Shown piece after piece: positions 1-64,000 of a DNA stretch of 64,000 nucleotides; the stretch's first letter is position 1, and every line of letters begins with the position of its first letter. The stretch spans positions 3,199,267-3,263,266 of the forward strand of contig NC_133238.1 of the NCBI RefSeq assembly GCF_040436345.1, written 5' to 3'. This stretch comes from Pagrus major (taxonomy: Eukaryota; Chordata; Actinopteri; Spariformes; Sparidae). Both the position numbers and the translations under genes were made by a program. The notes beneath the pieces were generated by a model. The model was given only the letters and a program-made list of their open reading frames with translations. It was not told the DNA's origin and made no database searches.

Positions 1-1890
1 GCAACACACCTGTCACCTAGCAACCTTGACTGTATTGGGGTCCCTTGTTTTTTTGAATAATTGTATCATTAGCTATTCGAGTGACTTGTAACCCCATACT
101 TACATCTAAAATTGCATTTGAAGGAGCCTTTGAAATGGGACGGCCTTGTTGCGCTGCTGTGACGCATTTGGTCTTCAAATGCAGCCCTCGAAGGATGGGG
201 CCCCAGATTTGAGAGACAGTAATTGTTTGAGATTTCTTTGGTAACTTGAACCTTGAACAGCTCTGTCACCTATATTTACTGCAACACGCACACAGTTCTC
301 AGCAAAAATAGACCTGAAAACAACCTGTAGACAGACATATCTACATCACACCAGCGTTTCACTACAGTTTTAATGTCTGTATCTATAGAATATGTCACAG
401 AAATGAAGAGAATACACAAAACAGGTGAAGGGCAGTTTTTTTCCTGTGCACTCTTCTTTATTTCTCTCCCTCCCTCTTTTTAGCTCTTTCAGCTGGGGTG
501 AAGAAAAAAAAAAAATCGCATCATCATATTTGTTGATAATTATCAAAGGCAAACTTCATGTTAACAGATAGGGCAGGCAAGAGCCACACTGCAGCAGCAA
601 TGCTGCCTATGTGGACACACGCGAGTGAGCCACAGCAGCTCAGCAATGCAGCCACCATGCACCCTACACAAGTAGCATGTGGCTAGCCTGTAAAGGCAGG
701 CAATGGACAAATAACTAAGCTCACTAAACACAATGACTCACAGGAAAAGGCTGGACCGCTGTCACAGGGGAACAAAATGAACTAGCACAGAGGAAAGGGA
801 ACACAGAGACTAAATACTCTACATGAGGGGAGAAAATGACACACAGGTGTAACACATTAAACACAGGAGAGCAGGAAGAGTGAGTGACAAAGTAAAACAG
901 GAAACACAAGACAAGGGTAATTTATCTAGCTTGAAATAAAATCAATAATTTCTTACGTTATCAGTCAAATATCCAAAAGTGTGACCTCTCAATTTAATTT
1001 ATCTCTGTTCTCCACAAGTACCAAAGTGATTTATGACATTTTACCCATTGCGTATTTTATATAACAAGTTTGAACATCTTCAGCAAGGGCTCAACAGCCA
1101 ACAAGTGATCCAAGTAATGTGATGTCATGGAGGCCACAAATACTTTACACCCTTTATATACAACATATATAGTGTATTCTGTCACTTTGTGATAGACAAT
1201 ACAGTTTCTTGAATCTTCCCATATATTTATGTGATGTAGGTCTATTTATACACTATATATACTCGTCATATACCCCTTCATTGCATTCATAAGACATTTA
1301 AACTTGTTTAAAAAGTACTAATCAATAACATTCAGATTTGTTTCAGAGCTGCAGCCCCAGGGCTGAGTCAGCTAATATGAGTATTATCTCCAAGGCCAAC
1401 TGATCTAACTAGCTAACAGCAGCTATCCTAAGTTAGCAGCAGTCAGTGGTTGGCTCACTTTAGCAACAAGTTAAACTCCATAAACTCCATATCCCCAGTT
1501 GACAAACTGTCCCACATGGTGCATGGCAGCCTAATGCACACCCCTTCAAATAAGGTGATACTGAAAATTTTCAAATCAGAAGAAACAAAACTACCAAACA
1601 TATAGCTTATATTTTTGTCTCTTTGTTGTCACTGGATTAATTGACTTTCCAACAACAAACATTTGAACTTCATACAGAGGCTCTGATCCAATAAGCCAAC
1701 TGCCTAAACCATTCTGACTAGAGGAGCAGGGGTCACCAGGAGTGGCCAACCAGAATCCAGGGTGCCCTGCCTCACTTGCTTGTATTTTTTGAATGAGTAA
1801 TACCTATGTAGCAATTGAATAAGATTTGCAATATGAAGATCAGGATCAATGCAGTGGATTTAGGTAGTCAATAGGTGTGTTTGTTTTTAC
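1..1890. other. Non-coding stretch, probably intronic to gucy1b2
   Basis: I find no exon here. The cyclase gene reads leftward, so its next coding exon should lie here or beyond the left edge; I looked for the expected continuation of the H-NOX domain and did not find it. Positions about 110-215 resemble the Harbinger-type sequence near 41.95 kb (GAAATGGGACGG). Positions about 720-910 look like a degenerate A-rich dispersed repeat. Both repeat calls are weak. Confidence 0.4.
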
Positions 1891-4800
1891 CAGGCACAAT
1901 ATGGTACAGGCCCTTCCTGTCAGAATAGTAGTGAAGTAGCATCTTCCCATCATCTGCCATCTCCACTCGGAAAGATGGTGCATTCATTTCCTTAAAAACA
2001 GGAGGTGTGTCTCAGATTCTGTTAAAGTTAGGATTATAACAAACAGAAAAACTCCCAAACTTTCATACTGCTTTCCTCTCCAGGGTACAGTCAATGAAAT
2101 TCCTGTATTTACTTAACACATTGCAGTGGTGTCCCCACACAGTACATAAGAGTTGTAAAAGTGGACTGCATGCTGGGATGGATGGGTGCTTGGGCACAGG
2201 TGCAACTTTTTCACACACATTTTGCAGATTAACCAAAATGTGAAGTACTCCTACTGGATTTAAACAGATGGATCCACACTGATACTCATTGCTGCAAACA
2301 TCACACTGAAGGATATTACTCAGAATATTATAGGAAACCATGAAAGGAAACCTGTGCTAACCAATCAGAGGTGGAGTAGGGCAGGCCTTATGAGAACGAG
2401 TCTGTCTTCTTGAGCAGTATGATTGCACCCTCTGCTGTTCAAATGGAACAATACAATGACGAGGAGAAATAGTAGAATGCATTCATACTGATTTCCCTTG
2501 TGAGATCCATGAACTTTACGAGCAAAATAGTCACACGATGGAATTGCAGCACTTTTCCAACACTAATATACTCATCACAATCACTAAGTAGTAAATAAAA
2601 AAGACTAACACAAGTACTAACTAACACTAATTTTAAGTACAAAGCACTGGTGAGCTTTCCAAAGACATTTTCCTTAGGCGCACTGAGTAGTCAAAGTAAT
2701 ATAGTTGAAAATATGAGACACTGTTTTACAAAGTCTGTTTGTTGTTGATCCATACAGAAATAATGATACACATAAGCATACCTGATAGGACAGGGCCAGG
2801 TAACTATGGAGAGCATCCAGATTTCCAATGAATTCAATGAGATTTCCTCCCAGTGTCTTCAGCATCGTGTCATAGCCCGCTTGCTTACAGAAAGTAAAGA
2901 AATGTTCTCCAAATAGCTTAAGAAATACATCAGCAGAGACATCTGAAATATCAAAACACATACAAGGGGGCACTGTTACACAACTTTAATAATATCATAT
3001 CCAATGGGTGTAGGAAGCATTTAAAATATGGTTAGGACTATGAATCTAATGCATTATAACAGGCATTCTAATTAGGGTCTGGGGGTTCGTCCCTAGAACA
3101 TTTTTAACAGAGTAGATGTAATTTCTTGTATTCTGGTGCCTTTTAACACCATACATTTATTTGGCTATAGTAGCATGAGAAATATAATAATAACATATTA
3201 TTACATTTAGCAATTTCCGTATTGGGCTTGCATGTTTGACTATATTATCAAGCTTAAATTACAGAAATTGATGAGATGATGAATTTTCTAGCTTTGTGGC
3301 ACAGGCCCCTGATATCTCCCTCTCTAGCTTAAAATACATATTTGCTTTAAATAGCTAATAATTTCAAATCCAACACATAGAACCCAAAACATCAAATGTA
3401 ATATAATAGGGTTGGTCATTTTTGGTGTTTTTTATTTCATAAATTTCATAATATCACACAATTATCAGGTGCAGGTGTATCAAGTAATGTAATGGTGGTA
3501 CTGCAGTAACATTTAAAGATAATAACTTGTGATACTAGTTGATAGCCTTTGTCCCTTATTGTGTGGACAGACATGGCAAAACAAATTCATTTTAAAAAGT
3601 GGGCTCTTGTCCCAACCTTGTATATCAGCTGGGATGCCCATGTTATATCCATCAAATACATCACTTACTACTTTGTAGTCTGGCCTGCAAGTACCTACAC
3701 TGTAAACCCAGGATTAAATCAATTTTTGAGTGGTCATAAATTAGTCTTTCATGTTTTGTAAAAAACCTCTCCTATTGTTAAATCAAATTAGTTGTGTGCA
3801 CTAATCAGATGCAATATGCAGTACAATGATCATGCACAGATTACATAGTATGTTAAGGTTTTGGAAGGTAAGGGAGGCACCTGATTCGTGGCATATTAGC
3901 AGATTCCTAGCATTCATCATTTGATATTTAAAACTCTCCTGAGACCATACTTTTTCACAGTTTGAAGAAAACATAAATGATGGAAACTTGACTTGCCTGT
4001 CTTTAATACATTTTAATATAAGTCATGTTTTTTTTTTTTTTTTGCAATAATGAAGACATTGCTGACTGTGATAAAGGTTAGTATTGAATTCAATCATGAC
4101 CTACTCATATTTGGCCGAGATCTGCTTGGAGCGCTCTCTTCTTTGAACCAATACTGAAATCCAGTGGATAAGCTTAAATCAACTTCGGTTAACATGTACA
4201 ACACTAATGACTGGGGTGATAGAACTTTACAGAAATTGTATTGTTAAGTTATGTAAACCAAAGAATAGTTGTTATTTCAGGGATTTTATGTTATGTACTG
4301 TATATCTATCTGAAATAAGTTAATTTATACAACTTAGACTCCAGAAAAGAAATAATTTATATGATCTAATGATTTTGAGTAAAGCCTATTGATGTAAACT
4401 TGTTATGTCAACTACATCCAATTATGGTTCTAAGTTAATACAACTAGACGTGTTTGGTTTCTGCTTCTGTACAAATTAAAATGGTTTAAGGGAATGGGTT
4501 TCCTCACAATTTTCTGGTCAAGTCTGGTCAAGTCAGACTAGTTCAGGTTTAGAGTGTGTTTGTTTTACAACAACATTGGCACCAAGCAGATATTCAATTA
4601 GCCTATTCCCAATATTATGTACAATCCAGATAATTGGACCCTTAGGGAGAGCTCAGTACAATGTTGACATGCCCCCATTATGCTTTATACACCTGAGCCC
4701 TGGGGCCCATTCTTTCATAAACAGTTTTTTTCAGCCACTGCTGTGTAGACTAGTCTCTCTTTGCAAATGTGTAGTGCACCATACTGTGACGATACAATGT

Positions 4801-6947
4801 CTCTACAGAACTGACATTATAAAAAAGGTAATTAAATTCAAAACAAGAATATGTTTGTTACAAGGGATTATATTTATACAAAAGCTGAAACTGCAGTCAC
4901 ATGACAGTCCTTTCTACACAAATGTTTAGCAACTAATGTAAAATGTTGCTATTTTCCTCCCAAGTAAACACGATATTCTCTAACTCACGAAAAGCCCACC
5001 AAAACTTTTTTGCATCTTAATTCGGTTGCATCCAATTTGAAGGCAGCCATTGAATCATGCAGCAATATAAACATCTATTGGGTGTAACCTGTTGGACTTC
5101 ATCAGGGACCTTGTTAACACTTGAGTCATCACAAACACACACAGCTGTAATTTCACACCTCAGACAACTACATGCTTACATTTATCTTGTAGTATAAAAC
5201 ATTATTTAAATTCAAAATTATATGATTATTATACAACAGAAAACATATTTGACTACAATGTATAAATGTGTAATGCATACTGTAATGATTTACTTAAACT
5301 ACTTATGATACGTATAAAAGTGAGGACATTGTGCACTCAACATTAAGGCTCATTAATTCAGGCCATGGCTTGACTGCAACTCTGTTTCACCAAGAACAAT
5401 TCAGCTAAAAATATATAACAAAGCCATGTTTAGAAAATGTTATCTGATAAAATGCTGGCTTTACAATCACCATCTAATAAAAAGCTTTTAATGTAAATTC
5501 AGGTGAGCATCAGAATTTAAAAAAGTAGCACTATGTATGGATATAAACTAACACAAAAATGTAATAAATGCAGTCCACAACTTTACCCCAGGAAGCAATC
5601 CATTTCATTGTAATCTTATTGTGCTCTACTGTTTTAATCTTGCATTCAGTGGTTCTGAACAAGACACTCCACAACAGGCATTGTGTACGGATGAACTTGT
5701 TGAAATTGTACTCTTCTTGGATGAACTTGTTCATCCATACACAATGGCTGTTGTTGAGATTTTTAAGTGTGACAATGCCACCATATGGTCAAAATGTCCC
5801 TTCAACCGAACAAATGTTGGTTTATCACAACATGTCTGAAAAACCCCATTTGGATTGCATAAGGGGGTTGGGAAATTAAATAATGTGCTTTTTGGTAATT
5901 TAACACATTGCTGTGGGTGACATTGTAACCAAGACCACATGGACTTTTTGCAGGACAGAGTCCAAATAGACAGCCAATAGACGTGGGATAGGTAAAGTGT
6001 AGGTTAATATACTGTATGTACTACAAAAAATTGTATCAAATATGAACACACAGACATGACACACATGTTGATATCATTCAGTGTGGTTTAGACTTCCCAA
6101 GTATGTCATTATGTCTGATGTCCATTAGGAGTAAACATCCATAAATCTGCTTAGAAATCATGGCCCATTTTGAGGAGTCTTGCTCTCATGATAGCTTTGA
6201 GTTTGTCATCATATTCCCAAATAAACCTTACCTGTATATTGGAGTTAGCATGCTTCCAGATTAGCAGAAACAAGGTAAAATTTCACATTTAGGTAATTGA
6301 AAATTAAAAAAGCAACAGTACAAGGGCAAGCAGCTCCTTGTACCACCCAGTTCACAGAAAAACAATAGGTAGCTTGGGTATTTATTACTGGGATGGGGAT
6401 GGAAAATTACCCACATTCACATTCTGGGTGTGATTAAAATCATTGACCAACACAGGTAATGTAAAATTCATCCCAATAGGGCTTCACTCAATAAGATAAC
6501 TCATAATCAATTAGTTGGCATGGAATTTGGTGAAAAAACATGATGTCTGATATGTACAGAGAGATATCAATGAAAGCATGGCATCAAAAATGTTGACAAA
6601 ATTACTGGAAATACTGGAGATCTAACCAAGACATAGAGAAACTTAAATACTTGCCCAGCAGTGAACATGCCTCCTGCACCAGGCTTAGAGTTACAATATC
6701 ATCATAAACCGTATATGTCTTGAAGGTATCCTGGAACCCTGGTAGAGAGCTATGCAAAAACCATGATTTATTAAATATGTACATAAAGTCAACATCATCA
6801 CGGTTATCATATTGATCCTGACAGCCATCACTGTCAGTTATAATATACTGTATAAGTGTACATGCGTCCAAACCTTAGTTTGTCCCAGGTCTCCTGGCCA
6901 AACCTCTCCATCACCAGAGACTGGAGGCAGCTATTAATGAACCCATA
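1891..6947 (-). CDS. gucy1b2: Soluble guanylate cyclase beta-2, N-terminal H-NOX exons (partial)
   Basis: Beta subunit of the nitric-oxide-sensed guanylate cyclase, which makes cGMP in the cytosol. Four exons are clear, reading leftward: 6874-6947 (starts YGFINSCLQSL, the Met being in an unseen upstream exon), 6655-6749 (FKTYTVYDDIVTL), 2782-2942 (FGEHFFTFCKQAGYDT, then NLDALHSYLALSYQ) and 1891-1990 (EMNAPSFRVE, then HYYSDRKGLYHIVPG). All phases join (0, 2, 1, 0, then 1 at the last donor). The haem-ligand His falls at residue 103, and the Y-x-S-x-R haem-contact motif at 132-136. ALHSYLALSYQ and EMNAPSF fit the beta-2 paralogue better than beta-1 as I recall those families. The PAS, coiled-coil and cyclase domains lie off the left edge. 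The intron after 6655 begins GC rather than GT. No lesion is visible, so this is probably a working host gene. Confidence 0.9.
2943..6654. other. gucy1b2: Large gucy1b2 intron (GC-AG)
   Basis: This 3.7-kb intron separates the exons at 6655-6749 and 2782-2942. On the minus strand its donor reads TGG|GCAAGT and its acceptor TATTTCAG|AT, and the codon for Asp58 is split G/AT across it. It is AT-rich and has a T-run near 4028. I see no other gene in it; open frames at 3549, 4576 and 5568 lack motifs. Confidence 0.6.
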
Positions 6948-7580
6948 CTGCAAAGAACAAAAACACTTTAACTGGTTGGTACTGCGCTAATTCCATTAAA
7001 TGTCAAAAATTTGTATTTTAACTTCACAAATCAATCAGCATGCACCGGTACGTTTGTCACAAAATATATACAGTACATGGCCCTTACTGAATCAAATAAT
7101 AAGGTCCTATGAGAATTTAGAATTAAGGTGGAATTGCATGTCCCCCTCATCACTTCTTTTGTTACAGTCCGTTAAGTGTATGTTTTCAATGGGACCTGCA
7201 GTCAGGGAGTGGAGATGAAAATTAGCTTTAAACAATCTGTGGTACATCAAACGGTCACATTTTAATTTTATATCGTACATACTGTTATTTGGTAAATTGA
7301 GGCCAATCTCAGAGAAATGAGTGCAGAACCAAATCAAATTGTGCAAATCTACAAGCTTTCACCTGTTCGATGTTGACCTCCCTCACAACCCTCAAAGCAC
7401 ATTTAAACATTTAAAATATATATTTTTTTACAACACTGGCTATGGGACTAAGCTCACAAACACACATAATGCTTTCTGATGCACTATATCAACAGTCATT
7501 AAATACTATAGATGTAACTTATTAAAACTCCAAGTGTATGGATGGTATATGGATGCTCTTGACTACTTATAAACTTGAGG
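6948..7580. other. Non-coding, upstream intron of gucy1b2
   Basis: This stretch holds the acceptor of the first visible cyclase exon and nothing else I can support. The first exon, carrying the start codon, was not located. Confidence 0.4.
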
Positions 7581-9510
7581 GTTTTATTTTTATTTATCCT
7601 TTATTTAACCAGGTTAGTCCCACTTGTTTACAAGGGAGACCTGGCCAAGAATGTCAGCAACACAGAGTTATAACAGCAAATTAACAGAAAAAACACTCTG
7701 ATGAAACATTTGCCCACAGACAACATGGACTTCCATTATAATTTTAAAGTTGTTCAGTGGTACAACATTCTGAAGTTTTGAGTTCAGTCTGCAGATTGAT
7801 CCATGCAGTGTGTGCTGAAAACCGAAAAGCTTTCTGTCCCAATTCAGTTCGGACAACAGCAACAAATCGCAAAAACTTTTTATGAAAGTTTTATGAAAGT
7901 AATTCCAGGTCAGCTCAACGTCATCGAAACAGGCCATTCTCTCCCAATTAAGATTATACAGCAAAACATCTACTTAACATACTACTATCACACAATGGTC
8001 ACTTGAAAACACCAGATGCAACATATTTAAAAGGCATGTTTGTCAAAGCAAAGTCAATGAGAGTTGATTTTTCTAAACATTTAGGTTTGGGTCTTGTGGG
8101 GGAATCAATTAATTGTGTGAGATTGTATTTTCAATGCATCAGACACAGGCATTAGCCAATCCCAGTTCAAGTCACAAACCAACAATATTTTATGGAAGAA
8201 TTATCCTATCTTTATTCAAGAGTGTAGATTTTCAGTTTGAGAGCATGATTTCAGCAAGAGTGCAGTGGCCAGGTTGCGAACCAGCATCCCATGGTTTTAA
8301 ATACAACAACTGGCAGCGTAATTAACCACTTGACTATTGTAACATTCACATGCTAGTGTGAGTATTTATACTATATAAAATATATCCGCTAATATTAAAT
8401 AAAAAAAAAATCTTAACTACGATAACTCTTTTTAGGATTACTTAAGATTAATTATACATAAATATGCTGGCATCTTAAATAGGTGATGATTCAAATAGCT
8501 GGCTAATATGGTAAATTGGTGTATTTTGAGAGAAGCAGTTTTACAAACAGACCATATACCCGCCCCTACGGAGCACTCAAAAAAAGGGCGAAGGAACGCA
8601 CCCATGGCGGCATCCGTCATTTGATTGGTCCACACTCTAGCTGTCTCCCTATTGGCTGGTGAAACACAATACTTTAAGCGCAAGGAGGGACAGCCTTGAA
8701 TCTGAGCAGATACCTCAACCTGAGAGGAAGTGCTTGTTCTGAGTGCGTGCACATTAGACTTGAGCGGCAGACTTTAGATTTGAGCACGTAGACTTTAGAT
8801 CTGAGCGAGCACAGGACATATTTGAGTGCGAACGAAATTTTTGTGTGCAAGAAGAAGAAATGTGAGCACAAGCATGTGATTTTTGAGTTCAAGCACACAT
8901 TTTGAAAGAAAGCAGCAGCCATCTCAGTGCGAGCACAAAATGTGAGCATGAGGAGAATAAATAGGAGCACGAGAAGGAGCTGTGTCACTGAAAAGGAATG
9001 AAATCATGCTCTCAAACTGAAAATCTACACTCTTGAATAAAGATAGGATAATTCTTCCATATATTTCACTGTATTTCAATTGAGATGAAGAAGAGTTATT
9101 AAGGGCAGATGGGGGCCTATAACATCCCACCAGCATAATATGGTGATTTGTAGATAAATCAAGAGCTAATAACTCAAGATCTGTACTTACTGACTCAGAA
9201 AGCAATAATTAACACCAACATTTCGTTTGATATAGATTGACACTCCGCCTTTTCTTTGATGGTCTGTTTGATAAACATTGTAAGCCATTAATGCAAGTAT
9301 CCCTGTTCTGTACAGATTGTGTAAGCCAGGTTTCAGATAAGACAACAATGTCATCATTAGTTAACTTTATCCAGATCTTAATCATGTCAATTTTAGAGAA
9401 TAAACTCCTTACACTGATATGGATAATCCCAAGACCAGATCTAGATTTAAAATCAGCAGGTGTGAGGCATTGTGACAGGGCCTGGATTTGTCTCAACATT
9501 TCCTGAGAGC
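7581..9510 (-). pseudogene. Decayed non-LTR LINE with AP-endonuclease remnants, split by a later insertion
   Basis: On the minus strand, 9499 to 9209 carries an AP-endonuclease N-terminus with ISVRSL and SETWL (the catalytic Glu). A shifted frame from 9205 gives GCYRPPS. Beyond the inserted element, near 8160-8040, come a DLNWDWL segment and an SDH motif, the Asp/Asn and His parts of the same fold. The 3' end near 7581 has the fish LINE tail sequence CTTTATTTAACCAGG. No reverse transcriptase lies between, so the copy is internally deleted as well as frameshifted. The clade is not certain (CR1/L2/Rex1-like). The inserted element at 8191-9061 is annotated separately. Confidence 0.75.
8191..9061. 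mobile_element. 871-bp non-autonomous DNA transposon, 63-bp perfect TIRs, 5-bp TSD
   Basis: Positions 8191-8253 and 8999-9061 are perfect reverse complements, beginning TATGGAAGAATTATCC. TATTT flanks both ends (8186-8190 and 9062-9066), and removing the element rejoins the host LINE. The right subterminal part (about 8755-8960) repeats short units such as ACTTTAGAT(T/C)TGAGC and GAGCAC. It has no coding capacity. The TATGGA terminus and 5-bp duplication match the 18.4-kb element at 16638-35010, so I infer it could be mobilised by the same kind of transposase. Confidence 0.88.
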
Positions 9511-9961
9511 AAAAGCTATACTATAACTAAAAGTTTGTGCTTGGTGTTACAGTCTTTTATGTCAGTCACAGTAAATCAGGTTGACTGATGGGGCTTATCA
9601 TACATTATAACTACCTACACTCACCTATACATACCTCAACAATCAAGAACTCATGGGATGCTATTATAATCAAAAGTTCTCATTATATTTCTGAAGTAAA
9701 GTGAAGTGCATAATAATGCATCTGTGATAATGCATGCTTCATCAAATAATTAATTGTTGGTGGTATGTAAATAGTAATGCATTTTCATGTATTTAAAAGA
9801 CCAAAAGGCAGAGAATTACAAAATTTGTCTGTGTGACGTCTGTCTGTGTAAAAGTCACCATCCATAGTGTTTAATGACCATTGACACAATGCATTACAAA
9901 GCATTAATGGTGTTTATGAGGATAGTCACAAAGTATTATGAATGCACTGTAATTTCACTAG

Positions 9962-11033
9962 GCTGTTCCAAACACTCTAAAACATATATATATACTACTT
10001 TGATGTGGCAGTGATGAAAGTCCAACTCACAATGACAATTTTAGAGCTTAACTAAATCATATATCATCTTATATCACCAAACATTGATAAGACTCATAAA
10101 TGAGATACCACATGAGCAGTTGCATCCAAAACCTAAGTTATGTCAAGATAAAAGACTAAATCATAATCTACACCCTGAAATGGAAATAAAAGTTAGGATG
10201 TCCTGCTGATGCACAGAATTAAGACAGGACAAATCCAGGCTATTACGTACTGTCTATAAAGACAGACGTGCGACAGGAAGAGAAGCTATCAGAAATTCAC
10301 TATTTCCATACCACTGATCACATGAGTAACCTGCAGTCCCACAAAATATAGAACCAATGAGCAGTTTCAACGAATAGTATAACAGCAAGCATCACAGAGC
10401 TACCCTGGGTTTCTCCCGTTCACACTTTCCCACCACAGCAGATGCACAATGAGGACCTCTTTCAACCACTACAGGACTCTATACAACATATTATAGAAAA
10501 AAATAAATTTTCATGCAGAGCTTTCAAATACACCTACGTGGTTTCACTAATCTTACTTCAGTTCTATTTTAAGTCAAGCATCCTACATTATATCTCACTG
10601 TGAGTTTTATAATGTAGGAATAAGATAATAAAAAATAATTTTAACAACTATTGGATTGTAATATGTGGTCATGACATCCACAAGTTAAAAGCAAGCACTG
10701 ACGATACCTGTACCCCAGTATGGAATTTACATATATTCTGAGATGCGGACGAGTCAAAGACATGCAATCAAAAAACCTGGATATTATTAGAATCATAGAT
10801 ATATTGTTGATGACATTACACAGACTAGAAGTTGGGCGACGTTGAATGAAGATGAATTGAACTAAAATGTAATAAAAGTTTTATATTATTATAAAATATT
10901 AAAATTAAAAGATCAATCCCCTCTTCAAGAACACCAAAATAATAGAAAAAAACCTTGTTACAAAGAATGCAACCTGCACTTGTGATTGAAAATGAAAGAC
11001 ACAGCACACATTTTCAGGCCTAAATGTTGCACT
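9962..11033. repeat. Dispersed repeat, copy A (matches 50518-51471)
   Basis: This roughly 1.07-kb block is closely matched, in the same orientation, by 50518-51471. Shared landmarks are GTGGCAGTGATGAAAGTCC near the left end and GCCTAAATGTTGCACT at the right end. Copy A has about 40 bp near 10970-11015 that copy B lacks. There are no coding motifs and I cannot name the family; it could be part of a larger unannotated element. Confidence 0.7.
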
Positions 11034-11587
11034 TTATACTCCATTACATTATGTTACAGCTTTTTGCACATTAAAAAGTATTTAGTCTATATGAACACTG
11101 AAAAAGTTATTGGACTCCTTTATGAATGTTCTCTATTTTGGCACAGTCTGACAGAAATTGTTGGATTGAAACGTCCAGTTTTGCTGTTCTAGAGTTTTGC
11201 AAAGTGTAAAATCTTGGACATTTTAAACTTGATTGGCAAGTATGGCTGTGTCAGGGTTTATGATTCTTGTGCTCCAGTTACTTTTTGCATTTGTACCCTC
11301 AAAATACAAATCAACAACAACTACAAGAATATTGTTACATCAATGCATTCCTAGCAATGCTTCAGAAATTACAAAAATCCAAAAGCATTGATTTGCACAA
11401 TGCAAAATTATGGGCAATGTTACAGCTTTGAAAGAATATACCATAATAGCTATCATACATAATCTCCACCAGGATTTGTTTGACATAATCTTTAATCAAA
11501 ATAGGTAGACATACTCACCATGTCTGTGTTTGATGTTATCCTACTATAATTGTTCGTAACCAAAACAAAGGACTTTATACCTCTCTC

Positions 11588-11626
<39 letters not shown>

Positions 11627-12840
11627 CCTACCCCCTCTTGTAGCTTGCCTCTTTCTATTCATCTCTATACTTTTTACAGCTGGTTGTGACGGCAGAAATA
11701 TCAGAGACAGATATATCTCTAAACTTGGGCAGATCACACCACTATTTGCGCTAGATACCAAAACAAATGGGGGTTGTAGCTCTGTCATAAAAGCCAAGCT
11801 GCAGTTAACGGTTTAGGGCGAATTATTCTCAGAAACAAAATCGTGGGATTATTAACCCCAATTGCTTTGTCCTCAGCTTGGGTTTGAACTGCACCTGTTA
11901 TCCCAAACCAAGGTGCTGTGTCCTATATAAATCACTTAAAAAGCACAAGATGTCATCAGATCTGAGCTTTAAAATAAACCTAATGCAGATGTTACACCCA
12001 AAAAAGGTAGCGACTCATTAAAGATGTCCACACACTACGCTCACTCTCTGGCATTTATGGAGAATGTGTATTGTTTTTGAAAAGCAAAACATATTTACAA
12101 TACAACATAAGAACAAGCAGTAAGGCCACTGCAGCAAATATTGAGACATATTAAGCAGCAAAGCTAAAAGCTTTAGTTATGAACTGGACAGAATGGAAGA
12201 AATTCTCCAGAGGAAACAGAAATAAACTTTTAACTCTTCAAATATGTTTTATTTTTTGATGCTATATCTTTTTTAGAAAATGGAGTGTTGATGGCAAATT
12301 GATGAGACTCACAGCCCAAGAAATGAAGCTGCTCCGAAGTCATCTGTTGGTAAAGCAACAGATGCTTCTGTATCTTGTGCCAGATGGCAGCAGGGTGAAC
12401 AGACTGTGGCTGGGGTGGGTGCTGTCTTTAATATCCTTTGGGATCCCTGCAGGCATCTAACTTCACCAATGTCACTGATGCTCTGTAGATGGGTACCTGT
12501 GATGTTCTGGGCAGAACCACTCTGCAAGATTGTTGATTTTGATTTTGTTGATGTCTTTAGCACTCGTATCATTGTCAGGGATCACACTGTGGTTGATTTT
12601 GTCAGACATTTTTGTGATATCGACGCTGATGTCTTCCGAGACCACTTTGTCTGTTGAGTGAGCATTCAGATGGGGATGTCGGGGATTGCACTAGTTGGTC
12701 TCTCTGAGACAATTTTGTGTGACACTGACTCTGTGGAAACCTCTAAGTTGACCTTGCCTTTGGACACTGCAAAGGTGAGCGAGTTTGTAAAGCCTCCACA
12801 AGGTGCATTAAAATGTCGCGTAAGCAGCTCATTGCTGAGT
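11034..12840. other. Non-coding; TC microsatellite at about 11583-11622
   Basis: No gene is supported. The TC tract produces paired low-complexity reading frames on both strands. From about 12400 the sequence may be degenerate upstream Gypsy pol/protease DNA, but I see no diagnostic motif before the integrase zinc finger near 12930. The 5' LTR expected to the left was not recognised. Confidence 0.4.
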
Positions 12841-12849
12841 AGGAGAACA

Positions 12850-13565
12850 ATGTTTCCTTGTCACCCCTTTTATGCTGACATACGTTCAGAGGAGGAATGT
12901 GCCGGTGATCCAGTGGGGTCAGGGAGTATGGCTGGCCATTTTGGTGTCAACAAGACATATGACCACATTTTGCAAAATTTCTTTTGGCTGGGTTTGAAAA
13001 CTGATGTGAAGAATTTTTGTAAAACATGCCAGGTTTGCCAGTTTACAGGCAAACCAAACAAAGTGCTATTGATGAGCCATTCAGCAAAGTGCTGGTGGAT
13101 TGTGTGGGATCCTTACCCAGAACAAGGGGGGGAATCAGTTTCTTCTCACAATCATGTGTGCATCTACTCGTTTCCCTGAAGCAGTGCCACTTAGGAAAAT
13201 TATAGCTAGAGACAGGGGTGTGGTCAAGGCCTTGGTGAAGTTCTTCTCAGTCTTTGGCATTCAGAGAGAGGTACGATCGGATCAAGGCTTGAACTTTATG
13301 TCTTAGGTGTTCCAACAGGTGATGCGGCAGATGGGGACAACTCACTGTCCCTCCAGTGCGTATCATCCGGAAAGCCAAGGGGCTTTGGAATGATTTCATG
13401 CCACCTTAAAATCAATGCAGACAGCTGACTGGGGTGAGGGTGTTCCTCTGGTTTTGTTTGCAGCCCATGAGGTTGCGCAAGAGTCACTGGGGTTCAGCCC
13501 TAATGAACTTGTCTTTGGACACCGAGTTCAGGGCCCCATGGCTTTGCTAAAAGAGAAGCTCTTGG
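12850..13565 (+). pseudogene. Gypsy integrase: zinc finger and catalytic core (broken)
   Basis: An H2C2 zinc finger is visible near 12930-13050 (GHFGVNKTYDHI, then CKTCQVCQ). After a frameshift near 13100, a catalytic-core block follows: RGGNQFLLTIM, RFPEAVPL, and a second-Asp region SDQGLNFMS near 13280-13304. The next frame has AYHPESQGALE with the Glu region and then a stop, so the core is interrupted at least twice. The segment ends LLKEKLLE where the L2 enters. Confidence 0.85.
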
Positions 13566-15850
13566 AATAATAATAATAATAATAATAATACATTTTATTT
13601 GTATAGCGCTTTTCGTGGTACTCAAAGACACTTTACAGGTTAAAAAGCAGAATAATAAAAACAACATAATAAAAATACAAAAAGAGACAAGTTATACATT
13701 AAAAACAGTTTTAAAAAGGTGAGTTTTGGTGAGTGTTTTGAAAGTAGTGAAGTCTGTACAGTCTCTGATGTGTGTGGGGAGGGAGTTCCAGAGGGAGGGG
13801 GCAGCTACTGAGAAAGCTCTGTCGCCCCAGGTTTGGTGCTTGGTGCTGTGTGGTGGAGTGAGGAGATTTGCGCCGGAGGAGCGGAGGGTGCGGGACGGGT
13901 TGTGGTGGTGGAGCAGGTCAGTGAGGTAGGGGGGGCCTGGTTGTGGAGGGCTTTGTGAGTGAGGAGGAGTATTTTGAATTGAATCCGTTGTGGGACAGGG
14001 AGCCAGTGGAGTTTTTGGAGGATGGGGGTGATGTGGTCACGGGTGCGGGTGTGGGTGATCAGGCGAGCAGCAGAGTTCTGGACATGTTGGAGTTTATTTA
14101 GCAGTTTGGATGGTGTGCCATAGAGGATGCTGTTGCAGTAGTCAAGTCTGGAGGTGATGAAGGCGTGGATCAGGGTTTCTGCAGCAGAGAAGGAGAGTGA
14201 TGGTCGGAGACGGGCTATGTTTTTGAGGTGGAAGAAGGCAGTTTTTGTGATTTGATTTATGTGTTTTTGAAAGGAGAGGTTGTTGTCAAAGATGACTCCA
14301 AGGTTGCGACTGTGTGGGGAGGGAGACAGGGTGGAGTTGTCCAGGTTGAGGCAGAAGTTGTGAGCAGTTTTGATGAGTTATTTGGGGCCGATGATGATCA
14401 TGTCCGATTTGTCGCAGTTCAGTTGGAGGAAGTTAGTTTGCATCCAGGATTTGATTTCAGTGAGGCAGTTGGTGAGTGTGGAGTGGGTGGCAGTAGTGAT
14501 GGATTTTGTGGAGATGTAGATTTGTACGTCGTCAGCGTAGCAGTGGAAACGGAGACCATGACGGCGTATGATGTTGCCAAGGGGGAGCATGTATAGGATG
14601 AAGAGGAGTGGACCAAGCACCGAACCCTGGGGGACACCTTGGGACAGATGAGCAGTGGAGGAGGTGCAGTTGTTGATGTGGACGAACTGTTGTCTGTTAG
14701 TGAGACAAGATTTTAAGCAGGAGAGGGCAGTGCCGGTGATGTTGAGGGAGGATTCGAGGCGGGAGAGAAGAATGGAGTGGTTGATGGTGTCGAAAGCTGC
14801 AGTGAGGTCCAGGAGGATGAGGATGCTGAGCTGGCCGGAGTCTGCAGAGAGGAGGAGGTCGTTAGTGACTTTGAGGAGGGCTGTCTCGGTACTGTGTTGA
14901 GCGCGGAAGCCAGATTGAAAAGGTTCGAACAGGTCAGTGGAGATGAGCTGGTTTCTGAGTTGAGTGGCGACGGTGCGTTCCAGTATTTTTGATAAGAAAG
15001 GGAGGTTGGAGATGGGCCGGAAGTTTGCCATAATGTCAGGGTTGAGTCCAGGTTTTTTGAGAATGGGGGTGACAGCTGCCAGTTTGAGTGATTGAGGGAC
15101 TGAACCAGAGCTGAGGGAGGAGTTGATTATTTTTGTGATTAGGGGGGAGATGGCTAGAAGACAGTTCTTGACCAGGGAGGATGGGATAGGGTCCAGGGCG
15201 CAGGTAGGGCTTTTCATTCCTGTCAGGATGGTGGACAGGTCCCTTGGAGACACAGGGGAGAATTGAGACAGGGGTTGAGAGGTGAGGGGGGGGAGGGGTG
15301 GGTGATGGAGCAGACAGGGTAGGGGTAGGGGAGGTGGACAGGTTGCTGTAGATATTGTCGATTTTCGTTTGGAAATATGAAAGGAAGGAGTTGCATTTAT
15401 CGGTTGTGAAGGAGTTGGAGGTGTTGTCAATGGGTTTGAGAAGTTTGTTTATGGTGGAGAAGAGAGCTTTGGGGTTGGTGGAGCCAGATTGAATGAGTTG
15501 GGAGTAGTAGGTGGAGCAGGCTTTAGTGAGAGCATCCTTGTATTGTTGTAGATAGTCTGTATGTGCTAGGAGATGGACAGTTAAACCAGTTTTCTTTGCA
15601 GGTCTTTCAAGTTGACGTTTGTGGGATTTCATCTGACGGAGTTCAGGAGTGTACCAGGGAGCAGAGTGAGTAAATGAGACTATTTTGGTTTTGATGGGAG
15701 CCAGCTGGTCAAGGCAGGAGGAGAGCATGTCGTTGTAATAGTTGACGAGGTCGGAGGGGTTGTCAGACAGCGGGGGGGAGGCAGATATTTGACTGTCAAG
15801 AGAGGCTGAGAGGGCTGGGGGGGATTTCAGGTTTCTGTAGGATATTTTGC
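13566..15850 (-). mobile_element. L2-type LINE, 5'-truncated, inserted in the Gypsy integrase
   Basis: The element reads leftward. Its 3' end is the AAT-type tail at 13566-13590, next to the fish L2 signature TTTGTATAGCGCTTTTC. The reverse transcriptase (frame 15430-14378) has LLDLTAAFDT, SQGVPQGSVLGPLLF and the YADD active site. An upstream frame (15728-15036) overlaps it out of phase, so there is a frameshift near 15.2-15.4 kb. A stop at 14378 separates the RT from the C-terminal domain, which continues in altered frames to about 13700. The Gypsy reading resumes at about 15851. This copy is dead. Confidence 0.85.
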
Positions 15851-16632
15851 GTTTGTCAAGAAGAAGAGTCTAGCTCTCAGACAAGTCTGCGAGGGCATGT
15901 GACTGCATTTTGCTACAGGTTGCGACAGACCTGTGAAGTTGCTGGTGAGAACCTGAAGAGGACTTGGACCAAAAAAAGGTCTGGTTTGACCAAAAAGCCC
16001 GTACTTGCTCATTTGATGTAGGGAATCAGGTTTTAATTGTATTACCTGTTGTTGGGTCTCCCCTTGAAGCATGTTTTTTGGGACTGTATACTATGGAGGA
16101 AAAGATTGGAAACTTGAATTACATTGTTTCAACAACTGAGCGCCGAAAGAAACATTTGCGTCACATTAACATGATGAAACCATATCATGCTCCAAGTGAC
16201 AAAGGAAACAGAACGGGTAAACCCTAGCTGTTGGGTGTGCTGTAGTGAGCTGACTCATTGCACAGGAACAACCACAGTTTGGGCCAGTGGTCCAACTTGG
16301 CAACTCTTTGATCCCGGCATATCTTGATGGTTGTCTCATTTATGCCCAGAAGAAAAGGCAGATGATGCATCTCTATTGTGTAAGTTTGAGAGTATTTTTT
16401 CGGATGTACCGTCTGAGACAAATGTTCTGGAGCATGATATATAGATGTGGTTGATGCTAAGCCTTTCAAACAACACACGTACAGAGTCAATCTGGAGAAA
16501 TGTGCTTTGCTCAGATGTGGACTACATGGTTGAGCATAGCATCGCCAAACCTAGTAACAGCTCACTGAGTTTGGCCTGCACAAGTCTGCAGTTCTCTTCG
16601 GACTTTCGTAAGCTCAACAGTGTAACTGGATT
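15851..16632 (+). pseudogene. Gypsy integrase C-terminus and start of reverse transcriptase (broken)
   Basis: The block 15964-16200 carries KVWFDQKART, VLPVVGS and RHINMMKPYH, the C-terminal part of Gypsy integrase just after the catalytic core. Near 16440-16632, in two frames, come DAKPFKQHTYRVN and then VDYMVEHSIAKPS and DFRKLNSV, the start of a Gypsy RT fingers domain. The RT therefore begins only about 200 bp after the integrase end, which gives the INT-RT order. The RT stops abruptly at 16637, where the large transposon enters. Confidence 0.8.
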
Positions 16633-16637
16633 CCTAC

Positions 16638-16936
16638 TATGGAGCTATAATTGGTGCAAAACGATTTGCAAATGCGTATCTCAATCTGTGTGTGTGTAGT
16701 CAGATCTGTGTGTGCGTGTTCAGATCTGTGTGTGCGTATTCAGATCTGTGTGTGCGTGTTCAGATCTGTGTGTGCGTATTCAGATCTGTGTGTGCGTGTT
16801 CAGATCTGTGTGTGCGTGTTCAGATCTGTGTGTGTGTAAAAAAAATCCGTATCTGTATTCAGATTTGCAAGTGAAGACAAATCTACAAATGCATGCAAAG
16901 ATCTGTGAATGCGTACACAGATCTGTAAGTGTACAT
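16638..16936 (+). repeat. Left terminal inverted repeat with 7-copy array of a 20-bp unit
   Basis: After the first 50 bp there are seven tandem copies of TCAGATCTGTGTGTGCGTRT (16698-16835), then AGATCTGT-bearing sequence to 16936. The same block, with five copies, lies in inverse orientation at 34752-35010; the 40-bp length difference is exactly two units. AGATCTGT-like motifs continue singly to about 16990. Subterminal repeats of this kind are often transposase binding sites in DNA transposons; that role is inferred here. Confidence 0.9.
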
Positions 16937-17481
16937 AAATCTGTAAATGTGTAAACAGATCTGTAAATGCGTACATAGATCTGTAAATGTCTGTCATCAG
17001 TTACAACTCAGCCAGGAGCTCTCGACTGGCTGTCTTTTTACACGTGACTTTTGCTACAGTTCTGCCGTGGCAGATCTGCAAATGTGTAGAAAAGATTCGT
17101 GTGTAACTTCACTTTTCCTTTGCCCTGAGCTCAGGGCTCACAGGCTCACGCTGCCTGGCTGCAGTAGCAGTACAGCCTACACACCACGAGTCGGCGCGTA
17201 GCACCCAGTGAAGTTACGCGTGTCATTGTTGGGGTAACACATGAGCGTTGCGCGTTGTGATGTTGCGAGGCAGACCACGATGGATTCTCGATTGTTTGCT
17301 GTAAGTAAAAGTTCATGTTTTAGCAGTAACTTAGTTGTCAGAAGTAAAATTCTTAAAATGAATTCTTAAAATGAATTATCAGTAATGTTATTTATGAACA
17401 AGTTACGTTTGCTCAGCTTGTGTGTCACCGAGCAAATATATCAAGTAACGTTAGCACTACAAGCTAGCTAAGGTAACTGCT
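16937..17481 (+). other. Left-end-only segment carrying the HECT gene's first exon
   Basis: The right end lacks this 545-bp block: there, the equivalent of 16936 joins directly to the equivalent of 17482. It holds more AGATCTGTAAATG motifs, a GC-rich stretch (17090-17280) without a TATA box, and the first coding exon of the HECT gene at 17280-17300. It probably contains that gene's promoter. Either the right end lost it or the left end gained it. Confidence 0.75.
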
Positions 17482-20400
17482 CCCAGTAACGTTGGCTGAA
17501 AATGTTGTTGCCCACACAGGAGGTCATAGGAGGGTGAATTAAATGTTATTTAGTTGTAAGCAGGGTGCAAAGGCGATTCTCTCTATTAGCTGTGAACTCG
17601 CCAAATGTGCCAAATGTTAATGCTAGAGTTACGTTACAACGTCTGAATTAGCATAGCAACTTTATAAGTGCCTCTGACCAATAAGTCTACTGATAAGTCA
17701 GCGGGACAGTAATTTAGAAGTAAATTATTAACTTAAGGAGTAACGTTAGCTATCTGTTATTGTCTGTTTTCTTTCCTATTTGAGTTCTTCATAATAATCT
17801 TAGTTAAAATGTCGCTATTTGAGTTAAAACTCATGTTTTTGACTTGTTTCTGTAGGATCAGAGTCCAGGCCCAGAGAAGGATGTGGAGAGTGTGGCCAGA
17901 AACCTGATCACACTCATCCAACAAAATCTTGGGGGCAGTAGTGAAGGAAGAGCATCTGCAAACCCCTCACCAAGAGCAGCCACTGACTTCAATCCTCCAC
18001 ACAGGGCAGCTGCCATCTTCAACCCTTCGTCCAGGACAGCCACCACTATGCAAACATCAGTAGCCATGTTTCCATCCAAAGTGATTCGCATTACTGGGCA
18101 ATGCGCATTAAAAGAAATTCGAATCATGTGTGTTTCCATCAAAAGAACGGACTTTGGTGAAAACTACAAATTCGCGCGAGTTTTCTAAGTCACGCGAGAT
18201 TTTCCGCGGGTTGGCATGGCAACCAGCCTGTAAACATTCCGTCGTCTTCCTGCCGGTGTTTTGATGTGGTGTTTTAATGGTTTACAATGGAGAGAGGACT
18301 TCAGTCATTAATTACACTCGCTCAAGTGGTGCTCGATCTTTCGGCGCAGTTGGTCCTGGCCATTAGAGGGGCTGTCAGGAGGAGAAGACAGCAAGCTGCC
18401 TTAATTAATGCTTGATTCGCATACAGCTGTTTCCATCCCATTCGAATCAACCAAAACCCGGCCATAGCGAGCGTATTTCATTTTGTGCGAATCAGGGGAT
18501 TTTAATGCGAATCACGGCGTTTCCATCACCATTTTCCCGATGCGATACATCTAGATGCGCATCTAAACAGCTGATGGAAACGCACCTAGTGTCATCAGAA
18601 ATGCAAAGGTAGTTTAATAGTTTAAAGTTGCAGTTCTGTACATACACACACGCACAATTTGGAAATCTTATACATATTACATTGGAGTGGCCTTGTAGAG
18701 TTGTATCAATAAGTAGAACTGAGTGATATCTAAAAATATTACCCATGGTAATTGTAAATATTGTTTTAATCCTTTATTGTTTGTCACAGATCGTTTCCAG
18801 GTCTTTTCAGGGGAAAGAGGAGGTTTGCAACCCCACCACAGACAGTCACTCGCAAATTGCAGTGTTTTCAGTTTTATGTCCTTCCCTGTCCTGCAACTGT
18901 GAATCCAAAAGGAGATGAGGAGCTAAGGTTTTGCCAGGCAGGGCTAGGTATGAGAATGGTCTCATTGCCAGAGGATGCAGCTCATGATCAGGTCAGGTGC
19001 AGTAGTGTTTTATACCAATCACTTTACTGTATATTAGTTATAAGTTCACATTAAAGTTCTCCGTCGCTACGACGGATTTCCGTCATTCAAACTTAACAGA
19101 GGCGACTTGTGAGATCAATGTAGATCGGAGGGGAACTGTTGGCTGATGTTTATTGACAGATTGTCACACTCTACAGCCAATGGTGTCGTTAACAGCGGTG
19201 CTCGCCTGACCAATGACAGTGTAGTGACCCACACAGGGCGGGATCTCAACACGGAGCGGCGCTAAAGTTTAGCTGCTTAGCTAGCAAGGACTCGTCGCGC
19301 TGCTACGTTATCAATTATTTTTTGAGTTTAGTCAGCACGTGAGAACTCGTCTGACACGGAGAGTCTCCTGTTGTGTGCTACATGTGTGAAATAACAACTA
19401 TAGTCTGGACTTTGTCTGCAGTGTATCTGTGTAAACGGCTTCATTCAGCGTCTCTCCCTCCTCTCTGAGTTACCATGGTTACAGGAACGTCCTGAAACTT
19501 TATAATGATCAATAAGAAGCTTTTGGTTAGTTTGACTGTACAGAATCATGAATGTTGCCTGATTGTAGCTCAATGCTGAAATCTTGTATTATAACATAGA
19601 ACAAAGCCTCAGAGCTTCTTTGATTATTAACAGTAAGTGATGACAGAAAGGTGATAACTCGTCATCAGACTGACAAGGCTGCAAAAGTTGCTGCTTGTAT
19701 GATGTATTTTTCTGTTAAACGATAAGAGGCTCACTTTAAACAATATTATTATTATTAATAATAGTAATTAATAATAATAATTATTATTAATAATAATAAT
19801 AATAAATAATGATGATGATGATGATGAGAAGAAGTAGAAAAATAGCGTACTGAAAAGTTCTGTAGATGGTTGATTATTTGAAAGAGTAAAACTTGAGAGA
19901 AGCTTGGCAAAAAAAAAGGCACAGATTGATTTCATAGATTGAAAATTACATTGAAAAGACAAAAAACATTTTAAGTGTGAATAGAACAGCTGTTCAGATC
20001 ATCCTCCTGTAAAACACTGTTGGTCAAATATTTAAACTTGATGTCTGCATTAGAGAACATGGTGTGGGGTGAGGCTGTAAATCTTATCTTATTTTTTTAG
20101 CACGTGTCAAGTAAAATGCCCTGTAACATGTTTTTACAAATTACAAATTGGGAATTTGACTTGGCTACAGCTCGAAAATACATTTCAGTCAAAAGATTTT
20201 TTTTTGCTTTAATCCATGAGTTCAGATGCAGTTTTCCATAGCATAACAGACTGTAATTTTATGGTATTTAAAAGACAGCAGACCTTGTGCAAGGACCACT
20301 ATTATGAACAGCTTTGTATTAAGTGTCAGGCTTGAGTGATTTAAGAGAACCTGTCACATCTACCAATGTTCTTCGATTTCAGTTTTTCTCTCACAAACAA

Positions 20401-23400
20401 AATTCATGCCATCTACAGACAGTCTCCCTTTTCCAAGTGATTTTGTTCTGAATTATCTATAATGTGTCACAGAAATAAACACAAATCTGCAATGATGGGT
20501 GTAAATACAAAGTGATGCAGCCAATATTCACATTGTACCAGCCCAGCCTCAAAAGGCCCTACTGTGACAAGCCAAAATGTACACTGTGAAAAAGACCTGT
20601 AGTGCAGCAGGTAGCCTTATATTAGGCTAATGACTGGTTGTCATATGCAGACCTACTCATGTACACGTGGCAATCATCAAGTTGAAGTGATTTTAAGCAA
20701 ACCTCAAAAAAGACATAGACATTAAATGAGTTTTGTCATTATCAAGAGTAAGTTGACGATCAATGTTTGCCATGTTACTGTCTTTCTGTAGATATCTGAA
20801 GTACTTTATCATGAGTACCCTAAACTCCAGAGCCTGAAAGGCTCCTGGATGTTTTACAAGGCTGCAGGTAAACACATCCACTGAAGTAATATATAGCACT
20901 TTTGTTTTTTTAGACTTTGAAGTCTATTTATTATCATACTGTGGTGCATTGCTGTTGTTCACATCAGAAACCTAAATATGCATAAAGTGTGTACAGTTTT
21001 ATTTGGCAGTATTATTTTTTAAATTTCCAAGCTACTTTTTGTGCTTCCATTACACTTCTGTAATTTATTCTTGCTGCACCCTAAGTCATGTCATTAGCAA
21101 ACGTCAGTGTTGACTGTGATTTTTATGTTTCAGGGGGAAGTGGACGAAGGCGGCTGACAGTTATCAGCCCCCAGGTGGAAGGCTACACCACCGCTCAATT
21201 GAAGACGGCATCAAATGGTGGAAAAAACATGCTATACATAGCCCCATTACAGAGTGAATTAGATGTTACCCCCCTTGCCACAAATGCCCCAGAATTTTCT
21301 AAAATGCCAAAGGCAACCTGTGGCAATTGTCAGGAGACAATGCCATTGCATCTTTTGGCCCTCCATGTTGACAGTTGTACAGACAACAAAGACTGTGAAG
21401 TAAGTTGTGTTCTTACATTTCATTTGGCCTTCATGATGACATTGAGTATTTGAGTAACCTATTTTATTTGTTGTGTAACCAGGACCAGGACTCTAACTCA
21501 GATGTTGAGTGTGTCTCCGTGTATAACTCGTCAGTTGATGATACCGATGCCGTCACGGCCACAAAATCCACATCCTCTAAAGATGTAAGTACATCTTCAG
21601 TAAAAGTAGCTTGAATATCCCATACTGTCTTTCTTTCTTCTTAGTAATTATTGTTATTGGTTGTGGAGTTTGTTGAGTATGCTCTTGCCTGTTTTATATA
21701 CAATGCATACTATAAGCAAATTATTTAAAAAGCATTTGTAAAGTAATTATTCTGTCCTAAGCTTCTTGATCCATATAAACTGTTGATCACTGTAACCGTG
21801 ATCACTATAAATGGTTTACACTATTTCTTAATCTGTGTATTTTTTCCCTGGTAATTATTTGATCGTGGATCTGTCACACTCAGGCATACACTCACTCCAG
21901 TGTGTATCAATCTTTCTCTTGTTCCACAGCTGGAGAGCAGATAAACTTTTAACATTATTTTTTGGGAAAATAGTTGAATAACAACTATTTTTTTTCTATC
22001 TATTCTGTGAAGATGAACACATGTTCAACAGCCGCATTGTCAGCCATGGCTTCCTGCCCCATCTGTAGCCAGTTGTATCCTACGCACAGTCTGGAGGTGC
22101 ATGCAAGTTTCTGTGGAGAGAGGTACTTGTCTAATAGTTACTTATCACAGGTGTTAAAATAAGATAACATTACTTTATTCATCCTCAAAGGGAAATTCAA
22201 AAAATTATGAGTATCAAGAATGTTTGCCGAACCCACTTTTTTTTTTGGCAGCATCTCTAATGTCAATGGGAATACTGTAGCACCATCTCCACCAAGAACA
22301 GCAGCAAGCACATCAGGAGGTATGTCAGTGGAAGGGAACATGTCCCACTCTGTCCCTCCAGCATGCACCTACATTTAAACTTATTGTGTTCTCTATTTTT
22401 GATTTGTTGTAAAAATAGATTTATATACTGACATTTTCTTTGCCCTGTCAGACTGGAAGACTGTTGCAGATCCCAAGAGAGCTGTTTGGCTATTCACCCA
22501 AGAGGTGCTGAACAATAAGAACGGTTCTGAAGAGAATCATTTCTCAGTGGACTTGAGGAAAGACCAGGAAGAACAGGACAGGTCCTATGTGAGCTTCTAT
22601 AAGCGCAGAAACGTGGAGTGGGCTTCGCCACTGAGATGCACACTTGAAGGTGCGCTGTTTTTGTGAAAGTTGAAGTAACTAATAATTATTAATACATAAT
22701 TTGGCTATTTTCTAAACTTGTTTCCACATTAGGGTATTGCTGTTTAATACTTAAATATGCCAAGTTATCTCCATCTTTCCCAAAGGCGATGCTGCTGTAG
22801 GACTCGGTGTTAACCGACATGTTATGTCAACCATGATGCTGAAGCTGAGAACTGGATTCCAACTCAATCTTGGTCAGTGTTTACGCAGCACTCCATTTCT
22901 AACATTTCAAATGTAAAAGCACTGAAGGTATTGTTTGGGCTACTTTAAGGCAAAAATGCTGTCATAATTATAAGCTATCATAAATATAATTTTTAAATAG
23001 GAAACGGTGCAATCACAAAGATTTTCGAGGGTCAGTCAGACCACTTGGTGCCTGCCAACTCTGCTGTGATGGTGGAGAGTGAGCTTTTCCTGATGGCAGG
23101 GCGAATGATGGGGCATTGCTTCTTGTATGGAGGTCCTGGTTTCCCTGGGCTCAGCCCAGCCATTACACATGTTCTGTGTGGTGGTTCCATCGACACTACC
23201 ACAGTCATGATTGAAGACTGTCCTGATTTAGACATCCGTGAAACAATCCAGCTGGTAAGTTTAGTGACCTTAATTTTACTGCATATTGTTAGAGAAAGCC
23301 TTGTTTTCGCCTTGTTCAACATTGTTAAAGCAAGGGCTATTAAGTTTGTAGAGAATTTCTGGAGTACTTCTACTTTCCAAGTTTTTGCATCATGAGTAAT

Positions 23401-25495
23401 TTAATATTCCTCTTAGATTTTGTAATATTCTTTGCATAGCTTTTCAAATCTTTTCTTTCTTCCTACCTCTTTTCCCGCCTGCCTTCCTTCCTTCCTACCT
23501 TCCTATCGGTCTCAAGTTGACAGAGAAATCTGCACTTGAAGATGAACAACGTGACCGTGTTGTCAGCCTTTGCATGGCGTGGGACCTTCCACTTCCAACT
23601 CTAAACAACATGAAGTGGCTCCATGACAAGCTGCTCCTGCATTCGGTAAAATAGTCATTTGCAGTGTTAATATCTTGATTTTTAGTTTTACATAATTTGG
23701 TGATATTGGTGTTTTTGTTTATAAACAAAAGAAATCTGGAGTATATCCAGACTTATAATGCTGTTTTACACAGGTTCTGGGGCGATCAGCTAAACAAGTG
23801 AAGCAGTTGAGAAAGGGACTGAAGGAGACTGGCATTTGGCCACTTCTCTCCAATAGAGCAGATGTGGTAAAGCTGCTTTTCCCTTCTGAGAATGAAGCTG
23901 AGATTACACCCCAGGTAGATGAGATTAGTTTTTATACATTAATTATAAGTCCCATTCAGTATGATTAAAGAGCATATTGCAGGTTAGAGACCCCATTCAA
24001 TCAATGTTTAAAAATAATGTCGGAACTAGTTCTTCTTTAAAATATACTTATAAATACACTATAGAGTTTTTTGGAGATGTTTTTGTGAGAAAATTTTACT
24101 TCCGCATCTGAAAAAGACGAACCGGAAGTGACGTAACAAGAGGGAGCCCGGTCAACTTGAACTGTATTAAAACAATGGATCCTAATACAAGTGCTGACGC
24201 AGAGGAGACTTTAAATGTGTATAATTACACATATGACAGACCGCAGCCCTACAACTATGAGCCTGCTATGCGCCCCAGAGAGCAGGGAGAGACCAGGAAG
24301 AGAATTAATGGTCAGAGGAGAGAGATTGAGCTGTGGTGTCAGGACAATCAATGTCTTGGTGAGGGACCGGTGTTAGCTTGTAGACATGTTAGCCAGGGAT
24401 GATAATCCTCTGGTCTAAAGTGAGCGCCACACACAACTGCGTTTTCATAGCTGACGCCACAGTGAAGTCCCGTCTCCTCAGCTGCACAAAATGCACCCAG
24501 GCTCGGAAGATAGCGCCGTTTTTTCCCTGTTATAAGGCTGTGGACTCCATGTCCTGACAGGCTGGAGTTTGTTCAAGCACCACAAATGCAATAATTTACC
24601 ATGACGATGATAAATGAATGCAATACAAAACTACTGAAGACACACTGGCTCTCTACAACAGGACCACTCTGACTGATTACTACCTACTCTCCACACTGAG
24701 CTATTGCAGAGCCTAGCATGCAACTCCCTCTTGTTACGTAATATGACGTGATGTTGAAAAAAAAGCGTTTGTAGACGCTTTGCTCAAAACAATCACTTTT
24801 TAAGTTAAATTTGTGCCCTCATGTCTTGAAAAACATTTTCAATCCTCCATTAACTTTTCAAATGGTATTTCTTAGACAAAATTACATATACATTTTGTAA
24901 AAAGTTTAACCTGCAATATGCTTTTTAAGTCTTAAGACCATTCTCTGTCTTTGCAGATGATCCTTGCACACGTTACATGGCCCACGCTGAATCCAGAATC
25001 TGATGAAGATGAAGTCTCTGTCGAGGCTGTCACTCGGGTCATGGCTTACTTCAGGACTTTTATTGAAAGTGGTGTGTTATTTCAACATTGCTTTTCCGCA
25101 AATGCATTTTAGTTTTTCCATTGAATGACACTCCCTTCCTTCCTTTCTCCTGCTTGCCTTCTTTCATCCTTGTCTGCCTTTTCTATTGAATGACACTTCA
25201 TTATTAAACTGTGAAAGTAAAAATGTGATGCCTGAGTAGAAAGCACATATCTCACAGGTCTGTACTGTCTTTATCAGCGTCTTCAGAGCATCTGAAAAAT
25301 CTGCTGCGGTTCTGGGTGGGCTGGGAAGTCCCACCCAAGGAGCTGATTGTGAAGGTAGCAAGTGTCCTTCTTCCCAGGGCCTTGACATGCTTTGAGACCA
25401 TCAAGTTGCCTCATCATTACACAACCTACAGAGACTTTGAGTCCGACTTGGTCGCTGCCATTAGAACCTTTGACACAGGGTTTGGTCTTGTTTAA
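17280..25495 (+). CDS. Transposon-borne HECT E3 ubiquitin-ligase-like protein with two UBZ4-like fingers (exon 2 interrupted)
   Basis: Fifteen exons: 17280-17300, 17856-18060 joined to 18599-18608, 18790-18991, 20792-20867, 21134-21399, 21483-21584, 22013-22122, 22252-22319, 22452-22649, 22786-22872, 23001-23254, 23517-23645, 23774-23914, 24957-25071, 25278-25495. Every junction has GT/AG and matching phase, giving 733 residues. Two zinc fingers share the spacing C-x2-C-x11-H-x3-C (residues 234-253 and 309-328), like the RAD18-type UBZ ubiquitin-binding finger. Residues about 354-733 are a HECT domain, ending LLPRALTCFETIKLP with the thioester Cys near 699 and GFGLV at the C-terminus. The protein should accept ubiquitin from an E2 and pass it to a target. 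It resembles fish genes labelled G2E3-like. A 532-bp MITE in exon 2 brings a stop at 18188, so this copy is probably inactive unless the insert is spliced out. Confidence 0.85.
18061..18592. mobile_element. 532-bp MITE inserted in exon 2 of the HECT gene
   Basis: The ends are imperfect inverted repeats around YGTTTCCATC (left TAGCCATGTTTCCATC; right, reversed, TAGGTGCGTTTCCATC), with more GTTTCCATC copies inside. CATCAG flanks it (18055-18060 and 18593-18598). Removing it with one CATCAG restores exon 2 at 215 nt, with exactly the phase exon 3 needs. The family is not identified. Confidence 0.8.
19000..20780. other. HECT-gene intron 3, low-complexity tracts
   Basis: This 1.8-kb intron contains an AAT/ATG-rich tract (about 19743-19826) and a short palindromic segment near 19060 (CCGTCGCTACGACGG). 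I see no exon. The rest is AT-rich with no recognised element. Confidence 0.5.
23969..24924. mobile_element. 956-bp TTAA-flanked non-autonomous DNA transposon in HECT intron 13
   Basis: The left end AGAGCATATTGCAGG matches the right end, reversed (AAAGCATATTGCAGG). TTAA lies on each side (23965-23968 and 24925-24928). A TTAA target is typical of piggyBac and Kolobok elements. Inside is an open frame at 24175-24359 starting MDPNTSADAEE and containing YNYEPAMRPREQGE, followed by a donor-like G|GTGAGG. It looks like a first coding exon of an autonomous parent, perhaps of the P2X7-tail-like cysteine domain proteins common in fish; that resemblance is weak. Confidence 0.8.
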
Positions 25496-25584
25496 AGGCA
25501 CAAAAAGAAAGATGCTGGACATTCATCTTGAAAGTTCTTAGTGGTTCTAATGTTTTATTATGAGTCCTCTCCTGATAATTTTGT

Positions 25585-26003
25585 ATTCACTGCAGTAAGC
25601 TCAAACTCTTACCAAGTATATTTGTGTTATTTCTAGTCAAAATGTCTAATTTCTAGTCAAAACAAATCTCATTACACTTTTAATAAGACATCTAAAAAGT
25701 AACTTGTTTTTAGACAATTTTTACTTGTTTCAAGCTAATTTTCACTAGAAATAAGTAGAAAAATCTGCCAGTGGAGCAGGATTTTTTTCTTGTAATAAAA
25801 TACTAAAATAATTAGATAAGCAGATTTTTCCACTTATTTCAAATGATAATTTGCTTGAAACAAGTGAAAACTGTCTAAAAACAAGTTACTTTTTAGATGT
25901 CTTATTAAAAGTGTAATGAGATTTGTTTTGACTAGAAATTAGACATTTTGACTAGAAATAACACAAATATACTTGGTAAGAGTTTGAGTTTACTGCAGTG
26001 AAT
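25585..26003. mobile_element. 419-bp fold-back (palindromic) MITE in the HECT 3' UTR
   Basis: Nearly the whole element is one inverted repeat. The left arm from ATTCACTGCAGTAA and the right arm ending TTTACTGCAGTGAAT pair for about 180 bp each around a short AT-rich centre near 25780. The transcript would form a very long hairpin. It lies 90 bp after the HECT stop codon and before the likely poly(A) signal. Confidence 0.88.
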
Positions 26004-26330
26004 TCCTTTAACACAGGATTAGAGCAGTTCACAGTAAGGAATGTTTTTTATCAATGTGCAGTGTTTACAGTTAGTTCTTGATGTCTGCACTTCTAAAGCT
26101 GTTGTTATCCTGGTTAAGTTCCTGCCATATTGCTAACTTGGGTATGGCCAGTACAACTGCTCAAAATATTTCAACCCACAGAGAGCAGTGAATTGTCAGC
26201 TGTTAACCCTATCAAGTTAACCGTTTTGCACTCTAAAGGTTTACACCATTTAAACCTCATACATTAATTGTGGTACTACCGGTGCTGTTAATATTTTTAC
26301 TGTTTTTCCCTTGCCTTGTTCAACATTGAC

Positions 26331-26336
26331 AATAAA
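26331..26336 (+). terminator. Possible poly(A) signal of the HECT gene
   Basis: An AATAAA hexamer lies about 840 nt after the HECT stop codon, beyond the fold-back MITE. It is the first clear plus-strand AATAAA outside that MITE. No cleavage site can be verified. Confidence 0.4.
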
Positions 26337-27206
26337 GTATGTTAAGAACAGCAGTGTGGCCATTGTGATTTTGAGATACTGATATTTATAACTTCCATAA
26401 ATTAGCATCTTATGCGAACCAATATTACCTAGGTGCAAATTTTCTTTTATCCTGAAGACAGTTGTCAGTTCTACAATGGGCAAGACTGTGAGTATGACAG
26501 ATATTAGACCTATAGGACTTTAGAGTAGCCTTTATTGTGTTACTACAAAAATTAGACCTTAATGTGCTAGCTATTACAGTTGTTGGAAACTTACATAATT
26601 AACACATTAAAATCAAAATTTCTTTTGCCTTCATTAAAAATTCAAGAATCCATTAATAAGCAAAAATATTTTATTTCAAGTTACTGCCCCCTAAAATGAG
26701 ATGAAGAACTACACCAGTAGTAGGACCAGTTTAGGACTAACTGAGAGTATCTCTTTGTTTAACGTTGTAATTAAAGTTAGGCTCTGTTGTTGGCTTCCCA
26801 ACACATTTTTAAAAAAGGACGAGAGAACAACAGAGTGTGACAGAGTTGAGCAAGCAAACAGAGACTATGAAGACAGAGCAGCTGTAAAAAAGAGGGAATG
26901 ACAGAAACATTATTTTATAATTGTGTATTGTAAAGCAGAAATGTAAAAAAAAAAATACATCCAACACTCAGCAGATGACTTGGGCCTACTGTAGAAACAG
27001 ACGCTCTCTGCATTTCTCCTTTTCATTACAATACCCAACTCACAGTGACAGTGGCATTTGCAATCCCATATGGTTAGCCTTGTCAATAGTATTGCAATAT
27101 TACGTTTCTTGCGACAGCCCTGCATCAATCAATAATAAAAATAATCATTTGTTTTGTCGCAGTCCTCATGAGAATTAGTCAGTTGGGAGTCAGACAGGCA
27201 TATTGC

Positions 27207-27540
27207 TTACAGCTGACGGTTGATGATGTTCTGCACACATTCAACTGTGGCCATGTAAATGTCCATTCCATGACAATCAGAGGGGCCAAGAGGATCTATG
27301 GATCTTTTAAGCTGCTCCATCTCCAATTCATCCAGAGAATTCTCAAGGACTGGAACATGGACACCTTGGCTGTTGTCACCTTGAATTCCACTGCACTCCC
27401 ACTCAATATTTGGCACATGCAGTTCCTATAGAAAGAAATAACTGTTAAGGTGACAATAAGCTGCACAATTATCTGAATGTTGCTCTGATAAATGAAAATG
27501 TCTTTAAATTTGAGTTACATCTGAATGTAAATAGAGGATT

Positions 27541-27598
<58 letters not shown>

Positions 27599-30500
27599 CA
27601 TACATACATACATACACACATACATACACACACACACACACATATATATATACACGTATACACACACACTCCTATTGTTTACTTTTTCTGTTTATATTTT
27701 TTATCTGCTCATAGTTTTTATTGTATATATGTTGCAGTATTCTTTGCTATTTATACTTTCTGCTTTATACTGTATAGTGTGTGTATTTTTAAGTGTCCAT
27801 ATGCTGCGGTAACACAATTACCCAGTTTAGGATCAATAAAGTGAATCTATGTATTTATCTATTAATTTATTGACATTAAGAGCAGAAATTTTCCCAACTG
27901 CTGCTACAACGGAAGGTATGTTAATATGACTCAAAACTAAATTTTGAAAAACATAAAAAATATCTTAATTCTTTACATTTACTAAAATTAGGTTGGTGGT
28001 ACTACTGTGGGACAAAAAAAAGTATGATATTTTACATACACCTGAGACTTCAGGGTCTGGAACAGGACACAGCATTTGTCCCACTTCCCACAGTTGGTTG
28101 GGTGACAAGTTCTGTTCTGATCTCAATGGATGGTTGTCCCATCCATCATGGAACACATCAAGGGAGGCCTGGAGCCGCGGGATGAAGACATAATGGCAGC
28201 TGAACAAGTGGAGTTCATTTGACAGATCAAGATGTCCTTCATCTTCTAAGGTGTGGAGAACACTATAGAAGACATTTGTCACTGACATGTAGACATCTCT
28301 CCAAAGTCTCTCAATCCTGGAAAAATAGCAGAAATACCTTAGTAAATAGAGGTTTTCTCACAACAGTATGGGTGGTTCATGAACATTCATGAACAATATA
28401 ACACATATATCAATATCATATTTAAAGTTTGATAAGCGCAACATTTATACAGACAAAATGCCAGACAGCGGGTTATCTACAACTTACTGGAAATTCATCT
28501 GATAAACCAAGCTAAGACAACAGCGGTCTATCAACCATAATCAGTGGTGGAAAGTAACATTTACTTGTAGCTTACTTAGCTACAATTTTGAGGCACTTGC
28601 TACTTTATCCTTCCACTCCACTACATTTCAGAGGGAAATATTGTACTTTCTACTCCACTACATTTATTTGACAGCTTTAGTTACTTTTCAGATGAAGATT
28701 TGACACAATGGATAATATAACAAGCTTTTAAAATACAACACATTGTTAAAGATGAAACCAAAAAGCAGTGTGTAGTCGGGCTTACATTTCAGAAGTCTGA
28801 GCTGTTAACAGCTTCACCAAATAGTGATTTTTCCCTCTAAAATTCTCACATGCTTTCATTTCAATAAATGTTCAAATGATCCAATATTTCAGCAAAAATC
28901 AGAGATTAAGTCCAAAAACTGAAACAGATTTGTGTATCAGTACTTTGTTTTTTCTTCTTTCCTCTCCTATTAATCATCTCACCATCCCTCAGATGTATCT
29001 GACCCTTTGGTGGGACCTGACCCTTATGTTGGGAACCAGTGGACTAAACATAAAGGATCTCAATACTTTGTCGACCACAGCCGATTTTTTGTGTGGTGTT
29101 GGATGCCATTGAATCAAAGCAGTCCTTTTCAATGAGGCTGACTCATGTGAAATAGATAGTGGAGGTTGTTGGCCAGAGTTGTTAAATGATTTTTTCCAAG
29201 TTAAACATTTTATTTGGTGTAGTTTCTGTTTATATTTTTAGCATTAACTTCAACTTTTTGGATTATAACAATGGACTATCTAGTTATTTGACAGATGAAA
29301 GAGAGATAACAAGACATAATGCTTCAGTTACTTAAACAGATGTCCCAGCACTAGTATTTTAAGGCCCTCTGCTAACTTTGATCTCTGTAGGTGATTGCAA
29401 GAATATCAGCAATGTTTTCTAAAGCATTGCTAGGTTGTCATAGGCGGATAAATACATTACAAATACATTTTTAGTGAGTTATATTACATGACGAAATACA
29501 TGGCTACTGGTTAATAGATGGCAGGTAAAGTAACCCAGGTGCTTTATGATATCTTGCAAGACATTGTAGGTGTTTCGGTGTAAATTGTGGTGGATGACAT
29601 GTTAAAAAATACCTTTGATTGTGAACACTCTTGCCAGAGATAAAACTCCCAATTCCAGTGCCACGAATTGAGAACATGAGACGTGCTACACCAACATTTT
29701 CGACTCCTTGATCAGCTCTTATCCTGAAAAATGTACATAAATACAACACAATTTTCATGGAATTTTGTGGAACACAAAAAAATGTTATGTTGTTTTTTTT
29801 TTGTTTTTTTTACATATCACAGGACAGTGAGTAGACAGGAAACTTGGGGAAAGCGAGCGGGGGAATGACATGCAGTAAATGGTCCAGCCGGTAGTCAGTT
29901 GAATGGTGCACACCCTTTATAGCCAATTTTTACAGTGACCTAATTGGTCAGTAGTCAGTTGGTTGACACATTTTGATATCGATTGTCTGAATTAACTTGA
30001 TTACCTGTGCAATATAGGTCACCATATGAATTAACCTGGTTAAAAATGAGCCTGCCTTATGTGAAGTTATTAGTTGTGGGGCCATATTCACACAATATCT
30101 TAAACCTATAGTAACTCCTAACTGCAAGACTTAGAGGAAATCCTAAAAATAAGAGGTGTGTCTGCCCTACCTTAAGGACTCCTAAATTTTTGGTTTAAGA
30201 GTACATCTTGGAACATTTTAACACTAAAAGAAGCTCTAATGCCTGTGAATAGTAAGAGAAGGCTGAGAGGACTCCAAAGTCACCTCAGAACCAAGACCTG
30301 CTCACAATCAGTTAGTTAGCTTTTTGGTAATGCAACTCATCACGTCAAGTGTTTGGAAAAACATTTTTATAAACTAACTTTTAAAAACAATTTTTCATTG
30401 TGGCAAGTTAGTACCCAGTTGGCTCACCAACAAGTCAAAACAATAAACTGTTTGCAGCCCTGATGAACATGATATATCTCTGCCGTTTGTCCAAATTATT

Positions 30501-33500
30501 AATCAAACCAAAATGAGCCCAATTTGTTTATATGTTTAGAGTACAACCACACAGATTAAATAAAGCTGGTTTTGTTGCCAATACTGGATTTTAAGGAGAA
30601 TATAGTGCTATATGTAGGACTACTATATAAAGTACTTGAGTGAATATTACTCTTAATTAAATGGCTTCTATCTAGTTTGTTGCACTCCTCTGAATGAAAT
30701 ACTGATTTACCTCTCAACCAAAACTCAAGTTCATTCATGAAAAATGATGTCCTCCATAGAAAAGGGGTCAACCCTGCCCATTTTCTTAGTTTAGACATTA
30801 TCTTTTTTCTTTACTATAATTGTCTCTCAGCAGCTTTGTGACAAGGTCTCAAGAGGAAATCTTAGCATCATTTTGGAGGACTCCAAGTGGTAAGATACGA
30901 TACTTTGTGAATACTAGGGATGCAACAATATTCAATATTTTATTGAACCGCTCAATACGCCCTGTTATGTTTAAAGGCAAACAATACAATACTATGTTTG
31001 CTGTTTAACGTGATTGGATACTGTATATGTTTTTTATAATAAGGTTTGTGGTTTGACTAAATCTGTGCTTTTAATTATTTTTACATGCAATATTGCCTTT
31101 GCTAGTGTGAGTAGTTTTATATTAAGATATCGAAACCGTATCGTTACCGTGGCCCAAAAACTTTGATGCATACCGAACTGTGGGTAAACTCTACCATTGC
31201 ATCCCTATTAAATACAGCCCATGATTCTGTACTTTTACTCTTAATGTGCTTGTACTGTAAACAGTTAGAACTCTTGTTGCTGGGTCCAGTATACTGTTAT
31301 AGTTACTTAGCAATATTATCATGTACATTGTACCTCAGTGGGAAGCCATATTTTTCCACAGACTCCTTGAAAAAGGCCAGGGTTGTAGATGACAGATTGT
31401 TATTTGCAGCTCCAAGGTACATTATCTGAAACAAAAAGAGCCATAATTAAAAAACATATATAATTTAAAACATGTCTATGGCTGTGTCCAAAATCACTCC
31501 TGTATTAACTATTGCCTATAAAATCAACACCGATTTGTTAACTCAGTAGTGAATAGAGATTTCAGACAATTACTTAAAGTGTTGTGCAAAAAATGTTTAA
31601 TTTTCTATTTTTAAAAAAGGTCCAGAATACGAGTCGTGAGTGTGTAGGTTTTAGCTGTTTTGAGGAACTTTGGATGGAGCTGTGCCGAGTAACAAAAATA
31701 AAATAAGTTATGTAACCAATTACTGTAACTGCCTTAACACTGCTTAATAATCATTATTTGTTGTCATTACTGACAGATGTGAAGTCGCAAGATGGTAATG
31801 TTGTCATCTATAAAATGTGGTGCGTTGCATTGTGGGATTGTTAGCAGGAATTGGTGTGCCTGCTATGGACACCATGGCTGTGTCCAAAATAATTCCCTAC
31901 TTATTAAAACAGTGCTCTACATATACAGTCATTTTGTTTTAGTGTCCAAAAGAAAGTCAATTTATCAATTATGTAGTGCCTTCTTAAAAGTAGAGCCTGA
32001 TATGTACACTACAGTGATTATGTAAAATGGTTATGATTTTTATATGTCCAAAATGTCTATTTACTGCTCACTAATGAATAAACGATTTAGTGTATATTAT
32101 ATAGGGAGTACTGAATGGGACAGTGGTTTTGGACAAAAACTTTTTAGTAGACTGGATATACATAGAGTATAGTGAACTATATAGGCATTTGGGATGTCCC
32201 GGTCCGATCAGAAATCAAAACATTTTCAAAGGATTGGAATCGGGTGGAAAAGATCAGGATCACTGATGTATCAAAAATTTAACGTTAGGTTGTCCATACG
32301 TCCATGTTGTAAACACTACACATTTGTAGAGTGGGCGCACAGAAATATACAGTTGACTAGTGCTAGTTGAGTCATTAAGGCTCTATGGTGCATATTCAAT
32401 GTCAACGAGTAGGCGACAATGGCTTCTACTACTGTATATTTCTATGAGTGGGCGTACTGTTCAGGCAACATGAGTGGCAAACCTGTGAAGTGGGTTGGGA
32501 CGAGGCGTGACCAGGAACAGGGTAGTGAGCGAGGGGATTGGATTGAAGGGTCCGACCAATAGCAGCCATGCGGACCGGATGGCTGCTATTAGTCAATTTC
32601 TTTGCAGTTTTGCAGGCGTTAGAGAGAATAGATTTATGTGGTTCCTTTTGCTCTTCACATTGTGTAGGTCGTACTATTGGGCCATAGCCACCATCTAAAT
32701 GATGTTAATAATAATGATCAATCTTTGACAACGTAGACCATAGCTTTAACATCCACTAACACTCAGAAATATGAGTACTTCAACTTAACAGAACAGGATC
32801 TAGCGTAATCTCTCTCTCTTTCTTATAACACACATAACAGTAACGTGGCCCATTTCGTTACAATAATAATTAAAAAAACCTTAAAGGACAACTTGAATGT
32901 GTTCTTTCATTTTTTACAACATTGCCAAAGGATCGGATCGGGACTCGGTATCGGCAGATACTCAAAATCAAATGACTCGGAGGCAAAAAAAATTGATCGG
33001 GACCTCCCTAATTAGGCATACATTTTGGAAAAAACCTACGAAGGACATGCATCATTACTGACTCAGAATATCTATTAAAAACAACAAAAACAATTATACA
33101 TTTTACACAAACCCACCTTCCTGGAGTATCCATCCACTCCGCCGAAAATAACAATGTTATATCTGTTGTGAGAAGAACAAAAATGATTAAATGAATGAAC
33201 ATAGGTTAACATGGAGAGATTGGAATGTAAAGACTTAAGTACAGCACATTTAGCTTTAAAAAATATTTATCTATAGTTTTCAGTTACATTGTATAAACGC
33301 ACAAATTCATTCTTACCGAATCAGCTTGTGGTTCGTGTCAATATGAACAAGAGACCTTGGGCAAGGCACCGAATATGTGCGTCTCACAGTACACCCCATT
33401 GAGGTCAGTCTTGTCAGCACACCTATGGTGTCCACTCTGTGCATTGAAGCCCTTACACGCTCCCACTGAACCAGGCACCCCCTGGATTTAAGGGACCCTT

Positions 33501-34681
33501 TCATCATTCGGTACCCACAGTGTGGCATTGTCAACTTTATGTCAGCAACTATGGCATCCAACTCCTCATCTGTCATTTGACTATACAGTGAAGTCACTGA
33601 CATGTTGTTTTCTGATAGTCTTCTGTGGACTGTATGTCTCGACACTCCCAACAGGATTGCAATGGTTGTGACAGATAAAGGTATTTCAAAAAGATGCTGA
33701 AGATACTCAGGGCTAATATAAAGCTTTGGGCGCCCTACATGATCTGCATGTGTTTGCACCTGAAGATTTGGTTCCAAATTTTGGACATGCTCCCTTTCAT
33801 CCCTGATCAACCTACACAGTTCAGATAGTGTGTCCATGATGCATACTGGAATGTCAATGCTACTTGAAATGGCACTACAGAACACCAGGTCTTGAGTACA
33901 AACAAATTCCATGCGGTCCAAATCCAATGGCCTGTGATTTAAAATATGTAGCAGCCGAGAATGTAGCCTCTCAAGGATGTAGCGACGAAGCAGAACCTGC
34001 CAAAGATAAATGATTTGCCATTAATTTAACCAGCAGCCTGTTCCTCACACAGTCTGACAGTTCATATGGAGAAATGTGAAGTGTGCTAATGACTGATAGC
34101 GGACACGCGGCTGTCAATTTAGAATGATTCTGACTCACTAACATAACAACGGTGGTAAGAACAAAATTGGCCACTGCGGAAACTTCATGAATCCTACAGT
34201 AATTTTAAAAGTAAGGACTTTTCCACACACAAATTAGTGATTGAGGCCCATTGTCCAGGCAACGTTTAACAATCTGTATAGAAAAACATTTGTGGTCAAG
34301 GAAACATTATTTGATACACCTGTAGCAGACCATAATAAGTAAATGTGTGTCATGACTCATGAGTGATGACTAACGCTGTACCATTTAAAATTGACAAAGG
34401 ATGTCACAATGATACAGCCTATAGACTAGTATTGCTGCTTACATTGAAAGACCGAGGGAAACAAGCTAATGGCTAGTAATGAACAGCTCTGTGCATTGGT
34501 TCAAATAAATGGTTTTTCAGTAGCAGGCTTTTGAGAAGCTCCTTTAGTTTTTTCGGCCGCTTCAGTAATTACACATGCGGGCTGACTTTATATTGCGTTT
34601 ATTTAAGAAAAACAAACGTTTACTCACCCACGAGTTGTTCGAAGATCCAAACGACTGGCCTGTGTCATTAACAGCAGCCAT
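27207..34681 (-). CDS. IS3/retroviral-integrase-type DDE transposase of the 18.4-kb element
   Basis: Exons, reading leftward: 34628-34681 ([11 protein letters not shown]), 33317-33996, 33117-33162, 31334-31425, 29613-29723, 28042-28316, 27207-27425; about 490 residues. A helix-turn-helix lies near residues 123-147 ([20 protein letters not shown]). An IS3 OrfB-like segment follows ([15 protein letters not shown]). The catalytic triad reads D238 (HIDTNHK), D295 (RADQGVEN) and E330 ([10 protein letters not shown]), spacing D-x56-D-x34-E, as in the rve fold. Exons 1-6 join with correct splice sites and phase. Exon 6 ends in phase 1 but exon 7 opens in phase 0, so either a one-base change has occurred there or I have missed a small exon. 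The start lies just inside the right terminal repeat, so that repeat probably supplies the promoter. It presumably cuts the element's ends. Confidence 0.87.
27545..27850. repeat. TA/CATA/CA microsatellite and LINE/SINE-type tail in transposase intron 6
   Basis: (TA)n runs from about 27549, followed by CATA and CA tracts to about 27670. Positions 27805-27860 (ACCCAGTTTAGGATCAATAAAG) resemble a common fish retroposon 3' tail. This is the only sequence between the last two transposase exons, so no hidden exon is obvious. Confidence 0.7.
28540..28800. repeat. Common teleost dispersed repeat in transposase intron 5
   Basis: It begins CAGTGGTGGAAAGTAACA and continues with ACTCCACTACATTT twice and TTGACAGCTTTAGTTAC. 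I recognise this as a very abundant fish repeat, probably a non-autonomous DNA element, but I did not find both ends. Confidence 0.6.
30915..31207. mobile_element. 293-bp hAT-like MITE in transposase intron 4
   Basis: Its ends TAGGGATGCAAC and, reversed, TAGGGATGCAAT are inverted repeats. The 8-bp flanks (GTGAATAC and TTAAATAC) match at six of eight positions, as expected for an old hAT insertion. Confidence 0.75.
31480..32150. repeat. MITE-like repeat(s) with TGTCCAAAAT ends in transposase intron 3
   Basis: ATGGCTGTGTCCAAAATCACT at about 31481 and ATGGCTGTGTCCAAAATAAT at about 31878 face a GGTTTTGGACAAAAAC near 32130. This suggests one or two overlapping elements with that inverted end. The boundaries are uncertain. 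Confidence 0.45.
32188..33010. mobile_element. 823-bp non-autonomous hAT-like element in transposase intron 3
   Basis: The left end (TTGGGATGTCCCGGTCC) and the right end, reversed (TTAGGGAGGTCCCGATC), are imperfect inverted repeats. The flanks TATAGGCA (32180-32187) and ATTAGGCA (33011-33018) agree at six of eight positions. No transposase frame is present. Confidence 0.7.
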
Positions 34682-34686
34682 CTGAC

Positions 34687-35010
34687 ACATTTAATTCACC
34701 CTCCTATGACCTCCTGTGTGGGCAACAACATTTTCAGCCAACGTTACTGGGATGTACACTTACAGATCTGTGTACGCATTCACAGATCTTTGCATGCATT
34801 TGTAGATTTGTCTTCACTTGCAAATCTGAATACAGATACGGATTTTTTTTACACACACACAGATCTGAACACGCACACACAGATCTGAACACGCACACAC
34901 AGATCTGAATACGCACACACAGATCTGAACACGCACACACAGATCTGAATACGCACACACAGATTGAGATACGCATTTGCAAATCGTTTTGCACCAATTA
35001 TAGCTCCATA
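34687..35010 (-). repeat. Right terminal inverted repeat with 5-copy 20-bp array
   Basis: Reversed, 34752-35010 equals the left end 16638-16936 except for two fewer 20-bp units. The next block, 34687-34751, equals 17482-17545 (CCCAGTAACGTTGGCTG and onward). Transposase exon 1 begins only six bases inside the point where the match ends. Confidence 0.9.
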
Positions 35011-35015
35011 CCTAC

Positions 35016-35205
35016 CCACTGCCGAGGGTAGATGACTGTGTAGACTGTGTTAGATGGGCTTGTTATGTCAGTAAATTTGATTTACTGAAGGTATATTGGC
35101 AAGTGCCGTTAACTCAGCGTGCCAAGGAAAGATCAGCGTTTGTAATCACAGATTACAAACGCTGCAAACAGATGTTTGCCTATTGCCTACATTGACGGCG
35201 TTTGT
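35016..35205 (+). pseudogene. Gypsy reverse transcriptase, segment after the transposon
   Basis: Directly after the target duplication the frame reads VDDCVDCV, then VSKFDLLKVYWQVPLT and SAFVITD. This is the RT fingers/palm region, with the first catalytic Asp in FDLLK. It continues the RT that stops at 16637. It degenerates near 35205, and the YxDD motif and RNase H are missing before the 3' LTR. Confidence 0.8.
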
Positions 35206-35556
35206 GTTTGTCTCATGTGGTCACTGATTAAACAAGTTTTTTTTTGTGACAAAAGTAATTCATTCTGATTCTTTGTTGTGACTAATTCTGATTGTGTTTG
35301 GAGAAAGGGAAGAAAAGAAAATGTATGACGTGAAATAAAAATGTACAAAATTTTTTTTTTTACCCTGTCACCCGGTGCTGGGTGCTGGCTATTGAGTTGA
35401 TGTTTTGGACATTTTATGATTTTGAGGCCTGTTCAAACATCTTGAGCCATTTGGTTGCTGTAGGCAACATTTCCTTATGAGTTTATATCAAAGTGGGAGT
35501 TTATTTTGGTGCTATGCCAACAAACCTGTTAGATATGTTGTCTTTTAGGGGGGGAG

Positions 35557-36281
35557 TGTTATGGACGGATCAGAGATTCCCCAAGGTCCCATTGTGAACA
35601 GATTTCTCAAGATCTAGGTCACAAGTCATCAGGAGCTATTGGGTGCACCTGTGATGTTCTCCCTCAGCTAACTGCAATCAACCTGGAAGCTATTGAGGAA
35701 AAAAATGCAGATTTTTCTTTTTAATATTCATGGAAAATCGAACTTCAACTAAAATCCACTATACAGAGGGTGTGTCTCATTCAACCAGTATATGAAGACA
35801 TTTCTGCATGAATTTGAGTCAATGGGTCCTGTTGACAACAGATTTCTCAAGCTCTAGATCATCAGGAGCTACTGGGTGCACCTGTGATGCTCTCCCTCAG
35901 CTGACTGCAATCAGTCAACTGGAAGACTATATAAGGGGGTTGCAGTTCCCCTGCTCAGTTTGTTGTGTGTCTTCGAGGAGTCCACATCATCAGTTGGCTT
36001 TCTGTGTTAAGTGTGTTTCACATTTTTCTTTTGGCCAGTTTCCATACTTTGTTTACCCCCTGTTCAGTGACTTCCACTTCACCTTTGGTTTTTGGGTCCA
36101 ATCCTTTTGTTCATCTATCATTTTGATAGAATCAGTGGGTGGCTGTGTGTGTTATTCCACCTTTCAGACACCAAGGGACCAGTTTGCTTTGACCCTTTTT
36201 TATGATTTGTGCAGTATTTTGTTAGTTTCCACAGCTTACGACCCCTGTGCTTGAGGTTTTGCTTTCTGGTGAAACACAACA
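35557..36281 (+). repeat. Gypsy 3' LTR with preceding polypurine tract
   Basis: A TTTTAGGGGGGGGAG tract (35543-35556) is followed by TGTTATGG, the usual LTR start, and the LTR seems to end CAACA near 36281. A TATATAA box lies at 35928-35934. About 130 bp at 35690-35820 resembles the ~170-bp unit of the 48.8-49.3 kb tandem repeat, and U3 sequence is duplicated around it. The exact 3' end is uncertain. Confidence 0.65.
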
Positions 36282-36715
36282 GTCAAATGACCTGGAAGCT
36301 ATTGTAAGGAAAATGCAGACTTTTTAAAAACATATTCATGAAAAATGGAAATGAGGTGTGTCTTAATTGCCCCATTTAGTAATACAATTCGGCATTGGTT
36401 TGGAGTGACATGGAAGCTATGGGGAAAAAAGCCAATATCTTGCATGCATTTATTTTGCAGACATATTTGTATAACACATTAGCAATCAAAAAAGTCTGCT
36501 ACATGAAATCAGTTTAGTATTTTTTATTTTTTTATCAAAATTTTGACTAATATCAAGTAAGCATGAAGAAACATTGTTGTTGTGTAACACAAACAAACAA
36601 TAGGGTAATTTATTGATGGTCCCTAAGTCAACCTCCAGCGCAGCCGAGGTTCTGGGAGGCGAGCTAACCGTCCTCCTGCTGCAAACACTGGGTCAAACCA
36701 AGAGACGCTGTGTAA
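36282..36715. other. Non-coding between the Gypsy LTR and the next element
   Basis: Positions 36285-36420 contain another diverged copy of the 48.8-kb tandem unit (GACCTGGAAGCTATTG onward). The rest shows nothing I can support. Confidence 0.4.
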
Positions 36716-37037
36716 CCCGCAGATTCCACCGAATACGTGTCCGCTGCGTTACAGCTCCACCACGGCAGCGGAGCTGATCAGTTTCACTCTAGTCTATGTG
36801 TTAACTTCCACCAGGGGTCCGTTCCATAAAGCAAGCTCAGAAAAGCGGCGCTTAATGTGAAAAACCTGACTTGAATAAGCCTAACAAATGAGATGAGGCT
36901 AAAGCGGTTCCATAAAGGCCAAGCCACGTCTACGCAATCAGACTAATTCAAGACAGGCTCAGCAAGCCAGACTAATTGCGTGTGCACGCCATTCATAAGC
37001 AGCCCATAAGGTCGAACACAGATCAACCGGATTCACA

Positions 37038-38360
37038 ATGGCGAAATGTCATAAAGATCGAGCGGCAATATTCACTGCCTCGGAGCAGTCACTGATAATG
37101 GAGGCTTATGAGGAATTTAAACCTCTAATAACTAAGAAAGGTAATACAGCAGCAATAAATAAAGCCAGAGAGAAAGGCTGGCAGGAAATTGCTGATCGAT
37201 TAAATGCGTAAGTAAATTCACATTAAATAAATACCAAATAAATACGATTCTGATTAAAAGCTTGACCATAATTATGAGAACGTATTGTTTAAAGATCTTG
37301 CCCGAGTAGAGGCTATATAACAAAACCTACAGGCTGTAAATGTAACATTAAACCTTTTTTACTTTTAAACAGCGCCAATCTGAGTGGGGAGAAGCGGACG
37401 TGGCAGCAAATTAAAATAAAATATAAAAACATTGTTCAGAGTGGTAAGTAGGCCTATGTCCATAAGCTATATTCAGACTTGGATATCATCTATTCTGTTG
37501 TGATTTTTTTTTTTTTTTTTCACAGCAGCAAAAAAAAAAAACGACATAACCGGCACGGGGGGAGGGCCACCACCTGCACAATTTACGCCAGCGGAGGAGC
37601 TGGCTCTGCAATTGAATAAAGGGTGTCCGGTTATTGAGGGGATTGAAGGGGGGACATCCTCTCAAACTATGCCCCCCAGTACAAGGGCTGACTACATAAA
37701 AGGTAAAGATTCTTACAATTTAAAAATTTGGTAGATACAAAAACCCTTCTAACAGCTTTTCCCCCATAGTGGTGGGAGACACCGTGCGCCTGTTGGTGCC
37801 CCCGGGAATCAGTGTGGATCCTGTAAGTATCCTATGTTTCTACTCATTGTATTTCATTTTGAATATGACAGTTTGATCTGAAATGAGCTTTAGTTTTTGT
37901 TAAGGTCGTTGTAAAGTGATTTAACAGTTGACGCTTTTAGGGTGAAGGCACATCAGCACTCAGGGAGGAGGATGAAGAGACTGTGTCCGTCTGTTCAAGG
38001 AGGCCAGAGGTAATAATTGCACATCAAATACCATTCGTGTGCAGTTGGGTGCTCCGGTATTAATCATGAATTTGACTCTCCACCTCAACAATTAGACGCA
38101 GTACAGTGAGACTCTTCCCTCTCAGCCTGGGACTACAGCTGACAGAGTGAGTGTAAAATGAGAAGAGCACAATGTCGAGCACAATGCCAAGAACATTCAA
38201 AAGTGACTTAAACTTCCCACAGGAAAATGTCAAAGCTGTCTACAAACGCTTCTTAAACAAGAAGATTGAAGCACTTGATGTAGAAATGGAGTATAAAAGG
38301 CTGAAAATTAGAAAGCTGAAGCTGGAAATGCAACAATTGGAGAAAGATGTAAGGGCATAA
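37038..38360 (+). CDS. Harbinger 1 Myb/SANT-like (MSANTD-type) DNA-binding protein
   Basis: Seven exons: 37038-37207, 37373-37443, 37526-37702, 37770-37822, 37941-38009, 38096-38146 and 38223-38360; all phases match and give 242 residues. The N-terminal trihelix is seen in FTASEQSLIMEAYEEF, KAREKGWQEIADRLN and KRTWQQIKIKYKNI, the spaced aromatic pattern of Myb/SANT-like domains. A Lys/Arg run follows, then a Pro/Gly-rich linker, and a C-terminal charged coiled coil (about residues 198-242). In Harbinger elements this second protein is known to help bring the transposase to the nucleus and to the element ends. Exon 3 opens with an eleven-A run, a likely place for slippage. Confidence 0.88.
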
Positions 38361-38515
38361 TATAATCACATGACACTGTCGCATTTTGAATTGTGTTTAA
38401 TTGTGTCACGCTCTCTCAACAGGCAAATTGCGACTGAAATAAAACACTGAAATAATGACTTGTGTAAGTGTGTGGTGTGGGGGGGTGGGGCGTGCAACAA
38501 AAACAACATGAGGAC

Positions 38516-39933
38516 TTAACTAAAAAAATTGTTTGCATAGGAGTCTCTGACTGCTCTACCCGTGTCGTCATCGTGAATTTGTTCGAGTGCCAGCAGGTCC
38601 TCCTCCACAGCCATTCTTGGGGGCCTCTCTCGTCTCAGGCAGGCGATGTTGTGAAGCACCACACATGCGACTATGATGTCACACGCCCTGTGTGGTGTCA
38701 CCCGAAGGTGCTTCAGGCACTGAAATCTTGCCTTTATCAGGCCAAATGCCATCTCAATCCGGGCCCTGGTGCGACTGTGTGCCACATTGAACTCTCGCTC
38801 TGCGTCTGTCTGGGGGTCCTGATAGGGCGTGAGGAGATGGGGCAGGCAGGGGTAGCCCTTGTCTCCCAACAACACTCCGGAATATAGGCCTGGACAAAAT
38901 TAAGAGCCAAATTGACGAGGGTCTGTTTAGGATTTAACATCAGGCTGTATTTTATAGTAGGCCTACAAGCTTACCTTGTGAAAGCTGCTGAGAAATTGAA
39001 GAGGCCCGAAATATCCGTGAGTCGTGCACAGAGCCGGGCCACTTGGTTTCCAAATTGGTTATTACGCACTCTGCATCACAGATCATCTGGGGAAAAAAGA
39101 ATATACATCATTGGAGACGTAAACGTCTTAACGGAAGGATGAGGGCAGCTTGAAACAACCGATAATTAAACTGAAACATTTCACTCTTGAGCCACAATTT
39201 TAATCATAAATGTACGATTAATTGCTGGGATAGCACTCTTGCAACCATGATATTTGGCGCAATTCATTTCGTAGTAGGCAGTGGGACTTACCTGCACATT
39301 AATGCTGTGCTGTGATTTTCGATTGACAAAATTGGCCTCATGCGGACCGGACGGACACTTGATGCGCACGTGAGTGCAGTCCAAGGCTCCGATGACGTTT
39401 GGAAAAGCTAGAAAAGTAAAATGACACAGGTTTGTCCCAGGATTGTCGCCTAACATGAAAAGTTAAAATATTTAATTTTATAATTAATGCTTGAACTTAC
39501 CTGCGACTCCATAAAATGCCTCTTTAGTGGCACGAATTCCCCTGTGGCCGGGAAAAGTTATAAATATATTCAACAAGCTCTTTAAAGCCACGTAGACCAT
39601 GCGCACAGCGCGGCACACTGTGGCATTGCCAATATTTTCTGCATCCCCGACTGTGTACAAAAATGTGCCACTGGCGAAAAAACGAAGCGCCACGCACACA
39701 GTCTGTGGGACTGTAAGCGCACGATTACGCCGTGTGGTGTGCGCAAGGAGAGGGCCGATCAGTTGGCAAAGATAACGGATACCCTCTCTGGAGAACCCAT
39801 ATCTTTCATTTAAATGGTGGTCCGGAAGAGCCAACGGATCAGCCCGATCTCTAAAGATGCGCTCCCGTCGCAGTGCCCTGCGTATTAGAGCAGCGCCCTC
39901 GTCCACAACCTCTTCTATTAGGGGACATGCCAT
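38516..39933 (-). CDS. Harbinger 1 transposase (HARBI1-like, DDE_Tnp_4)
   Basis: Four exons reading leftward: 39501-39933, 39292-39407, 38975-39086 and 38516-38889; phases match throughout and give 344 residues, a usual length for HARBI1-like proteins. The N-terminal helical DNA-binding part includes [18 protein letters not shown]. Catalytic motifs are [10 protein letters not shown] (first Asp), [11 protein letters not shown] (second Asp) and [11 protein letters not shown] (Glu), followed by CVVLHNIA. I see no stop or frameshift. It lies tail to tail with the Myb-like gene, about 155 bp apart. Confidence 0.92.
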
Positions 39934-40852
39934 GACTGCCAGACAAATGGCGTGGATTGGGGTAGTTTATATAGGCTGGAACTTAATTAGTTACAAAAAA
40001 AGGGGAACACCCCCTAGAACTGTCTTAGTTTACTTTTTCAGGCATTTTTCTAATTGTAATATGTAATATTTTAAATGTAACCAACACACAGCCTTTAAAA
40101 GAGCGTTTCATGATGTATTTTATTTAATATTTTATTGATGGTGATTAATGGAGTCATAAAATATAGTTAATCATGTATTTTCTTTCAGATAAGTGTCATG
40201 GTTAAGCGGCAACTCAGGCTAAGCCTGACATTTAGCCTGGTCCGGACCAGGCTAGTTTGCCAGCATAAGTTGCCATGGTAATTTAGTTTGAACTATGCTG
40301 AGCTCGCTTTATGGAACCGAATCCACAGGAAAATAAGCCAGGTAAGCCTGCTTTATGGAACGGACCCCAGGTCCGCTGCGCTGCATGTCTGCTGCGTCCC
40401 AGCTCCAGCAGTCCCCTCCGGAGCAGATACGCAGGACTTCTATTCTGGCGAATGCCGCAGCACAACGCAGCAATTCAGCCGAATTCAGCAGAGCAGACAG
40501 GAAGTCAGACACGAAACAACAACATGACATCAGGTTAATTTTCAAAATAAAACACCCCGTGTTGATGCCAGCACAAAAACCTCAAAAAAGAGACAAATAC
40601 AAGCTCTTCTTCTAATCCTTCGGTCGGGAACACTTCATGTTGTTGTGTTTATTACACATACGTATAACTGCGGTCGTGCGTGATTATGTAATTATCGCAG
40701 GAATTCCTTGGTTTCGTAACTACAGCTGTTAGGCGGAGCTGCGCCATGGCGGACTCAAAACGCAGCTGGTGGGGGTTGCCGGACGAGTACGACGGAGCAA
40801 AACCGTACCGGAGCCGTAACGCAGCGGCCATGTATCCAGTGGAATCTCGGGG

Positions 40853-41690
40853 TTACAGACAGTTTATCATTCATGTGTGGGAATTATGTCAATACAATCA
40901 GAGCTTCTCCAGAATTCATAAAAACATGCTGAAGTTTTCTATGTGTCTCTACATAAACACAGACACACAGTGAACAGCATCTATAAAAGGCCTGTTTGTA
41001 GCTGTAGCTGCTGCTTACGGCAGTGATTGAAATGTGTTTCAACAAAGTCAGTTAAACTCATTGATCATTTTACGCCTACACAATTTCATCACTTTAATGC
41101 AACACTATTTGTTCACTTAATTCTAACAATATTTAAATACAAGAAAACTAATTTAATTAATTCTCGTGTGATACTTTTCAATTAGATTTTTCTTGATTAT
41201 TCTTAAAATTAAACACTTTATCCTCGTTGAAAATTATGGAACAGTTCCAACCTTTACTATTCCAAAACCTGTAAAAATGGCAAATATTCAAACCATTAAA
41301 TGTGCAAAGGTAAGTGTTTCAACCTGGTGACACTAACTCTCTACAAACATTTCCATCTTGCAGCCATATCAACCAATGCTGTCTGATATGGAATACAATT
41401 TGTACTCAAAACATTTCAGATGCCAACAGTCAGTGTTGTTAAATGTAACATGTACTCTTGCACTAGATCATCAGGATCCTCACTGAGGTAGACACTGGTA
41501 TCTTTGTCTTTCATAACATGTATCCCCACTGTGGGCTGCTCAATAGATCCCTGGACGAGAGAGAAAATAGTGCAGTCTGTAACTGTCCTCAGCTGTAATT
41601 GCGCCTGTTTTCAGGAGGCGGGGCTTTCCATTTTAAACGAAACATGACTCCTTTGCGTCATCTCTACATGATTGAGACTGTTGTAGCCAA

Positions 41691-41730
<40 letters not shown>

Positions 41731-41841
41731 AATGAATGTGGGTGTGTCAGTGGTGAGGCACTATGGTTGCTATGGGTTACCTGCACACCTGTGGGCATGG
41801 GTGGTTAATCAGTCACACAAAGGTTAGATGAGGGAGACACA
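40853..41841. other. Non-coding; TG microsatellite at about 41694-41725
   Basis: The stretch between the two Harbinger-bearing regions holds a (TG)n tract and AT-rich DNA. I find no supported gene. Confidence 0.45.
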
Positions 41842-42075
41842 GGCTGTGTCCAAATTCAGGGGCTGCAGCCTTCAAGGCCGCGGCCTTAGCGGTCCACGAA
41901 GGCCGCGGCCTTCGGACAGACCTTGAAGGCCGCGTCAACCGTTGTGAAATGGGACGGTCTAGCCTTCGGAGCATTTCCTGGTTGGCCACCAGATGTTCCC
42001 GCCCCACCCGTACGTCACTACATCTGCCGCACAGGCCCGCGAAATCCAGAACACGAGTAGAGAGTCAGAAGAAAA

Positions 42076-44072
42076 ATGTTTGATCGCATGAAAGCAGTGG
42101 TGTGCCTACTGGTATACCTCATCTTGGAGGAAGAGGAGATGCTGCTCCGTCGGCGCCGGAGCCGGAGCCGGAGCCGGCGTCGACGCCGACTGGTGTATCT
42201 CCGGTTGAGTGAGGAACGTGGAGAGGTAAAACATTTTCATCTGAACCCACAGTAATGTTATCATCATCATCATCATCATCATTAGCCAGGTGTCAGTAAC
42301 ATGCCAACACAATACTGAAATGCTAGACATATAAACTGTAGAAAGGCACAGGTGAATGCCAGATAACCGTGACAATTGATTGACAGACCTGACCTCAATT
42401 AAATGACTAGGAAAAGTAGCATTACCTGCGAAAATACAGTGTGAATGCTAAAGGCTGAAGTGATTTCGGAAACCCGCTGAATGTAGGCCTACTGGAAGAC
42501 ACTCGCCGGAAATGCATAAAACTGCAAGAGTGAATGGGCAAGAATGTGCAGAAAAAGTTGAAAAGCTAAAAAGCGGAAAAGTACAAGGCAGAAAGAGCAT
42601 AAAAAGCTGAACATCCTGATAGTGGAATGGTGACCGTAGCATGAAATCTGTAGGAGTAGAAGCATGCTGAAGAACGTACGGACGACTACTACTACTACTA
42701 CCACTACTAATAATAATAATGACAATCATAATAATAATAATGACAATCACAATAATAATAATGACAATAATAACAACAATAATAACAATAATAATAATAA
42801 TAATAATAACTGCAACAAATTCCAGAAGGACAATAGTGTGAATGCTCTGAAGCATCCACACTAACTAGAATCATCTCATCAACTAAAATGAGGCTAGCCA
42901 TTGTCTGATCTACCATTTTTCGTCTCCTGTTCTTCCCCTCCTTTCCAAATACAGACCAGACCCCCGTACTGCAGGGTCAACATGGCCGTTCCCGTCCTCG
43001 ACAGGTTCTTCGAGGACGGGGACACCAGGCAGGACTTCCGGCTGAGCAGAGAGTCCCTGGCAGTGCTGCTGAACCTTCTCAAACAAGATCGGAGACACGG
43101 ATGGGGTGCCACAATAGAGACCTTGGTGTTTCTCTTCTGGCTGGCGAGTGGGGCATCATACAGGGTGGTCTCAAGGGTGTTCGGGATGCCTCGCTCCACC
43201 GTCCACTGGATCGTCCACCGAGTTACTGGGGAGGTGGTGGCCATTCGCCACAAGGTCATCCACCTCCCAAAGACAGCTGAAGACCTGGCTGCAGTAACTC
43301 GGGGGTTTGCAGGGCTGGCAGGACACAGAGCTTTTTCAAAAGCTGCTGGATCGATCGACGGCTGCCATGTGAGGATCAAGCCACCAAGCGGCCCTGATGG
43401 TCACTGCTACAAGAACAGAAAACTGTTCTCTTCCATCATCATGCAGGCAGTATGTGACCATCAGGGCCGCTTCATGGACACGTACGTGGGCTGGCCGGGG
43501 TCGGTGCACGACTCCAGAGTACTCCGGCACAGCCCACTGTACAGACAGGCCATCTACCCTCCTCCAGGGCACTTCATCCTCGCAGACGGCGGGTACCCGT
43601 GCCTCCGACAGCCACTCCCCCTCATCACTCCCTACAAACGGCCTGTGCAAGGTGTGGGAGCCCAGCGCTTTAATGTCCATCATTCCAGGGCACGCTCTAT
43701 CATTGAGCGTGCCTTTGGAATGATGAAGACCAGGTTCAGGTCCATCTACCTGCAAGCGCTGGAGGTGCACCACACCTTTGTGCCTCAGGTATGTCAGGAT
43801 TCATTTTTGTTTCCTTGAGTATTCAAGCAGAGTGAGTCAAAATTGATGTACATCCCCTGTCATTCCAGGTCGTAACAGCTTGTGCCGTCCTGCACAACAT
43901 CTGCCTGGGGGCAGGTGACATCATGCCCCCAGAGGATGAGCTGCAGGACGTCATGCCAGAGGATGAGGGGGAGAACGTGTTGGAGGCAGCCAGTGGTGCT
44001 CCATGGCGGGACCAGCTGTCTGCGGAGGTGTCTGCCCTGGAGGAGGTGATCCCTGACCACGACTATCTATAG
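42076..44072 (+). CDS. Harbinger 2 transposase (HARBI1-like, DDE_Tnp_4)
   Basis: Three exons: 42076-42225, 42955-43788 and 43869-44072; all in phase 0, giving 395 residues. Exon 1 is very basic (RRRRSRSRSRRRRR), possibly a nuclear signal or DNA contact. Exon 2 carries a helix-turn-helix-like part (YRVVSRVFGMPRSTVHWIVH), then GSIDGCHVRIK (first Asp), [12 protein letters not shown] (second Asp) and SIIERAFGMMK (Glu). Exon 3 begins VVTACAVLHNICLG and ends in an acidic tail. The first exon is assigned from its ATG and donor only; translation could instead start at the Met ten residues into exon 2 (MAVPVLDRFF). Confidence 0.9.
42688..42812. repeat. ACT/AAT microsatellite in Harbinger 2 intron 1
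   Basis: About 125 bp of ACT, then AAT and AAC units interrupted by GACAATC. It produces long but meaningless low-complexity reading frames on both strands. Confidence 0.95.
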
Positions 44073-44637
44073 TTGGCAAGTAAAATGATCTTGGAGGCAT
44101 TATTCCTATTTAAAGTGTGTGGTAGATAGTTGTGTTCGTCGTAATCAGTCACCATGTTTATATAATGATCACATTATGATGTCATAATTCTTGCCTCTTT
44201 CCTGAAAAATTCTCAGTGGCATGGCAGCCGTCGATCGAGTCAGCCCTGCAAACCCTGTTGATGGACGACCTGGTGGACAGTGGAGACCGCACCCCCCAAA
44301 CACCCCGAATGCCACCCCAGATGATGTCCCACTGCCACCAGGGTCTTTATTGTGGCATCCCATCCAGCCCAGCAGCACTGCCAGGGACTCCTGCTCAGCC
44401 TACCACTGCAACTGACGTCATTCATCATTGTGTTAACCCTAACCCCCATTTTTGTACACTCCCCTCATTTCTTTTTGTTGTCTGTGATCAGTTTGGCTGT
44501 CACGGCTCATTACATGAATTTCATGGCACTTTTCTTTCCAGTAAAATTTTGTTGTCCAATGTCCTTTACTCTCATGTCTTTCATGCTCTATTTATGGATT
44601 CACCACCCTCTGGACACCGTCGTGGCCAAGACTGCCT

Positions 44638-44770
44638 CATCAGAATCAGAATCAGAATTCTTTTGTGTCCTGCAAATGGGGAAATTACTCAGTCATAGCA
44701 GCCAGAGGACAGTATCACAGTTGTACAACAATAAAAGGTGACAAACAACATAATAAGAAGTTCAGCAATA
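44638..44770. repeat. Fish retroposon 3'-tail-like fragment inside Harbinger 2
   Basis: It begins with tandem CAGAATCAGAATCAGAAT and continues GGGGAAATTACTCAGTCATAG, a pattern I recognise from the 3' ends of common fish retroposons. It lies between the two Harbinger genes and affects neither. Confidence 0.55.
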
Positions 44771-45444
44771 GTAATGACTCGTATATACATGTCATTTACA
44801 ACATGACATGGTATCTATAATATTCTCATGTACTCATTGACTGCCATTCAAACCACATTTTTCAATCTCACTGCCATCACAGTATTGAACCATGCATTGC
44901 CCAATGTCAGCATGTCATTTTGACAGAGAGTAGTGATACGTGACATTTTTACTGCATTCCACCAGATTCAACCATTCTCCCATTGTGGGCCAAGGCATGA
45001 AATCCTGATTGAATGTTTGGTAGTTGCATGAGTGGGAAGTTTGAGTGATTCATGAAACACAAGGTCGGAAATACATATTGGTGTGTGGTGATTTCATGGC
45101 AGTTTTTCTGTGCGTGTACATTTTTGCCACAAAGGTGTCCAGAGGGTGGTAAACTTGAGGGGGGGACAAGGAATAACAAGGAATAACAGCTATGTTTAGT
45201 ATGTCGAAGGTGCAATATGGGACAGAGAGTGAAAGAAGACAGGTTTGATGTTGTGACTTGTTAATATTATGTTCATATTATGAAAATTGTGAACACTGAA
45301 TGGAATGGACTACGAATGACGGGAAATACCTTTAATCAAATTAAAAACATCTCACAAATAATAATGAACACAATGGTGAATAACTAGAAATGATAAATTA
45401 ACAATAAATTATAAGTGATGGCCGACCAAAAGAAAATAAGACAC

Positions 45445-46663
45445 TCAACGGTCGGCCATCCGCTCGAGCAGAGAGAACAGCCTGTCCATCCTCTCTCTGC
45501 TCGAGCGTTCCCGCTCTTCGTCCGCCTCCCTCTGCTGTCTCATGTCCTCCCGCAAGAGCTCCACCAATTCGTCATTGCTGCTGCTCCTGCTCCTCCTCCT
45601 CCTCCTTGACGGGGGCCCTGCCTCCCCTGCTCCCTCCTGGCCCGGACCCCCCTCCACCTCCTCGTCCCCCTCCTCCTCCTCCTCCTCCTCGGCCGCGTGG
45701 TCCACCGCCGCCGCACTCGGCCCTGGTGTGTCCTCAGGCAACGAGGCAATCAGGACAGGGGGTCTGATTGACGGCCTCTGTCCCAACACCTCGTCCATGT
45801 GGACAAACCAGGGCCACGTGGCGGCGGTGGAACTCCCCGCGACCCCCTCTCCACTAGCTGGATATTTGCAGTCCTAAGGCAGTGGAAATCACTCACGTCA
45901 GCTATTTCCAGCAAAGTATTCATTGACTTGCATGGGTTAAATGAATGAAATTTAGTTTCCACATCATCATTCACACCTGCACCTACTTTGTACTTTTTCT
46001 TCAGGTTGTCCCACTTCTTCTTGGCCTGCAGGGGCTTGACCCTACCCTGCAGGCCCATTTCTTCCAGGATTGTTCTGAACACAGACAGACACAAGAGGCA
46101 TTGTGAACACGACCACATTCACACAGGGATGCAAAGATTTACAAGTGACACCAGGACACAGACGACTGGGTTATTCGTTATTGCCTTACCTCCATCCAAC
46201 AGCGGCCGAGTTCTTCGCCCCCGTGAACAGGTGGTCATGCTGTCCACGGAGGGCGATGAGGCTGGCCGTCTGCTCCCTGCTCCCTAAGACAAAATGAAAT
46301 GAAGCACACGTGTTGTGTTGTGTCAACAGGCAAGAGGGTTCTAATGTCGCAAACGTACATGATGTCAATGATGATAATGAGGATGATCCTGAATTTAGCT
46401 CTTCATTCAATCCAAATGTTGGACTGGACTTTTTTTCTGTTTTCCGTCGGGATTTCGGCAGTGACGGCATTTGAGGCTTTACATCCGACAGCATGATGCT
46501 GAGCATGACCAGCGTCACATATTTTCTGACTGAATGATGGCATTTGGGGGTTTTCTGATCCCTTGATGTTTAACATGTCTGAAGTTGGGTGTTGAGATGA
46601 GTCACAAGTGTGAACACGATACTTACATGTGAATGTCTTGTCCTCCCCGCTTGGTGTCGCCAT
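45445..46663 (-). CDS. Harbinger 2 Myb/SANT-like DNA-binding protein
   Basis: Four exons reading leftward: 46627-46663 (MATPSGEDKTFT), 46190-46283, 45987-46074 and 45445-45873; phases match and give 215 residues. The SANT-like trihelix spans exons 2-3: WSREQTASLIALRGQH, WRTILEEMGL and AKKKWDNLKKKYKD. Exon 4 carries an acidic run, an Arg-rich run (SRRRRRSRSSS) and a C-terminal amphipathic helix rich in Glu and Arg. It is convergent with the transposase. The CCTCCT-rich acidic-run DNA gives spurious frames on the other strand. Confidence 0.88.
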
Positions 46664-46881
46664 CGTTACTGAGCTGCGGCGCGCAAAGGCGCTTGGGATT
46701 TATAGGGCCGCGAAGGATGGTAGCGGTGCGTCCTCCAAAACGAGGGCGGGGAAGGCTGCATTTGTGGGCTGCATGTGGCGCAGCCTACGAATTTGGACAG
46801 CCTTCGCGCAGCGTTGTGACGTCAGTGGCCTTAAAATGCGCCCTTCCTGGGCTGCAGCCCCTGAATTTGGACACGGCCACA

Positions 46882-48750
46882 GCAGAGGAATCAGGATCAG
46901 GGAAGCCACACAGTTTTTCAACCGTGTCTGTGTGTGTGTGATAGCTGAATGAGTTTTGTATCACCGTCTTAGTATTTTTGTATGAGCTCGTTTTAAGTCT
47001 GTTGACACCCGGCCTTTTGTAGGTGTTTTTTTAAAGATTTAAAGTTAATAAAGTGTCAAACTCATTCCCATGGAGGACTTCATTTTTTACACACCACCAT
47101 GAGTTGGAAATGACTTCAGATTCCCTCAAGTGGCTTTTTTTGTAGTTAGATTGCCACTACAGAGACTACTAGACTTTACATCCTACAAGATTAAAACACA
47201 TCTGAGAGGGAAATATAAATTAAGTGTAGTATTCACTAAATACATATTTGTAAGATGAACAACCCACCATTTCCCTTTCAGTGTAAGACACCTGTTTTTA
47301 TTGGATTTTACTTTTTATTATGAATATTATGAAAATTCTGCTTTTATTTTCAATAGTTTCCATGTCATGTGACCCAGTGACTCAAAAAGACCAATAGGAC
47401 ACACTTCTACACCACAGTGTAATGTTAGATTATTTTATTTCACAGCATTGAGCACATTGCAAAGAAACACTTTATTCACAAAAGGGACATTCCCAGTTTC
47501 CTGTCTTGGCCTTTTCAAAGTGTGTGTTGTCCATTGCCACACACTGGGAATGGAACAATCTCACAGTCACCACACTGGATCTGTGAAATTGATTAATTGA
47601 TATATATATATTTTATTTTGCTATTAGACACCAAGGCGTTTACATGCTTGTGTCAGTTAGCTTTCCTTCAGCTATACTCAAGTGTACCATGTTATGTCCA
47701 CATTTTTACTGCTGCTTCACAACAACTCACCCAGTCTGTATTGGGAGGTCCAGATCCTGGACACAACTGTGCTCATCAAAGACTGAAACAAAAGAATTAC
47801 AAGATATTATGTATTTATTTACATAGTATATTGTAGGTATACTAAGTGTTATTTACAACATATGTACCTGATGCCTCTAGGATTTGGAGAGCCAGATAGT
47901 TCATCTCTTTGGTAGATGTCTCGAAAATTAACATCCAGGATCAGAGGGAAGGCCTCCATCAGTGTTTTTGCCATCTATACAAACAACACTGCTGTTACAG
48001 AGGGTGTTTCTTCTTCATTAGATAATACCACTGATACTGACAACAAAACTGGGAGACACATTGCAGAAGACATCCACCCATTTACCTGTGCATCTTTATC
48101 TCATTGATCCTGATCCACATGTGGCATGTGAGATCTCGGGGTTTGACTGCCCTGCAGAGCTGTTAGAGTAATTCCATTAATTACAGTACTTCCAAATTTC
48201 TTAACTTTGAAATGTTAGCCTATGTTTTTGTTAAAGGTTGCATCAAAGCTTCTGGTGGCTCAACAAAGTTAACATTTACTGGGAGGCCTACCTGTATGAA
48301 GCACCTCTGTCCGGATTCCTCTTCTGTCTTCATACCAGATGACCCTCAATCACTTTAGACCATTTTTGGTGCCTTCAAAAATGGGCAGTGAAATTGATGA
48401 CCTCTGCTCAGGTGAAACCTTTTCGCCCACCTTACCAAATCCATGGTGAAGAAAAGACTTGACAAGAAATTCCCTCCCTCCAGCTTTTTGCCAGACGTGG
48501 GTATTTGTCTGTCTTTGGCCTTTTCTGAAACGTCCCATTTTTTTGGTTCAGCAACAAACAAATTTACCATGTGCACTGTTTATCCAAAACGTCTTTGAGC
48601 GTCATCTTCTTCTTTATAAGTTCTGTGTGGTTGTCATTCAAGTACAGGTGCATTATCGCCACCTATAGGATACTGCTCCAAAGAATTTCAGCCCTAAATT
48701 GTTGTACAGTCCTGTCTCACACTGTTAAATTTTAGTTTGTTTTGTTCTTC
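46882..48750. other. No supported gene
   Basis: AT-rich DNA. A minus-strand stretch near 47875-47975 reads MAKTLMEAFPLILDVNF, which could be a decayed exon of a fish multigene family, but nothing around it confirms that. No element ends were found. Confidence 0.35.
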
Positions 48751-48754
48751 ATAA

Positions 48755-49335
48755 ATCTTCATAAACCAGTATAACAAGACATTTTGCCATTGCTTTCGAT
48801 AGCTCTAATGACCTGGAAGGTACTGAAAAAACCTAGGGGTGTATTCACTAAAAATGGTGATTTTTCTTTAAAATATTAATGAAAAATAGAAAATCCACTA
48901 AAATTCAATAAATACAGGTGTGTCTCATTCTACCAGTATAACAAGACATTTTGCCATAGATTTTGAGTGGATGGCTCAAATGACCTGGAAGCTATTGAAA
49001 AAACGGCCGGTGTATTCACTAAAAATGCTGATTTCCAAAATATTAATTAAAAATAGAAAATCCACTAAAATCCAATAAATACAGGTGTCTCATTCTACCA
49101 GTAGAGGAAGACATTTTGCCATAGATTTTGATTTGATGGCTCAAATGACCTGGAAGCTATTGAAAAAATCGGCCGGTGTATTCACAAAAAAAAATGGTGA
49201 TTTTTCTTTAAAATATTAATGAAAAATAGAAAATCCACTAGAATCCAATAAAAACAGGTGTGTTTCATCCTACCAGTATAACAAGACATTTTGCCATTGA
49301 TTTTGAGTCAATGGCTCAAATGACCTATATTTTGT
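48755..49335. repeat. Tandem repeat, about 170-bp unit, 3-3.5 copies
   Basis: The marker TGACCTGGAAG recurs near 48809, 48981 and 49146, and as TGACCTATA near 49320: spacings of 165-175 bp. Each unit contains GTGTATTCAC, AAATAGAAAATCCACTA and ATACAGGTGT. Diverged single units occur at 35690-35820 (inside the Gypsy LTR) and 36285-36420. Confidence 0.85.
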
Positions 49336-49484
49336 TTTCCGAATACAGGTTTTTCAAACCTTGGGGTGTATTCTACAGAGCCCCTAAAGGGACACAGGGG
49401 AAAAAAAAAAAACTTAAACGTTTCTCGTGCACACGAGATACTTTCTCGCGAGTGAGAATTAGTGAATAAAGCTTGGATTTCTCT

Positions 49485-50075
49485 TGTATAACAGGGCATA
49501 CATCCCAAATTTCTCCAGAATAGCAACGCACCTCTATCAGTTGTGACAAAACACCACCTGTGGAGCCCCAAAACAGGAAAAGGTCATCACAACCAGAAAC
49601 AAAGGCAACCCCACACCTAAGACCCCCATACACTGGACACAAAGCCACCAAGAGACTCTAAACTCTCTCCTTGACAAGTTGATATAGCCTCCCATCCTGG
49701 GATACCCAGACCTCACAGCCCTTCATCCTCCATTGTGATGCCTCCCAGGAAGGACTGGGAGCAGAACTTTATCAGAGGCAGCACGACAAGATGGTAGTAA
49801 TCGGGTATGGCTCCAGAACACTAACTCCACCAGAAAAAAATTATCATATGCACTCGGGGAAGTCAGAATTTTTAACACTGAAATGGGCGCGAGCGTTTTA
49901 GAGATCATCTGTACTATGCCCCTCACTTCCTGGTATACACAGATAATAACCCCCTGACATAAATCCTGTCAACAGCCAAACTCAACCCCAGTGGTCACAG
50001 GTGGGTCGAACATATCAATGGTTTTGCAGAAATGTTACCTGCCAACATTTTCTTTTGCCAACTGTGCTGGAATCC
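49485..50075 (+). pseudogene. Gypsy RNase H / RT-connection fragment
   Basis: In several plus-strand frames: AYIPNFSRIATHLYQL (49499-49545), LHCDASQEGLGAELYQRQ (about 49725-49780, with the first RNase H Asp), KMVVIGYGSRTLTPPEKNYH and, after shifts, TDNNPLT near 49940. This is the same kind of Gypsy as at 12.9-36.3 kb, but a separate, isolated fragment. Stops and shifts make it non-functional. Confidence 0.8.
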
Positions 50076-50517
50076 ATTGACTTAACTGACTTAATTTACT
50101 TATAGGAAATGGAGCGAGTCTGAAGCACCTATGTTGGCTGCAGATAAGGGAGCATCTCAGTCGCCTGCGCTTGAGAGCCCCCAGTTTTTATCGGCTTCCT
50201 TCCTATACCTCCCAGGCTGATAGATGACCTACGCTACAAGGAGTTTGATGTCTACAGCAGCATTGTTAACTCACAGTGAAAACACAAACAGTTTTGTCAC
50301 AGATACCACTATTACAGAGGGACATAAATTGTCAGTATTATATTAGTAGTATATAAGTATATTATTTGTACAAAACTGTATGTTCTTTTCAGTTCTTAAT
50401 TTCAGTATTTACAGTGACATGTTATAGTCTTGTGTAAAGATTTGCTTTTATTTTTCAACAGGTCATAACAAAACATTTTTACAAAACTGCAAATCATGTA
50501 TTCTTAGTATTACAACT
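50076..50517. other. No supported gene
   Basis: A short AT-rich stretch between the RNase H fragment and repeat copy B. It may include further degenerate Gypsy sequence up to about 50280. Confidence 0.35.
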
Positions 50518-51471
50518 ATTCCAACACTATAAAACAAATATATGCTACTTCGGTGTGGCAGTGATGAAAGTCCAAGTCACAATGACAATTTTAGAGCTTA
50601 TCATATAAACCAAACATCGATAAGACTCATAAATGAGATACCATGTGAGCAGTTGCATCCAAAACCTAAGTTATGTCAAGATGAAAGACTAAATCATAAT
50701 CTATACCCTGAAATGGAAATAAAAGTTAGGATGCACAGAATTACGACAGGACAAATCCAGGCTTTTACATATTGTCTATAAAGACAGACGTGTGACAGGA
50801 TGAGAAGCTATCAGAAATTTGCCACTGCCATACCACTGATCACATGAGTAACCTGCAGTCCCACAAAACATAGAACCAACGAGCAGTTTCAATGAATAGT
50901 ATAACAGCAAGCATCACAGAGCTACTTTGGGTTTTCCCCGTTCACACTTTCCCACCACAGCAGATGCACAATGAGGACCTCTTTCAAACACTACAGGACT
51001 CATTCATGCAGAGCTTTCAAATACACCTACGTGGCTTCACTAATCTTACTTCAACTCTATTTTAAGTCAAGCTTACTTATATCTCACTGTGAGTTTTATA
51101 ATGTAGGAATAAGATAATAAAATTTTAACAACTATTGGATTGTAATACGTGGTCATGATATCCACAAATAAAAAGCAAGCACTGACGATACCTGTACCTC
51201 AGTATAGAATTTAGATATATATTTTGAGATGTGGACGAGTCAAAGACATGCAATCAAAAAACCTGGATATTGTTAGAATCATAGATATATTGTTGATGAC
51301 ATTACACAGACTAGAAGTTGGGCGATGTTGAATGAAGATGAATTGAACTAAATTGTAATAAAAGTTTTATATTATCAAATATTAACATGAAAGGATCAAT
51401 GCCCTCTTCAAGGGCACCAAAATAATAGAAAAAAACCTTGTTACAAAGAATGCATGGCCTAAATGTTGCAC
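50518..51471. repeat. Dispersed repeat, copy B (matches 9962-11033)
   Basis: Same orientation as copy A, with small substitutions and several short deletions. Its right end runs directly into the tRNA-Leu repeat unit at about 51475, whereas copy A runs into different DNA, so this point is an element or duplication boundary. Confidence 0.7.
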
Positions 51472-51911
51472 TGGATGTCTGTGCTCATCGTTGAAAGGCC
51501 AGCATACTGCGAGCGGTGGGACAGGTGAACAGCCATGAAACACCGTCCGGCCAGCTTTGCAACGTTGGATGATGGGCTGTGTGTAAGCGTTTCTGTGTTT
51601 CTGTGTTTCTGTGTTTTCTATTGCCTGAAATGCCATTGGGACGGTTCACTTGGCTAACGTTGGCTGAAAAGCTGATCTATAAGTGGGAGATGCGCCAACG
51701 GTCAAGGTAACAAGGGTGTTGAAGACATTTCACGTCTCATCTGAAATGACTTTTCAATTTTTACGGCCTAAAAGAAGTTAAATAGACTATGAATGAATCC
51801 ACTAGGAATGTGTGCCTGCATTGCCGACTTGTATTACATGATGGCAGATGTAATGTACCGTCTGCCCATACACTTTGGAATTTCCCCTGAGAAGAAAAAA
51901 GGCCTTTTGAG

Positions 51912-52166
51912 GTCAGGATGGCCGAGCGGTCTTACCCCTCGATTCCACCAGATACGTGTCTTCTGTTTTGTAACTCCAGCTGTTCAGCGGTGCTGCGCCG
52001 TAGCGGACAGAGCAACTGGTGGGGGTTGCCGGACGACGAATGACGGACCAAAACCATACCGGAGCTGTAAAACTGCGGACATGCATCCACTGGAATCTTT
52101 GGGTAAGGCGCTGCGTTCAGGTCGCAGTCTCCCCTGGAGGCATGGGTTCGAATCCCACTTCTGACA
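51912..52166 (+). pseudogene. tRNA-Leu(CAG), interrupted by a 169-bp MITE
   Basis: The 5' part 51912-51932 (GTCAGGATGGCCGAGCGGTCT) and the 3' part 52104-52166 together form a normal type II tRNA-Leu: acceptor stem GTCAGGA/TTCTGAC, anticodon loop TTCAGGT with CAG, a variable arm, and T-arm GGTTCGAATCC. A T-run (52173-52177) follows as a pol III stop. The MITE sits at the D-loop, in or beside box A, so this copy cannot give a normal tRNA. Confidence 0.88.
51935..52103. mobile_element. 169-bp MITE inside tRNA-Leu
   Basis: The ends CCCCTCGATTCCACCAGAT and, reversed, CCCAAAGATTCCAGTGGAT are imperfect inverted repeats. Flanks are TTA on the left and TAA on the right, where the uninterrupted tRNA (52495 onward) has TAA. 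Internally it shares a block with the element at 36716-40852, so it belongs to the same TWA-type family. Confidence 0.78.
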
Positions 52167-52494
52167 TGCCGTGTTTTTCACTGGAACTGTTGGGGCCTGG
52201 TGGGGAGGCGCTGGTTGCCTTGGTTGAAAACTTAGATACACCAGGAGCTGGATGTCTGAAAACCGTCGCAGACATGTACAAAGAAGTTGAATAGACTACA
52301 AATGAACCAACCAGGAATGTGTGCCTGCATGTATTGTCAACGCAGCGCCTTACTGGATGACCCTGCGATACCGTAAAAGTTGAGCATTGATATGTGACAG
52401 CACAGTCGCTATAATGTATCACATGATGGCAGATGTAATGTACCGTCTGCCCGTACACTTTGGAATTTCCCCTGAAAGACAAAAGCCTTTTAAG

Positions 52495-52530
52495 GTCAGG
52501 ATGGCCGAGCGGTCTAAGGCGCTGCGTTCA
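52495..52530 (+). pseudogene. tRNA-Leu(CAG) 5' half, cut in the anticodon loop
   Basis: From GTCAGGATGG to GCTGCGTTCA this is a perfect tRNA-Leu 5' half, ending in the anticodon loop. The other half lies 7.9 kb away at 60391-60445. TGCGTTCA is present at both broken edges. Confidence 0.9.
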
Positions 52531-53750
52531 AGCTGGGGAACAATCGTCCGTCAAAGAGGGGGAAGAAGGGGGGGAGAGGGGGAAGAGGAAAAAGGGAGAA
52601 AAAGGGAGAAAAAAGGGAGAAAAAGAGGAAAGAGAGGAAAAATTGGCCATCTTGCACATTTATAAGGCATTTCTAGCTGCCTGAATGCAAGTTGGAAACT
52701 TTTGATGCATTGAAGTGTTTTTGACACACCACGGCCGGGATTCGTACCCACGAACTGTGGAGGGGAGTCGCTTCGTGACGCACATTGCCTTATTTGGACA
52801 TTACCGCTGGAGATGGGGGTGTTCCCCAGCTTGGGCGCTGACGGGGCCTCCACTTTCTTCCTTAGGTTGTAAATAATTAGGCAATAAATAATAAATGCTT
52901 CCTTACTTATGTGAAGATCATTTAGCATCTTTTTATAAATGCAGATTGTTTTCTTGTGAAAACATAATTTCAGCATCATTTCTGTATGTGTAATTATCCT
53001 TTTTTTCTTCTCCCACCATCCTGAAGGACCAGAATGCCCACTGACAAAGGCTCATCACTCATCTGAAATTCCTCCTCATGTTTGCCAGAGACCACCTCCA
53101 TCATTTATCAGTGTTAAAAATGCCTCCTCTGAGCATGTTTCTTTCTCTGTTTTCATAGACAAAGCAACATGCTGTTGATGTGCTGCACAACACTGTAAAA
53201 AACTGTAACAACTTAACTGTTGCCTGTAACTTTAAATCTTTTCCTGTATAATAAATTAAATGAAATAGCATGGTGTCTCTTTAAGAGTCGTCAAGCTAAT
53301 TAAATTGTAAACTGTTACTGTTGTTGAATGTTGTCATTATCATCATTAACAACATCCACTTGTACATTTGGTGTACACCAGCTTTGTTTGTTCATGGGGA
53401 AAAGAAAAAGGAACTTTGGAAAGATTTAATTACAACAGACCATGAAAAGTGCAACAAATAATCAAAATATAAAAAAACAGATTTTTTCACACAACAGTAT
53501 CCATACTTCAATGAACAAGATTTAAGTAACAACTAAGCTAAACTAAACTTTACAATACAATTGTCAATTACCATTATCAACTATTTACAATATATGTAAC
53601 TTTTCTTTTTCAAATGTAGAAATATTGAGTTATCATACAACTATTCACAGTAAACAGGATAATATATTAATACTTAAACAAAGAATATTTCAAACTATTT
53701 ACAATTTAACTATTATTTACAAGGATTATTTACTTACAATATATTACACA
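52531..53750. other. Dada-like element, non-coding 3' region
   Basis: Downstream of the transposase stop. It contains a strong GGGGAGA/AAAAGGGAG purine tract (52555-52640) and AT-rich DNA. No gene is supported. Confidence 0.5.
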
Positions 53751-56700
53751 CTATTTAGAGAATTTCTTCCTCATTTCCTCCAACCACTGCTGTTTGGTGA
53801 GTGTATCGAAGGCAGGGCAATACACTCTGCCACGGTACTGGCTGTGTCCAGTGTCAGCAGTGCGGAACTGGCCACACCTTTTGCATTTGTTTGCCTCCAC
53901 TGTTCTCCTGTAGGGCCTCTTTGGTGGAGGTCCAGACTCCGCTGTGGTGTTGGGCTCAGTTAAGTGTGGGTTGGTGCCCTGAACTGGCGCAGGAAGGAAC
54001 ACTTGGACAAAATGAGGAAGAGTTTGTCCTGTTGCCGTGGCGATGTGAGGTGCTGGGGGCGTGACAAGCACAAGCCTCTTCATTTGTGCCTTTGGCATGA
54101 TGGGGCGACTAGAGGCTGTCGGCCTCTGTTGTGCCTGACCTGCTGTGCTCACCGGCAGCTGGTACTGGTGCTCCTGTCGAGCTGACCTGGGCTCAGCAGG
54201 GAGTGCTCTTGCCTCCTGAAGAGGCTCCTCAGACTCAGGGAGGGCTGAAGGCAACGCAGTACCCTGAAGCAGCACAGAGAGCTCCTGCCTCTTCTGCCTG
54301 CTGTTGTGCCACTGGATGAGGGTGTTCTGGTTCACCTCTACCAGCTGAATCTCTGATCCCTGCATCACCAGGGAGTTGCCAACAACAAGCTGCCTGATTT
54401 TGTGGTAGTCCCTCAGAATTAAGGACCACCTTGAGTCGGCCCCTTGCCTTTCCTCACTGGGCCTTGGTGGAGATTGCAGAGTCTAATAAAAATGTTCTCC
54501 ACCAATCGACAGCAGTTAGGCCACTGAGCAGGTGCACTACTTGCACCTAACATGCAACGGGTGGTGCTCTCCACACCAGGAGTTTGTGAGGGCTTCTTCA
54601 GTGTCCTGAACCGTCCACTCAAAAGTCTCACCTGGTGTCGTGCTGCATAAATCACCCGCTGCTTGTCACCTTTGTCCAGCTTCTCCCACAGTGCTATGAT
54701 TGCACTGGTCTGCTGTTTGGTGAGACAGAGAGAGGTCTGCTCCCGAAGCTTCACCAGATACTCAGCCAGTCTGTCCACGTGCTGGTATCCAGGAACATTT
54801 TGGTCATCAACAGCCTGTGCAAATAAGAAAATAGCAAACCTTACAACCTTCACAGTTTATTTAAAGTACACATCATCCAGAGCATATGTACTGTGTGTAA
54901 GTGTGTATATGTAAGAGTTGGGCTCATATCTATACACCTACATATTCGAAATCAAACACACACACACTTACCATATCTTCATCTTTAGCCTGCATATCCC
55001 CTCCAGCCTCAGCGGACAAAGTAGAGGGCATGATGGATGCACCAGAGGCCATGGAAGACGTGCCAGGAGGTAGGGCTGATGTTCCAGGAGGTAGGGCTGC
55101 AGGAAATGGTAAGAAAAATCACAACAAGATTATTTTGTATAGATATTACAGCATCACAGTTTTAATTTTCACTGCAAAAAACTATTATAATAATGATGAT
55201 GTGACATTTGTTGGGGTCTGTACCAAATGAACATGTTCTCTTACATCTGGGGAACATGATTTGTAGGCCAGGCATCTTTGCAGCACTACGCTACATCATT
55301 TTAATGCTGTTTTGTCAATGCACTTGGTCATATTGCAATTTCACTAGTATTTTGAATAGTTCAACCATACCAGTAGCTATGGTGGATGTGCTGAAAACCG
55401 CTGAGGATGTGCCCACACTCAGGGTGGATGTGCCAGGAGCCATGCCAGATGTGGTGATCGCCAGGGTGGAGACGGTGGACACCAGACTGGATGAGGGACC
55501 AGGAGTGAGCAACGCTGCAACCTGAGGGACCTCCAGGTCAGCCACTGTGGGGTCGTCTGGGACGTCAGCGAAGCCCTCATCTGTTTCCACGTCATCCTCA
55601 TGCTGTTCAATTAACTCAGCAGTATCCTCTGAGTCAGGGTGCATATCCTGCAGTGCCTGACCAGTCTGCCGGAACAGATACTGCAGCCCTATGAGCTCTC
55701 CTGAAATAATTGAAGTAAAGTGGATAATTTACAGTGTTAATAAAGAATTTTAAAACCAAGTTGAATACCACTGTGTTCAAAAATGCTTACCAGTGTAACG
55801 TGAGGGTGGACAGAACTCTGGTGCCACCTTCTTGCCAAACAGCTTCATGTAGTGCTTGTTCACGCAGTGAAGCAGGTCACCCGAGTAGCTGCGTAAAGTT
55901 GATGGTGCAGTAGACAGGGCAGCACTACCACGGTCCTGGTTCCACCTATTGAGTCCCTCCAGCAGGTATGCCTGAAAATTCAGGCTGTTGGCACTGGTCC
56001 CTAGAAGGACATTATCAAATATTAAATTATGAAATATTCTTGGATTATACAGGACATGAACCAACATGTCTGAAAGACACAAACCTGGTATGAAGCGGTT
56101 CAGGTGGAGATGAAAGGACTCCAAAGATGTCGAGCCTCTGGCACATCTGTATGTTGGTAGACACAAACCTCCCTTTGTGAGCTCCCCTGTTTTGGTGTAT
56201 AGAGCAACACCTGGCAGGTCCTGGATGCACTTGATGTGCTTTTTCTGGACATGCCAGATGTGCTGCATCCTCTCCCTGTCAAACAGCGGAACTCCAAGGG
56301 AGTCGTTCCCACTGCTACCCATCAGCCCCTGCAGCAGCTCCTCCAGCAGCTTAGTGGTGCTCTCCTCACCACGGGTCCTCCTCCGGCAGTGGAGAGCCAG
56401 CTCCTCCCTAGACAGGTGTCTACTGATGTCACCATCGGTGAGACAAGGCAGGCCCTGTGACTGAAGCTGCTGTTTCTTTGCTTCACACAACAGAGTTAAA
56501 TCAGCTGCATCCCACTCAAACAGGCACGCTGATAGGCGCGACATGAAAACTGGGTACAGCTGATGAGCATCTGTTGTGCATCCCAGGGCAAGTCGGCGCA
56601 TGAAGTGCCAGATATCCAGCCTTACTGTCAGGTCTGGCCACCCCCTGAATCTGACCTTCAACTTGGTCTCCGTCGCCTCAGCACAGCAGCCACAGTCCAC

Positions 56701-59351
56701 ATACAGGATGACAGGGGGATCCACACCTGCCTGCTGGTATCGCTTGACCAGATCCGCTGCCATCATGTCCAGGCCAGCTCCTTCCTGAGCAGTCAGCACA
56801 CTTATTAGTATCTGACCATACTCATTTCCCACTGAAGTGAGCCAGAGTGCTGTGCCCTTGGCAGTTCCGGCAAGCTTCTTGGTGATCTGAAGCACACAAA
56901 ATGTATAGGGTCTCTGTCAACATGATTCAGAAATACTGAAAAACAGGCATGTATGTTATATATATAAATATGTAGCCTATTTTTTGAAGCAAAGAAGATT
57001 GTTTAACCTTTTTAGTGGAATCCATCTTTAGTATGTCACCATAGATGGAAGTGATTCTGGCCTTGATGTCCTCCAGCCTCGTCAGAATGTCCTGGCTGTA
57101 AGCGGAGAGGAGCCATTTACAGCTCGGCACCACAGCAGGCTCTGGAGGCTCAGGGAACGCCATGGGCAACAGTCCGGGCCGCTGGAGGAAGTCCACGCAC
57201 TCTGTGGTGTACCGTGCCACACGGTGAAGCCATTCCTCCGTGTGGTTCTCCCTGAGTTGTTTCAAAACCCGCGTAGGGCTGTTCCCCAGGCCTCTCTCCC
57301 GCAGAAGTCGGATCACCCGGATGTCACAAGCAAACCTTGGTCACAGACAGATGTATCAGTAAAAATGTTTTACATGATTATATTTGACAAGGCAAGAGAG
57401 ACAGGAGATGTTACTCACTTTTGTGTGAGGATGACCCGAAATTCCGACCTGTGCGCCAAGTCCAGTTGTTTCAGGACAGTCTGACTCCAAGACACATGGT
57501 TGGCTCTACATTTGGTGCAGGTTAGAGTCTCTGTCACCACGTTGTAGATCCTGTCCACGTCCAGGACCCGACGTGCCCTCTTGTGCAGTCCCGCTCCTGT
57601 GAGTTGGTGGCGTCCACAGGCAGGGTTGGGACAGACCACCTTCACCTTCCACAATTTGTAGGGCATCCAGACAAGAAGTGGGTGGGCGAAAAAGCGGTCT
57701 GGAGCAGGAGCCTGGTGGTAGAGATGACCTGGCTGTGGTGGATAGTACCAGAGCTTCAAGTTGTTTTGAAGCTCTAGTTTTCCCCTGGGCCCCACCTTCA
57801 AAACATATTTCTCAATCCATTTGTGGTCTTCAGGTGGCAAACCCTCTGACCACAAACGGGGCAGCTGAGGTGACGTCTCTGTCCTGAGTTGCGCAGCCTT
57901 AGTGATAAAAAAAAAAACACAATGCAAAAACACACTTAATACTGGTAGAAGACTGATTATGCTCTACACAGAATGATATTAAATGTTATATTACTTACTG
58001 TGACGGTGGCACACACTGCTGTGGTACTGAGGACAGGCACTGGACCTGGAGCATCTGTCACAGGGTCTGGAGACTGTAAAGGCATGGAAAATATTACAAT
58101 TCATATTATTAACAACATAAAAATTATGTTGTTATTACATATAGCTGCTCTACATGAAACACTATTATTTAGCTTTCAGGTGTCATTTCTGATTTGAGTG
58201 TTTCTTTTTTAATACTCTTAATAATCTTAATATGGACAGTTATACATATACTTTAACTGTGTTTGAAACTGAGTTATATTGTTACTTACTGAGACAGCAA
58301 TGCTGGCTGGGGAACTGGTGCTTGCTTCAGTGGGGCTGGTGACTTGGGTCTGTAAAGAATTCAATCTAAGTAACTTGTACAAACAAACTTGAATTTGAAC
58401 AGTTTCAATGTGATCTCCATTTACCTCTGTTGCTTTTCTGGCTCTGCTCAGATTTGGCTTTGCAGCAGCAACATGAGTGCCACCAAATCTTGGCTTGGTA
58501 AACTGAAAGGAAATAAAGCAAAGGCCAGTGTCATGAGAGGACTTTGTTGTCTAACTATCATGTGTTAGACAGAGCCCCACAGAGCCCTGGACGGGACCTG
58601 CTGCTGCTGCTGCACTCTGTGGCCCCACAGTGCCCTGGACGGGACCTGCTGCTGCACTCTGTGGCCCCACAGTGCCCTGGACGGGACCTGCTGCTGCTGC
58701 TGCACTCTGTGGCCCCACAGTGCCCTGGACGGGACCTGCTGCTGCACTCTGTGGCCCCACAGTGCCCTGGACGGGACCTGCCGCTGCGCTCTGTGGCCCC
58801 ACAGAGCCCTGGACATGGAAAAGTATATAAAATCACAAATTAGCTTGTGTACTAATACACACACACAACTTGAGTATTAAATTGACCAGTGTTACCTTCT
58901 GCGTGTGAAAATGACACACACACTGCCTCTCTTGACCAAACAAAGACCTCTGTCCTGGTCTCTGCATTGGACATTTCTCGATCTAAAAATAACAGTTGCA
59001 CATTTGATTGAATCAACCACAGATTCATTTGTGTAGTTACACAGATCTAATGCAAATTATTTGTTCATGACATGTTTATTAACTCATAGGAACATGGCCT
59101 TTATTGCATTTTATACAAATTATAATGAGTTCAATGTATTGTGAGAGTAAATAACAATGAATACAATATACTGTGTACAGTGAATATACTGAATATACTC
59201 ATACCATCTGATAGAGGGAATACCACCTCTTCTGCCTGGGAGCTGGCCTGTTTCCTCCACCTGGAGGCCAGACCCCAGTGCTGGCAAACTTCCTCAGGCG
59301 GGACATCCACTCTGAGTCCGCCATCGCCTTGTGGGACTTGGAAGATGTTGC
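53751..59351 (-). CDS. Dada-like DDE transposase (multi-exon, one frameshift near the C-terminus)
   Basis: Likely exons reading leftward: 59205-59351 (ATG probably at 59324), 58896-58982, 58581-58808, 58425-58502, 58290-58349, 57999-58073, 57419-57897, 57008-57335, 56085-56886, 55791-56000, 55371-55700, 54972-55096, 53751-54814; phases agree. A zinc-binding pair (CPNPACGRHQ, CTKCRANH) lies in 57419-57897. Catalytic candidates are ILKMDSTKK, ILYVDCGCCA 68 residues later, and STSLESFH a further 192; DIWH between the last two fits the C/D-x2-H motif of MULE-related transposases. Exon 58581-58808 is a tandem GTVGPQSAAAGPVQ repeat. In the last exon the frame shifts by one base near 54432, so the C-terminal Cys-rich part (KCKRCGQF, YCPAF) is out of phase. 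The first exon and the repeat-exon donor are uncertain. Confidence 0.82.
58581..58808 (-). repeat. Coding minisatellite in the Dada-like transposase gene
   Basis: About five copies of a 42-bp unit (48 bp where it carries two extra GCA codons) encode GTVGPQSAAAGPVQ-type repeats. Long reading frames on both strands and in several phases are artefacts of this array. Length differences between units suggest slippage. Confidence 0.85.
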
Positions 59352-60390
59352 CTTTGGTGGCATAAATGCATGAACATTTTTTAAATGAATGAAAACAACG
59401 CGAATACTGGAACATGAAAGCTAGACCACGACAACCAAAGCCAACCAGGCTTTGGTTGCATCTGTGTTTGTAACTCAGCTGTAGAATTAACCTGATTTAT
59501 ATCATCAATATGTATTCTTATAGTATGTTGCGGGAAATATCATGAATTAGAAAGTTAATGCCTTTACAGTTTGAATGATCTTATTAAAACAGAATGAGGT
59601 TTGAACGAGTCAGCTTCTCGGAAGTGTTAAAAATCGCACGACACTGAGTTCAGGATACCACTAGGACCACCCCACCCCCACCCTGACAGCGAACTTTTCT
59701 TGACAAACAATGCATGACTTCGATTGTGTAAGGGATACGTGTAACACTAAATGGACACAATTAAAGTGTATCTCCAGCGATGAAAACGAGTGTTTATCAC
59801 ATGCAAAACACTGGAATTAGTCTTGTGAATGGGCTCAAGAGGCAAATTCAAGCTAGCAAAGCTAATGTCTAAGTGGTGAAGATAAAAATACTTATTCGTA
59901 CGACAACCCTAAACTATATTTGTTTATATATGTGAATTTAAAGGATTTGGTAGAAATATTCTGCTTCAAAATCATTCATAAACTTACGTTATCAAAAAAG
60001 CCCCATTCATTCTTCGGTAACACGAGTGTCAGCAAACGCGACAAAAAGCAAAATGTCTGTCATATAATTTAACACAACAGGTGAAATTACTTTTCTTTAT
60101 AAAGTTTTAATGTGTACAGCAGTGTGATAAATGTGCAAATACTCGCCATTTCACTTGTTGTTCACTTCTCTGGTCACTGTCACTCGCCTCAAACTCCGCT
60201 TTCTAAAACGACGACGGTTACCGCAAATTTTCTCGGCTTCGCTCGGCTCCGTCCAACATTTCTCCGTCGTGATTGGTCAAATGTTGGAGCTGGGCGAAGG
60301 CGATTGGTGGGGGAATGTTGGAGCCGCGGATTTGATTGGCCGTCATCCTCCAACATTGTGAAATGTTGGACGGTCGCTCCGGCGGCTGCT

Positions 60391-60445
60391 TGCGTTCAGG
60401 TCGCAGTCTCCCCTGGAGGCGTGGGTTCGAATCCCACTTCTGACA
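60391..60445 (+). pseudogene. tRNA-Leu(CAG) 3' half after the Dada-like insertion
   Basis: From TGCGTTCAGGTCGCAG through the variable arm and GGTTCGAATCCCAC to TTCTGAC plus discriminator A. The downstream sequence (TGCCGTGTTTTTCACTGGAA) is the same as that after the tRNA-Leu at 52166, confirming a shared locus type. With 52495-52530 it makes one gene. Confidence 0.9.
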
Positions 60446-61020
60446 TGCCGTGTTTTTCACTGGAACTGTTTCTTCTAACGTGATATCTGGAAAGAAAAGT
60501 CGGCAATATATGCGTGTTGGCAGTTCTGACATAACCCCTGTACAAGGCGCAACGTTATTCATTTCTGTTTGCGCACTTTGTTCCCTGAGCAAAGAATAGT
60601 CTCGTTTGTCTTTCTCAACTTGCCTTTTTATTGGAGCTTTGGTCCCGCCGCAATTAATAGCAGTCAATCACGGTCCCGACTTTTGAGTTTGTATGCGAAA
60701 GGCCAGTGGGTCAACAATCTCGAGCTGTGAGGTGTAAACTTGCCAGTTTGTTGTTGTCTCCAGTAGCCCTATTTGGTGCTGGATTAATTGTTTGTGGGAT
60801 TTCCTTGAGAACAATGTCTAAAGTTGGCATTTCCCACAGCTGCTGTCGACTGTGACCAGTCAGCTAACTAATTCAAGTAAGTTGGCGCGTAAAGTTAGCA
60901 TTTTTAACGTGTTATCTTCTGTGTCACTGGTATTGATGCATGCCTTCTTTGTAGTACATGAGAAAGACGCAATAACACGTTCCAAAAGCGTTCTACAGCG
61001 ATCACGGGGAGCTCTTCTGA

Positions 61021-61092
61021 GGTTCCATGGTGTAATGGTTAGCACTCTGGACTCTGAATCCAGCGATCCGAGTTCAAATCTCGGTGGGACCT
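61021..61092 (+). tRNA. tRNA-Gln (CTG)
   Basis: A 72-nt cloverleaf: acceptor GGTTCCA pairs with TGGGACC, the D-loop has GTGTAATGG, anticodon stem CTGGA/TCCAG encloses CTCTGAA with anticodon CTG, and the T-arm has CGAGTTCAAATCTCG. Box A (TGTAATGGTTAGC) and box B (AGTTCAAATCT) are both present. No lesion is seen, so it may be functional. Confidence 0.95.
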
Positions 61093-61094
61093 GG

Positions 61095-61098
61095 TTTT
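61095..61098 (+). terminator. RNA polymerase III T-run after tRNA-Gln
   Basis: TTTT begins three bases after the mature 3' end of the tRNA-Gln, the usual minimal pol III stop. Confidence 0.7.
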
Positions 61099-61349
61099 AA
61101 ATGTTACAGGGCCTCGTGGGCGTTCCCACTGTAAACCATAAGGTGGCAACACAGTTGTTCCAGGTACCCCTAAGTCCCGATACGAGCAGGTGTTCACTGT
61201 CGTCCAATCAACCCTAGAGACTTGGGATTCCAAATGTGATAGAAGAGGAAGGAGTGAAATGGATTCCAGTTACATTATTTGTGCACACTTTGGATTCTGT
61301 CTCATTCTCACCACAAAAGTGAGGCTTCACCGAACTTGCTGCGTCTGGG

Positions 61350-61850
61350 TGTCTGTGCTCATCGTTGAAAGGCCAGCATACTGCGAGCGGTGGGGCGGTT
61401 GAACAGCCATGAAACACCGTCCGGCCAGCTTTGCTGTGTCCGAGCGTTTCTGTGACTTTCTATTGCCTGAAATGCCGTTGGGACGGTTCACTTGGCTAAC
61501 GTTGGCTGAAAAGCTGATCTTCAAGTGGGAGATGCGCCAACGGTCGGGTTAACGAGGGTGTTGAAGACGTTTCACGTCTCATCTGAAAGGACTTTTCAGT
61601 TTTTACGGCCTGGTGGGGAGGCCCTGGTTGCCTTGGTTGAAAACTTAGATACACCAGGAGCTGGATGTCTGAAAACCGTCGCAGACATGTACAAAGAAGT
61701 TGAATAGACTACGAATGAACCAACCAGGAATGTGTGCCTGCATGTATTGTCAACGCAGCGCCTTACTGGATGACCCTGCGATACCGTAAAAGTTGAGCAT
61801 TGATATGTGACAGCACAGTCGCTATAATGTGTCACATGATGGCAGATGTA
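61350..61850. repeat. tRNA-Leu unit flank, copy lacking the tRNA
   Basis: 61350-61615 matches 51475-51780, and 61613-61850 matches 52199-52440. The join at about 61613 omits the part that in the first copy holds the MITE-broken tRNA-Leu, so this copy has a deletion. The L2 LINE enters at GATGTAAT (61846-61853). Confidence 0.75.
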
Positions 61851-64000
61851 ATAATAATAATAACTTTATTTGTATAGCACCTTTCAAAACACAGTTACAA
61901 AGTGCTTTACAGATCAAGTAAAACATAACACATAAAGTAAAACATAACACATAACACCGTCATCATAAACATTAAAAGTGAGATAAAACAATCAAGTTAA
62001 AATCAAAAACCATAATCATCAGTATATATCAAATGCAGTAAGAGAATAAGAACAATAAAATAGAAAAATAAATAAATAAAATAAAACAATTACAATAAAA
62101 GCAATAAGGGGGCAAATGACAGAGCTACTCTAAAAAAGCCTTTCTGTAAAAGTATGTTTTAAGACCTGACTTAAAAGAGGACAGTGAGTTTGCTGACCTT
62201 AGCTCCATAGGCAAGGAGTTCCACAGCTGTGGGGCTCTAATAGAAAAAGCCCGATCACCTTTAGAAGCTAGGCGGGCTGTTGGAGCAGTTAGGAGGGTCA
62301 ACCTAGAGGAGCGCAGGCAGCGACTGGGCTCGTAGGGTTCAAGTAGCTCTGAGATAAAAGAGGGGGCGTGGCCATGTAGGGCTTTAAAAGTAATGAGTAA
62401 AAGCTTAAAATCAATCCTAAATTTAACTGGCAGCCAATGCAGGGTAGCAAGGACAGGTGTTATGTGGTCTTGTCTCCTTGTATTGGTCAAGAGCCGCGCA
62501 GCTGAATTCTGGACAAGCTGGAGACGGGAGATGGCCTTTTGACTCAGTCCTGCATATAGTGAGTTGCAATAATCAAGCCTAGAGGAAACAAAAGCGTGGA
62601 TAACTTTTTCAAGGTCTGCTTGGGAAAGAAAGGGTTTAACCTTAGCAATGTTTCTAATTTGCAGAAAACAGGATTGAATTACAGTAGTTATTTGTTGCTC
62701 AAAACACAGCTCTGAATCAAAGATCACACCCAAGTTTCGGGCAGAGCGTTTAATGTTAGAGGACAGGGGACCAAGGTTCTTTTTTAGGTTGCTGGTTTGG
62801 TTGGGGGCACCGAAGAGAATGAATTCTGTTTTGGATTCATTCAGCTGGAGGAAGTTTTGGGACATCCAACATTTAATGTCATGAAGACAGGCAAGTATTC
62901 TGGCGCAGTCATCGGTGTTGTTGCCAGAAAGCGGTAAATACAGTTGTGTGTCGTCAGCGTAGAAATGAAAATTAATTTTGTGATTCTTAATAATTTCACC
63001 CAGGGGAAGCATGTATATAGAAAAAAGCAGTGGACCAAGAATTGACCCCTGGGGAACACCAGATAAAAACGGGGCTATTGATGAGGAGAAATCCCCTATC
63101 ACAACCGAAAACGATCTATCAGAGAGGTAAGAGCGAAACCAGGCAAGAGCGGTGTCATTAATGCCGACGTGATTTTCTAGGCGGTTTAAGAGGATTTCAT
63201 GATCAACAGTGTCAAATGCAGAACTTAGATCTAGTAAGATTAGGATTGAACAGGCCCCAGAATCAGCAGTGAGCAATAGGTCATTTGTGACTTTAATGAG
63301 AGCTGTTTCTGTGCTGTGGTGGGTCCGAAATCCAGATTGATATTTCTCGAAAATGCTGCAGTTATTCATATAAGTGATAAGTTGAGATGCGACACATTTT
63401 TCCAAGATTTTAGATAGAAAAGGTAAGTTTGAAATTGGTCTAAAGTTGTTTAGCACAGAAGGATCAAGGGTGGGTTTCTTCAGAAAAGGACGGACAATGG
63501 CTTTTTTGAAGCCTAGTGGGAAGGAGCCAGTGGTTAGTGAACAGTTGATAATGAACTGAATTTGAGGACTGACTGTCTGAAATACCTCTTTGAGAAATCT
63601 AGTAGGGATAGTGTCTAACTGACAGGTGGAAGAATTTAGGTGGTAAGTTAGCTCCTCTAAGTCTGACAGAGAGATTTGCTTAAAGTGGGACAGAGTTGTG
63701 GATGGTTCTGTAAGGGTGGGAAGATTTCCTGACAGGGGAGTGATGTTCCGTCTAATATCTTCTATTTTATTAATAAAGTGATGAAGAAACTGCTCACATT
63801 TTTCAGTGGAGGCTTCAATCGGCTGGTTAGATGGAGGGCTAACCACAGAGTTTATTGTTTGAAATAAAACCCTGGGGTTGTGGTAGCTGCTTGCTACGAG
63901 ATCAGAGAAGTATGAGTGCCTTGCTTGTTTAATGGCTAGTTGATAGGCGCACATAAGATTTTTTAGTTTGTCAAGCGAATCCTTCGTCTTATTGTTCTTC
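61851..64000 (-). mobile_element. L2-type LINE, 3' part, extending past the right edge
   Basis: The 3' end at about 61851 has an ATAATA tail and the signature TTTGTATAGCACCTTTC. It is inserted in the tRNA-unit flank, whose uninterrupted sequence is at 52432-52450 (GATGTAATGTACC). It belongs to the same lineage as the copy at 13.6-15.9 kb but is far better preserved. Confidence 0.9.
62125..64000 (-). CDS. L2 LINE ORF2: reverse transcriptase and C-terminal domain (partial, open)
   Basis: The frame is uninterrupted from the window edge to a TAG at 62125, more than 620 residues; it stays open upstream of the first Met at 63954, so the true start lies outside. Reverse transcriptase motifs: NNFRPISNLPFLSKILE, QSGFRTHHSTETAL, LLDLSSAFDTVDH (first Asp), SGVPQGSILGPLLF and FHFYADDTQLY (YADD). 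The C-terminal domain has SRLDYCNSLYAGL, LQLVQNSAARLL and ITPVLATLHWLPV, typical of L2/CR1. The endonuclease would lie further right. With no stop or frameshift over 1.9 kb, this may be a recent insertion. Confidence 0.92.
   Translation of the reverse strand, partial: KNNKTKDSLDKLKNLMCAYQLAIKQARHSYFSDLVASSYHNPRVLFQTINSVVSPPSNQPIEASTEKCEQFLHHFINKIEDIRRNITPLSGNLPTLTEPSTTLSHFKQISLSDLEELTYHLNSSTCQLDTIPTRFLKEVFQTVSPQIQFIINCSLTTGSFPLGFKKAIVRPFLKKPTLDPSVLNNFRPISNLPFLSKILEKCVASQLITYMNNCSIFEKYQSGFRTHHSTETALIKVTNDLLLTADSGACSILILLDLSSAFDTVDHEILLNRLENHVGINDTALAWFRSYLSDRSFSVVIGDFSSSIAPFLSGVPQGSILGPLLFSIYMLPLGEIIKNHKINFHFYADDTQLYLPLSGNNTDDCARILACLHDIKCWMSQNFLQLNESKTEFILFGAPNQTSNLKKNLGPLSSNIKRSARNLGVIFDSELCFEQQITTVIQSCFLQIRNIAKVKPFLSQADLEKVIHAFVSSRLDYCNSLYAGLSQKAISRLQLVQNSAARLLTNTRRQDHITPVLATLHWLPVKFRIDFKLLLITFKALHGHAPSFISELLEPYEPSRCLRSSRLTLLTAPTARLASKGDRAFSIRAPQLWNSLPMELRSANSLSSFKSGLKTYFYRKAFLE

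Follow-up and report, generated by a model that had tools for sequence, protein, structure and literature searches.

The 64-kb window, that is, the whole stretch of DNA analysed here, contains an 18,373-bp element whose coordinates, 16638-35010, were confirmed as exact. The element is filled by two multi-exon, convergent genes, a DDE transposase gene on the minus strand and a HECT gene on the plus strand, and has termini of the form TATGG...CCATA, with TATGGAGC at the left end and GCTCCATA at the right. A preliminary description of the locus had proposed a single mobile unit with both genes lying between its ends. The exact ends, a perfect 5-bp CCTAC duplication and matching inverted repeats support the first part of that proposal, and both genes are indeed present, with homologues backing their exons. 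The boundary features are the following:

16633-16637, no strand: left target-site duplication, CCTAC
16638-16936, plus strand: outer part of the left terminal inverted repeat, starting with TATGGAGC
16673-16838, plus strand: tandem 20-bp units (TGCGTATTCAGATCTGTGTG), 8.3 copies, in the left repeat
16937-17480, plus strand: 544-bp stretch found in the left repeat only, containing the predicted HECT first exon
17481-17546, plus strand: inner part of the left terminal inverted repeat, 66/66 bases identical to the right repeat
34687-35010, minus strand: right terminal inverted repeat, 324 bp, contiguous
34850-34975, minus strand: tandem 20-bp subterminal units, 6.3 copies, in the right repeat
35011-35015, no strand: right target-site duplication, CCTAC

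The left and right repeats show zero mismatches, the three collinear blocks being identical at 57/57, 213/213 and 66/66 bases, in a count that sets aside the 544-bp left-only stretch and a 40-bp difference in copy number, the left repeat having two 20-bp units more than the right. When up to four substitutions were allowed, the terminal 20 bases occurred at just two sites in 64 kb, which are the ends of the element. The insertion is apparently recent, and the tandem 20-bp units are candidate transposase binding sites. Joining the flanks with a single CCTAC regains the motif DSYPLPRVDDC of a host RT sequence across the junction. With one CCTAC retained, an upstream RKLNSVT stretch and the RT motif lie in different frames, and the two are continuous only when both copies of CCTAC are retained, so that no continuous ORF would result from excision. 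The earlier statement that excision restores the host RT frame thus holds for the motif but not for a continuous frame. A 6-bp duplication that had lost one base at a junction would leave the same empty site as the 5-bp CCTAC.

The transposase gene runs leftwards from the right inverted repeat, and the following parts of it were located:

34628-34690, minus strand: exon 1, with the first ATG at 34690-34688, where the right inverted repeat has its inner edge (repeat end at 34687)
33317-33996, minus strand: exon 2, with weak helix-turn-helix matches and the first catalytic D (HIDTNHK)
33117-33162, minus strand: exon 3
31334-31425, minus strand: exon 4
29613-29723, minus strand: exon 5, with the second catalytic D (RADQGVEN)
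28040-28316, minus strand: exon 6, with the catalytic E (RIERLW) and the PF24764 match
27211-27425, minus strand: exon 7, the last located

Past 27211, the last coding exon could not be located. One exon matches the Pfam rva_4 integrase core (PF24764) with E=1.7e-27, and the DD34E triad is intact, with 34 residues from the second D to the E. Among the 160 listed relatives, D, D and E are kept in 155, 148 and 154, respectively, gaps being counted as non-matching. Retroviral integrases are matched by a structural model of the relative P0001 (pLDDT 72.5), with a Foldseek E of 3.6e-4 and prob 1.00.

The HECT gene begins at the opposite end of the element:

17280-17300, plus strand: predicted exon 1 (ATG, donor gtaagtaa), a prediction without homologue backing
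17856-18608, plus strand: exon 2, split by a nested insertion, 3' limit judged by eye
18063-18586, no strand: nested insertion in exon 2, 524 bp, with ends GCCATGTTTCCATC/GATGGAAACGCACC and TA on each side
18790-18996, plus strand: exon 3
20792-20869, plus strand: exon 4 (ISEVLYHEYPKLQSLKGSWMFYKAA), limits from tblastn
21134-21399, plus strand: exon with the first C2HC (UBZ4-like) finger
21483-21584, plus strand: exon
22013-22122, plus strand: exon with the second C2HC finger
22252-22319, plus strand: exon
22452-22649, plus strand: exon; modelled, together with the next exons, as a HECT fold (on relative P0121)
22786-22872, plus strand: exon
23001-23254, plus strand: exon
23517-23645, plus strand: exon
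23774-23914, plus strand: exon
24957-25068, plus strand: exon
25287-25495, plus strand: last exon, with the C-lobe, the catalytic Cys (PRALTCFETIKLP) and the stop codon; alternative acceptor at 25278
25585-26003, no strand: hairpin-like inverted repeat beyond the gene, 184-bp arms, 96%

Two fingers had been reported in an intact protein of 733 residues; the fingers are confirmed, whereas an intact protein is not, since the 524-bp insertion splits exon 2 and the N-terminal segment of this copy is non-contiguous unless the insert is spliced out. Fingers of the UBZ4 type have the spacing C-x2-C-x11-H-x3-C, which both fingers in the window fit, with weak matches to Pfam zinc-finger families. At least one C2HC finger occurs in 50 of the 98 relatives of the protein, as against 4 of 1960 shuffled sequences. 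Judged by their spacing, the fingers are UBZ4-like and their binding of ubiquitin is putative. The catalytic C-lobe Cys is present in the window and is conserved in 79 of those 80 relatives (98 in total) that reach the column. A model of the relative P0121 (79% identical, pLDDT 79.6) has the bilobal HECT fold and matches the HECT domains of UBR5, SMURF and HUWE1 (E down to 3.1e-14). From the catalytic residue and the modelled fold, the gene product is predicted to be a HECT-type E3 ubiquitin ligase capable of ubiquitin transfer. The hairpin at 25585-26003 is probably a nested non-autonomous element, and a THAP-like reading of 24351-24572 (minus strand) was dropped, as it gave no Pfam match at E<=5.

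All listed relatives that carry a source name are from teleosts. The DDE protein has 1087 relatives versus 98 for the HECT protein, but the HECT search scored its 7999 best candidates, so that the DDE excess may or may not mean that DDE-only families exist. Some fish species have several of the 98 clusters that the HECT relatives represent, and one cluster has 72 member sequences at 90% identity, in which several assemblies may be included. Knipowitschia caucasica stands near the top in both searches, its DDE protein being 70% identical (among the best 120 of 1087) and its HECT protein 56%. The HECT protein of Merluccius polli is 80% identical to that in the window, and no M. polli DDE protein is present among the best 120 of the 1087 DDE relatives. 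Several matches of the HECT search are labelled G2E3-like, in agreement with the earlier suggestion that fish genes of this name are akin to the HECT gene of the element. G2E3 combines PHD/RING-like fingers with a HECT domain. A scan of 18 HECT relatives matched 13 families at E<=0.1, none of them PHD or RING (the HECT protein of the window itself was scanned against Pfam exon by exon), which leaves the HECT domain as the basis of the G2E3 name. Relative P0211 contains a Harbinger-type DDE_Tnp_4 piece and does not match Pfam HECT at E<=0.01; relative P0213 matches DUF4371 weakly, below the threshold. Each of the two may be a fusion created by gene prediction.

Do the two genes travel together in other fish? 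In the cyprinid Leuciscus chuanchicus, a HECT protein (P0139, MVNEERDAR-) and a DDE protein (P0033, MANEERDAR-) have an N-terminal peptide in common. Their match is the best of 13,299 HECT/DDE comparisons, 105 of them within a species, although this rank is descriptive only, the test having been made after one match had been seen. The comparison is confined to rows that have both an initial M and a species name, species labels were assigned by hand, and a common N-terminus was found in only 1 of the 105 same-species pairs. P0139 and P0033 lie on contigs of differing size. Inspection by eye of 98/98 HECT relatives and of the best 120 of 1087 and 120 of 620 matches revealed no adjacent annotated HECT and DDE proteins, and the contig of a DDE protein of M. 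polli (520,746) is not among the five that carry M. polli HECT proteins. LOC143475338 (DDE) and LOC143475488 (HECT) of Brachyhypopomus, on contigs of equal size, were not counted as a linked pair, being 150 gene numbers apart. A BLASTP comparison of 98 HECT with 160 DDE proteins gave 0 matches at E<=1e-3 that would indicate a HECT/DDE fusion, in line with the convergent layout of the genes. Scans of viral contigs with the DDE protein, with the DDE and HECT alignments and with the end sequence yielded no relative and no second copy of the element.

We consider it probable, with moderate confidence, that the element is a recent fish insertion of the IS3EU type (IS3EU/GingerRoot), encoding an integrase-fold DD34E transposase together with a UBZ4-like/HECT E3 as a standing gene that aids transposition. 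The two-gene element MuDR of maize offers a precedent for such an organization, having convergent genes that start at inverted repeats serving as promoters; the role of its second gene is uncertain. In the present element as well, two convergent genes each begin at an inverted repeat, and since each starts in or by a terminal repeat, the repeats probably double as transposase binding sites and promoters, by analogy with MuDR. The two elements differ in that their transposase superfamilies are unrelated and in that mudrB, the second gene of MuDR, is not a HECT ligase. Under the favoured reading, the HECT gene would be the standing second gene of a transposon lineage. The transposase would cut and join the ends bearing the 20-bp repeats, the fingers would draw the ligase to ubiquitin-marked chromatin or repair complexes, and the ligase would ubiquitinate a protein that limits transposition. 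The likeliest class of target would be a host factor acting in silencing or repair where the element inserts, followed by the transposase/intasome itself, whose turnover would permit gap repair.

The latter target leads to a variant that is compatible with the favoured reading, in which the transposase or strand-transfer complex, and not a host factor, is the target of the ligase (for dosage control or disassembly). We regard it as possible, if somewhat doubtful. HIV-1 integrase, which has the same fold, is ubiquitinated via TRIM33 and CRL2-VHL, and a role for its degradation after integration has been suggested, though not proved, according to the accessible part of PMC9603942; the presence of both genes in one element, possibly with matching repeat promoters, would fit too, whereas the fingers suggest recruitment based on ubiquitin instead of on the transposase. 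It could also be that the HECT gene is passive cargo captured by one IS3EU copy or lineage, without a role in transposition. It can be difficult to tell an accessory gene from cargo (PMC6431247, as far as its available text goes), no second pairing was seen in the DNA scanned, DDE relatives outnumber HECT relatives, and exon 2 of the HECT gene is already interrupted. However, the catalytic Cys is retained almost throughout the relatives that reach its column, unlike in dead cargo, the relatives form many clusters, with several per species in some fish, and one species has an N-terminal peptide common to its HECT and DDE proteins. The predicted exon 1 within the left inverted repeat moreover makes the gene look built in and not nested, and on balance we find mere cargo rather unlikely.

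That last feature also bears on whether there are two elements here, a separate transposon with the HECT gene having inserted into an IS3EU element. Nested repeats do exist, at 18063-18586 and 25585-26003, and the matches of P0211 and P0213 could be read in this sense, though they may stem from prediction fusions. Yet the predicted gene has its 5' end inside the repeat of the element itself, and none of the 25 longest of the 146 inverted-repeat pairs in the window brackets the HECT gene alone, which makes two elements improbable. An assembly artefact or a chance juxtaposition is hardly credible; a single window is the basis of the analysis, but the matching inverted repeats, the exact duplication and the RT motif restored at the junction all argue against it.

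Taken further, the reading that we favour would imply a large teleost lineage of the IS3EU type, defined by genes for a transposase and a UBZ-HECT ligase that are both driven from the inverted repeats, in which many G2E3-like genes are the ligases of the transposon and the ligase edits host silencing or repair proteins at the insertion site, as a ubiquitin counterpart of the fungal TET/JBP and kinase genes. We put this forward tentatively, its chances being slightly below even. The pairing suggests that the transposon brings a tool for manipulating proteins of the host cell. If it holds across fish, it would provide a testable DNA transposon with its own E3 ligase and a handle on the host proteins that limit integrase-type transposons in vertebrates, and it would explain many 'G2E3-like' genes, which would need re-annotation.

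Searches by title and abstract start found no literature on HECT-bearing transposons or on IS3EU with HECT, nor any linking the shortened G2E3 protein name with transposable elements in teleosts, and the available portion of PMC12763893 contains nothing on HECT genes. The G2E3-like proteins of fish resemble the ligase of the element in their HECT domain and close sequence kinship, and differ in that the gene studied here sits between transposon ends; the 18 scanned relatives match no PHD family. Burro elements, giant gypsy-like retroelements of planarians, likewise carry a domain tied to ubiquitination, MATH_TRAF, but they are LTR retroelements, and the accessible text mentions no HECT ligase (PMC6431247). 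The earlier guess that the element belongs to IS3EU gains support from its TA..TA and TAYGG..CCRTA ends (PMC10045372; PMC12730594, in the parts available). The IS3EU superfamily, with which GingerRoot is grouped, has TA..TA termini and usually a 6-bp duplication (PMC10045372); the element shares these termini and has an integrase-type DDD/E core and fold, but its duplication, known from one insertion, is exactly 5 bp. Comparable in design are the fungal TET+ IS3EU elements, described as having TAYGG..CCRTA ends, inverted repeats of >30 bp, a TET/JBP gene and an alpha-kinase gene that runs opposite to the transposase (PMC12730594). The element has the same type of ends, inverted repeats >30 bp and an extra enzyme gene, which encodes a HECT E3 and not a kinase or TET/JBP protein. 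Alongside those fungal genes, IS3EU would, should the pairing hold across fish, be notable as a superfamily that has repeatedly acquired enzymes with which to modify host proteins or DNA.

The element measures 18,373 bp (window 16638 to 35010), with TATGGAGCTATAATTGGTGC as its left terminus and the reverse complement of this as its right terminus, and CCTAC abuts it on each side. The right inverted repeat is uninterrupted and 324 bp long. The left repeat matches it in three collinear blocks without a mismatch (57/57, 213/213 and 66/66 bases), but contains two additional 20-bp units as well as, past base 299, 544 bp absent from the right side; the subterminal 20-bp units amount to 8.3 copies at the left end and 6.3 at the right. 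A fuzzy scan with the first 20 bases, allowing up to 4 substitutions, detected no further end in the 64 kb besides these two.

When the flanks are fused with one CCTAC, LDSYPLPRVDDCVDCV... reads across the junction, which we take to be a Ty3/gypsy-type reverse transcriptase (RT) motif. The preliminary description held that excision restores the host RT frame; the motif is indeed restored, but the frame is not, because the RKLNSVT piece 5′ of the motif lies in a different frame in the one-CCTAC empty site, and the two are continuous only if both CCTAC copies are kept. Thus, the RT relic was not an open frame at the insertion site. An integrase H2C2 zinc-binding piece at 12658-13179 (plus strand) perhaps belongs to the same gypsy-type element as the transposon's host site. 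A fragmented LINE-like reverse transcriptase relic occupies 13805-15869 (minus strand; RVT_1, E 2.5e-34).

The DDE transposase gene consists of seven minus-strand exons from 34690 to 27211, backed by tblastn with fish homologues and encoding 494 residues; the C-terminal end of the protein was not found. Screening 5.8 billion proteins at E<=1e-3 brought up 1087 relatives. Among the best 120 of these, those with a named source are teleost proteins (P0078 also carries a mammalian label), the first listed coming from Knipowitschia caucasica (70% identity over 84%), and P0007 of Cyprinodon tularosa showing 81% identity over 66%. The transposase has a complete D, D, E triad, with 34 residues separating the last two. 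Of the 160 listed relatives, 155, 148 and 154 have the first D, the second D and the E, respectively; the remainder show gaps (3, 8 and 3) or other residues (2, 4 and 3). The structural model of the relative P0001 (pLDDT 72.5, pTM 0.44) matches retroviral integrases, and a helix-turn-helix in the 5′ part of the gene gave weak Pfam matches, under the curated cut-offs. Public databases give the Labeo rohita relative P0009 the name 'Botulinum neurotoxin type D'; this looks like a mis-annotation, since the Pfam domains listed for it are the ones typical of the DDE proteins.

HECT exons encoding 557 residues lie between 21134 and 25495 (plus strand), and the following exons were placed 5′ of them:

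17280-17300, plus strand, predicted HECT exon 1
17856-18608, plus strand, HECT exon 2, split by a 524-bp insertion
18790-18996, plus strand, HECT exon, 5′ of the 557-residue part
20792-20869, plus strand, HECT exon, 5′ of the 557-residue part

The 524-bp insertion nested in exon 2 (18063-18586) has TA on each side and short imperfect inverted ends, and a hairpin repeat whose 184-bp arms are 96% complementary is located just 3′ of the HECT stop codon (25585-26003). Scoring 7999 candidates yielded 98 HECT relatives, the best being P0121 (79% over 98%) and P0122 of Merluccius polli (80% over 84%); all those with a named source are teleost, P0144 also carrying a mammalian label, and several go by the name G2E3-like. 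The Pfam HECT domain was matched by 18/18 chosen relatives and a PHD family by none of these 18. Of the 98 relatives, 80 extend to the position of the catalytic Cys, and 79 of them have it. C2HC fingers were found in 50/98 relatives (two in 23), compared with 4/1960 shuffles; their absence in the other 48 is explained in part by many of these being short. The P0121 model (pLDDT 79.6, pTM 0.68) matches the HECT domains of UBR5, SMURF and HUWE1.

Several observations bear on whether the two genes form one system. A single pair of ends encloses both genes, which are convergent. The 544-bp block of the left repeat contains the predicted HECT exon 1; on the other side, the right repeat ends at 34687, and the DDE start codon (34690-34688) adjoins its inner edge. 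This layout, with predicted gene starts at the repeats, speaks for one system. The alike N-termini of two Leuciscus chuanchicus proteins, HECT P0139 (MVNEERDAR) and DDE P0033 (MANEERDAR), also count towards it; their score of 35 is the top of 13,299 N-terminal comparisons (105 same-species). Behind it, pairings of P0139 with related DDE proteins from other fish reach 32, 32 and 30, and 31 is the highest score of an unrelated pair. Against one system, however, none of the remaining 104 same-species pairs scores above 20, P0139 and P0033 are on contigs of different length, no annotated HECT/DDE neighbour pair was seen among the relatives listed, none of the five M. polli HECT contigs carries the M. 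polli DDE protein listed, and DDE relatives far outnumber HECT relatives (1087 and 98, the latter from the 7999 candidates scored).

Several species have more than one cluster among the 98 HECT relatives (7999 candidates scored), M. polli having five, and the 72 sequences in one stickleback cluster may come from several assemblies. This fits mobile genes without proving the point. A G2E3 match among unclassified candidate repeats of Cottus, mentioned in a passage of PMC5638112, agrees with a repeated G2E3-like gene. Elsewhere in the window, an open 306-aa ORF at 42898-43818 (plus strand) matches DDE_Tnp_4 (E 5.9e-30), a Harbinger-type transposase, and 53751-57963 (minus strand) is probably another transposon-type gene block, with a 182-aa ORF matching DUF6729 (E 3.9e-59) beside long ORFs (243 and 379 aa) that matched no Pfam family at E<=0.01.

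The element's probable superfamily, IS3EU, is already known; among the papers listed by our literature searches none paired it with HECT, and Repbase may already hold fish entries with a HECT ORF. One can suppose that the transposase would bind the 20-bp repeats, cut at the TA ends and join them to the target with a 5-bp (or 6-bp) stagger. The HECT ligase, recruited by its fingers to ubiquitin-marked complexes, might then modify a host silencing or repair factor, or else the transposase complex. The latter target is testable because HIV-1 integrase, which has the same fold as the element's transposase, is a known ubiquitination target, according to a passage of PMC9603942. Accessory enzymes are not foreign to the superfamily, since fungal TET+ IS3EU elements, as described in part of PMC12730594, carry a TET/JBP gene as well as an alpha-kinase that runs opposite to the transposase.
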